From positions 65,016 through 129,015 of the forward strand of contig SJOL01004493.1 of NCBI GenBank assembly GCA_004794785.1: 64,000 nucleotides of DNA, written 5' to 3'. Below are positions 1 to 64,000 of the stretch, in pieces (positions within the stretch are counted from its first letter, which is position 1; every line of letters starts with the position of its first letter). This DNA is from Opisthorchis felineus (lineage: Eukaryota > Platyhelminthes > Trematoda > Opisthorchiida > Opisthorchiidae). Under the pieces are notes generated by a model that saw only the letters and a program-made list of their open reading frames with translations, was not told the origin of the DNA and made no database searches. Made by a program: the position numbers and the translations under genes.

Positions 1-357
1 TTTTTTCGCTACTTAACTTTAAGACGCCAGTTTTTAGTTTCAAACGCCTCTGTGTTTTCCGCTTCCTCACTGACTCTTCCCAAAACTGTGCCCCTATAGG
101 CTCTCCGAATCGCCTTCGAAACTGCCGGTTAGTCGATGTGCGACAAAATTGATGTGAAATTTTGCGCAACGAATGGGCGTAAAAAATGCACACTTCACCG
201 AACGATTTGGTTCAGGTTGAAGATTGAACCGGATCTCCAAAACTGATGCTCCCAAGCTAAGTACTTAAAACACGACTGGCCCTTTTCCGTGCGATCGGTT
301 CCGAATTAGATGGTTTCTGTCGCCTTGGTTCCGAAGCACCCATCCACCAGTATGCAG
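1..357. repeat. 357 bp perfect direct repeat, copy 1
   Basis: Every base from 1 to 357 recurs at 10940-11296 in the same orientation; I read both copies side by side and saw no mismatch. The match ends abruptly after ...TATGCAG at 357, where the flanks diverge. The copy starts at the window edge, so its true left boundary is unknown. No TG...CA ends or coding content are visible, so an LTR call is not supported. The absence of divergence contrasts with the heavily decayed LINE lying between the copies, so this is either a very recent duplication or an assembly artefact. Confidence 0.95.
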
Positions 358-3300
358 GTTCCGCTGTTGTCATCCATTGCAGCGTTGTTCACTGGGATTG
401 AGCCAACTGCGTCGCCGGTCCATGCCTTATTGTTTGTTGCGTTGTCAAGCTTGCTGTGATCCGAACCTGGTAGCAATGTCCCGGCAGGCATGAGCGATGG
501 TATTTGACACCCAAGTGAGAAGCGCATCCAATTTATCACCAACTCTGATTGTAATCAAACGGTGACGGCGAATCGCACTCACACTTTATATTAGCACTTC
601 GTCCAGGATGACGCCGAGGCGTTAAGCTGTCCTTTCATTGTACAACCCAGCTGGATCACACTAATTTAATGTGGAACATCCATCCATCCACACGAAAACT
701 ATCGAAACCCAACCAAATAATGTTCCGAAACAAGCGAAGTACACTGACGATTGATTATTTCTTCATTACTCAATGCAGGGTCGTCCGAGTTGAAAACATG
801 CTCAAAAATTCAGCTGTGGTGACATATTTCTCATGAACCTGGTGCACGAACTGTTTGCATCATTCCCTCAAGTTTTCTGTCAACAACCGCGAAAAGGAAA
901 CAAAAAAGGGAAGTGAATCACAATCGACTACGGAAGTCTAAGTACTCCCTCATCCAGTGAGCGTGATGTCATCAAGCCGCTCAAAAGGTTCTTGTCATTT
1001 TACGCCAAAACTACGATACAGCGAGGGTAGTTTACTTGCTTTGTATGCGTACATACCGCGGAATTTATGCTGTGGGTAGTCCGCCATATTTTCATGACAT
1101 TTCATCCACAGCATGCTCCAGCAGCACTGAGTTATGTAGACATTCCCAGGATAGTCTAATAAGCCATTCTGATTTCACCACGATCCCTATTTTCAGGCCT
1201 GAAATTTCATGACTCTACTGCCAGAGTGCATGTTTTTCAGATGCGACACTGAAGGCTGATCAATATGAAACCAGGAACCTACGGGATATCTCACCGCGGA
1301 AAATTAAACACAACTTCACTGGTCCTTTGTTGGTTGTCTTACGTTCAGTCGATTGTTGTTCTCTGGCCCTCGGCTATGCCCGCTATTTCTCTCTTCGGGT
1401 CTGTACGAACTTATGGTCCAGATTGCCTATACGCACATGAACATGTTCCGAACATGTTCCGAACATGTTCCGCGATTTAGTGTACATCGATGATTTATCG
1501 AAGTACACTCTGAAGTATTGTTCCTACTGCCTCGCCTGGCTATGTGACACAAACTCAGTAAATGCGTCCGCATTTGCGCAGATGCCGTTTCACTGTTGAA
1601 CACTGGCATGTTACCCTCATGCTGAACGGCTTTAAGCACAGATGTGTGGATAGAACCAAGTGAGCGATCTATCATTAATTCAGTTCGGATTATTGAGCTC
1701 CCAGACAAAAGTCCACGTGGTGAGTGTTGGTCACAATGTAGACATTTGGCACTTATCGGTGGACGACTTCGCATCGATACACCGTGCAAAACGATGTGAG
1801 TGTAAGTATGAAGGAATTTCTTCATTCATAGGTCTTCACTACACCAGACAGCCTCAAATAAGACATCATCTTATGCGCTCATTTTGGTTTATGGTATTTC
1901 GGAGAGCCATGTGCAGAGACTTGTTTGTCAACAGCGACGAACGTCCACGTTCTCGAGAATCGCCTCCAATCTATTCACATACACTGAGTTTTCCTAAATA
2001 TTTACATCTAAGTGGCAGCGAATATTCCATCCGAAGTTTCTACCCTGTGTGTACGGGTATCTAGTTCCCTCAAAAACTGTCCTCTCATCAAGTTCGTACC
2101 CAGTATACAGGATAAAAATACTATCCACTTCCAAACGTCCCGAAGCTTGGGCATAACGCCTTACCATTAGTCGAGTGCATCAGAAGGACGTCAGGAAAAA
2201 CGGCTTGCCTGTTGCAACTCATGAATGTTTGTGGGGTAAAAAGTACCATACTGTGACTGATACCTTCATTAGATTTGCTCCTTTACTTCTGCGAAGAAGC
2301 ACAGCTGTGAACAGAACAGACCACGCGAGTCCGCCAACCATGAGTTGTGGGATATTTCTTTTCCAAACAAGAAGTTCTCCATAAAAACGCAATAGGAACA
2401 GTGTGAGCTGCTCCCGCTGCGGCGTGTGCGGGACGCATTGCTCATCATCCACACGAAGATACGCCTTCCGATCTGCCCGGTTTGTGGTACCTCGTAGTAC
2501 GTTAGTTGGAATGCTCAGGAGTAGTGTCTCACGTAAGTTTGGGTACCTACATAGGCGCAATATGCCTGATTAGTTTTTGCTAATTGTATCCATTTTGTGA
2601 TGCGTTAAAAAGGTAGTAATCAAAATGGCTACTTAGTATTTTCATAGAAACCACAAACCTAAACCAAGCCACTTTTGTTTCATGTTGTATTCGAAAGTGT
2701 AATCATTATTTATGTACAGGTATCCGCTTTCCGAAATTTAGACTGCAAGTGTATTGAAAACACGTTTTTATTGATGCTCCCTAGATTTGAACTCAATAGT
2801 TTCTTAGAAATTGAAGGTGACTCATTTTCTTTAGATGACCCTGGATTCTTGTGGGGTATATTAACTTTAGAAGCTTCAGTCTGTTGACTTCATACAAGCT
2901 GGCAATGCACTGAGTTGGCGGCCTCTGCAGTCGAACGAGAGTTCTTGTAGCCCGCAGCTTCAGTGTCAGTGTCCCCAAAAAATTTACCGATGTCTCGATT
3001 TCACGCTACAGCGTCTTTAGGGTAGCACCAATACGTCTTACCGTGAAAGAGGTATGGAATGAGCAAATATCCTGCTAGAGAAAAAAACAGGATTCAAGGC
3101 GCGTTTACTATTTGCTTTAGATAGAGGAACGCTCGGACTTATTTATAGTTTTAGGATAATCGAGTTCAGCGAAGTGTTCCACTTATGTCAGCAATTTGCT
3201 GTCCTCAGAAGAACCCCGTTCACCTGAACCGTTGCTTAATAGGGTCGTCGGAGGCTAAAGAGGAGTAGATGAAGCGAGTCATCTATATTTACCGCTGTTC

Positions 3301-4679
3301 CATGGGAGCAGCTGCTTGTTCGCAAATGTGTCTGCTGTTAAACATGGCAGATCGTGAAGCTTATCTTCTCAGACTGGATATCCTACTGAACCGTTTAGCC
3401 GAGTATCCCTGGTAGGGGCTGAGAGATCGATGGTTTTGGTGGAAATACAGTTTTTTTAGCGTTGTGTTACGATACCCGGGAGAATCACTGTAGCCATCTG
3501 GATGAAAGCCTCGAGCTTTGTCTACGCCACAATGAACCGCCGTGACGGTTGTTGTTTACGACGAATCGGGAGGCGCAACTTTATGCGGGCAACAACAATG
3601 ATATGCTCCTAACTTCCAGCATTCTATGGAGATGAGTTAGTGTGCTGTATGGCCGCCATTTGAATGTCTCGTCAGTAGGTGTCTTCGACAGCTTGGAAAA
3701 CGGGTTGGTTATGAACATTCAGTTCGAGTCACGGAAACTCATGAGGCTATCACAACGATGCCGCGGGTCCAATCTGGTGGGAATGTGGCAGCTGAATGAG
3801 TCAGTGGGCCAACGCGGGCCCTCCCGTCTGTGACACTAATAATGGTGTCCTTGTGAGGCACTTGATTGTCACCATCTTGAGGTTGTTTGTGCTTTCTGTC
3901 CGCAGTGTTGGAGAATTTAATTTACTGAAGCTGGTATTGAAGCATGTCGTTACTTTTCTGGAGGATACCTATGTTCGCGAAACAAGGGCTTGATTTACTT
4001 CTTAGGCTAAGGTCAAAAACAGCACTGTGGATACTGGCATTGTCGTTTCCCCATTGTGTAACAGCTAGTATTCGACCTCTGTCTGAGGCTTCCACCCACT
4101 TGGAACCAGAACCGGGAAGTCGTACCCCCAGAAAGAAATAATGTCGACCAGGTAGTTATGTAGACTGCAAATAGTGACACGCTTACCACCACAGAAATCT
4201 ACGGTTTCTGTTTCAGCAATTGACTTAGATTTCCCCGATTCGGCACTTCAATTTCCCTCACTAACCGGGCGGAAGGATCAGTGTATGATACCACTATGAA
4301 CTTCGAGGAGCGCAGATCATTACTGCACCCCAATTGTTTTTTTTTCATTCTAGCTTACTTGGATTTTGGATTCATGTACCCATGAGCGAGGCCATTTTTG
4401 CAAAACGCAAACGTATCCATAGTTCTCACACCAACCACCGCCTGCCAATAGACCATGAAACACGCTGTTAGCATCGCTCTTACTCAGTTGGGCAAACCGG
4501 AAGTCTTCCGGTGTGGGTGACTTATTCAAGAATTCTAAGGCTTGTCACTGAAATGGTTTGGATAGAATGAAGTATTACCTACTCACTGAGTTGGCAGTTA
4601 ACCATTTCGTGGTTCTATCTTCAGCGTGGCTTTAACCACACACTCATATCATCTCTATCATCTCTGCCTTTCACACCAG
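358..4679. other. Non-coding stretch upstream of the first visible anoctamin exon
   Basis: About 4.3 kb with short open frames but none that I recognise and none with a convincing acceptor and donor pair. It is presumably intron of the anoctamin gene, whose earlier exons (cytoplasmic domain and first membrane helices) I could not find in this window. The only structured element seen is the triple decamer at 1439-1470. Confidence 0.5.
1439..1470. promoter_or_regulatory. Three tandem p53-type palindromic decamers
   Basis: The 10-bp palindrome GAACATGTTC occurs three times with exactly one C between copies (1439-1448, 1450-1459, 1461-1470). Each copy fits the p53-family half-site consensus RRRCWWGYYY perfectly, and two adjacent half-sites make a canonical response element. 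The same decamer also resembles an unspaced steroid-receptor palindrome. Whether a flatworm p53-family factor binds it is inference; it could instead be a short 11-bp tandem repeat. Confidence 0.35.
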
Positions 4680-4883
4680 GGCTACGTCACGGAAGAAAAG
4701 ACCCCCGCCATTTTCTTCCGCTTCATTTCGCGCCACACATTTCACGGGGCCTTGTTTGATCCGAACGGTCCGGGGGTTTTACCCTATATACCCGGTGTAC
4801 TTCACTCGCTGCTTGTCTTCGTTATGAATCAGATTGTCTTCCACTCAATCGCCAAAGTCCTAACTGAATATGAAAATCACCAG
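4680..4883 (+). CDS. Anoctamin (TMEM16, ANO8/ANO10-like), internal coding exon
   Basis: This 204 bp exon encodes 68 residues and has clean splice sites: a pyrimidine-rich acceptor ending CACACCAG before 4680 and donor CAG|GTAAGC after 4883. Both junctions are phase 0, so it joins in frame to the exon at 14267. The peptide runs from a charged linker (GYVTEEKTPA) through a hydrophobic helix (residues about 38-53) to the family hallmark ENHQ, the counterpart of the WENHR/MENYR-type sequence that follows a membrane helix in ANO8 and ANO10. Anoctamins are dimeric membrane proteins acting as calcium-activated channels or lipid scramblases; the ANO8/10 branch is mostly linked to endoplasmic reticulum and membrane contacts. 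Earlier exons were not found, so the gene is partial here. Confidence 0.8.
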
Positions 4884-6029
4884 GTAAGCTGTTTCACATT
4901 TTCTTGTTTTTTTTTTCGATTGAGTACATACTAGCTAGCATAGCTACGCTGAACGGTGAAAGCAGTGATGATATGCGCCGAAATTAAGTGCATACGGTTT
5001 ATTGGTTCGGTCACTGAGTTAGCCGTTTTTTTTACACTGTCCATAAATTGCAACAAAATCGAAGTGGCATTCGAACTACCGCTCACTCTTGAGTCCCTCA
5101 GTCGTGCTAATAAGGTGGATCGAATGATTGGTTGATATTTAAAGCTCTCTTACCGCTACTGTGTGAGCATGCAAGCTTAGGGGCTAGTGTCCCGTACTTG
5201 GAGAATCAACGCAGCTGTTGTCACCTTACTAGGGCCAGTTCCACCAGTGTAATGTAAATGCTCTTCCACTTATCAGATGTTAGCAGTGCTTGCGTCTTAC
5301 AAATTTCCTACCGTAACCTTTTGGCTCTCTTTTGGAATCTGCTGGCTCTCTTCGGAACGTTAAATCAAGTGTAACTACAACTTGGCGGTTGCTTTGGCAT
5401 TTATATTGTTTCTTCCCAGAAGAAGGATCTCGTTTGTCTCCAACTTTCCCAGATTTCTTCTGATTAAGGCGTATGGGGATGATGATCCGGTGCAGTAGTC
5501 CCCAATAAATACGGTCTTTCGGAACCACTCGTTTCATTGCTTTCTTCTTGGATATTTGGGGGATTCAAGAAGTTCCACTCGGAATGCCCTTTCGAGATGA
5601 TTTCCAACTATTCCGTCAAATGGCAGAATAGTGTCTTTAATAACACATGATAATTGTTCGTAAATCACCGCTGAGCAATCTCAACCTATTTGCTCCATGA
5701 AATCCCGTAGTCCTTTGCAATATCGGCCAACGCCATTAGTGTGTATAGAAGGAAAAATACTTCGATATCGGTCCAACTAAACCTTGAGATGGCCCTAACG
5801 CCTCATACTGTGAGTCATTTATCTACTGTTGTGTGAAAATGAATGATTCCTTGGAAGTCAGTTGCTGTGTGAATAGCCCACCCTGACGTTACCGGAGTTG
5901 GGCAATGACTATCCGTTTCACCAACTCAAACTATATGCCGTCCCGAAGAGACTGGACATTACCGTGGTGTGACGGTTTGTGCACCTCCATAACCCATTAA
6001 GCTACATGTGGGGCGGGGGGGGGGTGTCC
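4884..6029 (+). other. 5' part of the large anoctamin intron
   Basis: It begins with the donor GTAAGC directly after the 4680-4883 exon. No gene or recognisable repeat was seen up to the start of LINE A. A G-rich run (GGGGCGGGGGGGGGG type, about 6010-6024) lies at the junction with the element. Confidence 0.6.
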
Positions 6030-6449
6030 GTGCGGCACTCGCAGAGTCTCTCAAACCAGGTTGGTCAATGGTTAGAGGTTTGACAAACACAGTCTCCTGG
6101 CCCTCCAGGTTGGGGGTTGGAACACGTGTGGCGGTAGTGCACCTGAATTTCTCGCCAACCACCGCAGATTTGCAGTCAGGCTCTTTAGCCAAAGCCTTCG
6201 GTCGAGGACCCTAATCATCCTCCTATCTGGGTGTGGGCACCGTGACGGTATCCCAGTCCACGCACAACCATCGGTCATCGCGTATTTCCATTAGCCGGGT
6301 CTCCTTACTAGCTGCATACAGCAGGGCGGGTTACCGCAGGTTACCGCTGACGCCTCCATCCTTTCTCTTTCACATACTTTTTCTTCCTCCTTCCCCACCC
6401 CATTATTAACTCTCCGTTTGTAAGCCCATCAGTTAGGACTGATGTAATA

Positions 6450-7140
6450 TCGGTAATGTTTCAGCTCAGCTCTCGGTCTGAACCTTCCAAGCTAGCGTTC
6501 CGTCAAAACAACCATCAACAGTGTACAACGTGTATTAAACGCCCGAAATCAAGTCACAAACGCTTGTACAGTGCGTTGTGTTTAAAGTGCATCAGGCAGT
6601 AACTTTCTGGAAATTCCGACGCCTTCTGGACGCGCCAGTGGCAACCGGCATTTGGCAGATACTGAATAATGATTGCCTGTTGGGTTCACACTTTCAGCCA
6701 ATCAGAGCTCGCCTTGATGTTGGACCGGTAAGCAGTCCGATCTAATAGCCATTCTCATGTGGATTAGGCTTCTTGGCCGTACATGCGCATAACTGCAAAC
6801 GGTAAAAGGGTTTTGGTGCGTGGTTCATCCCTTGATGTTTGTTGACGTGGTTTCCAAGTCGGGGGTTCAACTGCAGCTGCTTCACTCGCTTGCAGATTCC
6901 GTCTGTCCAGCGTCTCATTCGTAAACCATCCTCGGGCCGGGTCTTCGATGGAGCAGGTGATGCATTTTCTGCAATGCTGCCGAGATCAAAAGTTTCCAGA
7001 GGAATCTCTAGATCCAACTCACTCGGTCCGGTGAGTTGCAGCTACCCCTTTGTGTGCCGGGTTAAGCTCCTTGGCCGTAGCGTCGGCTAAATCCAAATGG
7101 TTTCATTGTGCGATTCCGTTTAACTACTGATGACTCCGTT
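6450..7140. other. Foreign segment interrupting LINE A 5' region
   Basis: LINE B runs directly from the pyrimidine-rich 5' segment to the TTCGAA...GTTCGGACTCTGAA segment, whereas LINE A has roughly 700 bp between the equivalents. Inside it, a stretch of about 20 bp containing TTGGCCGTA is repeated directly at 6761-6781 and 7058-7079. I do not recognise the segment, and its boundaries are approximate. Confidence 0.4.
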
Positions 7141-7324
7141 CATCCTTCATCGGTTTTGACAGCAACATCTACGCGTCAGCCGGCACTGACAGCCTCAGTA
7201 TTTCGAAATCAATCTTCGGACCTTGACGCCCGGTCTATCTGGCTGTTTTTATTGTTCGGACTCTGAAGCAAGCAGGACAATAAGCTGCTCTTGCTCTCAC
7301 ACTGGCATCGCTTGACATTCATAT

Positions 7325-7650
7325 GTGCTGTCTATCAGAAACAGGAATTCAAGATGCAAGCACAATGATTGAGCCCATTGCTCTCCATTCGCTTCTGGCT
7401 GCGCAACTCTGGCAATCCGGAGGCCGCTGTGGTAGGATGTGCAGGGGTCGATATCGTCCTAAGTCACCGAGCGGAAGGATCCTTGCTTGACTGGGTACCC
7501 GTTGGTGGTCGCCTCTGTGCGGTTTGTCCGGCAACGTCCGTGAAGGAATCTCAGAAGCGGGAAGTGAACCGTTGCCTGTTTATCGTGCCTGTTTACGCAT
7601 CAACTGACTGTAGCACCGACACCATCAAAACAAGGTTTATCACACCCTGA
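7325..7650 (+). pseudogene. LINE A endonuclease (APE/EEP) fragment
   Basis: The region starts with CCLSETGIQDAST, the LSETR-type block typical of LINE endonucleases, then shifts frame into an uninterrupted stretch carrying VDIVLSHRAE, GRLCAVCPATSVKESQKREVN and CLFIVPVYASTDCS. The same blocks appear in LINE B (21956-22297, minus) and LINE C (29608-29946, minus), which confirms the family by comparison within the window. The intact domain nicks target DNA. The frame change and truncated context make it non-functional. Confidence 0.8.
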
Positions 7651-8416
7651 GCACTCTCTTACGGCGCGCTAAGGGCTCAGATGTCATTGTGGTGTACAAG
7701 TGGTCAGGCTTAGCGCGTCTGAGACTTAATTAGCTGGCCGGCATTGGTTGAACTTAGTACGTACGGATGATGACAAACGAGTGCTCAGCTATGCAGTACT
7801 ACCTTCCGAAATAACCGACATCGTCTGGCCACACGGTGTTCTCCAACATCGTGCCAGTTACAGACTCAAATTGACCACATCGCCGTCAGTTACCGATGGC
7901 ATTGATCAATAATTGACTGTCGCTCGTTTTGGAACACGTGGATTCCGATCATGCGCTCGTCTGGAGTTGCTTCTCCCTTTCGTTTTCCAGGGCTGCGTAA
8001 GGTGCGGAAAAATAGGTTAGCAACTGAGAGACTGACAGACAAATTGACCAGAATCGTCTTCTGGACTCTTCCAACTGCTTCACCGTCGGGTGTGAATTCG
8101 TGCCAGAACGAGATCGCCACATCTTTGCACGCGTCCAGGAGTTTTACCTGTAGCACGACGCTACCTGTGTAAGGAGGGAAACCCTTCGCTGCGAAGTTGT
8201 TTATTAGAAAACGCCAACTAAACGGTTACAGACTATTGGACAGGAAGGTTAAACTCTCATTTGCATGTTGTTTTTAAAAACGGAATATCCATCTTCTTCT
8301 CGAACGCGTCTTCTTGAACTCTCCTGGATATTCATTGACTATCGCACAATTGCAAGCAAAAACTGCAAAGTAGTTCCACAAATTCCGTAATAAATCCCAC
8401 CTTCCATTAGATCAAG

Positions 8417-8417
8417 N
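8417..8417. other. Undetermined base at a possible assembly join
   Basis: The only n in the window sits between two copies of GATCAAG (8410-8416 and 8418-8424) within LINE A. The flanking 7-bp duplication suggests that two overlapping reads or contigs were joined here without merging the overlap. Confidence 0.6.
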
Positions 8418-8922
8418 GATCAAGAATCAGATTGGTGTGACCGTCTTGAATGTAGAAGGGCGCCTCGATCGCTTGGCTGAGCACTTCGAACAACGATTCT
8501 CGTGACCACCAGCCGCCGCTCAGTTAGATCCAACAACTGAAGTTGAACTCTATACGTTGAACCTGGAACACCCCACAGCCTTTGTGGTTTATAACTGCAT
8601 ATGTTCTCTCAAGCGCCACCGAGCTCCTGGTCCGGATGACCTCCCACTCGTATTGTTCAAAGATGTGGGTGAAGTCCTCAGTCAGCGCTTGTTTGACCTA
8701 GTTGCCTGGATCTGAGAAAAAAGACTGTCTAAGACAACTGCGGAGAACCGGTGATAGTGCCCACTTTCAAAAAAGAGGGCCCGTGGTGGGTGCGGTAATC
8801 ACAGGGAGATCTGCTTGACTCCAGCATCACGTATCCTTCGTCGCCTCATGGTGGCTTGTGAAACAGTGACTCGAGAGCGGTAAGCGGGACTACGGCCTGG
8901 TAGGGGTTGCGTCGACCAAATC

Positions 8923-9195
8923 TTGGCACTTTGTCAGGTGCTAGAACGACGCCATACGTATGAACGACCCACAATTCTAGTACTCCTGGATTTCCTAGGT
9001 GCGTTCGACTCGGTTGACCCGTCTGCTCTTCTTAACACGCTTGCGAAGCAAGGAATGCTCCGAAAGTTTGTGAACATAGAAATATTTTTGTATTCTCAGA
9101 CTTCCGGGCGTGTGAGAGTATATGGAGAGCTCTCCAAAAGCTTCTGTATAAAGTGGTGTCCGTCAAGGGTGCCCATTCTCTTAATTCCTACTTAA
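8923..9195 (+). pseudogene. LINE A reverse transcriptase fragment, fingers and palm
   Basis: The frame contains RPTILVLLDFLGAFDSVD, corresponding to RT motif A, whose first catalytic aspartate is in the DF.GAFDSVD block. TSGRVRVYGELSKSF follows, the region before the next palm motif. LINE B (20817-21167, minus) has the same order, with LVFIDFKGAFDFV. The frame then breaks near 9195, and YADD follows in another frame at 9289. The sequence is clearly retrotransposon-derived and not functional as it stands. Confidence 0.8.
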
Positions 9196-9285
9196 TTTGG
9201 TGATGGACGGGATAATGAGACGAACGCTGGACGTTCTTCAAACCCTAGTGTTCAAATAGCTTCCGACGAAAGCCTTGTTGATCTG

Positions 9286-9888
9286 GAATATGCAGACGAC
9301 ATCGTTCTCGTCTTCAAAGAGAAGGCGCAGGTGTTTTTGGATGACCTGACCAAAGTCACCCTGTTGTTTGACATGCTCGAGATAGCTCAGTGGTTAAGGC
9401 GCCAGCTTACGTACCGGAAGGTCCATGGTTCGAACCCAACCTCAGCATCTCGACTGCTCCTGTCTAGGTTTGGGCAACCTGGCAGTATCCCAGCCCTCGT
9501 AGCTCCTTCCGTTGGCATAGCAGCTAGGCACCGAAAGCGTGCTACAGCTGAACGATTGATTGATTTTATTATGCGTGTTGCATCCACAAAGTGGAAGGTC
9601 ATGCTCCTGGACATGCAGCCACTGAGCACACCACTTACAATTCAGGGAGAGGCACTCGAAGTTGTGGAGCGTTTAACGTATCTTGGAAGTTGTATTGGTT
9701 CCTATTGTAGTGTGGCAGATGAGGTCAGTGCACGAACCTCCAAGGCCCGGGTCGCGTTTTCCAATTTGATACACCTATGGCGTCAAAGTGGTGTATCCCT
9801 GAATCTCAAGGGACGTGTGTATCAGGCTACATTACGGTTGTTTTGTTGTATGGTTGTGAGATTTGGCTTGTTCGAACAGCGGAACTGA
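9286..9888 (+). pseudogene. LINE A RT palm/thumb frame read through an inserted SINE
   Basis: One open frame runs from EYADDIVLVF (catalytic YADD at 9289-9300) through LDDLTKV, enters the SINE at about 9379, leaves it at about 9570, and continues with KVMLLDMQPLSTPLTIQGE, the normal next block of this RT, to a stop at 9888. The insertion and its flanking duplication therefore preserved the frame, and the SINE contains no stop in it. The result is a chimeric RT frame with about 64 SINE-derived residues between palm and thumb, which should abolish RT activity. Nothing here shows that it is expressed. Confidence 0.75.
9379..9570 (+). mobile_element. tRNA-derived SINE, copy 1 (inside LINE A)
   Basis: The head begins GAGATAGCTCAGTGGTTAAG (pol III A-box-like) and has a perfect B box, GGTTCGAACCC, at 9427-9437. 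The shared body follows (CTGTCTAGG, GGGCAACCTGGCAGTATC, GCTACAGCTGAACGATT) and then a TGATT-rich tail. It splits LINE A between LTKV and KVMLLDMQ. Weak flanking similarity (ACATGCT before, ATGCGTG after) is compatible with a decayed target-site duplication. The body matches the copies at 17470 and 21747. Confidence 0.85.
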
Positions 9889-10262
9889 GATGCCTTCAGT
9901 TCTTCGACAACCGTTGTCTCAGAACCATAGCTCGTGTGGGTTGGTGTCGACGAGTCCATAAAGAGGCGTTTAGAAGGCGAATTTTCTGTTGTGCGACGGG
10001 GACTTCCATCGAAGAATATGTGCATCAGCATAAACTGAGTTGGTTAGACTCTATACTCCGCATGCCAAACCGCCGGCTATGTTCTAGCTAGCTGCTGTCC
10101 GTTCTCCAATGCCCTAATGTCGAAAAGAGAACCGTCGGCAGGGAATACAACAGATGTATTTCGAACTAGCGAGTTCAGAAATTACAAGGAGCATCGTGGT
10201 GTTTAAAGTGCACTTTTGCCCTTGAATCCAAGCTGTCCCATCTGCTTTGGGTGAAATGTGAT

Positions 10263-10380
10263 CATCATCGGCCGCTGCAGCTATGGGATCCCTGAACACC
10301 CATCATCGTCGACCGTGTTTGTATGACATGCCTGAACACTCATCATCATCGGCCGTTGCTGAACTGGTTGAATGCTTGAG
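10263..10380 (+). repeat. Degenerate tandem repeat, about 40 bp unit
   Basis: Three imperfect units begin with CATCATCG(G/T)C and end near (C)CTGAACAC: about 10263-10302, 10303-10341 and 10342-10380. It lies just beyond the recognisable coding end of LINE A and may be its 3' tail region. Confidence 0.5.
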
Positions 10381-10939
10381 CGTCCAGTCGGACTTTTCTG
10401 GCCTGGATGCTTGACGGCTTCCCTACCTCGATTTTGGTGGAGTTTGAGGGTCTCAATAGCTCCCGGGTATTCTGGGATTATTTTCAGCAATCTGACCTTC
10501 CTGACAGTGTACCGAAGAAAGCGCGGTTTCCCGTCAACCGTTATGTTGCGGTTATCTCGGGAAAACAATGAAATATTCAGAACCAGTTTCACTGACACGT
10601 AGAACTGTACTAAGCGGTTAAGCCCAAGACTGTACTCGTTTGTACGTGTCTGTAAGGACGAAACACGAACTGAGATGAAAATATTAATGTTCTTCCTATC
10701 GGGACAAGGCGGACTCGAGGGGCATGAAAGTTAGCCGATTTAGAATGCTGCTAACTGAGATGGGAAATAACCGAAATATAGATAGGGCTGAGGAATGCTC
10801 GAAGAAAGCTCACTTTTTGAGGATGACTTGTTTGGCCTTCCTCACCTGTACATATCCCATTTGAAGTCCTTCCGGAATTCTCGTCAGATTTATCGCAATA
10901 AATTTCAGTTGACCTAGCAAGAACCTTGACACCAAGAAT

Positions 10940-11296
10940 TTTTTTCGCTACTTAACTTTAAGACGCCAGTTTTTAGTTTCAAACGCCTCTGTGTTTTCCG
11001 CTTCCTCACTGACTCTTCCCAAAACTGTGCCCCTATAGGCTCTCCGAATCGCCTTCGAAACTGCCGGTTAGTCGATGTGCGACAAAATTGATGTGAAATT
11101 TTGCGCAACGAATGGGCGTAAAAAATGCACACTTCACCGAACGATTTGGTTCAGGTTGAAGATTGAACCGGATCTCCAAAACTGATGCTCCCAAGCTAAG
11201 TACTTAAAACACGACTGGCCCTTTTCCGTGCGATCGGTTCCGAATTAGATGGTTTCTGTCGCCTTGGTTCCGAAGCACCCATCCACCAGTATGCAG
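10940..11296. repeat. 357 bp perfect direct repeat, copy 2
   Basis: Identical to 1-357 throughout; the match starts within a T run at 10939/10940 and ends at 11296. It lies within the large anoctamin intron, 10,939 bp from copy 1, so the two copies bracket the 4680-4883 exon and LINE A. Confidence 0.95.
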
Positions 11297-14266
11297 TGTT
11301 CGGTTTGGCACACCCACCGTTTGGGAGAATGTGGTATTATCCGATCCCATTTCACAGTTGAGGTAGCAGATTGGTGGCCGACCCTTGTCCTGGCAGTGGG
11401 TTATGAATGAGATTACGAATACTGTGTGTGGTACCGATGGGACTCGCCTTCTATAAGCCAGCGGTGTGGGCCGGATTGCGCCCTAATGGAGACGCCGCTA
11501 AGTATAGCCGCTAATCGATATCGTTGGCTTTCTTGTCACTTGCTATCCAGATTACCTGAATGAGTGTCTGGAGATGTAGGCACCTCGGAATGATTGTGAC
11601 AGGCTTGCACTAGGTCCCTTCCCCATCCACTTGTATTCTTTTCTCCACAATATGGCTTTCAGATTCATCATCGTTGTACGGCAGTCAAGCATCAATGTTG
11701 AGCAGTGATGTTATGCTCTTGTTGATGATGATGATGCCAAAGCCGTTCACTTAAACGCATCTAACTAACCGGTGTAACCATGGCTGAACTCTCCTTTCCC
11801 AAGGTGCGCATTGTGGGCATCGGATGAAGAGTGTGCTTTTCGTCAACTGATGCGAGTGCCACATTTGGCTCATGCATCCAGAAAAGTGATTTCCCGAAAG
11901 TGGAGTGTGCCTCCAGTGTACATGCCACAATCACTCCATCTTTTCAGTCAACGGCCATATTGAAAGTCTAGTGAGCCTCGTAGTCTATTTTACCTTTCAA
12001 GCTGGGCATGCCGTTTTGATTTTGACCGAATCTATGTCCGGTAACAAAACAGCCCAGGTCAAAATGCGTAGATTAAGTATCCTTCACCGGTAGCACCTTC
12101 CCACTTTGCTCTGTTTTGCGTGGACAGTTGTGCATAGGACGTCGTAAATTCCCACTCAGTGAACAACGAAGGTGTTTCATATTGGAGCTAACTACTTCTG
12201 TTAATACAATTGCGATATTATAGATACTTTTTGCTTACGAGGTGTTAGGCTACGTTAGAATTTTTCTCGTTCAGACGGTGTCCTCTAGGAACCTTATCAC
12301 ATTTTGGGAAGTTGCTTTCTTATGGGGCACTGTACCCACCAGATAAGGTTATTTGCACGTGAAAGCTCCGTGGCCTGGATTGTGTAGCGGAATTTTTCAA
12401 TGCGATCTATTTTCGCCAGCTGTCTACAAGTTGTCTCTGATCATACTAGATTTCTTACACTTATTACTGTTTCAGGCGTGCTTTACTTGTTGAGATAAAC
12501 AGTTGCTGGGCAACACAAAAGCGTCTATCCTATACCTGTTGGTAGATATCTAGCCATTAGTGTCTTCCTAATGAATCGCCCTTAGACTGTCACCTTGTTC
12601 CATCGCCTGCAGCTTCCACTGACTAGGAAATGAGCTACGATCTATAATGAACAGTACATGGACCTGACATTGTTCGACTCCTTGCATCCACTGCCCTGGC
12701 TCTATCCTTCCAGAGATCGAATTTGACTTATTGCGGTAGCGTTTGGTTTCATTTGATGCCAGTGATTTCACAGTTCCCGCGCTATTTTCTACTACGTCTG
12801 AGCCCGTTAACCTCAGGTACCTGAAGCTGGTAACAAGAAATCATCACATTTAGAAAAGCATACTGGTCTTAGGTGTGTCATATTGAAACGTTTGGCGTGA
12901 CTAACTGTTTCGGTTTCACTCCTTGTAATCGGTAGTAGTAGGGACGGATAGTCACAGGACAAAGAATGAATGAAAGCTCATCTCCGATCGTCGTGCACAT
13001 CCGTGTGATCTTAGTAAAATAGAGTTATCGCTGGAAATGTCCCCTGATACAAAGAGGATGCTGTGTATGTCATTTGTCTTGGTCCTGGGCCGAATGAACT
13101 GGACAGAAATCCTCACTCAAATACTTGCTAGGTGATTCTAAATAAACCCCATCACCCCATTATTTACAAGGGTATTTATCCCGTTCAAATGCTGCTTGAG
13201 CACTTTGCAATATTTCGTTGTCGAGCGATCAACAGACCACCATTGAACTATTGCTCAGCATCTGCTCATCCAGTCTGCATAGGATTAGGAATATAAGTGC
13301 ATCCAGGCAAGCTCTACCACTATTGGTCTTGTCGTAGACAGTACATCCCTATCTGATTGGATCACGCGCATGCAGCTTATTTAAGTTTACAGGTATCCTG
13401 ACGGCGGACTTGAGCTGTCTCGTGGATGATCCTCCAGACGAGTATCACTTTCTTTAACTCCGTGAGGTAGGTAACTTGAACATACAGCACTTCCTCCCGA
13501 CTGCCCTCTTCAGCAACTGACCTTCAGTCGAACCCCGATAGTAGAGTTACTTTTCGATTCTGCAAAGTTGGAGTAATCTTCTGTCCCCTCTCGCACCACA
13601 GTTCACAAGTGGTTCGTTCTAAAATTCGTCTCTCGCGCATACTAAGGTTACAGAATATTTACGTTTATAGCCATATGGTTATCTAAAATGGATGTCTGCT
13701 TTGTCTACCGTCAAATCATTTCAGCTACCAGAACTGTCTACCAGATAATCCAGATAGGACCCAATGCACATCCATCTCATCAACGATCTAGTTGAGTTCA
13801 CCCGAAGATATTTAGTTATTGATGAAGGAGGGGCCCAATAACATCACTCGCCTGGTTCTGCCTAACAGTAGTACGAGTACTGTCACTGTTACCACTACTA
13901 ATACCACTATTAATAATAATTATTGTCGTCAATGTCGATCAATAAAGAGAATAATAGTAGTAATGATGACAACAACAACTTCAAGAGAGGCCAGTACGAG
14001 GACGTGGAGATTTGACCTTATCTGTGCAGCGTCGTACACTAAATCATGGCTGACAGTCACTTAGTTGTTGGCTGTCCAGTCCAGTGGCCTCCTTGGAATA
14101 GCCCGTCTTTGGGGATTACTGTAGTTCGTGGGTGAAACTAGTGAATATGACCTTTACTCGGGTAAAGTCTCCCTGGCCCGGTCACCAATTTACGGTCTTC
14201 AGCCGTCAGCGCAATCGCTTTTACTTTAATGCATACAAATCCTTGCGTGTTATGTACTCTTTTCAG
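11297..14266 (+). other. 3' part of the large anoctamin intron
   Basis: No recognisable gene or transposon. The segment 13855-13990 is enriched in degenerate trinucleotide runs (AGT, ACT, AAT, ACA). The intron ends at TACTCTTTTCAG (acceptor AG at 14265-14266). Confidence 0.6.
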
Positions 14267-15040
14267 AGTTGGGAAGAATACGACCGGGCGCTGATCATCA
14301 AACGGTTCTTGTTCGAAATGCTTGATGCCTACGGATGTTTGGCCTACCTTGGTTTCGTTCTATCTGACAGTGAAGCACTCAGGTCTCTTCTACTCACAAT
14401 GCTTCTGACGGACAGCCTGCGTCGTTTTGTCATCGAATCTCTAATACCACTGATACTATATCAGTTCCGTATGTGGCATGAAAAATGCGTCGCAGCGAAA
14501 GAAAAACGTGCGGCAGATTGTGACACGCTTCCCAACCCCACTATTGATTGGTCAAATTATAAACGCGAGTTATGTGCGAAAACCTACGAACCATTTGATG
14601 ACTATCTTGAAATGGTTCTCCAGCATGGATATTTAGTTCTTTTCGCCTATGTCTGCCCTTTGCTTGGCGCTCCGATCGCTCTTGTTTCCACTTTTTTCGA
14701 GGCACATTCAGATGCGTTTAAAATGTTACGGGTTACCAGACGTCCGTCGCCTCGTTTATTGATTCGTGGCAGTTTCATTTGGCTCGTGCTCCTGGGAGCG
14801 CAAGCTTGGTTGTCGATCCTGACCAATGTCGGACTGTTTGTATCGTTTTTGCACACTCATTTGACTGAATCCGATACTGATTTAAGCTTTTTATTCTTGA
14901 TTTTGGAACATGGGCTTTTTGTCGTTGCTATATGCATTCACTTTTTTATCCAAGACGTCCCTTCTGTTGTTCGGGATGCTCGACGTTCCCGTGAGTTCCG
15001 AAGAGTGAACTTGTTCTCAACGGTACCGAATGCCACTTGA
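14267..15040 (+). CDS. Anoctamin (TMEM16, ANO8/ANO10-like), terminal coding exon
   Basis: The exon follows the acceptor TACTCTTTTCAG and encodes 257 residues to TGA at 15038-15040. It covers the C-terminal transmembrane domain: FLFEMLDAYGCLAYLGFVL (14-32), LLLTMLLT...FVIESLIP (41-61), a charged loop (70-107), PFDDYLEMVLQHGYLVLF (109-126), the helix with STFFEAHSDAFK (141-152), and two more hydrophobic helices (168-195, 206-228). My alignment to the TMEM16A calcium site places E57, D112, E115, E145 and D149 at conserved acidic positions, while the helix-6 Asn is not kept. ANO8/10-type identity is favoured over ANO1-like. A second donor-like site (CCC|GTGAGT at 14990/14991) could give another C-terminus. 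The open frame extends upstream to 14132, but that part lies before the acceptor. Confidence 0.9.
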   Translation, partial: SWEEYDRALIIKRFLFEMLDAYGCLAYLGFVLSDSEALRSLLLTMLLTDSLRRFVIESLIPLILYQFRMWHEKCVAAKEKRAADCDTLPNPTIDWSNYKRELCAKTYEPFDDYLEMVLQHGYLVLFAYVCPLLGAPIALVSTFFEAHSDAFKMLRVTRRPSPRLLIRGSFIWLVLLGAQAWLSILTNVGLFVSFLHTHLTESDTDLSFLFLILEHGLFVVAICIHFFIQDVPSVVRDARRSREFRRVNLFSTVPNAT

Positions 15041-17454
15041 ATCTTTACCCGTGAGTACATTTACACTCGCTACCCGTTCCTTTCAATATTAATTCTTATT
15101 TTAACTCCCACTTCTTAGTTTTTACCACAGTTTTCTTTAGATACTAATTCATACTTTACTGAGTTGGTTTGAGTTACAACTATAGTCTTTCTCAGAAGGC
15201 TAGGTCGCCCTTATTTCCCCATGTTGTGCTTTTTACTATAGCGGTTATCAGTGAGCTTTTTGCAGACATTACGCCGCTTATCAGGTTGCTGGACATTCTT
15301 AATGGCTTTATCGTCTGAACTACCTTCGAGCGCCAACTTGGCATTTCTCATTATTCTTTATCATCATTCTGTCTACCATATTCCTAACTTTACCCACCAC
15401 ACACCTTCCAGGTGGAGTGCATCACTTGTTGAAATTCTGCATAACCTTTGTAGTAAAGGGTGGAGCTCACTAACTAAAAAACTAATTTCTAGCAGCTTTG
15501 GCGTCTTGTGAATCATAGCCGTCACGTAGTTAATGAAAAATAACGAATTTCGGACTTTATCGGATCGTACGGGTCTAACCAGGGGAAATCGACAGCCAGG
15601 AACAAGACCGCTCCTGGTCAGGAATAAGCGTTTTCACCTGTCTAACTTTCACTTTGAACCACAGTCGCTACCTCCCCCATTTTCAGACACAGAAGCACCA
15701 ACACACGAAATCTTAACGAAATTACAGAATCAGCAAAGCTTGATTGTTGCGTCCTGAGTGAATCGTATCCACAGTCCTGAAACTATAACTCAAAATATCA
15801 CTGGGACGGTAGTGATTTCCCCTGCGTTCTAATATGTCATCAGTGTTAGGCTCAATAAGGAAGGAAGCGGATATGAAGGAATAAACTGAATTGCGTGGCA
15901 GATGTACTCTCAAAGTCTGCAACGGAAGGTGCAGCTATTATTTCATGGCATTTTTCTGCTTGGCAATAATCTGATATCTTGTTTTCCTACTCTTTGTAAT
16001 TTTAATGACTTGTGTATCTCAGAATCCTTCCAATTTCTCGTACAAATGAAGTGCAACTATTCTAATGCGTAAACTTATTTTACTACAACATTACGACTTC
16101 CAGAGTGATGAGAGTTCGCCAAAAACGTACTACGCAAGAGCGAACTTCTGTTTCTCCTGTTACTCTGTTTCTCTTCGTTACTATTCAGTATTTTCAATGA
16201 ACTGTCCTGCTAAGGGGATGTTCCTTCGTTAGATCGGGAGTCCGATTATGATGTTTACATTCCACATAGTTGAAATGAAAACCACCGGTGTATGGAGGTG
16301 GATTACACGTTGAGGCAGTGTTCAACTGCTATCTGGTCGTGTATTTTACTTATTCCCATCACCAAGGGCCCACTGTAACTCCAGGCAACAGGTAAATCGA
16401 AGTTGCGGTCTTTGGGGTATATAAATGAGTAAAATATATAAGTTCACTAACTTTTTCAACCCGAGTTACTGTGCTTTCTCTTGTAGTTCCGCCTTATTGT
16501 CTTTGTCTAGCTAAAACCACCGGACAGTCATTGTGGCTATATTCAGTCTTGAACCTAAAACGGCTTCTTCCGTGCAAATATTATGTGGCGCTGTCACCGA
16601 ACCTCTGTGGTTTAAAAAATGACCAGATAGTCAGAATGAATGCTTTTACTTACCCTGCGTTTGCCACATCAATCACTTTGTTGTTGTGAATTCGGACGGC
16701 TCACGACACACCGACACGTTGAAGCGGCCGCATGAGTATACACAACAAAGCAGCATATAATTTGACTATGTGGCGTACTTCGTGTTGTCCGGTCAGTTGT
16801 CTAACAATCACGCTGTGACTAGGTGGTCACAGTAAGCTTATGTGGCTCACTTCACAGAAAACCGGTCTCTAAAGTGGTTGTCAGCCACACCAGAACAGTA
16901 GGCAAAAGAGTAATTATTTCCAGCCTAGACTAATTATATCCAAACTACCCATTAGTAGCCATCCACAATGGGAACTAACTAGGGACGGGCTACCAATGAA
17001 GGACGTAGGAGAGTAGAGTAGTATAAATTTAATGTGACTAAGTTGGACGTACTACTACTATCAGACGATATGCGGACAGAATACCCATTTTGGTTCCAAA
17101 ACGCTCTACTACACAATTCTTTCATCTAATCACGACCGATTACCCATTCGCTTGCAAATACGGTTCTCCCTCAACAAGGAAAAGCCTGCAGGGGATACTA
17201 GTTTGTCCTTCGTGCAAGGAGCAAATCCTATCTGGAAAGGTGAGAAGTATGTAGTAACTTCTACACGTGGTTAACAAAAAGCCCGGTGCCTTTGAGTGTC
17301 TTCAGCGACACAGGGCAGGATGTGATGAACTTATCCACTTCAACATCAGTTTATTCTCAAACATTCAATGAACATGAATATTTGGAACTGAGACAAACTT
17401 GCCTGGATAATTGGGTTCTGGGCCGAGGACTTGCTAGCTAGACACAAATTAGAA
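15041..17454 (+). other. 3' flank of anoctamin; otherwise featureless
   Basis: A strong donor-like CCC|GTGAGTAC occurs 10 bases after the stop codon (15050/15051), so the 3' UTR may be spliced. A short frame at 15600-15757 could in principle be an alternative C-terminal exon, in phase with the 14990 donor, but its acceptor is poor. No other gene is recognisable. Confidence 0.4.
15880..15885 (+). terminator. Candidate polyadenylation signal for anoctamin
   Basis: An AATAAA hexamer lies about 840 bp after the anoctamin stop, followed by GT-rich sequence (TTGCGTGGCAGATGT). It is the first AATAAA I found downstream. Use is unproven. Confidence 0.35.
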
Positions 17455-17469
17455 CCAAATGGTGAGTTT

Positions 17470-17660
17470 GAGATAGCTCGGTGGGTTAAAGCGCGAATTC
17501 GCTGACCAGAAGGTCCGTAGTTCGAGCCCAACTTCTGAATCTCGACTGCTCCTGTCTAGGCTCGAGAAACCTGGCAGTATCTCAGCCCCCGTGCTTCCCT
17601 CGGGTGGCATGGCAGCTAGGCACCGGAAGGGTGTTACAGCTGAACGATTATTACTATTAT
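17470..17660 (+). mobile_element. tRNA-derived SINE, copy 2
   Basis: Head GAGATAGCTCGGTGGGTTAAAG, B box degraded to AGTTCGAGCCC, the same body as the other copies, and an ATTATT-type tail. It has a visible target-site duplication: CCAAATGGTG at 17455-17464 and CCAAATGGCG at 17664-17673 (9 of 10 match), which confirms retrotransposition into intergenic DNA. Confidence 0.9.
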
Positions 17661-17673
17661 TCGCCAAATGGCG

Positions 17674-20066
17674 TACTATGACAGTACGATAAAATGGTAA
17701 CTAGTGGGGACTGGAGAAATAATGAGTTATCGTGTGTTGCTGTGGATTGTTGTCTAGCTTCTGTAGCACTGCAGAAGCGCCGACTGGTTTTTATTAGTTG
17801 TTGATCAGGTGGCTGTTGATTTTTTCGCCGAGCTTTGCAGTTGACTTGCCAGCGCTTCGTCACCATACGAGGGGACATCATCGGTGCGCATTTGGATGCC
17901 GTATTTTGCAGTAACGAATTGTGCCTGTGACAGTCATCCTGCCAGGCAGATCCCACCTGCCACTTTCCGCGCACTCCAATAATTCTGTGCGCCTAAACTA
18001 ACGAGTAGTCGCGTCGATGATAATCCCAACAGCAGCGATACTGAATCTTCAAACCGAACAAAAAAATGAAACTGTCGGTCAATCACTCCGATTCCATTTT
18101 CGATAGCGTGTCAGAATACGCCGCACTGTCCTACGCAGGATACACTAAGGTCGTGCAAACAAGCCGGTCAAACAGTATCGCAAATGCTTTGTGCAAGTAG
18201 CTGAGGCAGAAAAGTCGATATTGCGCTATCACAGCAACAGAGATCGGGACTGGAGGTGCAACAATGCTAGACTGTCAGTTAGGATAATCCCCCGTTGGGT
18301 TACAAAAACCGTACACTAAGCCGGAGTGACTGTCACAACACCATTCCAACTTCGATTGTAACATGTGTTTTTGTCTCCTCTGGCGTCAGGTAACCACACC
18401 GAAACCCAACCTTTCTTGTTTACGTCAGCAGCGCGCACAACTGACAGTGTCAGGATACATGATCTAACAGGTTTAATCTCAAACCAAGGCACCGGCTCAA
18501 CCAAGCAGTGAACAGGGAAGATATAAGTACCTGGTTCGCGAAGGATACCGCATTCACCTATGCCATTGTGGTGTACCGTGAACTAAACGAGGGTCAAGGC
18601 AGATCTGACGGGCATTCCCTGATGATAAAATTAGCAACGCGGTCACCGCAACAGCGGCCGAAACCAGTAGAAAAATGCAAGTTTCTCCTTCTTGATTGAA
18701 TAAGTTAATAAGTAATGAATACTAGTTGCAGTATCCTGTTCGCAAGTCAAGCTGTCACTAACAGAGGGCCAAGTCGTACCAAAAATTGGACCAGAACTAT
18801 AATTCCTAGATTGCTTGCCTCATTTCATAAATAAAACCAAAACTAGTCACCGAAACGGCCCGGTTAGAACTACTGTATTTATCAGTTTAGGCAAGTGGTA
18901 ATTGTCAAATGTTTCGTTAGTCGAATGTGATGTACGATCTGTTTCAGTTGATTCACAAATTTGGCTCAGGAATACAAAAGCCACAACTGAGTCTGATGCC
19001 TTCATGAGTTGGAGTTTAGAAACGACTTCAAACAGCCGGAACTGACGGCTATGCGATTAATTGTTGTCTACCAAAGCGTAATCAGGTAAGGGAATCACGC
19101 GGAACGAATGAATTCAGTTTCACCCCCCTTTTACGACAGATAAAACAACTGGTTTTGAAGTGTTTGTTTAGGGTATCGTTATTGCCATGCTCAGTTTTTG
19201 CATGTTCCTAACTCGCGAAATCGGCACTAGTTTGACTGAATAATCACAAAATCGAGCGATTCACTCGTTTATCGGAAAGCTTATGGCTGCGTTTAATAGT
19301 TTGGCGCATGCACACATTCGGCATACGAACGATTACGAGCATTAAAAAAATGCCCAGGGTCTCTCGATGCTTGTGCTAGTATGACGGTTGGGCATAATCA
19401 GAACGCTCAGGTGGGTATGACAGAGTAACTGAGGCGACCAGTTCGGGCGCTGGTGGATGCGGTGTGGGAGCGAATTCAGTGGCATGATAAACCTGGATAA
19501 TCAACTTCGAAGGTCCACCTATCAAAGCTGACTGAGCATTCGACTAAGTGCACACGCACAATTTAAAAGCAAGACTTTGTACCAGTGTCCATTGCGACGA
19601 CCATTTTAACTCAGCCGGAGCCTAGATTTATCACTGCCATTAGCTTCACGTGCTCCTGCTGAATTAGTTCCATGGGCTGTTAATTAACTTTTGAACCTAG
19701 TTTTACGGCTGTCCTGCGAAATCAAATGTGCACCAGTTCCCAATTTTAGCACCAGCGCTAACAGACAGTACTTAGAACGTAACGTAGAACACAGTGCTTT
19801 ATTGTCCGGCATACTGCGCAGCTCAATGTGTGAATGATTGAGGAAACAGCTCCATTATAACTGTTGATCACACCACAGGAAAAACAATAATGGTATAAAC
19901 GATACCCTTTCAAACCCATTTAATCCACTTTGCAGCATGAAGAGATCGGTGGTAATGTGAGGAGATTTGGGAATTTTCAATTGAGATTTCGTGCTGTAAG
20001 TAAAGCCAATCTGTGCTGAAAATCCGAGAATCACTCTACTGCTGCTTCATCCTTATTGAGAATTGA
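17674..20066. other. No recognisable gene
   Basis: Only short open frames without domain matches or paired splice sites. Repeat-derived segments too decayed for me to name may be present. Confidence 0.4.
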
Positions 20067-20157
20067 CAGCAGTGCGCATCTCGCGGAACTCCGGGGAGTC
20101 TCAAACTACTAGTCGGATCGAGACTCCCTGGGATTTTGTGAGATGCGCACTGCTGAC
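20067..20157. repeat. Inverted repeat (hairpin), arms about 20 bp
   Basis: CAGCAGTGCGCATCTCGC near 20069 is complementary to GTGAGATGCGCACTGCTG near 20138, separated by about 50 bp. The right arm plus following bases (GAGATGCG.ACTGCTGACGATTC) recurs near 60557 in the GC-rich LINE-like segment, so it is probably a transposon terminal or UTR piece. Confidence 0.6.
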
Positions 20158-20416
20158 GATTCTTGGCTTTTCAGCAAGGATTGCCCTCACTTACAGAACA
20201 AGACCTCTATTACAAAAAATTAGTAGTAAATTCACCATCATCATAATCAGAAACAGCAATATCAATGTTCACACATGCTTGGTTGCCGTACTACTACAAA
20301 GTTTACCTACTTATATTTAGAGCCTTAGAATGAAACGAGAAAAGAGTGGGTGAGGGAAGGAGGGGACTTGGTGATTGTTTATCGCAAGCATTCCGAGGTG
20401 CTACACCTCCAAGCTC

Positions 20417-20707
20417 TCAATCAGACAATCTGTAAAGAAAGTGAGAGCACGAACGCCACTGACATCGATCAGCCGCCATTTCTTGCAGTGTCTTTAGCCA
20501 AGTGCAGGCGGGGTCACGGGAACCCAATACTGGAAGGTGTACCGAACCAACAAAATCCAAACTCTTTGTAATCTCCTTCACACCCTTCTGCTGAGAAATG
20601 CGTCGTGCACCTTGCGGTTTCCGCCATTCAGAAGGAGGCACGGAGAATAATACTCGTCTCGGTAGACGATGTTTCGGCATGCGTAGCACATGGCTCAGCC
20701 ACCACAA
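20417..20707 (-). pseudogene. LINE B RT C-terminal fragment
   Basis: An open frame with LSHVLRMPKHRLPRRVLFSVPPSEWRKPQG, the conserved C-terminal block that in LINE A (RMPNRRLCSS at about 10060) and LINE C (GHVLRILNRS) follows the thumb. It is fused to the upstream RT after loss of the catalytic region. Confidence 0.75.
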
Positions 20708-20816
20708 TTAATGATGCTGGAGTTTTTCCGCGACTGAAGTACCTGCTGCACAAAAAACCGTTTTCTAATCACCTTGTTACTAATCCGTTGACATGATCCA
20801 AAACCAGCAACGCTTC

Positions 20817-21167
20817 TCAGGCATCGGTGATCAAAAACCTGAAGACATTGTGACGCCCAGAAGTATATGAATATAGGGACCGGATTATGCTCACAAACTT
20901 CTGGGGCATACCCCGTTGAGCAAATTTGGTTAACAGCACTGACCGACCGACAAAATCGAACGCGCCCTTGAAGTCAATGAATACAAGGATTGTGGGTCGT
21001 CCGTACATGTGGTATTGTTCGAACACCTGACGGAGTGTGAATATGTGGTCGACGCAGCCTCTACCCGGTCGAAATCCCGCTTGATTCTCACGGGTCAGTG
21101 TTTCGTGTGCCACCGTAAGACGACGAGGAATCAGTGACGCCAGAAGACTTGTTACAACAGGAGTCAA
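20817..21167 (-). pseudogene. LINE B RT fingers and motif A fragment
   Basis: The frame contains TREN-QAGFRPGRGCVDHIFTLRQVFEQ, then RPTILVFIDFKGAFDFVGRS (motif A with the first catalytic Asp), then IIRSLYSYTSGR. The order matches LINE A. It ends in unrelated sequence where the YADD block should follow. Confidence 0.8.
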
Positions 21168-21205
21168 ACTGTGGTTACCACATTCACTGCGAGTACACTT
21201 TTTTT

Positions 21206-21676
21206 TTAAATAGGCACTGTTACCGATTCATCCCAGTTGTATGGGACGGTCTCGTTCTCCCAGATAGACGCAAATAGGCTAGACAGGCACTGACTGAGGA
21301 ATTCGCCGCCATCCTTGATTTCTGGGTCCACTAGCTTCTGAATGGCTAAGCGAGGTATGCGCGTTTTGCATAGACCTGAAAAGCAGCATCGCACAAGTGC
21401 ACGGTCGGAGTCCACGCTGGTGTTCCAGAAGGAGCGGCAAGCAGTGATCGACCCACGCCACCGATAAATGACAGCGATGTGATCTACTTCGATTCGAGGC
21501 TGGTTCGTCGGTGAGCACCACGTGGTCAAGCGAAAATTGGTGCTGCGAAGGAACCGTCTGTGATCGGCACACAGCTGAAGCAGGCGATCTCCGTTATTCG
21601 TGCGTCTCGTGTCCACTCCAAGACAACAACACAACCGGACCTCAGCAGCGCTTAGTTTACCTACATGGGCGTTCAT
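21206..21676 (-). pseudogene. LINE B endonuclease C-terminal half and RT start
   Basis: It begins MNAHVGKLSAAEVRLCCCLGVD, continues LLQLCADHRRFLRSTNFRLTTWCSPTNQPRIEVDHIAV (the C-terminal H-dyad region of APE-type endonucleases), and then passes into DGGEFLSQCLSSLFASIWENETVP, the RT N-terminal block. One open frame therefore still links endonuclease and RT. Confidence 0.8.
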
Positions 21677-21746
21677 GCACCACTAAACACAACGATGCCT
21701 GAGCTTTTAGCTCGTTGTGAAAGAGCACCTAGAACTTCCTAGAAAA

Positions 21747-21938
21747 ATGGCGAGATGGCTTAGTGGTTAGAGCGCGAATTTACTAACCGGAAGGTCCGTG
21801 GTTCGAACCCGACCTATGCATCTAGACTTCCTCTGTCTAGACTTGGGCAACCTGGCAGTATCCCAGCCCTCGTGCTTCCTTCTGGTGGCATGGCAGTTAG
21901 GCACCGAAAGGGTGCTACAGCTGAACGATTTTTTTATA
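21747..21938 (+). mobile_element. tRNA-derived SINE, copy 3 (inside LINE B)
   Basis: The best preserved copy: A-box-like TGGCTTAGTGGTTAGAGCG and a perfect B box GGTTCGAACCC at 21800-21810, then the shared body to GCTACAGCTGAACGATTTTTTT. It lies antisense to LINE B, inside the endonuclease region. The flanks TAGAACTTCC and TAGAAACTCTT may be a decayed target-site duplication. Confidence 0.85.
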
Positions 21939-21955
21939 GAAACTCTTTGGCAGAT

Positions 21956-22297
21956 TCAGAGCAACAGACCGTTGGAGCGTAAGGAGACAAGAAACAGGTT
22001 GCGATGGACCTTGCTTTCTCGAGATACTCTCAGAGACGTTGCCAAACGAACCGAGCAGAGGTGACTATCAACCGGTATCCAACGAAGTAGTGGCGCTTCC
22101 GCTCGGTTGCTCAATACCACAACCACCCCAACATATCCACCTGCAGTGACCTCTGCATCACCAGAGGCTCGCAGCCGGAACCTGGAAGAGAGCGAGGGGG
22201 TAGTCAGTTCAGTTACAGTACTTGCGTCCTGTGTCCTTGTTCCTGACAGACAGCATACATCAATGCAGAGGCAATCCAGCATGCGAGCAAAAGCCAC
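21956..22297 (-). pseudogene. LINE B endonuclease N-terminal half
   Basis: The frame carries CLSGTRTQDAST, GVVVVLSNRAEAPLLRWIPVDSHLC and SRESKVHRNLFLVSL, parallel to LINE A 7325-7650. The SINE cuts it at about 21940. Confidence 0.8.
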
Positions 22298-22870
22298 CTG
22301 TTGTCCTGCTTGTTTCAGCGTTCGAACATTAAAGGCAGCTAAGTAGCTAAGCTAAGGTTTTGAAAACAGACTTCGAAGCGTTTAGCGTTGATATTGAAGT
22401 CGGACGTAGAAAAGCTGCAGCTGAGTGTGATGCACGGTGAACAATGCGGTCAATCCGGGTGCACGGACTGCAGAAAGAGTATTCAAACTTGGATGGGGGA
22501 GGGTAGGAGAGGGGAAACTTGAAAGTGTGAGAAGGGAGGCGGCAGCAGTAGGCTGCTTTCGCTTACGCGCCCTGGTGTGCACAGCAAATAAGGCGACCCG
22601 GCTGGTGACACCACGCGACGGCTGATGTGGCATGAGGGTATTGTTAGTTGTAAGTATCATGGTTGTACGCGAGTCTACGTCTAGACAGGAGGACGATTAG
22701 TTTCTTCAACCAAAGCCTTTTGCTCAAAAGCCTTGACCTCGAGGCAGTGGTGTTTGGCGGGAAGTGCAAGTGCATTACCATTTTCATAAAACAACTCGCC
22801 ACAAATGTTTACATACTCAGTGAAAGACCTACTGGACGATACAGGGCACCCTGGCCAGCTCATGCCCCCC

Positions 22871-24380
22871 GGATGTTAACAGAACTACCACACGAAGCCC
22901 TCTGAGAAGCCTCTAAAACGAACGAGTGGCGATAAGTACATGATCTCTAGTTACGCGCGTCGCAAATGTAGTTTACCTGGAATTTTCCGCAGAGCAACAT
23001 GCTACACTCATCAATAAGCATTCATCCTTAAAATTGCTGCCCTACCCAAGTAGCCTCGCTCTCTGTCCTGAATTTGTATAGGCCGAATCACTCTCATTCC
23101 TCTTTTCGATTTCTGCCTTATTCCCGTGGCAGGTGACTCAAAAGCAACAAAGCAGATATACAAACAATAACGGAGCAATGCCGGAAGTTATTATGGTGAT
23201 GAGAGAGACGAGTGTGAGTGGGCTCAAGTACCTTGTGTGATACTGCACTCTCTGCTCTTCGTATACACTGGCAGCAATTACTGTTGTGTAGACGTTGAGG
23301 CACCTAGTCTGACGATAGCCTGTTGTATTATGGTTACTTTCGATATGCAAGTAGAAAATCTGGAAATCATGAACGCCACAAGTTTACGTTTTCCATCGTT
23401 CAATGAAAGTGGGAATGAGAATTAGAATTAGTGGGAAACCGGTTAATATGTTTCGCAAACTGAATACTTTACCAGTACTATGGTGAGTTGTTTGTACACT
23501 AGGGATTATGTCCATTTCTCCACATCATTTTTCGCTTCGGATCGTGTACGCAGCTTCGGAAAACGTGGAAACAGCTAGGTGAACATTTGAAAGAGAGCGT
23601 CCAATGGAGACCGACTTTGCTCGGAATTCTCTTAAGGTGTGTCGGGGCATGATATTTTGGAGTGCAAGTCGCGGGTCGGTGACTGAGCAAAGCTGCCAGA
23701 AATCAGGAACAAGCGATATTTGGACATTTGCGACTCAGGTGTTTGGTGGTTTGGTGACTATATGTGGCTTGTCGCGAATTGCAAGTCCGAGTGTATTTAC
23801 GGTCGTTGCAGCTGTATACTGAATTTATGCGAATCCAGTCCACTGTACTATTCATATCATCACCCCTTTTGCCCATCAATCCATGTTGCGTACAATCCAG
23901 CATCATTACAAAGCCTCGATTTTCTGCTTCGACGACGGAACTTGAAACTTTCTTTGGGTTACAACAGTTCCGCTGTATCCATCAGACCACTCATTCTTAT
24001 GGAGCAAACGGAGTCGAAGCGTGATGTCTGAAGACAGTGGCCGTCATCACAAACAGCATCTGGGTTTTACCTTAGACAGGAAGCGAAAATAGCGCCAAAC
24101 AAGCAGATGAAATCATAGGCTTAGTGTATTATGCCGCGCACTTAGAGAATATCTTGTGACTCTTGTTAACATTTTATGTGGAAAATGAATATCACGGAAG
24201 GTGAGTAGTGTGAAACTGTCTTGTCAACCATAGTACATTTCAACTCTCAAAGTATGTTCTGAAGTTCACAGTACACAAGCACTTAAGAGAAACGGATCAC
24301 GTCCGGACGAATAGTCGGACGACCGGCTTACTGCCTGCTGCCTACTTCTTGCTGTAAGCGCTTTGGGAACAAACTACCTT

Positions 24381-24431
<51 letters not shown>

Positions 24432-27239
24432 AAAACAGTTTATGGTGGTTACTAATCTGGACTAGCCGTTTTGCGAAGGGTGCACGCCGAATGAGAAAAA
24501 TAGCCAAAATAACTGGGTTTTCATGTGAAGGTAGTTCACACTTACCATTCAAGTGATAAGGCTATAAGGTAAGACAACACCTAATCGACATCAGTAAAGC
24601 AAAACATAGCCAACTTATTGTCAACTGTGGAAGCCATTAATCAATACTACTATCAGTGAAATAATCCAAGAAATATCAAATTCCATGCTAGCCATGTTTT
24701 GAAGTGAGGAGGCGTGTCTTCCGTGTTCTGAATGTGTATCTGTCTTCTCAAATGTTGCCTTTTCTAGGTCTTTCCCTCGTTCATGACCATTTACTAAATC
24801 CTCTGCAACCCCTTGCTAATCGGCTTGTTACATTCACATGCAATTTTTCTGACTCGCGCGTGCCAATAATCTCATGCCCACCTCGCCAGTTGGTGCCATA
24901 GACCGTATTGTTTTCAGTGGCAAGTAAATGTACCTTGTTTTGGTGTGCAATCAGATCGGAGTACCAGATGCGACTTGAGCCTATACCAGGTGTATTTTTC
25001 TATCTCATGTTGCTGTACCCATTAATGAAGAGGCACGCCTTGTTCAGTCCTATGAGGTCCATTTAACATCAAAGACATAACCTAACCGATGATCCATCCA
25101 TGAAACTTCTTTGTGGAAGTAGAGTAGTGATGGATATGTTCGTTTCAGACGCATAGTGTGCGCTATTCCCTGGAAAAATGGACATAGACCGTCCAACCGC
25201 TGTTAGGTGCACCAGGGTAGGTTACATGTTTGAGTGAGATTTCGACCAATTTCTATTCGGGAATCTTCATTCACCTGTTAGCGAGGGCCTTCTTTGATCT
25301 AAGCATTGAGCAGTTACCACGCGCTTCTGCCAAATCCTGCTCATTGGTACTAGGAAACCAACTGCAATTACACGACGATGAATTTGCAGTTAGGTGGCCT
25401 CAGGGTGAGTCCCACTATGACTGGTTTGGGATAGTCGATTCAAGAATACGAAAGCCATACCACTGTACCCCAAGAACCGTAATTTCAGGAGTACAAGTTT
25501 CGCCTGACAGGTTTCCATCGGCGGTCTAGTGAAGGAGTTTATAATGCATCTGACTAGGTATAGTTTGGTATCACCATCTGAACGCATTCTACTGTTGTGA
25601 AAACTCTGCTTCTTTTTCCAGCAAAAAGTGTGTATGCAAACACTGAGAGATTGTACACAACATTTGCAACTTGCTGTCCACTACTATTATGTTAGCATTC
25701 GACTACTAATAATAAGTGTGACGAATACTCCTCTGTGATCGAACACCCAAAGGCGTTGATAGCAATATCCGCTGTTACCGTTCGAGTATTTATACCAGTG
25801 CATCCATATTACTACAGCCTTCACTGACCTATTCAGTGCGAGTGTTTGCTCGAAAACTTGGTTTAAATGAATGGTTGACTCAAAACCTGGCCTCGCTGGC
25901 ATCACTTCAACCATTCTAATAGGGATATTCCGAGTCATTAAGACACAGAAAACGGAAATTTTCCAACAGGCAACACATGTTGGTTTCGAACTTTTTTCCG
26001 TGTGTCTCTTAGAAGGCGACTGGACAGTACGTCATAGGTTTTCAGGAATGGAGACGACTTCAAATCAAAACTTCAGTGAACTCTCATACCGGACCCATGC
26101 CTCATCTCTCAGACATTTCAAACGGAAGTTTGATCCTATACTAACGCTGTCTAATTTAGACTCATGAGTACTGTAATCCTTAACTACTTTGCCAGTATTC
26201 CTTTATTATAGAATATATGCACATTTTCATTCATGCACTGTTGTCGTCAGTGGTAATGACTTCAAAAAAGCTGCTGTGGAATAGCTTCAGATGTCTCAAC
26301 CACTCAAGTAGGATGCAAGGAAATACGCAAATATCACAGTTTCGTTTCAGAATAGCATTATCTTCGGCCCAGTCACCTGGTTCACAATAATTCGCTTGGG
26401 TTGAGTGGAATGCAGATGCGTTGCGAAGATGGATCCAACGTTTGACGCCGAGGTTACTGGAAAAGCAAATTGAGAAATCAAAAATGCTGCGTTTATAAGA
26501 CGTACTTTTTATCCATGCACTGGAAGAAGTTCGAAAAACAACACATTATCAACTGGCACCAATAAATTGAGCAATATTTTGATCCAGTCATACCTCAAAA
26601 AGATAGAATTCATCGTGGCCAAGTCATGTCACTCAAATGAGTGTTTTCTCGTGTGACAAACATGTGCATCAAATGAGCTGGATAAGCAAGACGGTTCTTA
26701 CCAAATCACTGTGGCAAAGTCGCATCCATCTCAAAATCGTGCGGTGCTATGTAAGCTAAACGTGTACTTCGTCATGGAACTCATATTACAAGCACTTGTT
26801 GAGAAGCGCAGTTTACAACACTACAACATCACTTTCAGCCACGACATCCAGCCAGTTAGCATTACACATAGGAAAAACAAAACACCTAAGTGAAACGACA
26901 TGGTCACAGTCACTTCACTCGTACAGTCGACCAATAAACCAATCAAGCTCACGATTGGTTGTCACAACAAGTAGGCTTTTAGTGCTTATTCTATGCTGGC
27001 TGAATCTGTGACCGACAGCCACAGACTTTATTGGTTTATCTAGTTAGATTCGCTATTCGGGTCCAGGTGAGCGGATTACTCTGCTTTGAACCCATCACTA
27101 GCATATTTTAGTTCTGCTCTACTGAGTCTTTGCAATTTTGTTGTGACTATTTTAAATGGGGTCTGCCAAATTCGCACTCAGTCAAGTTAATCAAAACGAC
27201 ACGCATGCTTGGCTACCGTACAATCATAATTTGTTTGAA
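22871..27239. other. Intergenic or intronic DNA, one weak exon candidate
   Basis: No recognised gene. The segment includes an (AT)n tract. A weak + strand exon candidate exists at 25282-25404, between TTCACCTGTTAG and AGG|GTGAGT, encoding about 40 residues with LPRASAKSCSLVLG. I could not assign it to a family. Confidence 0.3.
24384..24426. repeat. (AT)n microsatellite
   Basis: Uninterrupted AT dinucleotide run of about 43 bp. Confidence 0.98.
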
Positions 27240-27540
27240 AGTCTTACTGTGAAGAGAAGAATAAAAGCGGATGGGGAAAGGACTTAGTGCTAGCCTACCA
27301 CAGTCATTTCGGGGTACCTATACTTCCAGACACTCGATAGAAATTGAACAAAAATGCCATCGAAATCCATTAGCAGCCATGTCTTGCGTCCTCTCCAACT
27401 ATGTACAATGAGGGTCATACGTACCCCATCCTGTGAGGCGATTCGCATCGACATTACCCAGAATTTCCGTAACCGCTGCCAGGTCAAAGTCTGACCTTAT
27501 GCCACTCTGAATTGGGCAGAGAAATCGGTAGACTTCCCTG

Positions 27541-27771
27541 TTAGCTGCGATTCAGTATCCGCAATACATGACCGAACCGTAGCTTTTGGTGCTGGACGCA
27601 TTCTTCGACTGAAGTCCCCTTTGTACAGTCGAACACTCGCTTTCCAAAGGTTTCACTTATGACTCGCTGGCACCGGCCTACACAAACCATGGTTCTCCAA
27701 CGTTTATCGAAGACCTGAAAACATCTCATTTCCGCTGCTCGCAGAGGCCACGTCTCACAGCCATACAACAA
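27541..27771 (-). pseudogene. LINE C RT thumb/C-terminal fragment
   Basis: The frame LLYGCETWPLRAAEMR.FQVFDKR, then GTSVEECVQHQKLRFGHVLRI, corresponds to LINE A 9840-10075 (LYGCEIWLVRTAELRCLQFFDNR, GTSIEEYVHQHKLSW). The agreement between two decayed copies identifies the family. Confidence 0.8.
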
Positions 27772-29607
27772 AATAGCCGTAGTATGGGTTGGTGTACATG
27801 TTCCTTAAGATTCCGGGATATGCCGCACTGTCATTATGGGTGCTTTTAACGAGATCTGCGCCTTAATGTTTCGTGCAATATCCTCACCTGCCTCTCCTTT
27901 GATTTTAAGTGACCTGTTCAGTGACTCTAAGTCTAAGAGTATGGCCTTACACTTTTTGAGTAAAAGTGCAATCCGAAGGACGGGATGACTTTGGTCAGCT
28001 CATCCAAAAAAATCCGTACTTTATTTTCCTCTTCCGAGACAAGGACGATGAAAGCATATTCCAGACCGGCAAGTTTTTATCAGCAGCTATTTGAACATCA
28101 GGGTTTGGTCTCATCATATCCTCGCTCACGAAATTGAATGGACTTCCCTGTCAGACACCTCTTTGTGTGCGACAGCTTTTAGAGATTTATCGGTATACTC
28201 TGCAAGCTTGAGAATCCAAAAAACCTTCGGTGAATTCCTTACTGGGCCAGTGTGGTGATGAAAACAGATCGGTCGACTTAGTCGAATGCACCTTTGAAAT
28301 CCAGGAACCCTAACATTTTGGGTCATGTGTACGTATGGCGTTGTTTTAACACCTGACGGAGTGTCAAGATTTGGTCAACGTAACCCCTACTAGGCCGAAG
28401 TTTGCTTGTTTCTCCCGAGTCAATGCTTCACGGGCCACCCTAAGGTGACAAAGGAGAAGTGATGCTAAGAGTCTCGTTTCTACTGGAATGAAGGTGCTCG
28501 CCCTGTGACTTCAGCACTCTATACCAACCCATTTCTTAAGACTGGGCATTATTACCGGTCCTCCTCAGTTGTATGAGGCAGTCTCGTTTCCACAAATGGA
28601 GTCGGATAGACCAGGCAAGCGATGACTGAGGACTTAACCCCGTCTCTGAACAATGCGGGCGGCAGGTCATCTGAACCAGTAGATTATGAGATAGTATATG
28701 CAGTCATAAACCCCCGAGTTCTTAGGGGGTTTTAGATCCACCGTCCAGGGTTCTAGCGCAATTCGAAAATCCAAATGAAGGGCAGTAGGTTACTACCAGA
28801 TTTTTTGTTCAAAGCACTGATTTCGGCGATCTGGATAGTTTCATCCTTGAAAGTTTTGGGGCCGGTCGAGAAGATCGAACGGAATAATAATCAGGCATTC
28901 TAGCCATTTTTCGCTTCCTCCACTTTCCTCCATTTCCACCAGACTCCACCTTCAGTGAGTACGCCAATTTGCACTTGAAGTTCAATCATTTGCCGGTGAA
29001 AACACTTCTTGGAGATTTAAGCGGTACCACTGGTCTGTCTGACATCCAGTGTTTGGGTGAGGTTGACAATACAGGCGAAACTCTCAAATTTGTACTAAAG
29101 TGTGGCGATCTCTTTTCAATGCGAATTGACATCCGACAGTAGATCAGTGGAAAGAGAATTCAGAAAGCGGTTATGACAAATTCGTTTAACTTCAAGATCT
29201 GCCAGCCTGCGCTGCCAAGCTAGTTGTCCGCCCTTTACACTGCTATAGAAAACAAACAGAGAGGCATAGTCACAATACACACATCTTTTCCAAAACGAGC
29301 GCCAGTCGATTATTGGACTACGCCATCTGTAACTGAAGGTGATATGATCAATTTGGGTCCGTTGCTAGCACGCTGTTGGAGGACACGAAGTGGCCAGACG
29401 ACTTCGGTTATTTTGGAAGTTACTACTGCATAAAAATAGTTTGTGGTCAACACACAGCCGTCGTTCACCGTTGTCCATACTTACCGAGTCCAACCCAAGT
29501 GAACCACCCAGCTGAGTTCCAGACGCGCTGGGTCTGAGAAACTTATGCATTGCAGTCTGCGCCAGTCACAAATGTATCTGGGCTTCTAGCCCGCCGCAAC
29601 AGGGCAC

Positions 29608-29946
29608 TCAGTGCGTCATAAACCTTGTTTTGTTTGTGTCAGTGCTACAGTCGGCTGAGATATAAGTAGGCACGATAAACAGACAACGGTCAGCTTCCCA
29701 TCTGTGAGACTTCTTCACGGACGTTTCCATATGAACCGCACAGAGGCGACTATCAGCTAATATCCGGTCAAACAATGACCTCAGAGCCCGATGACTTAGG
29801 ACGATGCCGATCCCTGCATAGCCTGTTACAGCAGCAACTGGATCGCCAAATATCAGCAGCCGGAAGCGAGAAGAAAGTGAGAGGGCCGTCGGCACAACGT
29901 TTATGCCTGAGTCTTCCTTCTGATACGCAGCATACATCCAGTCCAT
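29608..29946 (-). pseudogene. LINE C endonuclease fragment
   Basis: The frame contains IGIVLSHRALRSLFDRILADSRLCAVHMETSVKKSHRWEADRCLFIVPTYISADCSTDT, aligning along its length with LINE A 7400-7640. The frame starts only after a change of frame relative to the preceding 5' block. Confidence 0.8.
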
Positions 29947-30500
29947 GAGAGTCCATTGATTAGGTGAAGCCAGCCTGTTGTCCCGCTTGGTTCATAGTGT
30001 GAACATTAAAGGTAGTCTAATAAACCTGGCATTGAAGCTTGAAGATGGATTTTGAGATGCCTGAGGTTGTCGGCGCCAGCTGATGCGCAAATGTTGCGAC
30101 CAAGACCGATGCAAGACGAGTGAGGTTATCACTCCCAATGAACCTGCCAGAACAGTATTATTAATGGTGTGGAGGGAGAAGAAAGATGAGATGCATCAGC
30201 AATTCTTTTCTCGCTTACCCGTCCTGAGGTATGCAGCAAGGAAAGCGACCCGAAGTGGCATGAGCTTAAGTCTGGTTGTAGCAGTCATGGGTGTACTCGT
30301 CCTGGGCTACTGTCATGGTGCACGAACCTAGGCTCATCAACCAAAAGCATGACCACAAAGCAGCAGTGTTAGGCGGAACGCCACTGCACTACATTTTTCT
30401 AATGAGCAAGACGTCACACGTTCCGACCCCCAACATGGAGTAGTAAGGACTGTGTTGGTTAGACCTATAAGCACTGACCAACCAGGTGAGAAACAGTGAA

Positions 30501-33500
30501 TTTCGCATGGGCACCCCGCACTACAACTCAATGCGTCACGGAAGCACACGAACCGCCACACCACGGTAAAACCCAGGCTTTCCATGATGAGCTTTATTGT
30601 TGCGTTCTTTGAGGTCTGCTTATTGTGGTATCCCAGTGAATTGATTTTCAGATTCACTGGAACTGTTCCTCCCCTCATGGTGAACATTGCTTGTTTGGGA
30701 CAGATCCTTTGGGAGGTTACTGAAGTGACTTTTAAAAGAAATAGCGTCTTAATTCTGAAGGTGGCTGCAGAATCTGTGTATATAAACAATTTTGGTGTAC
30801 GTATACGGCTTGCTACATCCTACTTTGTGGATGTATAATGTAGTTTTGTCAATAAATGCTACACATACCTAAATGTAAATTCCACGAGTCATTATGATAT
30901 GAAGAGGTTGTTGACATTTCCTGACCGCGAATTTTTATTTAAATCAGTATTGGAATCATACAGTGTGCCATCCATGGATTCAAAAGTGGTGTCTGATCTT
31001 AACGCGGAGGAGAACTGATAATGGCCCACGGAACTATTCGAATTTCGCAAAATCCCAATTTATTATCTATGCGATTCATTTGGGCTCTTTGAGTGTTGAT
31101 TCTGTCATAGATGTGTCTGCAATAGAGCAGGCTTACTTAGCCGCCCTGATAACATTTCAGCTCATCTGAATTAATTGGTTATTCTGAGTGGTGAGAAGCC
31201 ACTATCCGTATATGTTCCCGTTAAGGACTAGACTGGTGACCCATCGTTTAAATGCAGATCGAAGCATTAAATAGCGGCATCGAAATGTACGCAATGGTAG
31301 GTTAAAACTAATAATGGTACGATGCATGTTAAAACCGATGCTAATATTATTCGTCACACAGCAGCTCAGTCAGTAAATGGGATTTTATCACCAGACCTAC
31401 AGTCGCCAATTGTGTAGTGGATTTATAAAAGGCCTATAACACAAAACTTAATGAAAGCTACTACGTAGGTGTCGGGTCAGATGTGACGGAATATCTCTCA
31501 GGCGACACAGTCTCATTGTAATCCAAAATCCGCATATTGGAAAGACTCACTAATTACTCTATTCTTGTATTTGAGGACGGGTTTTCTCTGCCTATGTTAC
31601 AAAGCATCTCGGGGTAAAATAAGTCAAATCAACTCGGGCACGACAACACTAGGACTCAAGCTGTTCCCCAGTCAGCCAGAACGATACGTCCACAGTCCTT
31701 CGAAAATTATGCTTGATGCTAAGAACTTCGAAGTACTCTGTATTTAGGATTTAGAGTACATGGATCTCGGTTCAAACTTCAGTGGCTGAAAATCAAAGTA
31801 CGATCTGAAACCTTGTATGATCAGGTCGGAAGGATCTACTATAAGATATGAAAGCAGACCTCGTAAGCTGTTGCCACCAGAATAGGCACAGTCCTGCGTT
31901 TAGCAAAATCCCATCGCACCACAGCAAACACACGAACTTATGACCCTGCGTAACAGAAGTGGCATGATATTGTCTTTCAAATTATTGCCCTTTGTAGATG
32001 GATTTTTTATCACATACGATTCAGGCACCGAGACCCAACGTAACCTGCGACAATCTGACTCACCATATTTGTCGCTCAGCCTCTTGTGAGAAACAGAGAA
32101 GGAAGTAGAACAAGTAGGACAGATCTATCAGCGTGTGCACCGCAAAACCTATGGCCAACACAATCTACTGACTCCTCTAGTCTTGTGGACTTAATGTACA
32201 GACATAAGTTGATTAGAGTTCTACCTTGTTGAGCCTACAAGCTTTGCTCAGGTTTTGATTGCAAATGACTACTCAGAAAGACTCATACGCAGACGCTTTA
32301 ACATGTCTACCACTTCCACGTTGCCAAGTGCCGCGAATTTGCCTAAGAAACCCTTATTCACAAAACTGACATTCAGAAGCGACTTTGTCTCTTGGACGAT
32401 TGCATGAAGGCTGTCAAAATTAACACGAAGGAATTTTATAGCAGCACCATTAATTGTCCATATCTGTCGTAGCTTACTGCTCACCATAGATCCGAAGTAC
32501 AAACTACTGGTTGATTTATTCATTTATTCATGTTGTACTGCAAGCCATTTGGTTCGTACGACCGAACGAATTAACAGGGCCATTACGGTCCACCTAGTTG
32601 ACACCAAACATCAGATCAACCCAGCTTATTCATTCAGTAATAGTCTTCCTGTGCTATCAAACCGATTGACAGCCGTCCGTCAATGCCTGCTGATGGCACC
32701 TGAAAGTATGGCCATTCGGCCGTGCAATCAAATCCTTTGTTCCCAAAAACGACATGTGTTCTTGGATTTATCTTGCCTACTATTCCGAATCGTGCTTCCT
32801 AATCGTCCTACCGGAATTCGCAGTCGTCCTTACGCATTAGTTTTGACCAATCATTACATTTGATTACCTGCGTTGCTCCCCTTTAGCTCTGTTTTAACCG
32901 TGGATCACCACTCAAGTCGTAAGAGAAAGAAAGACTGTTTTGTGTGCATTCGTAATTCGTAATTCATTTCGAGATTTTCTCAGTCACTATCGTCAACAGT
33001 AGTTTGAGTGATCCTTCTCCAACCCCAGTGCGAATAAGCCGGTTAGTCTGCAGCATAGTAACACCAACGAAGTTGAGTTTCGGTCTGATTAGGGTTCGCC
33101 AGCAGTACGCATCTTCGGCCGTTCATCGGATGCGCAGAGTAATTGTTCGCCAACACACCCTGGAATGTACTTGAATTTTCTTGTCTAATCATCAACTGAC
33201 ACTTTATTCCCAGCAAGTAATGCGCTGCATGTAATGGATTTCCTTCATCCATTTTATCAGCACAGCGGGAAGAACTATTACGGGTTGCATGCTTTTTAAT
33301 GAAACTCATCAGCCGCACACAAGTATCCAAGCCAGACATTCAACAGTTACCAGTGACATGCGCACATAGCAAACAAACTACATGTATATAAGCATTTCAC
33401 TTAGATTAAGCCAAGTGATATATGCATTAGCTACGTAGAAATTTCCAGTTACAAACCGAGTTTTCAATCTTCAGGCAGACTAAACCTAGGAAACATTTTT

Positions 33501-33639
33501 ACGTTTTGTGTCACGCAACAGACAGCTTGGAAACATTCGGTGACCGCGACACAGAACGAAGATACTGTGATCAGTTTGGCGGAGTGTTTCTTTAAACTAG
33601 CACCTCTCCAATGCAAAATTCGAGTTTTGGAGTTACAAT
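30501..33639. other. No confidently assigned gene
   Basis: Two minus-strand frames (32269-32523 and 33043-33339) contain phrases faintly like ankyrin repeats (FAALGNVEVVDMLKR; DEGNPLHAAHYL), but the repeats are incomplete and I see no good splice sites. The rest shows nothing recognisable. Confidence 0.3.
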
Positions 33640-33870
33640 CATTTACATACTGATTTGGTTTCAACGGAAGACTCGACTGAATCCAGCTGAATCCATCATT
33701 TATGGTGTTAGAACGCAATTAGTGATTAAATGAGTTACTTCGCATAGTTCGTCCAATTTGGGTTGAAGCAGAACATACGGTTGACGAAGACTCGGGAGAA
33801 AAACCGATAGTGGACCTTCGAACAGTTTTCAGCAATCTTATGGGTATCATTGAGTACAATTCGATTTGTT
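33640..33870. repeat. Hammerhead-type repeat family, remnant (33.7 kb)
   Basis: 33740-33870 (+) matches the 43.1 kb element: GAACATA.GGTTGACGAA.ACTCGG before the gap and TTCAGCAA.CTTATG after it. The ribozyme core between them is deleted, leaving only AAAAACCGATAGTGG. The adjacent 33640-33715 resembles the element's CAGCTGGATC..TTTATG part in the opposite orientation, so two remnants lie head to head. Confidence 0.55.
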
Positions 33871-36800
33871 TTGAACTTAAGTGTAAAACCAAGGGTCTCC
33901 TTATGATGACAGAAGATGGAGGAGAAACGAGTCCATAGATGCATTCAAACCTACAGTTTTTCCACATTCTCCCTAGTCGTGCTAGTCAACTTTCACCCAG
34001 CTTTTATTCTGTTAGAACCACCTTTTCAGCCGAAACAAAGTTTTACCATCGAGTATGCTATAGCCAGTCGCATTGGACGATGTGCAGTATTTTCATAGGC
34101 ATTTCGTTTAATAAGCAGCTGATTTTTGAGTATACATTTCCAAAGTGGAAGTTATCACTTTGAAACAGGGAGAAAGGTGACACTAATTCAGCCCTCCACT
34201 GCGTACCTCTCCGAAGCAATGACCCCTTCAGACTGACCCCCAATTCTGCTTCTGTCAGTTTCTTGATACATTTCCCGATACGCTGAAACTGTTTGCAATT
34301 TTCTGGTGAAAACAGTTACATACTTTCACCCTCAGGGTCACCATCCGGGGTTGAAATGATTAATGGACGTTAACCATATATCACTTGAATTCATTGAAAT
34401 GTGTTGAACCACAGGGTCTAACCTCTATGAGTCCAGCACCAAAACCGTCTTCGGTAACTGTAACAATGGGTTACTGGGTAGAAAAAAGAGACGACCTTGA
34501 TTTAATTTTGCAGGTTATAGTTTTTGAAAGACTAGTCCTAAAATCTTCAGATTTTGAGCTAAGGTTTGTGATAGTAAACCGGCACCCATGTGCATCTGCG
34601 CTGAACAACCTATAAGCTATCAACCTGTTGGAAAGTGTACTCGGGCGATCCGTGTAGAACGAAAGGGCGTAGCCCTATTTCCACTCTTTCCACAGAATCG
34701 ATGAACAACTGAGTACTGCATGAGTGATCACACGCAAGTCCTGATCAAACATCCAACTTCCGATGTGCACTTTATCCCTGAAGGTGGCTGAGTACTTCAA
34801 CCTAAATTCTGGATGCATTTCTACCCCATGTGGTTATAATAAAGTACTCTTCACTGCACTGCAGAGACTAATTTCAGGTCAGCCGACGGTAATGCAATAG
34901 CTGAACCCTGTAGAAAATGTTTTCGTTTACAGAATGGGCATTAGGCAAGCGTCCTTCACTCTGTTACAACGTAAACGGATGAGTAGCTGGGAAGAGTATG
35001 GATTAGGAAAGTTCAGATTAGGCTCAGAATTACTACTTTTAAGGCTAGTACCCAGATGAAGTATACCAAATGATAAAGTTATTGGGTGTTTAATGAGCCT
35101 CGAATTAATCCATATCTTCAATTGCCCCACAACTTTTGATCCGGGCAAAAAAGTATATGCTGGCCAACTTTTCAGATGGAAAACTTTATTCCGAATACAT
35201 CCATACGCTCACAGAATGTGTGAGCATCCCTACATCTGATCATAGATTTTCTTAAATCCACCTGATTGACCGTCACAGCGGTCGAACAACTCTTAAAAAG
35301 TGGTAAACATGGATAAAAGTTCATCATACACATCAACAGGTTATTCGTTACAAACTGAACAACTGGGATTAGGGTATGCGTTGTTAATGGGTCTATGTTT
35401 GATTATCCTTATTATTATTGCTATCATTACTATTCTGTTGCATTCGCCAGCATTGTTTTTTACCGACATGCTGCAAAAACCGTGACCATATGTCCCGCAC
35501 CGTGTAAAATGGCGTGCCTCAATAAGTCGTGATCTAGTTTCTCCCCAAGTGTAATTAAGCCTTTTGGAGAATCCCATGACTGCTGGCCGAAATGACTGGG
35601 AGAATATACACATTCACCCGAGTACCCCACTCATTACTATTCACGTTGTGAATACTTGCCTCTATCAATGTAATTTGTTGTGTTATGCTTACAGAAATTT
35701 GCAGATACGTGAGAATAAGCAGAAGACAGCAGATCGTTGTTGGGACGAACAACGTTCGCTCAGCTGCACACATTCTCAAGTCCCTAAAAGTGCGACTCAG
35801 CTCTTTCTGGAGGGTCCTTGTTGTTAAGAATTTTTGGTAAGACTAACTGCTTCGTGTCCAAATCATTAGAACTAGCAAGGTCCGAATTTATCAGCTCTAT
35901 GAAACACATTTACAAGTACAAGCCGAACAGTCAGACGCAAAAAAAACACGGTTCACAAAATTATTAATGAAACTAATTTCAACTAACGGTTATGCAAAAC
36001 GTTATATGATACTTGTTACATACCTAAGGGATAATTGTGGGCTTCGCAAACAGAAGCAAAGAAAGAGCCACCTGACCCTCGAGTGTTGGCAAACCGCTTG
36101 AAAATCAGGTGCTAGACCCAGCAGGCATGTCAACGATCAAATATCAGGTACTCCGTGAGGTTCACTGGCCATTCAGCCAAAACATTCCAACCATGAATCG
36201 AAGTCAGCTGGTTGTCTGAATAAGTTAGCAGCTGGTCCGTGGCGAGGTTCACGTCAGAGACGGTACAACTCCAAAAGAAGGCTATCAACTCATGTTTCCC
36301 ATTCTTTGGTAACAGATAATGCCAGCATTCTCAATGGCCACTAAAATTATGTCAGGACTAATTAGAGTTACTTTTTATCGATAACTGGACAAAGTTAGGT
36401 GGCGGTAAAATACTACCTGCTTAGTCATCACACGCCAATTATGGCAAGGACAACACTAAGTCTCTTTCCGAAACACGAAAAACGTCCCTATATTTACTGC
36501 GACTTTAAGTGACATTATAAGTAGTATTGTGTCCCTCTCAATGTCATTCTAAATTAAGCTATCCGATCTCTCAAATTTTCCGTTTGTAAGTGTCTATATA
36601 CAACTGTCAAGAGGTTCTAAGCACATTTTCGCCAGTATACACTCAAGACGTTTCCCTTATTAGGCTTCCATTGTAACCGTGACCAGTTACTTCACAGTTT
36701 AGGTGGTTTCTGTGAACACAATCGCACAATGGGTGCATAGACGTTAGATTCCTATCTTATTGAGGCCCATTTATCCAGAATTCTTATAGTTCTCAGGATG

Positions 36801-39800
36801 CATTGTTACTCTAGTGATAAGCGCTTCACGAACTTTCACAATTTTGCAGGCATGCATAGGCAACCAAGGTTCACTTAAGGATAGCGGACTGTCGAATCGG
36901 GGATGATACGGCTCAATTTTGACTATGGGTGAGCGCTTACCAGCATAGACTGGCTAAACGTTAGGATATTAGGCAAAGTTTTGCAACCAACAGGCTGAGA
37001 TGAGCATTCTATTCACTCCAGTAACGGTCTGTCTTCAAATTATTCACGTAATTTGTCAGTTCAGTCAATAATTCAGTCAGTCGTCCTTTTATTTATTTAT
37101 TTGTTTTTTATACTTAGTTATCTGTCTAGTTGTGCTTTCTATACTGGGATTTATACAAATAATAACTACCAGTTGGATCAGCTTTTCACCACTTTTTTCA
37201 GTTGAGAAGGTGTTAGTCTAGCAGGGCAGCCTCCGAAACTTGACAAGAAGATGGCACACAGATTCTATTTCTCTACCTGTTTTCTGCAGGTTTCGAGTCC
37301 GCCTATATAAAAAGTGATAAAATCCGGATCAAGAGGAGCAGGTTCTTGCAAATTTGGAAGACTAAAGACTCGTTAATGCTTATTCCTGGCGTTTAGACGT
37401 TTTGCGCGCATTTTTCGAGAATTTCAGTAATTAGATAAACCTGTCGTTGTTAAAAACCACGCCATTTATTTTTATTTCTATTTTATTTCGCAAATAAGCT
37501 ACTGAAACGAGGGTACCAACCTGGGGTTTTTATTTATAACGCAGAAAAGAAGTAAGACTCATCAAGTTCTCAATCACCTTGGCCACAATTCACTTACGTT
37601 GATGCGTTATCAGCCGTTCGCCTTTTTGGCAAGCACAAAACAAGTTGGTATGCCACCTCACAGGTATTTGATTAAATCAAACCCATTTCTTTTTTCGGTC
37701 TTCAATAGCTAACTTTAGAAGTTTCCTGTCTTTCGAAAAGTGATCCACTGGTGCAACACATTCGCTTCAGATATTATCCCTTGAATTCATTGGAATTCAT
37801 ATATGTTCTGACTATAGACCAGTGTAAAACTTGAAACCTTTTTACAGATGGTGTGATTTACCAGGACAATACATATGGGCGATTATATACCAGTTTAGTT
37901 AGTTGGTGAACAAAAGACGACACTGGACGATAGTAAATAGAACTGAGTACTGAAGGGCTATCTTAAATTAGCTCTCGAGTTCGATCAAATAGTCATCTGG
38001 CCTAACAGTCACGTAGCTTTCGAAAACCGAATGCAAATGAAACCACGTTGTAGAAGCAGCAAGGAGGCGATTTTGGCCATTACCTCCATGGTACGGAGAG
38101 GCAATATGGAATGTAATCGGGGCAGTAATGCCAGAAACAGGTTACTTAGACATTCCTCCCGAAACTTCGACTTGTTTAGCCAAGTGGTCAGCCCATTTGC
38201 AATGGTTACAGTTCTTCAACCGCTATAAGTTAGTCTTGTTGGCACGTTTATTTAGGCTACCAGAAATTTGTATAAAACGGAGTAGTCTCTTTACCACACT
38301 TCAGAAAAATCGTGCAGCCAAATCCAAAGCGGTTATGTGCGTTCACCACACATGAGTGCAGTTTGCCGAAATAAAATCATATCTGAAGGGCAGTCCCCTG
38401 AAAATATCAAATGACTGCCTGCACATATGTGCACGAACGTCTAGTGGGCTTCGTGGATGATCAGGACCCACATAATAACTTGCTGCCCGGAGAATGCAAA
38501 AAGAAATCGACTTGGATTTAGAGCGCCACCATCCCACATTGCTTCCTTCTTTCACCCAATATATTCAAGTTTATCTAAGTTGTAACTGGAACGAAAACGG
38601 ATTCAATATTTTTATCCATAGAGTTCAGTTAAACCACCGAATGTTTCTCAGTTAATATGCATGCGCAATAAAAATAGTATTTCTCATTCCGTACCCTTCT
38701 AAGTGATGGATTTTACCGTATTTTCTAAATTCAAAGCAATTTGAATATAACTGCGTGAGAGAACTGAAAAATCGACTTAGTTTCTAAGATTGTACAATCC
38801 CAAATGTGCTAAGAGATTTACTGACCTCTTGTCCATATGATGCCTCCACAGTTTCGTCATTTTCGGATAGTTTAAAAGCATGTTGGTGACAAAGCTTCAG
38901 GCAGCAAAAAACGCAGCAGCAGAAAAAACAATCCGTTAAAAGGAACATGAACAAAATGGAGCACTGTGATAGAACGATCAATGAAAACGTGTGATTAACT
39001 TTACTTTCTGCCGTTTGTTTATCCAAAGAGGGTTTGGCACTTCATGCATTCCTCAAAACGAATGTGTTTGAGGTACAAGTGGCATGCCGGCCACAGTGTG
39101 GGAGACTTGAAACATGTAAGAGCTTAAACGCATTTCTTCGTTCCAACCGGACAATACCCACAGATCTCCGATTTGTCTTATTGCCATGGCAGTCAGTGCG
39201 CGTGCTGACGTTGCCCTACCGGGAGTCTACGGTTCAGCGTAGGAGGGTTACTGACCTTGTTTATCACAAGTATGACATACGGCGTACTGTCAGCACTGAT
39301 TGGCCATATCGAATACATAGGTAAGATGTCACCAACTGCAGGTGTGTCCCACATTCTGTACGGCATTTCCGGTGTTCTGCAAATCCCTTTGTGAGAGACT
39401 GCCTGATGAAACCCGGTGTCAACGCGCTGCCATCGAGAGGTAGAAGCAGGCGTACACACACCTTGACGCTTACGCCGCTTTTACAGTAGCGACCAACAAG
39501 TGATGTAATGACGATGTTGTCCATCAGTGTTGTCTTAGCAACGCACGGGGAACACATGCACGTTTATTATTACACCTCCTGGCAAGTTCAACTCAATAAA
39601 GTTCGCGTTTGAATGGTGCTAGCAACTAAGGCTGATAGCATTTACGTTGTCTGAAACGCTGGAACAATAGTTCCTGGGTGTGAATCAGGCACAAAAGACT
39701 ACGAAAATTTGGTCAGTGGCAACGTACTCATACAATCCTTAAGGAAACTGAAAGATAAGTTTATTATATTTTATAATCAAACACGGTGTCCCCGAATTCC

Positions 39801-40256
39801 AACTAAAAATAGAGGATGGTAACTTTTACATCAACTCGGAAATTTCTCCGAATAATCGGAGAGAAACCGATGGCACACCAGAATCCCGTTCCGCTTGCAC
39901 CAGCGTCAGGCGGGAACTCGCTAGCGCAGTGAGACTCAGGTGAAGCCCGTGTTCCATTTTCTCGATAGCAGTCACATTATGCCGCTATACCACGTTACCA
40001 GCCGTGGACTTCCCACTCACTTGTATGTATCATAAAGATACTGATGAAATATTATAGATCTTTTGGACATCTAAGTGTACAAATAGACGAAAATGGGTTG
40101 GACACATTTAGACATTTAATGACGGGAGTGATCAGTCTCACTTTCCAACCCCAAAACAGCCAATGATTCCCGCCCCGAACGGCTGTTCACTTCAAGCTGC
40201 CACTTCCATATTCAATAGTCCAAAAAGCATTTATAGCTGTTTTCTTCATTGAGAAA
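33871..40256. other. Long non-coding stretch
   Basis: AT-richer DNA with stop-dense frames. Apart from the small membrane-protein frame at 35309, nothing recognisable was seen, including in the 35.9-38 kb part, which has no long open frames at all. Confidence 0.5.
35309..35485 (+). CDS. Possible small single-pass membrane protein, 58 residues
   Basis: The frame starts at an ATG in good context (A at -3, G at +4; AACATGG). It encodes a polar Ser/Thr-rich N-terminus (residues 1-20), a very hydrophobic helix of about 23 residues rich in Leu and Ile (about 22-44), and a short C-terminal tail ending DMLQKP. No family is recognised. It could be a micropeptide, a first exon or chance: hydrophobic runs arise easily from TTA/ATT-rich DNA, and the helix is encoded by such codons. 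No AATAAA or splice sites were found that settle it. Confidence 0.25.
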   Translation: MDKSSSYTSTGYSLQTEQLGLGYALLMGLCLIILIIIAIITILLHSPALFFTDMLQKP

Positions 40257-40600
40257 ACTACTCGTAAGGTGGATGAAAACCCTTAGAGAGCCCACGACCG
40301 ATTTCGTCCTTTTTGTGGCCTATCAGGTGAGCTCAGTCCCCGAGATTCCGTCAACCTTATGTTCTACGTGAACACCAAATTGTACGCAATTGCAAACTAA
40401 TTTTGAGTAACGGGAAACCCAAATGAATCTCATCTGGACTTCTCGTTCTTGATATTATTTAACTAAATGTGCTGCACAGAGACCACCTCACGGTCCAGTT
40501 GGTACATTCGAGATAACATACCAACTGCAGCATTCATCTGAAGAATATCGTGAACAAGAGACTCACCTGGGATTGACTTGGGTCTCATGTTAGCGGCATT
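40257..40600 (-). repeat. Hammerhead-type repeat family, damaged copy (40.3 kb)
   Basis: Read on the minus strand it contains GAACATAAGGTTGACGGAA, then CTGATA, a GGCC...AAAAAGGA stem-loop, CGAAA, TCGGTC and GTGGGC: the same order as the intact copy at 43.1 kb. The conserved CTGATGA is changed to CTGATAG, so cleavage is unlikely. Beyond 40527 a second piece runs in the opposite direction. The junction carries an inverted repeat, CAGTTGGTA...TACCAACTG (about 40497-40528). Confidence 0.7.
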
Positions 40601-41662
40601 TTCATTTATAAATGAGTGGATTTTGCCAATTAATTGAAGTTGCCTTTTTCATCCTTTTCTCCAAAGAATATATTTCCCAGTCCAAAGGGCTGCTTGCGCG
40701 GCGAGTATGTGACTTCCAAAGGACATAGAGCGGAATGGTATTTTGATGCGCGTACTCAAGTCAGCTTTTTCGATTCCTAATGCCTAATTTTATCTACATT
40801 TGGTTTTACCGTACATCGCGACCAGTATTTTAACTCTGACATTTTTAGCGCACTACCTGCTTGTCGGTCATTCCACGTCTCCCTTTTAATATGGATTCCT
40901 ACCACGGCCTCACTTCGTGTCCTTCCCCCAACATTCGGCGCGTTTTGGTCATATTTTTAGCCGCGAATGGATCGGTCGTCAAATCAGGCGGATCTTATCA
41001 GGCAGGACAACTGACATACATATCAGTGTTACACTGACGCTAAATTATGGCTGAAATAGATTAATTCTTGAATTCACCACGCTAGTCTTTATATGTCACA
41101 ATTATTCGCTGGCTTAAAAAGGGGAGCACAAAAATAGTTAGGATCGACGCACTGCAAGTCGCTTTTGATCACTTTCCCGACGATGATTTTGTCGTTTTAA
41201 TTAGATGGATAACTAGGTTGAACTAATTGCTTGCCTTCCTTATAGTTCTACTCACTTAGATAACGGTATTCGGCGATTATCCTACGGTTGTACTGGTTCA
41301 ATTCATTCACGGGGCTTCAAGTTTAGTAGACGTCAGGCACATGGCAGTGTCCTAACACATATCAGAAGGTCATTTAAAAAGCAGGAGGTAGTTATGCTTT
41401 CGTCACTTTGTTTGGAATGCTAAAGAAACCATGATTTCCGTTTACCTTCCTGTTCGATTAAGAAAATATTTTGAAGTCTCTTGAAAATGTTTTCTCGGGG
41501 AAAGTATCCTGTACGCTCTGGCTCAAACCGGCTGGGCTATATTGGTCACCTAAATAACTTGATCTAAACTCTGTCTTAACAAACCAGTCTGATGAATTGT
41601 GCATTTGGGAAGGGCTTACTTTGATTCACTTAACGTCCGATACCAACTATCTCCTTCATCAG

Positions 41663-41771
41663 GATGATTCAGCTTCATGAATATCTCGAATTGCAGCTAA
41701 CCAGTGGCAAGGCCGTCGCAGATACCGACTCCGTGTTGGTTCGAGGGACCGTGGACACCCTGCGGACCCAG
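41663..41771 (+). CDS. Candidate internal exon of an unidentified gene
   Basis: The 109 bp lie between an acceptor-like TATCTCCTTCATCAG and a donor CCAG|GTATTT. They encode, after one leading base, MIQLHEYLELQLTSGKAVADTDSVLVRGTVDTLRTQ with balanced composition and no stops. I do not recognise the family and see no partner exon nearby, so this is a splice-site and composition argument only. Confidence 0.25.
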
Positions 41772-42227
41772 GTATTTATAGCGCGCTTCACGGTTTTAGC
41801 TGAGAATCACAATAATAACGCCCATCTTGACACTGATTTGGAGAAAAAATGGGGAACAACGTCGGGAACATCTGTTTTGCGCTACAAACGCTTACTCTTT
41901 CAACATGCGAGATACTGCATAGTCAGCAACTCCTAAAACTAGAAAAGTTACTTCACCACTTCCGGCCTAAAATCGAGTGTCTCTACGACCATTGTATGCA
42001 TCCACATGAACCTTCATCTCTTCCCCTGGATCGTTTCTATATTACTGACAGAACCTCTTGCGCAAATACCGCACCGCTTAGCCTTGATCTTGTTTCGTGA
42101 GAGACGCCCTCATACAACCAATTTTGGTTAAGTTTGACCGTTGTTTCATTGCCTGGCACTGTGTAACTGAGTTTGTTCAGTAACCCTACACCCTACGCGC
42201 GGAACTTTATTCGGCACCGCAACTTGG

Positions 42228-42246
42228 GCGGGGTGGTGGGGGGGCG
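42228..42246 (+). other. G-quadruplex-forming motif in a local GC-rich patch
   Basis: The run GGGCGGGGTGGTGGGGGGG has four or more G-tracts with short spacers and is followed by CGACGTCACTGACG, which contains a CRE-like ACGTCA. The patch is CpG-rich in otherwise AT-biased DNA. A promoter role is conjecture. Confidence 0.5.
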
Positions 42247-42919
42247 ACGTCACTGACGCCAGGACCATACTTAGGTTGCGATGATACCCTCATTGCTCCT
42301 TGGTCCTGCATTCTGACAGTTAATTTCTAACCTCGATTTTTGTGCCATATCGTTGCTTCTCCACACGTCTGCTTGGAAAGGCACGTAGGACTTACAAGCA
42401 AAATATCGTTCAGTGACCGTATGTGGTCTTTTGCCTTGTCTGGATGGCTGGACGAACTGCATTTGACCTGAATGCGGGGACCCGTTGCGTCATCACGCCA
42501 CCGTTAGTCCGTACAGTACGCTCTAATTTCATCTCCCGACAGGTGCATTTTCTAATACACTGAACCTACAGCCTTAATGGGACTGTAGAAAAAACAAATG
42601 TTCATGTTTATCTTGAGCTATTCATGGCTGACGAGCACAATATGAGCGCTTCACAACCGCAGTGTGGCATTACTTTACCACTGATTGGAACCAAGTAGTG
42701 CCCTCTATTCCAAACCAGCTATTCAAATTTCGGGTTTTCTCGATTCACCTCAATTATCTGCCAAAATTTCACGAAAATATACGCATCTGTCTTTTTAAAC
42801 TGCACTACCTTTTGACGGAACATTTTCGAGATCGATCATTTTATGATGAAGTTGCTTACCAAATCCACCTCTCGAAATGTTTGTGATTGGATAATTCAGG
42901 CATTTCTACACTATCTCAT

Positions 42920-43215
42920 TAGAATAGTCTCGAATATCGTAGCAACTGGAACATGAGGCGGCCTGGTGCAGCACATTCAGTTGCATAGAAACATCACAAA
43001 CGAGAGATTCAGTTGGATTCTAGGTGAGTCTCTCGCAAAACCAAATTGATTTGCAAATGAGCGTATTTCTTGAAAACAGTCTGATTTGGGTTCAATTAGA
43101 ACATAAGGTTGACGAAAACTCGGGGACTGCGCCTGCCTGATGAGCCCCAAAAAGGGCGAAACCGGTCGTGGGCTGTCGAAGAATTTTCAGCAACCTTATG
43201 AGTAGTACATTGCGC
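42920..43215 (+). mobile_element. Hammerhead-ribozyme repeat element, best copy (43.1 kb)
   Basis: The element of about 300 bp shares a body with the 56.0 kb copy: AACATGAGGCGGCC, GGTGCAGCACATTCAGTTGC, and GGTGAGTCTCTCGCAAAACC. An inverted repeat follows, CATAAGGTTG (43102-43111) and CAACCTTATG (43191-43200), enclosing a complete hammerhead core. No RT frame is associated. Hammerheads are known in Schistosoma repeats, Penelope-like elements and retrozymes; this copy is most like a small non-autonomous element of that kind. Confidence 0.75.
43131..43173 (+). ncRNA. Hammerhead ribozyme, apparently intact core
   Basis: Stem I is GCCTGC (43131-43136) with GTGGGC (43168-43173), six pairs including two G-U. 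CTGATGA is at 43137-43143. Stem II is GCCC (43144-43147) with GGGC (43154-43157), closed by a CAAAAA loop. GAA is at 43158-43160. Stem III is ACC/GGT (43161-43166) with no loop, which is palindromic and therefore suited to a dimeric hammerhead. GTC at 43165-43167 predicts cleavage after C43167. Every conserved core base I know of is present. The very short stem III suggests poor activity as a monomer and activity as a dimer, as described for short-stem-III hammerheads of animals. Confidence 0.8.
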
Positions 43216-44492
43216 AGTCTTTTGTCCACTTATGTGACCACCAACGAATGATCTTCCTTTCACCTAGTCGGGAATCGCAGGCATGACTAGTTACAATCAA
43301 GATTCACAGGGCCACCAACCCTGTACTCTGCTTCTCCACCGTCAATAATGGGAACAGATACGATTCACAGGTTGAAGATGGAACATCTAAACGTGTTCAG
43401 GTATGTTTGACATGTAACCGTCGGCTCCTTATAGATGCTCACTGTACTTCCGAACCCAAAAGTGTACCAGTGACTGAACGACACCAATTGAAGCATTGTT
43501 CAAACAGGGCTTTGCAATGAAAAATAAAAAATCTGGTGCTAGTTCATGTAGGATGCGTTGACCAAATTGTTGTCAACATTACTTAATTGCATCTGGGGCC
43601 TGTTAGTGCTCTGGTGTAAACGTGATTAAATTGTTTATCAGAAGGTGACAAGCACTAACAAATGTCTGTTTGACCAGAATGATGATGATTACAATGGTTA
43701 TGTGCACTTGATAAAATTAAACACAATGCAAGAAGGGAATAAGCCAAAATGTGACCTATCGTCTGAGGACAACTGTTGAGAGTTTCTGAGTGAGGTTCCG
43801 GACACGGGACGTGTCTTCTCTGCAGTATGACTGCTACACGTGTTCCGTAGTTGTTCGTGCAGACTTGTGGAGCTCGGTTGACTTCCTGTCCTGTGTGCAT
43901 GCCTATTTATTGTGTGCAATATGAAGAGAGGGGTGTCCATTCGTGTATGATAATTGCACGAACATGGATACAACTTGACCTGATGTGGTTGAAGTTCGTA
44001 AGTCTGGCGCATGACGCAGGCGGTAGCCGCGTAAACAAAATGGATGGGAAATTGTAGTGTACATGTTGCCGGTTAAGGGTGCAAGTGGGACAGGAATTGT
44101 TACGCGATTTGAGTGTTTGTAACACGCAATCTAGTGAGTGATCGCTACAGGCCAATCATGAAGTCGAAATTGGTACTAAATTTAGTTATTCTAAATGCAA
44201 GGTTAGTTCAGAAATCAATGATAATCCAGTTGTGTTCGTTTATATAGCGGTGTATCATAAAGAATAAATCCAAATATAATACCGGCTGGGCAAAACATCA
44301 ATATTACTTTGATCTGTTTTGGACTTCACTGACGGAAATATGGTTGTATACAAAAAGCTCAGCCAAGTAAGGCCTCTCTTTCTTCCTTGATGTAATCCTA
44401 TTTATAAAGTTGACGAAAACTCTTCGACAGCCTGATAAATCTTCCGTCATTAGGTAGGCGTTCTCTTTAGTTCTTTCTTGAACACCAAACTA

Positions 44493-44546
<54 letters not shown>

Positions 44547-45100
44547 GGAACAGTCGCTTTCAAACTATGATCTTGTTGACGCGAGAATTAAAGGTGATTC
44601 GGGGGTGGTTTCCAAAGCAGGCAACGTCCATTCCGATGCTTGCCTTGCCTTTTTAACAACTGGGGTATTTCAAAAGGCAGACAAGATTGAGACAGCCTTC
44701 TATGGGGTCAAACAAATCTTCCTGATAGGACGACGAGCACCGAGCTGAAAATGCCTGATTCTGATTGGCCCACAATTTGGTCATCAAGAACATAGCTTCT
44801 TCTGGTCCGTAGCGGCTCACAGTACATTAGTCCAATCGACGTGATATTCAGTTATTTCGAGCGGCCGGACTACATACACCGTCTCCCTAGGGACGCTTTA
44901 CACCTTTCCGCAATTTAGAGTTGGTTTGTGATAGCTCGGAGAACCGCTTTCGCCTTTTCAGTCTATCTTCGGAATAGTAAGAATGCTTACCTGAGGTGTG
45001 TTCGAGGAACTTCTGGATTTGCTCTCAATCTGCGAGGTATATCATGGTTGCCCGATGTCTCCTGCAACGCGATAACTCCAATGGTTTTGACGTAGGGCCA
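43216..45100. other. Non-coding stretch with (AT)n and a faint repeat fragment
   Basis: AAGTTGACGAAAACTCTTCGACAG (about 44406-44430) echoes the stem region of the hammerhead family, without a core. No gene is recognised. Confidence 0.4.
44491..44542. repeat. (AT)n microsatellite with one interruption
   Basis: TA dinucleotide run interrupted by a single C at 44511. Confidence 0.98.
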
Positions 45101-45105
45101 CAATC

Positions 45106-45360
45106 TCATGTGTGAGATCGATTCACTTGACGCATCCCCGCCTGGTATCTCATTTGTATCGCACACTTGACATAGTATTCCACCCTATGTCCACCGTAGG
45201 AGACGTCCACAAAATCCTCGAACCAGCACTTTCTGACATTCGTGCGACCACTGTGAGATCCCCCTGCCGGCTCCTCCCACTTGACCTTCTCGGTAGCAAC
45301 GGAACGCTCTGTCTGACCATGGAACTGCGGATTGAAGGGTGAAAACCACAGGCACAACGT
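45106..45360 (-). pseudogene. Possible Gypsy-type integrase remnant
   Basis: The minus-strand frame includes SPFNPQFHGQTERSVATEKVK, reminiscent of the YHPQSNGQ.ER motif of Gypsy/Ty3 integrase cores, where the E is catalytic. Nothing else in the frame matches. It lies about 1 kb from the gag-like fragment on the same strand, which makes an eroded LTR element plausible but not proven. Confidence 0.3.
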
Positions 45361-46281
45361 GGTAAGTTGTTATTAGGATTCTTCAAAACGGACTGGAGTT
45401 AAATGGCTACAGGTGTCGGACTTCATGGGTGAGGCGTTCGTTGTGTTACGTGCATTCAGCTAAGTCTTCGGTCTGGCTTCAACTGTAGTGGCTGTTAAAT
45501 CGCCAGAATAAGGTGATCCGTGAACCTCTTGCCTCCGTACGGTAAGAAACGGCATCGAGGGATTGATCCAAGAGTTGAGCCACCCCAGTCCAGGCTTAGG
45601 AACTCTAGAGTTGTGTATTTGGTGAGATAGCAAGCACCACGGGGATCCATTGGGCAGTTCGGCGTCCAAGTCAGTTTCGGGTTTCTACCAGATGCATTAA
45701 GGAGGCTGCACCTAGTATATTCAACTGATGATCTTCTAATCACGTTTCAGAATCAGAAAGGTGAGTGAGGTCAGGGTGTCAGAAATTATATCAAGTTAGA
45801 GAGGAACCGGTGTACAAATGCGATGAATTGTCTTCGACAGGTTGAGTTCATTCTGAATGTGGCAGTAACGGCCTCATTGTTAATGTTTATGCGGGCTTTC
45901 AAGTCGTGTCTGCAGCATTCGATTCCAAATGCTAAACTTATGGCTCCAGTAAAGACGGTGGCATGAAGTGTGACATTCTTCATAAAGCCAACAGTTTGTG
46001 AGTGTTTTCTTTGGATCCATTCGGTATTTGATTGCCTTTTGGAGGCTGCTTTGCATACAGTGTCAGCCTCACAGGACATGGAATGTTCATTCATTGCAGA
46101 ATCAGCCTCCATATTGATATGATGCTAGCATCCAGTGGTAGGCTTAATAAATGTCAGCTCTGGATTCCATCGGGCCTGAATGTTTGAACCCTGGGACGAT
46201 TGAAGACCAGCCAAACAGATGAAACCCCTGAACTGATCTTAGGTGACCATGCTGGGCTTGAAGAGCTCAGGTCTTTAGTTT

Positions 46282-46620
46282 TCACACCGGCGCACGTGAC
46301 GAAAAATTCTTAATGGTAAACGCGAGGTCAATATCACGAAGGAATTCGGAAGGCGGAAAATTCGCAAACCAATCGTGTTCATCTAACCCAGTTTCCGTAG
46401 CAACAGTCGTCAAAGTCGGTCGGAAACATACCTCGATATTTCTTGAACCAAGTTTCGAAAGCTTTCCTAGACTCATCTTTGAAACTGGATTCACTTCTCG
46501 AGCTGGGAGCCGTAGCCATGGGAGGAGGCCAAACCGTTCGTACTGCATTAATCGACACATCGTGCATTAACAACTGCGCTTCAACAACTCTCTTCTGAGC
46601 TTTTTCGATCTGCTGTTGCT
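46282..46620 (-). pseudogene. Possible Gypsy-type gag remnant
   Basis: On the minus strand a Gln-rich run (about 46625-46600) leads into IEKAQKRVVEAQLLMHDV and then KAFETWFKKYRGMFPTDF, resembling the W..RY core start of trematode Gypsy gag proteins. A frameshift follows near 46385, where the other frame continues. No RT, protease or LTRs were identified around it, so only a fragment is claimed. Confidence 0.4.
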
Positions 46621-49600
46621 GTTATAACTTTGCTTGGAAGTGCTCAGCTGACACTGACATCTTGGATTCGAGTTGTCACCAGCTATTGCGGTTTCGCAAC
46701 TCTCCTAATCATTGACGAGTTTCCGCCAACCTTCTTAATAATAAACCACATTATTAAAAATACTGATACTCATTATGCACAAGCCGGTGATCTGGAAAAT
46801 CACTCTACTAAACCCGTGTCCTGATTACGATTACTCAGATGAATGTAGCATAGCAAATGTACAGTGATTTGTTTTTCAAAGACGTCTTTTTCTTAAATTA
46901 TCACTTATGACTATTCACTGGTACGCATATTCACAAAAAATCTCCGCCCACGTGCTGAACCGAGCAAAATCCCCTGGCGCTTTGCCTGGTTTATTTTGAT
47001 AGTCAGGGGATAGCAGTTACTTTCTCAGTTTACCTAATTATTGTTCTGTCGGTTGAACGCTCGGTCAATTATTTAGTTATTTTAAGCTCTGACTGCATTG
47101 GAGTTAGCTATTTGTTAATCCACGTTGGTAGAACGTTGCTACGTAAAAAGGGAAAAAGGTACCGCTTTTAACTGTGTGCATTCAGGTGACTCAAGTATTT
47201 ATTCTCCGTCTGTAGAATGCATACTTCTGAGCTCGACTCGACAAAGTACACATCTGTCCGCACTGTAGCTCAGTTTAGCTGAGGTTAAACGCAAAAGATC
47301 CGCGGCGAAGGTAGTCAGAGTTGTTAGGCCATGGTTGTTTTGACCAGCCTATTTTAGATACAACGCACCAAAAGCCACCTACGTAGAACGTGTCTCTGAA
47401 CATAAATTTAGCATCTCAGTTTTGTCCTCTATTGTAGGTTTATGGTGCCTGCGAACCTTGGTTTTGGTTTAAGGGATCCGAAATACGTGACTGGTTGTGG
47501 GTAACACAAGGGCCAATCCATGTTTGTGGTGCTTTCATCCGGTCTTTTTTGTTGAAACACGACTTGTCCAGGTTAGAGAGAAAAGAACCAGAATGTATTT
47601 AGAGTTGAACACTCATTTGTAAACTAAGTGTTGGCGTGCTACCTAGCTGGCTTATGATAATCTTAATTCGAACGTGCTGGATGAGGCCCCCCATTGTTCA
47701 ATCAGGGCCGATATTCAGGAAATCAAACCATCTTCCTGATACGACAAGATTGATGAAGAGTTATTGGAGAGTCAACTATTTTCGAAGAAATCAAACCCAT
47801 TGAGGCGGAAAACTAAGACCCATCTCGAAATATGACAAAACAGCCGTTTTTTTACAACTGGTGAACTGCATGAATGTATTCGTGTAGATAGATGCTTGGG
47901 TACATTTCGCATATGCGTAAGCATATACCGTGAGCTAGATTTCTGTTTGCAAATAATGCACAATTCATATGGTGTACTTCCAATTTCAGAGAATCTCTCC
48001 ACCTGTGCTAAAAGCAAGCAGATGCAGCTAGCGTTTGTTTTTCAACCATAGTGTGAAATACCAAAGAAGTTGATATGTGTGGTATATGATTTCTATGACT
48101 ACATCAATTTATACGCTTAACTGTCTGGGCATCTCTTCTTGGATCAGATAATTTCTTTACAGAACTGCATCTCCTCAGAGAATTTATGCACCTGTCCTCT
48201 TCTGAAGAAACGAACCTCGCCGAATAGATTGCTTTTGATAGCTAGTTCGGGTGGCTTACCATGAAAGAGGCATGGCAATAATCATTCACCTCGTAAGCTG
48301 AAAACCACAGCAACATAGTTTAACAGGCACGAGAAAAGGGAGATCCCTAGTAAACTGTCAAATGTGTTTGACAAACAAACTCCACAGATTTAAAATAACT
48401 CTCCTTTGAGTTGGTCTCTAAATTAAGTTTGTGGGCTTTATCAGGAAAACGCCGTCTTCATCCACCTTTGCTGAGTCACCTCACAACCAAACGATATAAG
48501 CAATCAACATTCTTCCAAAACTATATCCTTCTGACGGACGCCAATTGGAGTCAGAAATAAGGAATGTCCCTTCATTACCGGAAACCCTACTAAAGGTCAA
48601 AATATTGTCTAGACAAAAATCGTCAAGGCTTTCTTTGGCCGTCTCAACTACTACTTACGGATACTTACGGATATGCTGAAGCACGGAGCACGTTTCTGAC
48701 AAGAGATTGGGTTTCGCTTGTCTAGAAAAGTTTGAGCCACAACATGATACACTAACCGTCACAACCACTGAAAACGTGAAAACCAACACTGAGGGTTTGG
48801 ATAGCGTAAAGGCAAACCAAAATTTTCCAGATTAGACGTGTCTGATTAGATTTTTCTCCGGATAAGCCAAACAAATGTTCCTTGGAATCCGTGCAGTGTA
48901 AATTAAAAAATCCCGGAAATATCACAAAATACACCTTATCACTAACAAAGGTACTGTCGGTGACTTAATATTTCCCAGCGCACTATGGATCTTTTATTTA
49001 TGTTAAGATAGCTTATGGTCAGTCGCGATGACCAAAACGAACCTTAGAGTTTGTCGGGCCACATTTAAATATACATCTGCAACAGTCCAAGGTTGTCCAA
49101 AAAATTTAAAGCGTTTGTTGGGCTACTTGATGCGTGCACTTTGACTGGTTGTGCCGGTTGTTCACGCACAGTCCGTAAGGATGGAATACCTCAAAGAAGT
49201 TTGTCAGTCCCCGGTGGAGAACTGGTTAAAAGCACCTTATCCAGAACAGACTTCATAGCTTGCCCATTGACTAGAAAATCCGGTGGGGCTACAATATGAG
49301 AAGCGTACAAATTTTCAAAATCACATGTAATATCTGGAGATCGGGTTAGCACGCTATAAGCTTCATAATTATTGAGTCGGTCGTGAGAATTATTGGTTCT
49401 TCTGCTGAAACTACCTCACTATGCACCAGTAGCCAGATCATCTGAATGAGCCAACAGATGGCTAGACCCAGACTCGCACTAAATTAAATTTTTCCGGTAG
49501 TAAAAGCTGACCAGCAAGTGAGTGACCTGCTGTGAACAGTCTTGGTGTCCAACGCTAAGCAGCCTTTATTTGCTGACAATCGTCATCCCTGTACACTTCA

Positions 49601-52600
49601 CTTACCAAAACGAAAACATAAACCCATATTGAGGATTCTACACCTTTCAGTCTGTTGAAAAATATCATGCTTGTATTCCGCCTTCCTCTATAGCTAACAG
49701 AAAAAGAGTGTGATGTTTGAATACTACTGATGTCCGAACCGTTTCTACTCACTTCGTTCGCAAGAGCACTCTCGTCGTTGAGAATATTTAGATTTTGCCC
49801 AAGGTATAAGAGGTCATCGGATAGTACACCAGTTCAGTGTACAGCCCCAGATACCACAGATTTTTAAACGTTCAGTCATCAGCTCTACTCTAATGATGTT
49901 TCATGAGAACAAAGTAATCCATCCGAGTCCAGTGGCCGTATACGCAAGCTTACTCTACCGCCTCGTACAGTCGATAGCCCTAAGACACTTGATCCATGTT
50001 TTATCGTACGGGAATCGTATACGGAGGTGATGCATCATTCTTCTGGGAGCATAATTCTGAGCGTACTTCCGCGGGTATTTTACCCGATGTCCACCATGGG
50101 ATCTTCTCATATTCTTTTATATGTCGGACGAACAATTCAAGTCTCAGTACACAATATTACCTATAAGGCTGCGTGTGAAAAATGCATTCCTTTAACCTAA
50201 TTCCAATATTGAGCCACCGCCAAATTTTTTGCAGTGTGAATGTGAACGTTTAAAAATTTCCTTGGGTTAGTGTGAGGATAGTAATGCGCTTTGAGAGCGT
50301 TTATGGAAAAAAGTCCTACTGAAACGTACGCTACATCAAATCTAGTTTACACTGGCGTGTCCAGAGCTGAATATCTTACACGTCTTAGGTGTTGTGAGCA
50401 TCCTTTTTTAACATCCAGATTTTTTCGCTCGTGTGCAAACAGTTTTTTTTAAACTGGGGACATCGCCTTAACATAATGAAGCTCCATTTTTGACCATGCA
50501 CAAATCAGATCCACGATAGCCCGATTATATGCTTCACTGGTTGTTACTGAATTCTCATCGGAAGTCTAGGGCTGCTCCAGTCCCTTCAAACGGATGAATG
50601 TTTTATAAAACCATTCAGCTTTATACTAACTTTTATTTTCAACGATCTGCCTCAGGACTTAGCCATGGCCCTAGGGGATCTGTTTCATTCATGAAAAAAA
50701 CATGATCACTTCTTGGCGTTCTTGTTCTCATGGGTCTTTGCTGCAAGACAAACGAAAAACTAGTCAAAAAGTCTCCAAGCATATGTGTCTGTTCTGACAG
50801 CACTGCCAACAGAGGTCACTCCTCGGGAGTGAACTCTCTTCGGGGGGTGACGTATGGAAGCACATTTCAGCGTGTCAGGTCGTGAAACAGTTGTAGATTG
50901 ATTAGTGGAGGAAAGCCACAACGGTGATTCGCGTTCACATCACTATGGCTTAAACGGCCCTCCTCCTGTCCTGGAGCAGTTATTCTGGTGAGTCCACACC
51001 AAATGGGTGAAGCGCTGGATTCGAGTTTTTCTCCCACTAGAGCTCACCAACTCACAAGAATTGACGTAAGGCTGTTCAGCTGATCAATATGTGACTGTCA
51101 CGTGTTTGTGGGTTGAAGCTGAGGTCATCTAGCCACCCTATTGGCCAGTGTTTGTGAGCCCTGACCACACAGCGGCTACGTGCTGGCCGTCGTTTCGATT
51201 GACGCAGGCAGTTTCTTTGGTTGTTGGTCTGTTCGCAGGCCGTTTGTGTACGAAGTCCAAAAACGTCCACACAGCATCGTTCTGCGTGCCTTGTTAAACC
51301 TGTGTGAATTGCATGAACTTGGGGAGGAATTTTTAACAGTCCAGTCTTCTACTAGTAGAGAATATCCTTAATTTGCAACAAAATTACACAACCACCTACA
51401 ACCACATTTTCACTATTGCTTCAAGATAATCTGCCTGAGTTACTCGGTGAAATAAATAGCGTCTGTTAACGTCAATTTTAGCCACTTACTTGTTTTGATA
51501 TTATTTTTTAAAGCAATCAAATCAGAATCTTCGTTCATTTTCAGCTTTCGCTCAGTACTATTCGCTCAGTAGTATTAAAACGACATCAAGTGACGATGGA
51601 AACATGCAATACCTTGCGGTGTAATCTGAAAATCACAAAAAACACTTGCCTTTTGGGGACCAGCTTCACTCTTACGTTTCAGTCGTTCGAACGTTCTACG
51701 GCTGGTATTTTGCAGCACAGGCTTTACTAACCTGTTCAGAAATTGCGTCATAAGTGCAGTTTGGCCGTAGAATAGCGGGATGTCGATGCACCTGACCTGA
51801 AAGCTTTCTTACTTGTCTCCTGTCTTCGAATATTTGATCACTGATGCTTTCGCAATAGGGCAGACTTTAGCTAACTGCGGTTTGCCCTTGATGCATTGGT
51901 GCGCAAGTCAGTAGTTGTTAGCGTGTCCGAATTACACAAAGCAGCAGATAAAACTTACCAGATTAAAAATTTCGGAGCACTTATTATGCATGCGCGACCA
52001 TCATATACAAAAATGCGTTGTTTTCCACTTAAAACCTTTTCTGCTGAAAATATTTCAGCGAACAGGCTGTGACAGCACCATGCAAACTGAAGACGGCTGC
52101 AGTCAATCGAAGTGCCGTGCTATCACTGTAACTTCTCTGCTGAAGTCCAGGTGACCTACCTTGGACGTGCCTGGAAACCCACAGGACATCGGGCGTTCCC
52201 GATCCCGAGCAGCCCATCACAGTCTAGCCAGTTTACCAAGCCAATGTTCGTCTGTCTTCGTCGCAAAGAATACTGGATCCATCCGTTTAGTGGTATCTCA
52301 TCCAGACATAATGCTCGGATGTATTCATTTCAATAGTTCCCCGAAGACATGTAAGGCTTATCGATGACCACTTTCCATAGGAACAGAGGACTTTTCTGCA
52401 ACATCCTCTCTTTTAGCTCTAGTCTTCACCGGAACGTTATTTCAGCATTGATTTGTGGTAGTTAAGCAACAGTAATTACCACTGATGCAGTGACGTCCAT
52501 GATGCTTGTTTTCACTGGAACACAGGAAATCGTCCATTAAAAAAACCTGTAAGCGATGACATAGTGCAAAATAACTACTCATGATCGAAACCAAGAGTCG

Positions 52601-55600
52601 AGAGAGTGGCATTGAGAACGGGACCTCTATCCGGAAGTCGTCTTTCAATATGAGAGCAAGTCTAAGTTCAAGCAGTAAGGGTAGGACTCTGGAACTGAGT
52701 GTGAATTCGTTCACTTGAATATCTTCAGAGCCACAAGTGGCTTGTATGTGTTTATACGGCTTGTGTACCGTGTGCCTGTTGTTCAGAAGGGCAAAGTTTG
52801 AGGAACCAACCTAGCAAGCACACATACAAAAACGCAGTGGGTTTGCTACATCTCATCCTGTGTACGTTTTACCTCGTCACCTAGCTAATATTTCATCGCT
52901 TGTTATGAACTTCGCTGCTATTCCTGAAGAAGGTTATATTTGGGTCACCAAAACGTTGGATTGCAACATCCCTGAATGCATGATGTGTTCTTTTCTCAGA
53001 AACTTTTCAAGGAATGTGTCCAGCTAGTTTAACCAGCTTCTAAGCAATTTATAAGTCGCCGGTGAGTCGGCCTGAATCACGGACTTAAAACGTTACGTAT
53101 TGCTAGTCCCCTGAAAGATAGTTTTCCCCCTACTTTCCTGGCCTTTCTTCGGGGATGGAGGCAGAATTGTCCATCGAGTAACAACATGGCGAACTCTCTA
53201 GGGAAGATGAAGCTGGTCCTTCCAAAAAAAGGAAATCTCACTGAAGTCTGACAGACTCTCTTGGGGAGCAACGCCTCTTGAGAAAAGGTGTTCTCTTGGG
53301 TAGAAATATTGCAATTTTATGGAAAGTGGACGAAACGACAACACTTTACCGGACCAAATTTGCCAGTGGACAATAATAACGGTTGCAAAGTCTGGGATGA
53401 CTTATCCCGCGGTTGCTCCCAGAGTAATATGTGAAACCTTAGGTTCCCCTGAAATGGTGTGCAGCCCGAGAACTTTGTCTTCGGTTGAGATCGTGTCGAC
53501 GGGCACTCCGAAGGTAACCATGGATTAGGCAGAGGCCGGTCGTTTGCTCGATCACGAGTTACTGCTGTTTAAGGCCATTTTCAGGCTCAACATGATTACT
53601 CAACTAGGAGTGAAGCGGTTCACATTTAGCCTCCATTTTTGTGGACCATGCAGTAGGAAGTTATCTGTCACATAGGTGCATGGTCAGTGAAATGTGTTGA
53701 GTCAGACTGAACTAATTAACCGAAACAGAGCTAATGACCACCGATAAGGCTAAGACGACTTGGTGTCAGACATTTGGCCAATATTAGATGTTTGTAACCA
53801 TGAGCAACTAGATTGTTTGGGTGAGTGCTACGGCAAAAAAGGTTATGTTCAATCAGCCGAAGCAAGTCGGTAGCAGAACATTAGCAGTGTTTTCATCTGT
53901 CGTTATTACGAACAAAACTTTTCTGTGAAACCACCTAAAATGGCACTGAGAAACTGACTCATGAAAGGCACTCCCTGTTTGGCAAAAAGATGAAAGAAAT
54001 CATTCACCATAGAAAGGGAAGAGTCCTGTGCGAAACCCCTAGAAGTAAACAGTTTGTTATATTCTGTTGTTGACCCCTGGGCCAGACTACTGGTAAATGA
54101 AGGAATCAAAACAGAATCAACAACTCGAAAACGATTTTGTTTCACAAATTGTGTAGTAGCAAAGTTTTGCCTAGATATACTATTTCAGGGTCTCAACCCT
54201 GTGACATAGTGCCGGGTATGATTCTTGTCTAAACAACAAAAATCTATTAATTTTAGTCAAGAAGCGAGAGAAAACAGTCGTGTTCCGCTTCGTAAATGCT
54301 ACCAATTATTACAGGCGGGCGACGGCTTTCGCCTGAATAGTTGGGCTCTCAAACGTGAAAAGTTTTCCCCACAGATCGATGGTTCCTCAAACTGTTTGAG
54401 CGGCCTTTTTAGATTTTGCGCTGGTTCAGTGTAATCCATTGGAAAACGCCTTGGACCGATCAAGAAAACAGCTAAACAGTTTTAAAATCAGTTGATAAGT
54501 TTATTTCTCTGCCGAGTCTAAATTTTGGCGCCAAAGCTTTGTCAGATCAAGTGATTGGGTCATCCGGTTGGTCGAGTTATAAGACAGATTGGTGGCAAAT
54601 GAACTGGGCCTAATATCAGGTTAAATCAATTCATACAATTCTCCCTCGGTGTTGCTTATAATTTGGACTAACAGATCTCTTTTCAAAAGAATAACATTAC
54701 CCGTGAATAAATATACTGTTTTCCATCCAACTTCAGACACCTAGAGGGGATGCCTAGATGACGGCGGACCAGTTTCTAGAGAGGCCATTTTTCGTAACTA
54801 CTTTACTTTTGTCAGTACCCAAAACTAACAGCCATGTTTCGGAGAAAAAACGGGCACAATGTTCACGTGTTTCGACGCCCACATTTCTGAACTATGATAC
54901 AAAGTTATTGGTTGACGATGTATCGAAATACTGGCAACTCTGGTATGTTTATTGGTTGCTGACCAGGTATCAGTTCATCTGCTCGCCGGGTATGGCAAAC
55001 CTGCCAGCTGCTTAGCTCGGCAAACAGATTAACGGTCGCCTGATCAACAGCCAAAACAGTTTGTGACGCCCCACATGATTTACCGGGATGACTCGCTGTA
55101 CACTCAAGTTTAAATGGATTACCTAGAATCATGGGGTCGGCAAACCAACTGTTCACTGATAGCTGTATTGCTTGAAAACTTAACAATGTCTGGTCGGACC
55201 AAGATCCACACCTTGACCAAATTCCATACCTGTGCAGTCAAAAGCCCGGAACTGTTAACCAAAGGAACAATTACCCAGTCTCTCTGCGCCAGTCCGATGA
55301 CTCACATAAAAGGACAACTGCTAAGGTGTTTTAGCATTTCGGGATCTAAATAAACCTCAATCCTAGATCCGGTGTGTAAAGAATGAGGCTAACATCGTCG
55401 TAGCGTCCTAGCTTATCGTTCAGCAGTAGGATCCGTCACATCTCAGTTGGATGTTCAGATTCACCGGCCGTGTGTTCTTGAAGTCGCGATACATTCATAA
55501 GCGACATCGGGGCACCAGTTCGCTCAAACGTCTAAACCAGATGCATGCACCTCAGTGTGTCACTCAGGAGACATTTGGCCCTTTGACAAGGTTGTTTAGG

Positions 55601-55859
55601 TTTGATCAACATCTCTTCTTTGAACGTTCGATAACTGCTGTATTCAGCTTCTCGGTCGGAGAGCATTCACCTGAAGTGACCCAACAGCCGACTGCGAGCA
55701 GGACACTAAGGTTTCAATATGCTGCCTGCCCAGAGAGGTTTAGCCCGAGTAATAGATTCAAATTGATGCATTTTTTTTTATTGTTGTAGATCTGTTATGT
55801 GTTGTAAATACCCGGTAAGTACCCTCTTTTTAGTTGGCATATACTAATACATCTCCGCG
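46621..55859. other. Long stretch without recognised genes
   Basis: About 9 kb of short frames. A minus-strand frame at 53906-54145 and a plus-strand frame at 52112-52367 have no recognisable domains. A segment near 52925-52975 (CCTGAAGAAGGTTATATTTGGG, then AAAACGTTGG) resembles a dispersed repeat motif with GAAACGTTGG that I associate with retroelements in many animals, but it is too short to assign. Confidence 0.4.
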
Positions 55860-56225
55860 ATGAAACACCTCCTGTAATATACCTTGTTCGAGTTCAGATA
55901 GATACGAAAAATTTAGTGAATGAGAAGCTTGTGAACATTTTCTAACCATTATGGAAACTGTACAAATGTATTTCAAACGACACGTGTGTAGCCAAGTACA
56001 CTCATTTGCAAACCAGTTTGGTTTTGCGAGAGACTCACCTGGAACCCAGCTGGATCTCTCGTTTATGATGTTTTTAAGCAACTGAATGTGCTGCACCGGG
56101 CCGCCTCATGTTTCAGTTGGTACGATATACGAGATATCGCGATACACGTATAGACATAATACACTACTCATAAGGTTGCTGTCGAAGAATTTTCAGTAAC
56201 CTTATGCGTAGTGTATTACGTCTAG
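55860..56225 (-). repeat. Hammerhead-type repeat family, core-less copy (56.0 kb)
   Basis: Read on the minus strand it has the stem pair, then ATCGTACCAACTGAAACATGAGGCGGCC, GGTGCAGCACATTCAGTTGC, and GGTGAGTCTCTCGCAAAACC, matching 42920-43075 at roughly 85-90% by eye. In place of the ribozyme core only TCGAAGAATTTT remains between the arms. The stem pair therefore forms a near-perfect palindrome at 56155-56224. Confidence 0.75.
56155..56224. repeat. Imperfect palindrome, arms about 28 bp
   Basis: AATACACTACTCATAAGGTTGCTG and CAGTAACCTTATGCGTAGTGTATT pair with two mismatches across a 12-base spacer. It is the collapsed stem of the hammerhead element after loss of the core. Confidence 0.85.
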
Positions 56226-59100
56226 ACACGTGTGTAATTTTTAGCCCCAGACGACCTCGTTGCCCCGCTCTAGTCCACAGCCGATTAAAAACCTAACTTA
56301 CAAGATACGTTGACCCCATCTTAGCAATACACAGATGACAGCCTCTGCAACGCGGTCGGGAGCGCATATCAAGGACCGATATTTCTTATTTTGGCATTCA
56401 ACACGAGAAGTTAGATGACCCATTAGTAAAATCAGTCAGAATGGAAACGTACCATGAATCAGGTAGATAAGCTGGGCTAACCTACAGCGAACATACGAAT
56501 GATATATTTGACACCACGCAGTGTAGATCGACCAACAGTGAAATGGGAAGCAATGAAGAGCTGATATTATTGGGTGAACCAACGGACACAGTGTAGCACT
56601 CAGCTTCCGCTGCACCAGAAGTCGACTAAGCAATATGTCGAGTTATGCACCCAGACTTCACTTTCGGACACGTCTGAATACGTGGCATTATGCGATAATC
56701 CTAAAATCCTGAAGGCTATTGGTTCGTCAGATCTCCCTCAGTATTTGGCGATCCGTGATGGCTTCCGCGAGTCTATCCTCAATAAGACAAAGGGACACAA
56801 TCACTATGGAGTCATTGCCACTTCCTCAAGCGTCTTGTCTGTTATCCTTGGTTCTTACGAGAATGAGTGCGCAACCCCGGAACAAGTATGACAGAAGCAA
56901 GGATAAGACTATTGTCTCATGTTCATTAAGTGCGACCGGTTAATTTCCATATGAAGTTTCACTGACTAGTCTTAAACAAGCCGAATCGTGTATTGCAGTG
57001 CTGGCGTACGTTCTGATCACACATGTACAATCAGTATCTCATATGTGCAGGTGAACAACAGAAAGAAAAAGTACAAAATATAAGGACGAGGGTCAAGTGG
57101 TCCAAACATAAAATAAATCGGACCGACCATCAGTAGTTTGGTCGTCAGTGACTTTAAAATCCGAGGCCTTCGTCTCTCCTGAACCTTGAGCAAGGACCAT
57201 TGGGCTATTTTATACAGCCTGACAACCACTATACAGGTTCACCAGGTGGTAATAGTATGTGCCGGGCACGGATATGCACGTTCATTGAATATATGGGGCA
57301 TTCAGTGGACACCATTATGGACACTATTTTAAGTACCCCGATAACACACTTCATAGAGCGTGAGATGCGTTTCTTATCGGTCAGTTCCCACAAGTAAAGC
57401 ACCTCCATCTGAAAGCTGGTTTGGACTCACCTGGAAGTGTTTCTTCGGAGTCCGAAGCCCCGTATTCGAGAAGCAATTCCGTTCCCGTGGTGTAATCATT
57501 TTGGCATATCGTGATACGGACATGTTGATCACATCTAAAGTCAAACGATTCGTGACTTAAAACTGGAAGGTATAAGAGCTCATCAAGATAATGAAAATCT
57601 GTGATTACTGAATCTCAGTCAAGAATCGGCGTATCATTTTCAGAGGATATCAGCAACCATTAAGAGCCAAACTGTAGCACTTCTTGGATTTATGAACTGT
57701 GGCATATAGTGTACATGCGGAATTTATTGATCCCGTTATTCTCAAATTCCCCGCAATGCACGCGGAATTGGGTGCTGCAGTCTCTGGATCCGGTTGCATT
57801 TGAGCTGCACCTCGGATTCTACATGAAAAAAACTTTATCAACAGTTACGTCAATGTTGTCGTGTTTATGTAGGAGACTTGAGATCTTCAGAACACTAAAC
57901 ACCACCTTGAAGAAACGGTTCTTTTTTCCTTTTTTTCCTTTTCACATTGTGAAGACCGTTTCCCCGCCCTATAAGAAACCTTCACCTACGAAACGCCTAA
58001 AAGGGAATACTTTTGTTATTCACTTTTTCGTTTCGATGTTAGCATGAATATGCTAACAAACTCTCATATGAATCGACGGACAAGCACTTTAGACCAACAG
58101 CACAACATTTATGTGTGAACAAAACAAGTCGTACAAGCCGTTAACTTGACGTCATTTAGCTTGCTACATAGAGTGGAGTGGACCAGGTTCCACTCATCCA
58201 AATAACAGGCCACAGTAACTTTGTGCGCAATAAACCTCGTCATTTGTTCAGTCAATGAACCGATATTAAGTGAAAATTTAGCCTTCCGTTGAGGAGACGA
58301 AGATCGGGCATCTTAGTAAAGCAGGACAAATCAACCGAAACAGTACGAATACTCACGTTGTGGGCCATTGTATGACCACTAGAAGACAGTTCGTGTAAGA
58401 AAAAACCTAAAGGCGGTTTGTCCAAAGTGAAGGAATATAAAAGCTATTTAGCGCACTTCAGTAATTCTTCTGGAACATTCAGATTGCATTCTTTTGATGG
58501 CCATATCCGTTTGTGAGATCCGCAGATAATAGAGACTAGACCTTTGTTAGATTTCGGCTGTTAGCAATAATTCAGAGTTAAAGGCAGCTAGAGTGCTCAC
58601 GAATGTTGTTCCGTGTGAGAGCCATCAGCACGTTAACCACTGACCAATAAACACGATCGGCAGCACCCGTTTTCAGATAGTTTCCGTTTGTTTTGATTCG
58701 GAAATAATCCCCGAACGTACTAACTATCTTCTGTGCCGTTATCCCTGTATACTTCCTATTTACACTGACTGCCTGTGTCTGTACCTTTGTATATTATTTG
58801 GTACTTACTTGTTATTGCTTCCAGTAAGCCCTGTCACCTCATTGCCCCCTTTTTTGCCCCTACCGATTGTTGATTGTACGTCCACTTAATTTGTGATGTT
58901 TATTGACCCATTAGTTCAAAGACCCAAACTATGTTGTGGGTTACCATCATTTCTATGTACATTCATAGCATGCTATAAATGATGCAAATCTAATATCAGC
59001 GAGAGGTCGTCATCCTAAAATTCGAAGTTGCGGCCCTAGAAACTCCATCGCTTGTCCCCACTCTCGTGCCGGTTCGTACCTTTCGGTATTCTACCCAGCT
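56226..59100. other. No confidently assigned gene
   Basis: A + strand frame at 56574-56891 (ALCDNPKILKAIGSSDLPQYLAIRDGF) looks more protein-like than its neighbours and ends close to a GT, but I do not recognise it and its acceptor is unclear. Nothing else stands out. Confidence 0.3.
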
Positions 59101-59158
59101 CATCGTCATTGTCAGCTGTAAGAACCGCGTACTTGTCGTACAGTGGTTGCAGCTGTCG
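59101..59158 (+). repeat. Dispersed repeat segment, copy 1
   Basis: CATCGTCATTGTCAGCTGTAAGAACCGCG and the following bases match 63869-63921 with only a few differences, in the same orientation. Confidence 0.8.
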
Positions 59159-60540
59159 CTACGCTATCTTCCAAAACGTCACTTGCAGAAAAACCCTGAG
59201 GTAGAGACCGACTGAACTGTTCCATAAAGTGCAACCAAGCGGTTGGACGGATTCACAAAATCGACTGTATTAGCGGCTCTCAACCTGTCGCACTGTGCAG
59301 CTGGCGTCACGAAAGATCATCCTTCCTTCAAATTTCCCTGGTCCACACAAAGCCTTTAAATAAAGCGAAAACTACTCGCAACCAGTCGTCAGAAGCAACT
59401 GGGTGACTATTATCTTACAGATGTTGTACGAATGCAATCCAAAACCCAAAAACTAATTTCATTGTTTCGAAATGGATCAGTTAATTGAAAATCCATGGGA
59501 ATTTTTACTAGTTCCAGGAACCGCGCAGTACTTAAGACTGTAGCAAACGTCACTCTAACCCCCATAACTTCGTTTCCTCGATCTGACCCGTAGCGGACTC
59601 CGTACCGACTCGCGAAGTTACGATAGAAGAAACATAAGCCATGCACAGATAATTATCGCTACTCTGAGATGAGTGCGCACCAATGACCGAAATCCCTGAT
59701 TTTATCACCAGAACCTTTATCAGATAAACCGGATGACGTATGTGTAAAAGCGAAATATGACGGAACGACATAACACCTAGTACCAGTGCAACATCTATAT
59801 GCTGACGACGATGATGGTATCTAAATTAGTCCACGGTTTCATAGGTGTCTGCCATTAAGTATCGCGGTTGCCGTCACTTTCTCAAGCTCTAAAACGGTAA
59901 AAACATCAACAAAAAATCCTCCGCCGTTTGTGCCCGGCTAATATCCTATTCAACAAAGATAATGAAACTAAACTTCCCCTTATATTGCTCCAGTAAACCA
60001 CAAAGCCATTGCCGTACACGTACATCCGGATAATCTGTGGATAGGCTAGGCAACGCGGGGTCCCTTATGCCGAATTCAACAGGGAGCCTTATACCATGCA
60101 TAGCGGGATCGCCGGATAGCGTAACCAGAGGCGAAATGAAACAGGATGGGGAGATTATGTGAAAACTACGCTCGGCAGTATGATAACTTCAAATCATTCT
60201 AAACGAACCACCTAGGTCACATCTGAATGTGTAAAATGGTGAAATAGTTCTTAAACCCTATCAGTTGCCCGTTCGCCGTCTCACTCACTTGCACTTCGAT
60301 TGGTGGTTATGGTATAGACGTTATAACAAGCAGGTAACTACTTTATGCGTTTTAACTAGCTGTCATAGCTTGATAAACATGCTCGGGCCTGACATATGCA
60401 ACGTGTCAGCCTTGTAACGGGTGTAGGACGAACACAGATAAGACTGCTGTTAGGTGTTGGTTGGCATTAGATTTTGGAAATCCAATCTTTTAGTCCTGTA
60501 AGTGAGGTCAATCCATGCGGGAAAGCCGGAAGGTTGCGAG
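59159..60540. other. No recognisable gene
   Basis: Only short frames without domain similarity. Confidence 0.4.
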
Positions 60541-61300
60541 TTCTAATCTGGTACATGAGATGCGAACTGCTGACGATTCCTCCCGACCTAAATCTGTCAC
60601 CTTGTCGTGGTGGTCGGGCTTCTGTGCTGCAATGATCCTGCGGGCTATACTGGCTGGAACTCACTTCCTAAAGGTTCAACCATGCCAGGAAGGCCAACGG
60701 GGAGCAGCCCGACGAAGAACAGCGAGTCCCCGTACTGCGAGTAATCGTATTACGGGGTGGTCTGGAGGTAAAGTCGTACTATCCTCTGCGATAGGAGTGT
60801 GAAGGCAGTAAGGCGTTTCCCCCAGGCAACCAGCACGTCCATATTTATGGAAGCAGCGATGCTGCATTCCCCCGAAGAAAGACGGGTTAGAAAAGGTCGG
60901 CCCAAAAAAAACCGCACACTCCGATCGCCCAACGGTTGACCGTGACCGCCGGCGCATTATTCAATACGGTCGAAATACTTTTAAAACCAGAGTCCGGTGC
61001 TGCTCAAAAGGCACCTGCTGTGCGCAGCCGCATCAGGAGTGAGACAGTAATGCCCTACTCCCTGCGCCCCCGGGCCAGGCCGGCCCCCTACAGCCAAGTA
61101 GGTCAGACTATTGAGGCATTGGCTCCGGGTCCCCCAAGAAAACCCTAACAACCGCTGTCTCGCGGTCCAGACTCTTGAGTCAGAGGTTAGGGGCAGGGTC
61201 CCCAAACAAAACCCTACATCCTCCCACTGCCTTGTGGGTCAGACTTTTTAGTCAAAGGCTCAAGGTGGGGTACCTCAACTAAACCCTCTTCTTCGGCCTG
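60541..61300 (+). mobile_element. GC-rich RTE-like LINE 5' fragment (tentative)
   Basis: The segment is clearly more GC- and CpG-rich than its surroundings. It begins GAGATGCGAACTGCTGACGATTC (shared with the hairpin arm at 20138), has the CTTGTCGTGGTGG...GCTGCAATGATCCTGCGGGCTA theme that I associate with 5' regions of RTE-type LINEs, and ends in a tandem repeat. No endonuclease or RT frame follows. The family name is from memory and needs a search. Confidence 0.35.
61101..61300 (+). repeat. Tandem repeat, 64-73 bp unit, three copies
   Basis: Units start at 61101, 61165 and 61238, each beginning GGTC(C)AGACT and containing GTCAGAGG/GTCAAAGG, GGTCCCC-like and AAACCCT blocks. Copies are diverged but collinear. 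Confidence 0.75.
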
Positions 61301-62991
61301 GGCAACCGGGAAGTATCATTTGCCCTTGCAGCTGTTCGCTCACCGGCCTTCTCCCTCACTCCCTCCTAACCCATCGTATAGTGAATTGACGATTCCTAAC
61401 AGCTATATATAGAATGGTATGGAATCAATCCAACTACAGAAATAAATCGCTGTTGATTATTCCAAATCTTTTCAAACTATCAACAGATCTAGGTAGCTGA
61501 GGAGGAAGAAGAACCATGTGCCTGAGAAGTCGTCACCTGAGGAGCCAGTCAACACACAGAGACCTGATGAGTTGTATGACTGAAGGATGAGTGGTGTTAT
61601 ATCCTGTCCAAATGCGCGCTAATCACACTGCTGATCAACCGTTCGTGACTGAACTGTATACTACTCAAATAACGACCACGATGTCACGGGATTCCAATCT
61701 TTCTAGAGGTTCGTAAGATGCGCAGTATTGTTATGTGGGTCACCTGTTAGATTCACAAAGTACCTGCCCCTTCAGCCAAGCAAATGTCACTGATAACGCT
61801 CAAATGGATTGAAACACGTCTTGAAGCACCAACACCCATCTTCTGACTACACGTCGACTACCGATAGCAGACTGAATCTCAATAACAAAAAACTGGTGCA
61901 AAATGATTTAAGAATCAGAAGAATGGGTCCGCAACCCAACATTTCAGCAGATGGTATGTTCAAAATATGAAAGTCTTTATCCACTTGATCCCTTGAGGTT
62001 TCCTCTTGGAAGAACTCCTTTCAGACTCCGGTCTCCCTCCCGTGAAAGGCAATGCTTAATATGATGCCGCTCCAGTGCATGGATTGCAAATTGCAAAGTT
62101 AATCAATTTATATCAACCTGAGTGCTGCATAGAACAAAAGTTGAATTTGGTCAAGATCAACCATTTTCTGGCCTCTGAACAATTAAGTGCTCTAAGTTAG
62201 GTGACTTCAGAATCTAATATTCGGAGTTGTTTACGGTGCACTATACCAGCATGTACAGGTATTCAATGGTAATCGTGTACAATACCCCCCCCCCCTGAAA
62301 ACTAGACAAGGTCATTCTCGTCGGTCAATACCCGGCATTCGACCCCACTTCTCCCAACCCGAACCGCGCCACATTCATGGGTAGCTCGGGGGAAAGGGGA
62401 TATTAGTAGTTGGTCAGGTGGCAGTTGATCAACTGCCAGTGCCTCATTCGCGTTCTCCACGGTAGTTTCTTTTGGGAAGATATGCACCATTGGACAGTAA
62501 AAGGCTCAAATCTGACAAATCATGTATCTCTATATATGGATGTGTGGAAGGGGGGTGAATAAGACAGGGGATAAATGCAACAATAGATCACGGTTATCAC
62601 ACGATTCATCCGAAGGGAAAAATACAGATAACTGATTGTCAGAACTAAACATGTAGATAAGCCATGAAAAAGACGAAATAAAGAGATAAACCACATTTGG
62701 TAAATAATAAAATTTCGCAGTTGAGTGGAATGGTAAGTGTGCCCACTTCGGGATGGAATGCTTTCTCATGTGTCCCAAGAAATGTCCATTTTCAAATCAG
62801 AATATAGTAGAACATACCGTTGGCGATAACACTTTGAAATAAGAAAGGAAATGCGCGAAAGGAAAAAAGGGAAATATATATTTCATCTAGGGTGTGTGCT
62901 GGGGACGATGGCACCGTGATCAACTGATCCCAAAGCGTGTATATGATCGGCAGGTACCGAGACATCCAGCTCTTGAGCGAGTTACTCCCGC
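61301..62991. other. Non-coding stretch with a poly-C run and a palindrome
   Basis: Contains a C homopolymer of about 12-13 at 62285-62296 and a perfect 20-bp palindrome at 62419-62438 (arms TGGCAGTTGA). No gene is recognised. Confidence 0.5.
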
Positions 62992-63162
62992 TTAGTAGGC
63001 TCGACCTGTGAATGGTTGCTGTTGAGGAACACTAACTCCAGTGGGGAAGGGGACAGACTGGGTTCCTGTGGAATCAAAATAGTTGGACTGGTCGAATGGG
63101 GTTGGATCAAATGGAGGAGCAGATTGCTGCATTGGAGTTATGTCCTCCGTATCAGGATCATC
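62992..63162 (-). CDS. Candidate terminal exon of an unidentified gene
   Basis: On the minus strand, acceptor CCATAACTTTCAACAG precedes G63162, and the frame runs in phase 0 for 56 residues to TAA at 62992-62994. The peptide starts DDPDTEDITPMQQ and is rich in Pro, Gln, Phe and Asp with PFDPTPFDQ and PQQQPF segments, ending TGRAY. Such low-complexity P/Q/F-rich tails occur in trafficking and adaptor proteins, but no family is assigned. Upstream (63210-63264) is an (AT)n tract that would lie in the intron. A second acceptor at 63300 would give an alternative short end (NPALNDDESE, stop). Confidence 0.4.
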   Translation of the reverse strand, partial: DDPDTEDITPMQQSAPPFDPTPFDQSNYFDSTGTQSVPFPTGVSVPQQQPFTGRAY

Positions 63163-63209
63163 CTGTTGAAAGTTATGGAAAGGATTAATCATCAACAAAG
63201 GTCGTACGC

Positions 63210-63223
63210 TATATATATATATG

Positions 63224-63264
<41 letters not shown>
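63210..63264. repeat. (AT)n microsatellite, interrupted
   Basis: Two AT runs separated by GATATT at about 63223-63229. Confidence 0.98.
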
Positions 63265-63266
<2 letters not shown>

Positions 63267-64000
63267 TCATTCAGATTCGTCATCGTTAAGGGCCGGATTC
63301 TGAAAGTTAAGCTACACAGACTGAGACAGGGCTTAGGTGGCTGATGGACACCTGATCCAGCAACGATTATTTGCAGTGAGACAAATCTATGGCAAGAGAC
63401 CGACAAACAAAGCTTCGTGAGGACAAAGTGTCTTTCCCAGCGCTCAAACCGAAACAGTGTATGTTCGGGGTCCAAAACTTCGGTCCACAGTGAAAGGCTG
63501 AAGAAACTTCTATAGGTGTTCGTATCCTATGACTAAAACTTGTAACCTCCAATGCGCCTGTTAGTAAAGTTTTCTTCGTGACAATGCATCAGTCTACGTG
63601 TCTCAAACACCAACCGGCAAATTACTCAAGTCTACATCAGCAATTCTGCTACAGAAATCGTCTGGAGAGTACAAAAAGCTGCACAAATAGAGAAAAGAAA
63701 CACTGAACGCGGACAAAAGGTCCCACCAAGATTGGAAAGCATGAAATTACTGTACTCAAACCACTGTCGACTAGTGGTGGCTATGCCGATAACTACGCTG
63801 TCCGCTCTATTGTATGTTACTGCCTATGCTCCACTGGTTTCACTGCATGGGCTGCAGCCATCATTATCATCGTCATCAGCTGTAAGAACCGTGTACTTGT
63901 CGTACAGTGGTTGTAGCTGTCACAGTTTCGTCCACCGATGGTTTCGGGAGTTGATAAGTTGGTGCGTAAATACAGGGCTGTCGGCGGACTTTTAAGTGGG
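63265..64000. other. Window end, no assigned gene
   Basis: Possible intron of the minus-strand gene ending at 62992. The segment 63869-63921 is the second copy of the 59101 repeat. Confidence 0.4.
63869..63921 (+). repeat. Dispersed repeat segment, copy 2
   Basis: Matches 59101-59158 (CAGCTGTAAGAACCG.GTA and CTTGTCGTACAGTGGTTG are common). The flanks differ. Confidence 0.8.

Follow-up and report, generated by a model that had tools for sequence, protein, structure and literature searches.

We wondered whether the hammerhead-like sequence near 43.1 kb of this window (the whole stretch of DNA that was analyzed, 64,000 nucleotides) is a genuine ribozyme motif, and what kind of element might carry a hammerhead whose stem III has no loop. 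The motif was read directly from the sequence, and both strands of the window were scanned with a full descriptor that demanded the core and minimum stem lengths of 5, 4 and 3 bp. The site comprises the following features.

43131..43173, + strand: minimal type I hammerhead core, comprising stems I and II and a palindromic stem III (ACCGGU) without a loop (direct reading, descriptor, Rfam HH9)
43102..43200, + strand: outer imperfect hairpin prolonging stem I (CATAAGGTTG/CAACCTTATG plus inner segments) (fold; paired-cell counts on A, B and D, the repeat copies listed below)

On direct reading, stem I is formed by GCCTGC (43131-43136) and GTGGGC (43168-43173), two of its six pairs being G-U. CTGATGA lies at 43137-43143 and GAAA at 43158-43161, stem II pairs GCCC (43144-43147) with GGGC (43154-43157) around a CAAAAA loop, and GTC at 43165-43167 places the predicted cut after C43167. 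Stem III consists of A43161-T43166, C43162-G43165 and C43163-G43164 and encloses no loop base. This is the composition of a type I hammerhead, with a CUGANGA/GAAA/UH core, stems I and II, and its open end at stem I. The original prediction of an intact hammerhead with all parts in order and a stem III of just ACC/GGT was therefore reproduced, and the full descriptor returned this motif as its single match on both strands of the window. First-order Markov simulation of 300 windows of equal length also produced a match in 2 of them, so the bare descriptor by itself is significant only at roughly p = 0.007. CTGANGA...GAAA as a bare pattern was not enriched in the window (9 matches, 6.0 expected). 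An exact-pattern scan for the stem II signature gave no matches (0 + 0), and is little informative because the collections scanned were viral and prokaryotic.

The covariance-model check proposed along with the original prediction gave a match, but one under the gathering score. Rfam Hammerhead_HH9 (RF02275) matched the motif with 34.2 bits (E = 7.7e-5 for the 64-kb window and 4227 families; E = 6e-7 over 501 nt only), and no family reached its gathering score in the window. For HH9 this score is 52, a cut-off set by curators that lies outside the chemical definition of a hammerhead, and the model provides for a loop III, which the motif lacks. The alignment skips the 5-nt loop III of HH9, and loop II and the core of the motif are close to the HH9 consensus. 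Of the other matches below gathering, mir-506 is the foldback of copy C described below and mir-1277 sits on a TA microsatellite at 44.5 kb; both were set aside. As a sequence motif, the hammerhead at 43131-43173 is confirmed as it was read earlier, the covariance match being stronger support than the descriptor. It goes beyond chance because it lies inside a repeat family and because its outer flanks prolong stem I as a long imperfect hairpin.

The repeat is interspersed and non-coding. According to blastn and nhmmer, the window contains copy A, which carries the motif, three further sizeable copies and two fragments.

42927..43212, + strand: copy A, body and hammerhead segment, 286 bp, the only intact core in the window (blastn; nhmmer 303 bits, profile built partly from A)
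40251..40515, - strand: copy B, full-span, with a degenerate hammerhead (CTGATAG core, 2 of 4 pairs in stem II) (blastn, nhmmer, alignment)
55982..56136, - strand: copy C, body, 89% identity to A over 141 nt (blastn, nhmmer, alignment)
33681..33854, + strand: copy D, hammerhead segment, the first part overlapping an inverted piece and weakly aligned (nhmmer, alignment)
47609..47700, - strand: diverged body fragment of the repeat (nhmmer 18.1 bits, E = 2.7e-5)
44397..44432, - strand: fragment of the hammerhead 3' flank, on the + strand also readable as the 5' flank (nhmmer E = 0.0062, blastn, repeat scan)

The nhmmer profile was built from copies A-D, whose own matches are thus given by construction; blastn with 42500-43700 alone already recovered B, C, D and the 44.4-kb fragment. 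Copy A has a GC content of 45%, and A and B are 73% identical across 282 aligned positions (blastn). The changes in the CTGATAG of copy B fall on G8 and A9 in the usual hammerhead numbering. Copy D has lost the 5' side of stem I, CTGATGA and the 5' side of stem II together with its loop, and copy C does not take in the core stretch. Within the window, the core is intact in one of the three copies spanning the core region (A, B and D) and in one of the four sizeable copies. The expectation of a core conserved in other copies was not borne out here, which argues against functional conservation. A tandem partner or tandem array of the repeat was not found in the window, where the copies are single and dispersed. 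At the 44.4-kb fragment, 44404-44432 (+) begins like the hammerhead 5' flank and continues as the complement of the 3' flank; it may be an inverted piece or represent another version of stem I.

Copies B, C and D each adjoin a partial copy in opposite orientation, and direct repeats were compared around the insertions.

40525..40628, + strand: inverted partial copy of the body, lying head-to-head with copy B at a distance of 10 nt (nhmmer 30.6 bits)
33626..33713, - strand: inverted partial body copy beside copy D (nhmmer)
56148..56227, no single strand: foldback combining both orientations of the hammerhead 3' flank, upstream of the copy C body (inverted self-match, sequence, alignments)
55979..55990, + strand: 12-bp direct repeat GACACGTGTGTA, candidate target-site duplication, one side of copy C (repeat comparison)
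56225..56236, + strand: 12-bp direct repeat GACACGTGTGTA, candidate target-site duplication, other side of copy C (repeat comparison)
33617 and 33858: candidate 7-bp duplication AATTCGA flanking copy D and its inverted piece (repeat comparison)

The inverted partial copy beside C is one foldback arm (56178-56220). At B and D the inverted pieces end at profile position 143, near the forward end of copy C (150). No inverted partner of copy A was found above threshold; a weak match of A to its own complement, 43035-42975 (E = 0.089), reflects a quasi-palindrome in the repeat body at 43000-43035 (about ACGAGAGATTCAG...GAGTCTCTCG) that copy C has as well. The 12-bp repeat around C is perfect, and with zones picked after the repeats had already been seen, 12 bp was reached by 0 of 20000 random zone pairs and the 7 bp seen around D by 280 of 20000. 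An 8-bp repeat near copy B was rejected as a target-site duplication since one of its copies falls inside the inverted fragment, as was a 7-bp match around copy A (42897, 43278), which starts 30 and 66 nt outside the ends.

Copy C runs from ~258-282 through a ~19-nt linker to 1-150, as against 1-282 in A and B. Judged by this order, it looks circularly permuted relative to the other two, as expected if the template was a circular or multimeric RNA. The forward 258-279 piece of C is identical at 19 of 19 positions by blastn (E = 9e-4 in one search, 0.002 in another) and falls below inclusion in nhmmer (E = 0.082); being part of the foldback, it might have an origin other than a circle. Arithmetic joining of the two orders would give a repeat unit of ~307 nt between successive cut sites, with a linker that is present in C only and a whole that is present in no copy.

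Penelope-like elements (PLEs) have a reverse-transcriptase gene, with or without GIY-YIG, between pseudo-LTRs, and inverted partial copies lying beside the main copy are a common arrangement for them. Their presence at B, C and D would suit a solo remnant of a pseudo-LTR, left by an autonomous PLE with its hammerhead near the start of the reverse-transcriptase gene. An absent or very short stem III is also typical of PLE hammerheads (PMC6155905, PMC7761336). Against such a remnant stand the homology between copies, which ends ~40-45 nt past the cut site (43206-43212), and a region from 32.9 to 63.5 kb that has no open frame of at least 130 aa. Moreover, 8 of the 11 listed frames were compared with Pfam and reverse transcriptase appeared in one, as RVT_1 at 20.8-21.2 kb. 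We consider an origin as a PLE remnant unlikely.

Other features of the window were recorded in passing. An anoctamin exon-like ORF at 14102-15037 (+) shows 93% identity to Clonorchis sinensis Anoctamin-10 across 88% of its length and matches Pfam Anoctamin; the next among 6 matches is from Echinostoma, with 56%. The DNA thus probably comes from Clonorchis or a close relative, an opisthorchiid-like fluke. The segments 1-361 and 10940-11301 form a 362-bp direct repeat with 99.7% identity, the closest among the repeat pairs listed. Diverged repeats in both orientations occupy 7140-9570, 17470-17661, 20359-22351 and 27205-30569; they are presumably LINE fragments, and the Pfam RVT_1 match at 20820-21227 (-) lies within this set.

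The fold of 43105-43200 reaches -34.8 kcal/mol (z = -2.8), with none of 200 shuffles as good. Across copies A, B and D, 90.2% of the cells of the outer helix are paired; for the whole structure the figure is 89.5%, against 34.9-47.5% with partners slid, although a structure taken from one of the rows usually outscores slid versions simply because of that derivation. Covariation on these three rows and 33 pairs gave zero double-sided changes and did not exceed that of shuffles. Copies A and B differ at three pairs of stem I and one of stem III, all still pairable, and at two of stem II, where pairing is broken; counted across all 33 pairs, 6 changes from A to B keep pairing and 6 break it. A circular fold of 42928-43214 has z = -2.84, with 1 of 200 shuffles as good.

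The absence of a covariation excess, the broken hammerheads of B and D and the descriptor matches in simulated windows are what one would see if a hammerhead-like string had arisen by chance or decayed in an unrelated repeat and had never been catalytic. Set against this are the window-wide covariance match, the closeness of loop II and core to the HH9 consensus and the fact that all stem I differences between A and B keep pairing, and we regard a never-catalytic string as very improbable.

Because loop III has zero bases, a monomer of the motif cannot close stem III, and the self-complementary ACCGGU cannot form a hairpin. A stem III that is too short for a monomer and self-complementary across copies is the hallmark of the minimal dimeric (PLE-type) hammerhead. 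When two copies of 43125-43177 were co-folded without constraints, they formed two hammerheads sharing a 6-bp ACCGGU helix III, with a minimum of -39.3 compared to 2 x -17.8 kcal/mol. This matches the proposal that folding relies on pairing of two copies as far as geometry is concerned, but the energy gain is not special: of 397 random hexamers put in place of ACCGGU, 53 gained at least the same dimer energy. The gain is hence no sign of selection, and geometry is what counts. The corresponding stretch of copy B co-folds into a non-hammerhead structure with a similar gain (-37.1 compared to 2 x -17.0, 3.1 kcal/mol). Since some random hexamers equal the energy and copy B gains without hammerheads, we discarded dimer energy as evidence for a dimeric hammerhead, in which role it is weak. 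We infer that the 3.7 kcal/mol modeled for the motif is small for two free molecules and fits tandem copies in one transcript better. A single hammerhead co-opted at this site and acting as a monomer, like the HH9 ribozymes that originate from amniote introns, is scarcely credible, for although HH9 is the best Rfam match, a monomer could not close a loop III of zero bases, the locus is one among several repeat copies and 43 kb has no established gene context.

We therefore favor, with a probability of about 0.68, a dispersed, non-coding and non-autonomous retrozyme-like retroelement of an opisthorchiid-like fluke, with a unit of ~307 nt and a minimal type I hammerhead like those of Penelope-like elements and retrozymes. 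This reading draws on the intact core and stems, the HH9 match, the further copies and the pairable differences between A and B in stems I and III, as well as on the unconstrained dimer co-fold, the stable circular fold, the 12-bp repeat around C and the permuted order of C. Against it stand the lack of a tandem array in the window, a core intact in only one of four sizeable copies, the zero double-sided changes and the even split of compatible and breaking changes. Further points against it are the unexceptional dimer gain, the shortness of the forward piece of C and its private linker, and the direct-repeat candidates around A and B, one outside the ends and the other inside an inverted copy. 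As in metazoan retrozymes, a type I hammerhead is placed in a non-coding unit of 170-400 nt (286 bp in copy A, ~307 nt inferred). Tandem genomic copies, as a dimer or longer, belong to the definition of these retrozymes and the window holds dispersed single copies, which is why we speak of a retrozyme-like element and not of a retrozyme.

In the retrozyme-like element we propose, multimeric transcripts would bring two hammerheads near each other, and the ACCGGU segments of neighboring hammerheads would pair into a common 6-bp helix III. Each core could then cut after its own GUC and release unit-length RNA, which may be circularized or serve as template for a reverse transcriptase acting in trans, probably a Penelope-like one. 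The 43.1-kb locus itself, standing alone and with no second intact copy in the window, is probably a fossil whose own transcripts would undergo little cleavage, if any. The predicted cleavage may be aided by a protein, since a PLE hammerhead of Anolis was cleaved only in the presence of the PLE protein (PMC11167929, which also mentions earlier PLE hammerhead self-cleavage in 3-25 mM magnesium). More tentatively, this could be an undescribed retrozyme-like family of opisthorchiid-like flukes whose permuted dispersed copies and head-to-head inversions would be the trace of a ribozyme-made RNA circle or multimer copied by a reverse transcriptase of Penelope type. Genomic junctions of such a short dispersed family with permuted and inverted insertions would reveal the RNA form that was copied; otherwise, the repeat is one further fluke repeat in a known class.

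How does the element compare to known systems? The original prediction suggested a possibly undescribed family. This repeat family was not met in a limited search of the open literature, but its kind is well described, so the novelty is at most that of a new family in an opisthorchiid-like fluke. Among the matches listed for trematode, Clonorchis, Opisthorchis and Fasciola, no paper on a hammerhead repeat in opisthorchiids appeared; the search covered open literature, and supplementary lists could include the family. In its excerpt, PMC3653858 names both hammerhead and Clonorchis as unrelated mentions.

The original prediction held that dimeric hammerheads with a short stem III are known from animal repeats; motifs of this kind are already on record from PLEs, newt and axolotl repeats and Schistosoma W-elements. 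The minimal type I hammerheads of PLEs (Cervera and de la Pena, 2014; Lunse, Weinberg and Breaker, 2017; via PMC7761336 and PMC6155905) share the canonical core and the very short or absent stem III of the fluke motif and are thought to cut as dimers, helix III being usually absent (PMC7761336). They map to pseudo-LTRs of elements coding for reverse transcriptase, whereas no reverse-transcriptase gene was seen beside the fluke motif, whose unit is ~0.3 kb. Type I hammerheads of PLEs/Terminons and retrozymes co-occur in all genomes analyzed in one study (PMC7761336). Metazoan non-LTR retrozymes resemble the fluke repeat in their type I hammerhead, 170-400 nt unit, GC below 50%, self-paired fold and, in some, weak helix III (PMC7229834), and the stable circular fold of 42928-43214 agrees with their self-paired circRNAs. 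They are tandem and those of invertebrates are mostly reported to cut efficiently unaided, in contrast to the dispersed single copies without loop III found here (PMC7229834). Rfam HH9 has core, stem II and CAAAAA loop in common with the motif, and HH9 alone has a 5-nt loop III. The type I hammerheads of newt and axolotl likewise have a weak helix III and are efficient as dimers, and hammerheads with a weak stem III are described as acting in dimeric form in newt and viroid motifs and in axolotl constructs; they reside in amphibian repeats, with axolotl monomers of ~330-350 nt (PMC7229834, PMC6155905).

In platyhelminths, retrozyme-like repeats with type I hammerheads have been reported (PMC7229834). 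Schistosoma W-elements are satellite-like families, likened here to the fluke repeat by description (PMC8490949). Among the S. mansoni W-element hammerheads, a CUGANAA candidate was inactive, and copy B has the same change at that position (PMC8490949). W25.2 and W36.2 are also fluke repeats with an extremely short stem III, and of the five W-element candidates tested, three cut in vitro, all with an intact core; for the remaining two, inactivity had been predicted (PMC8490949).
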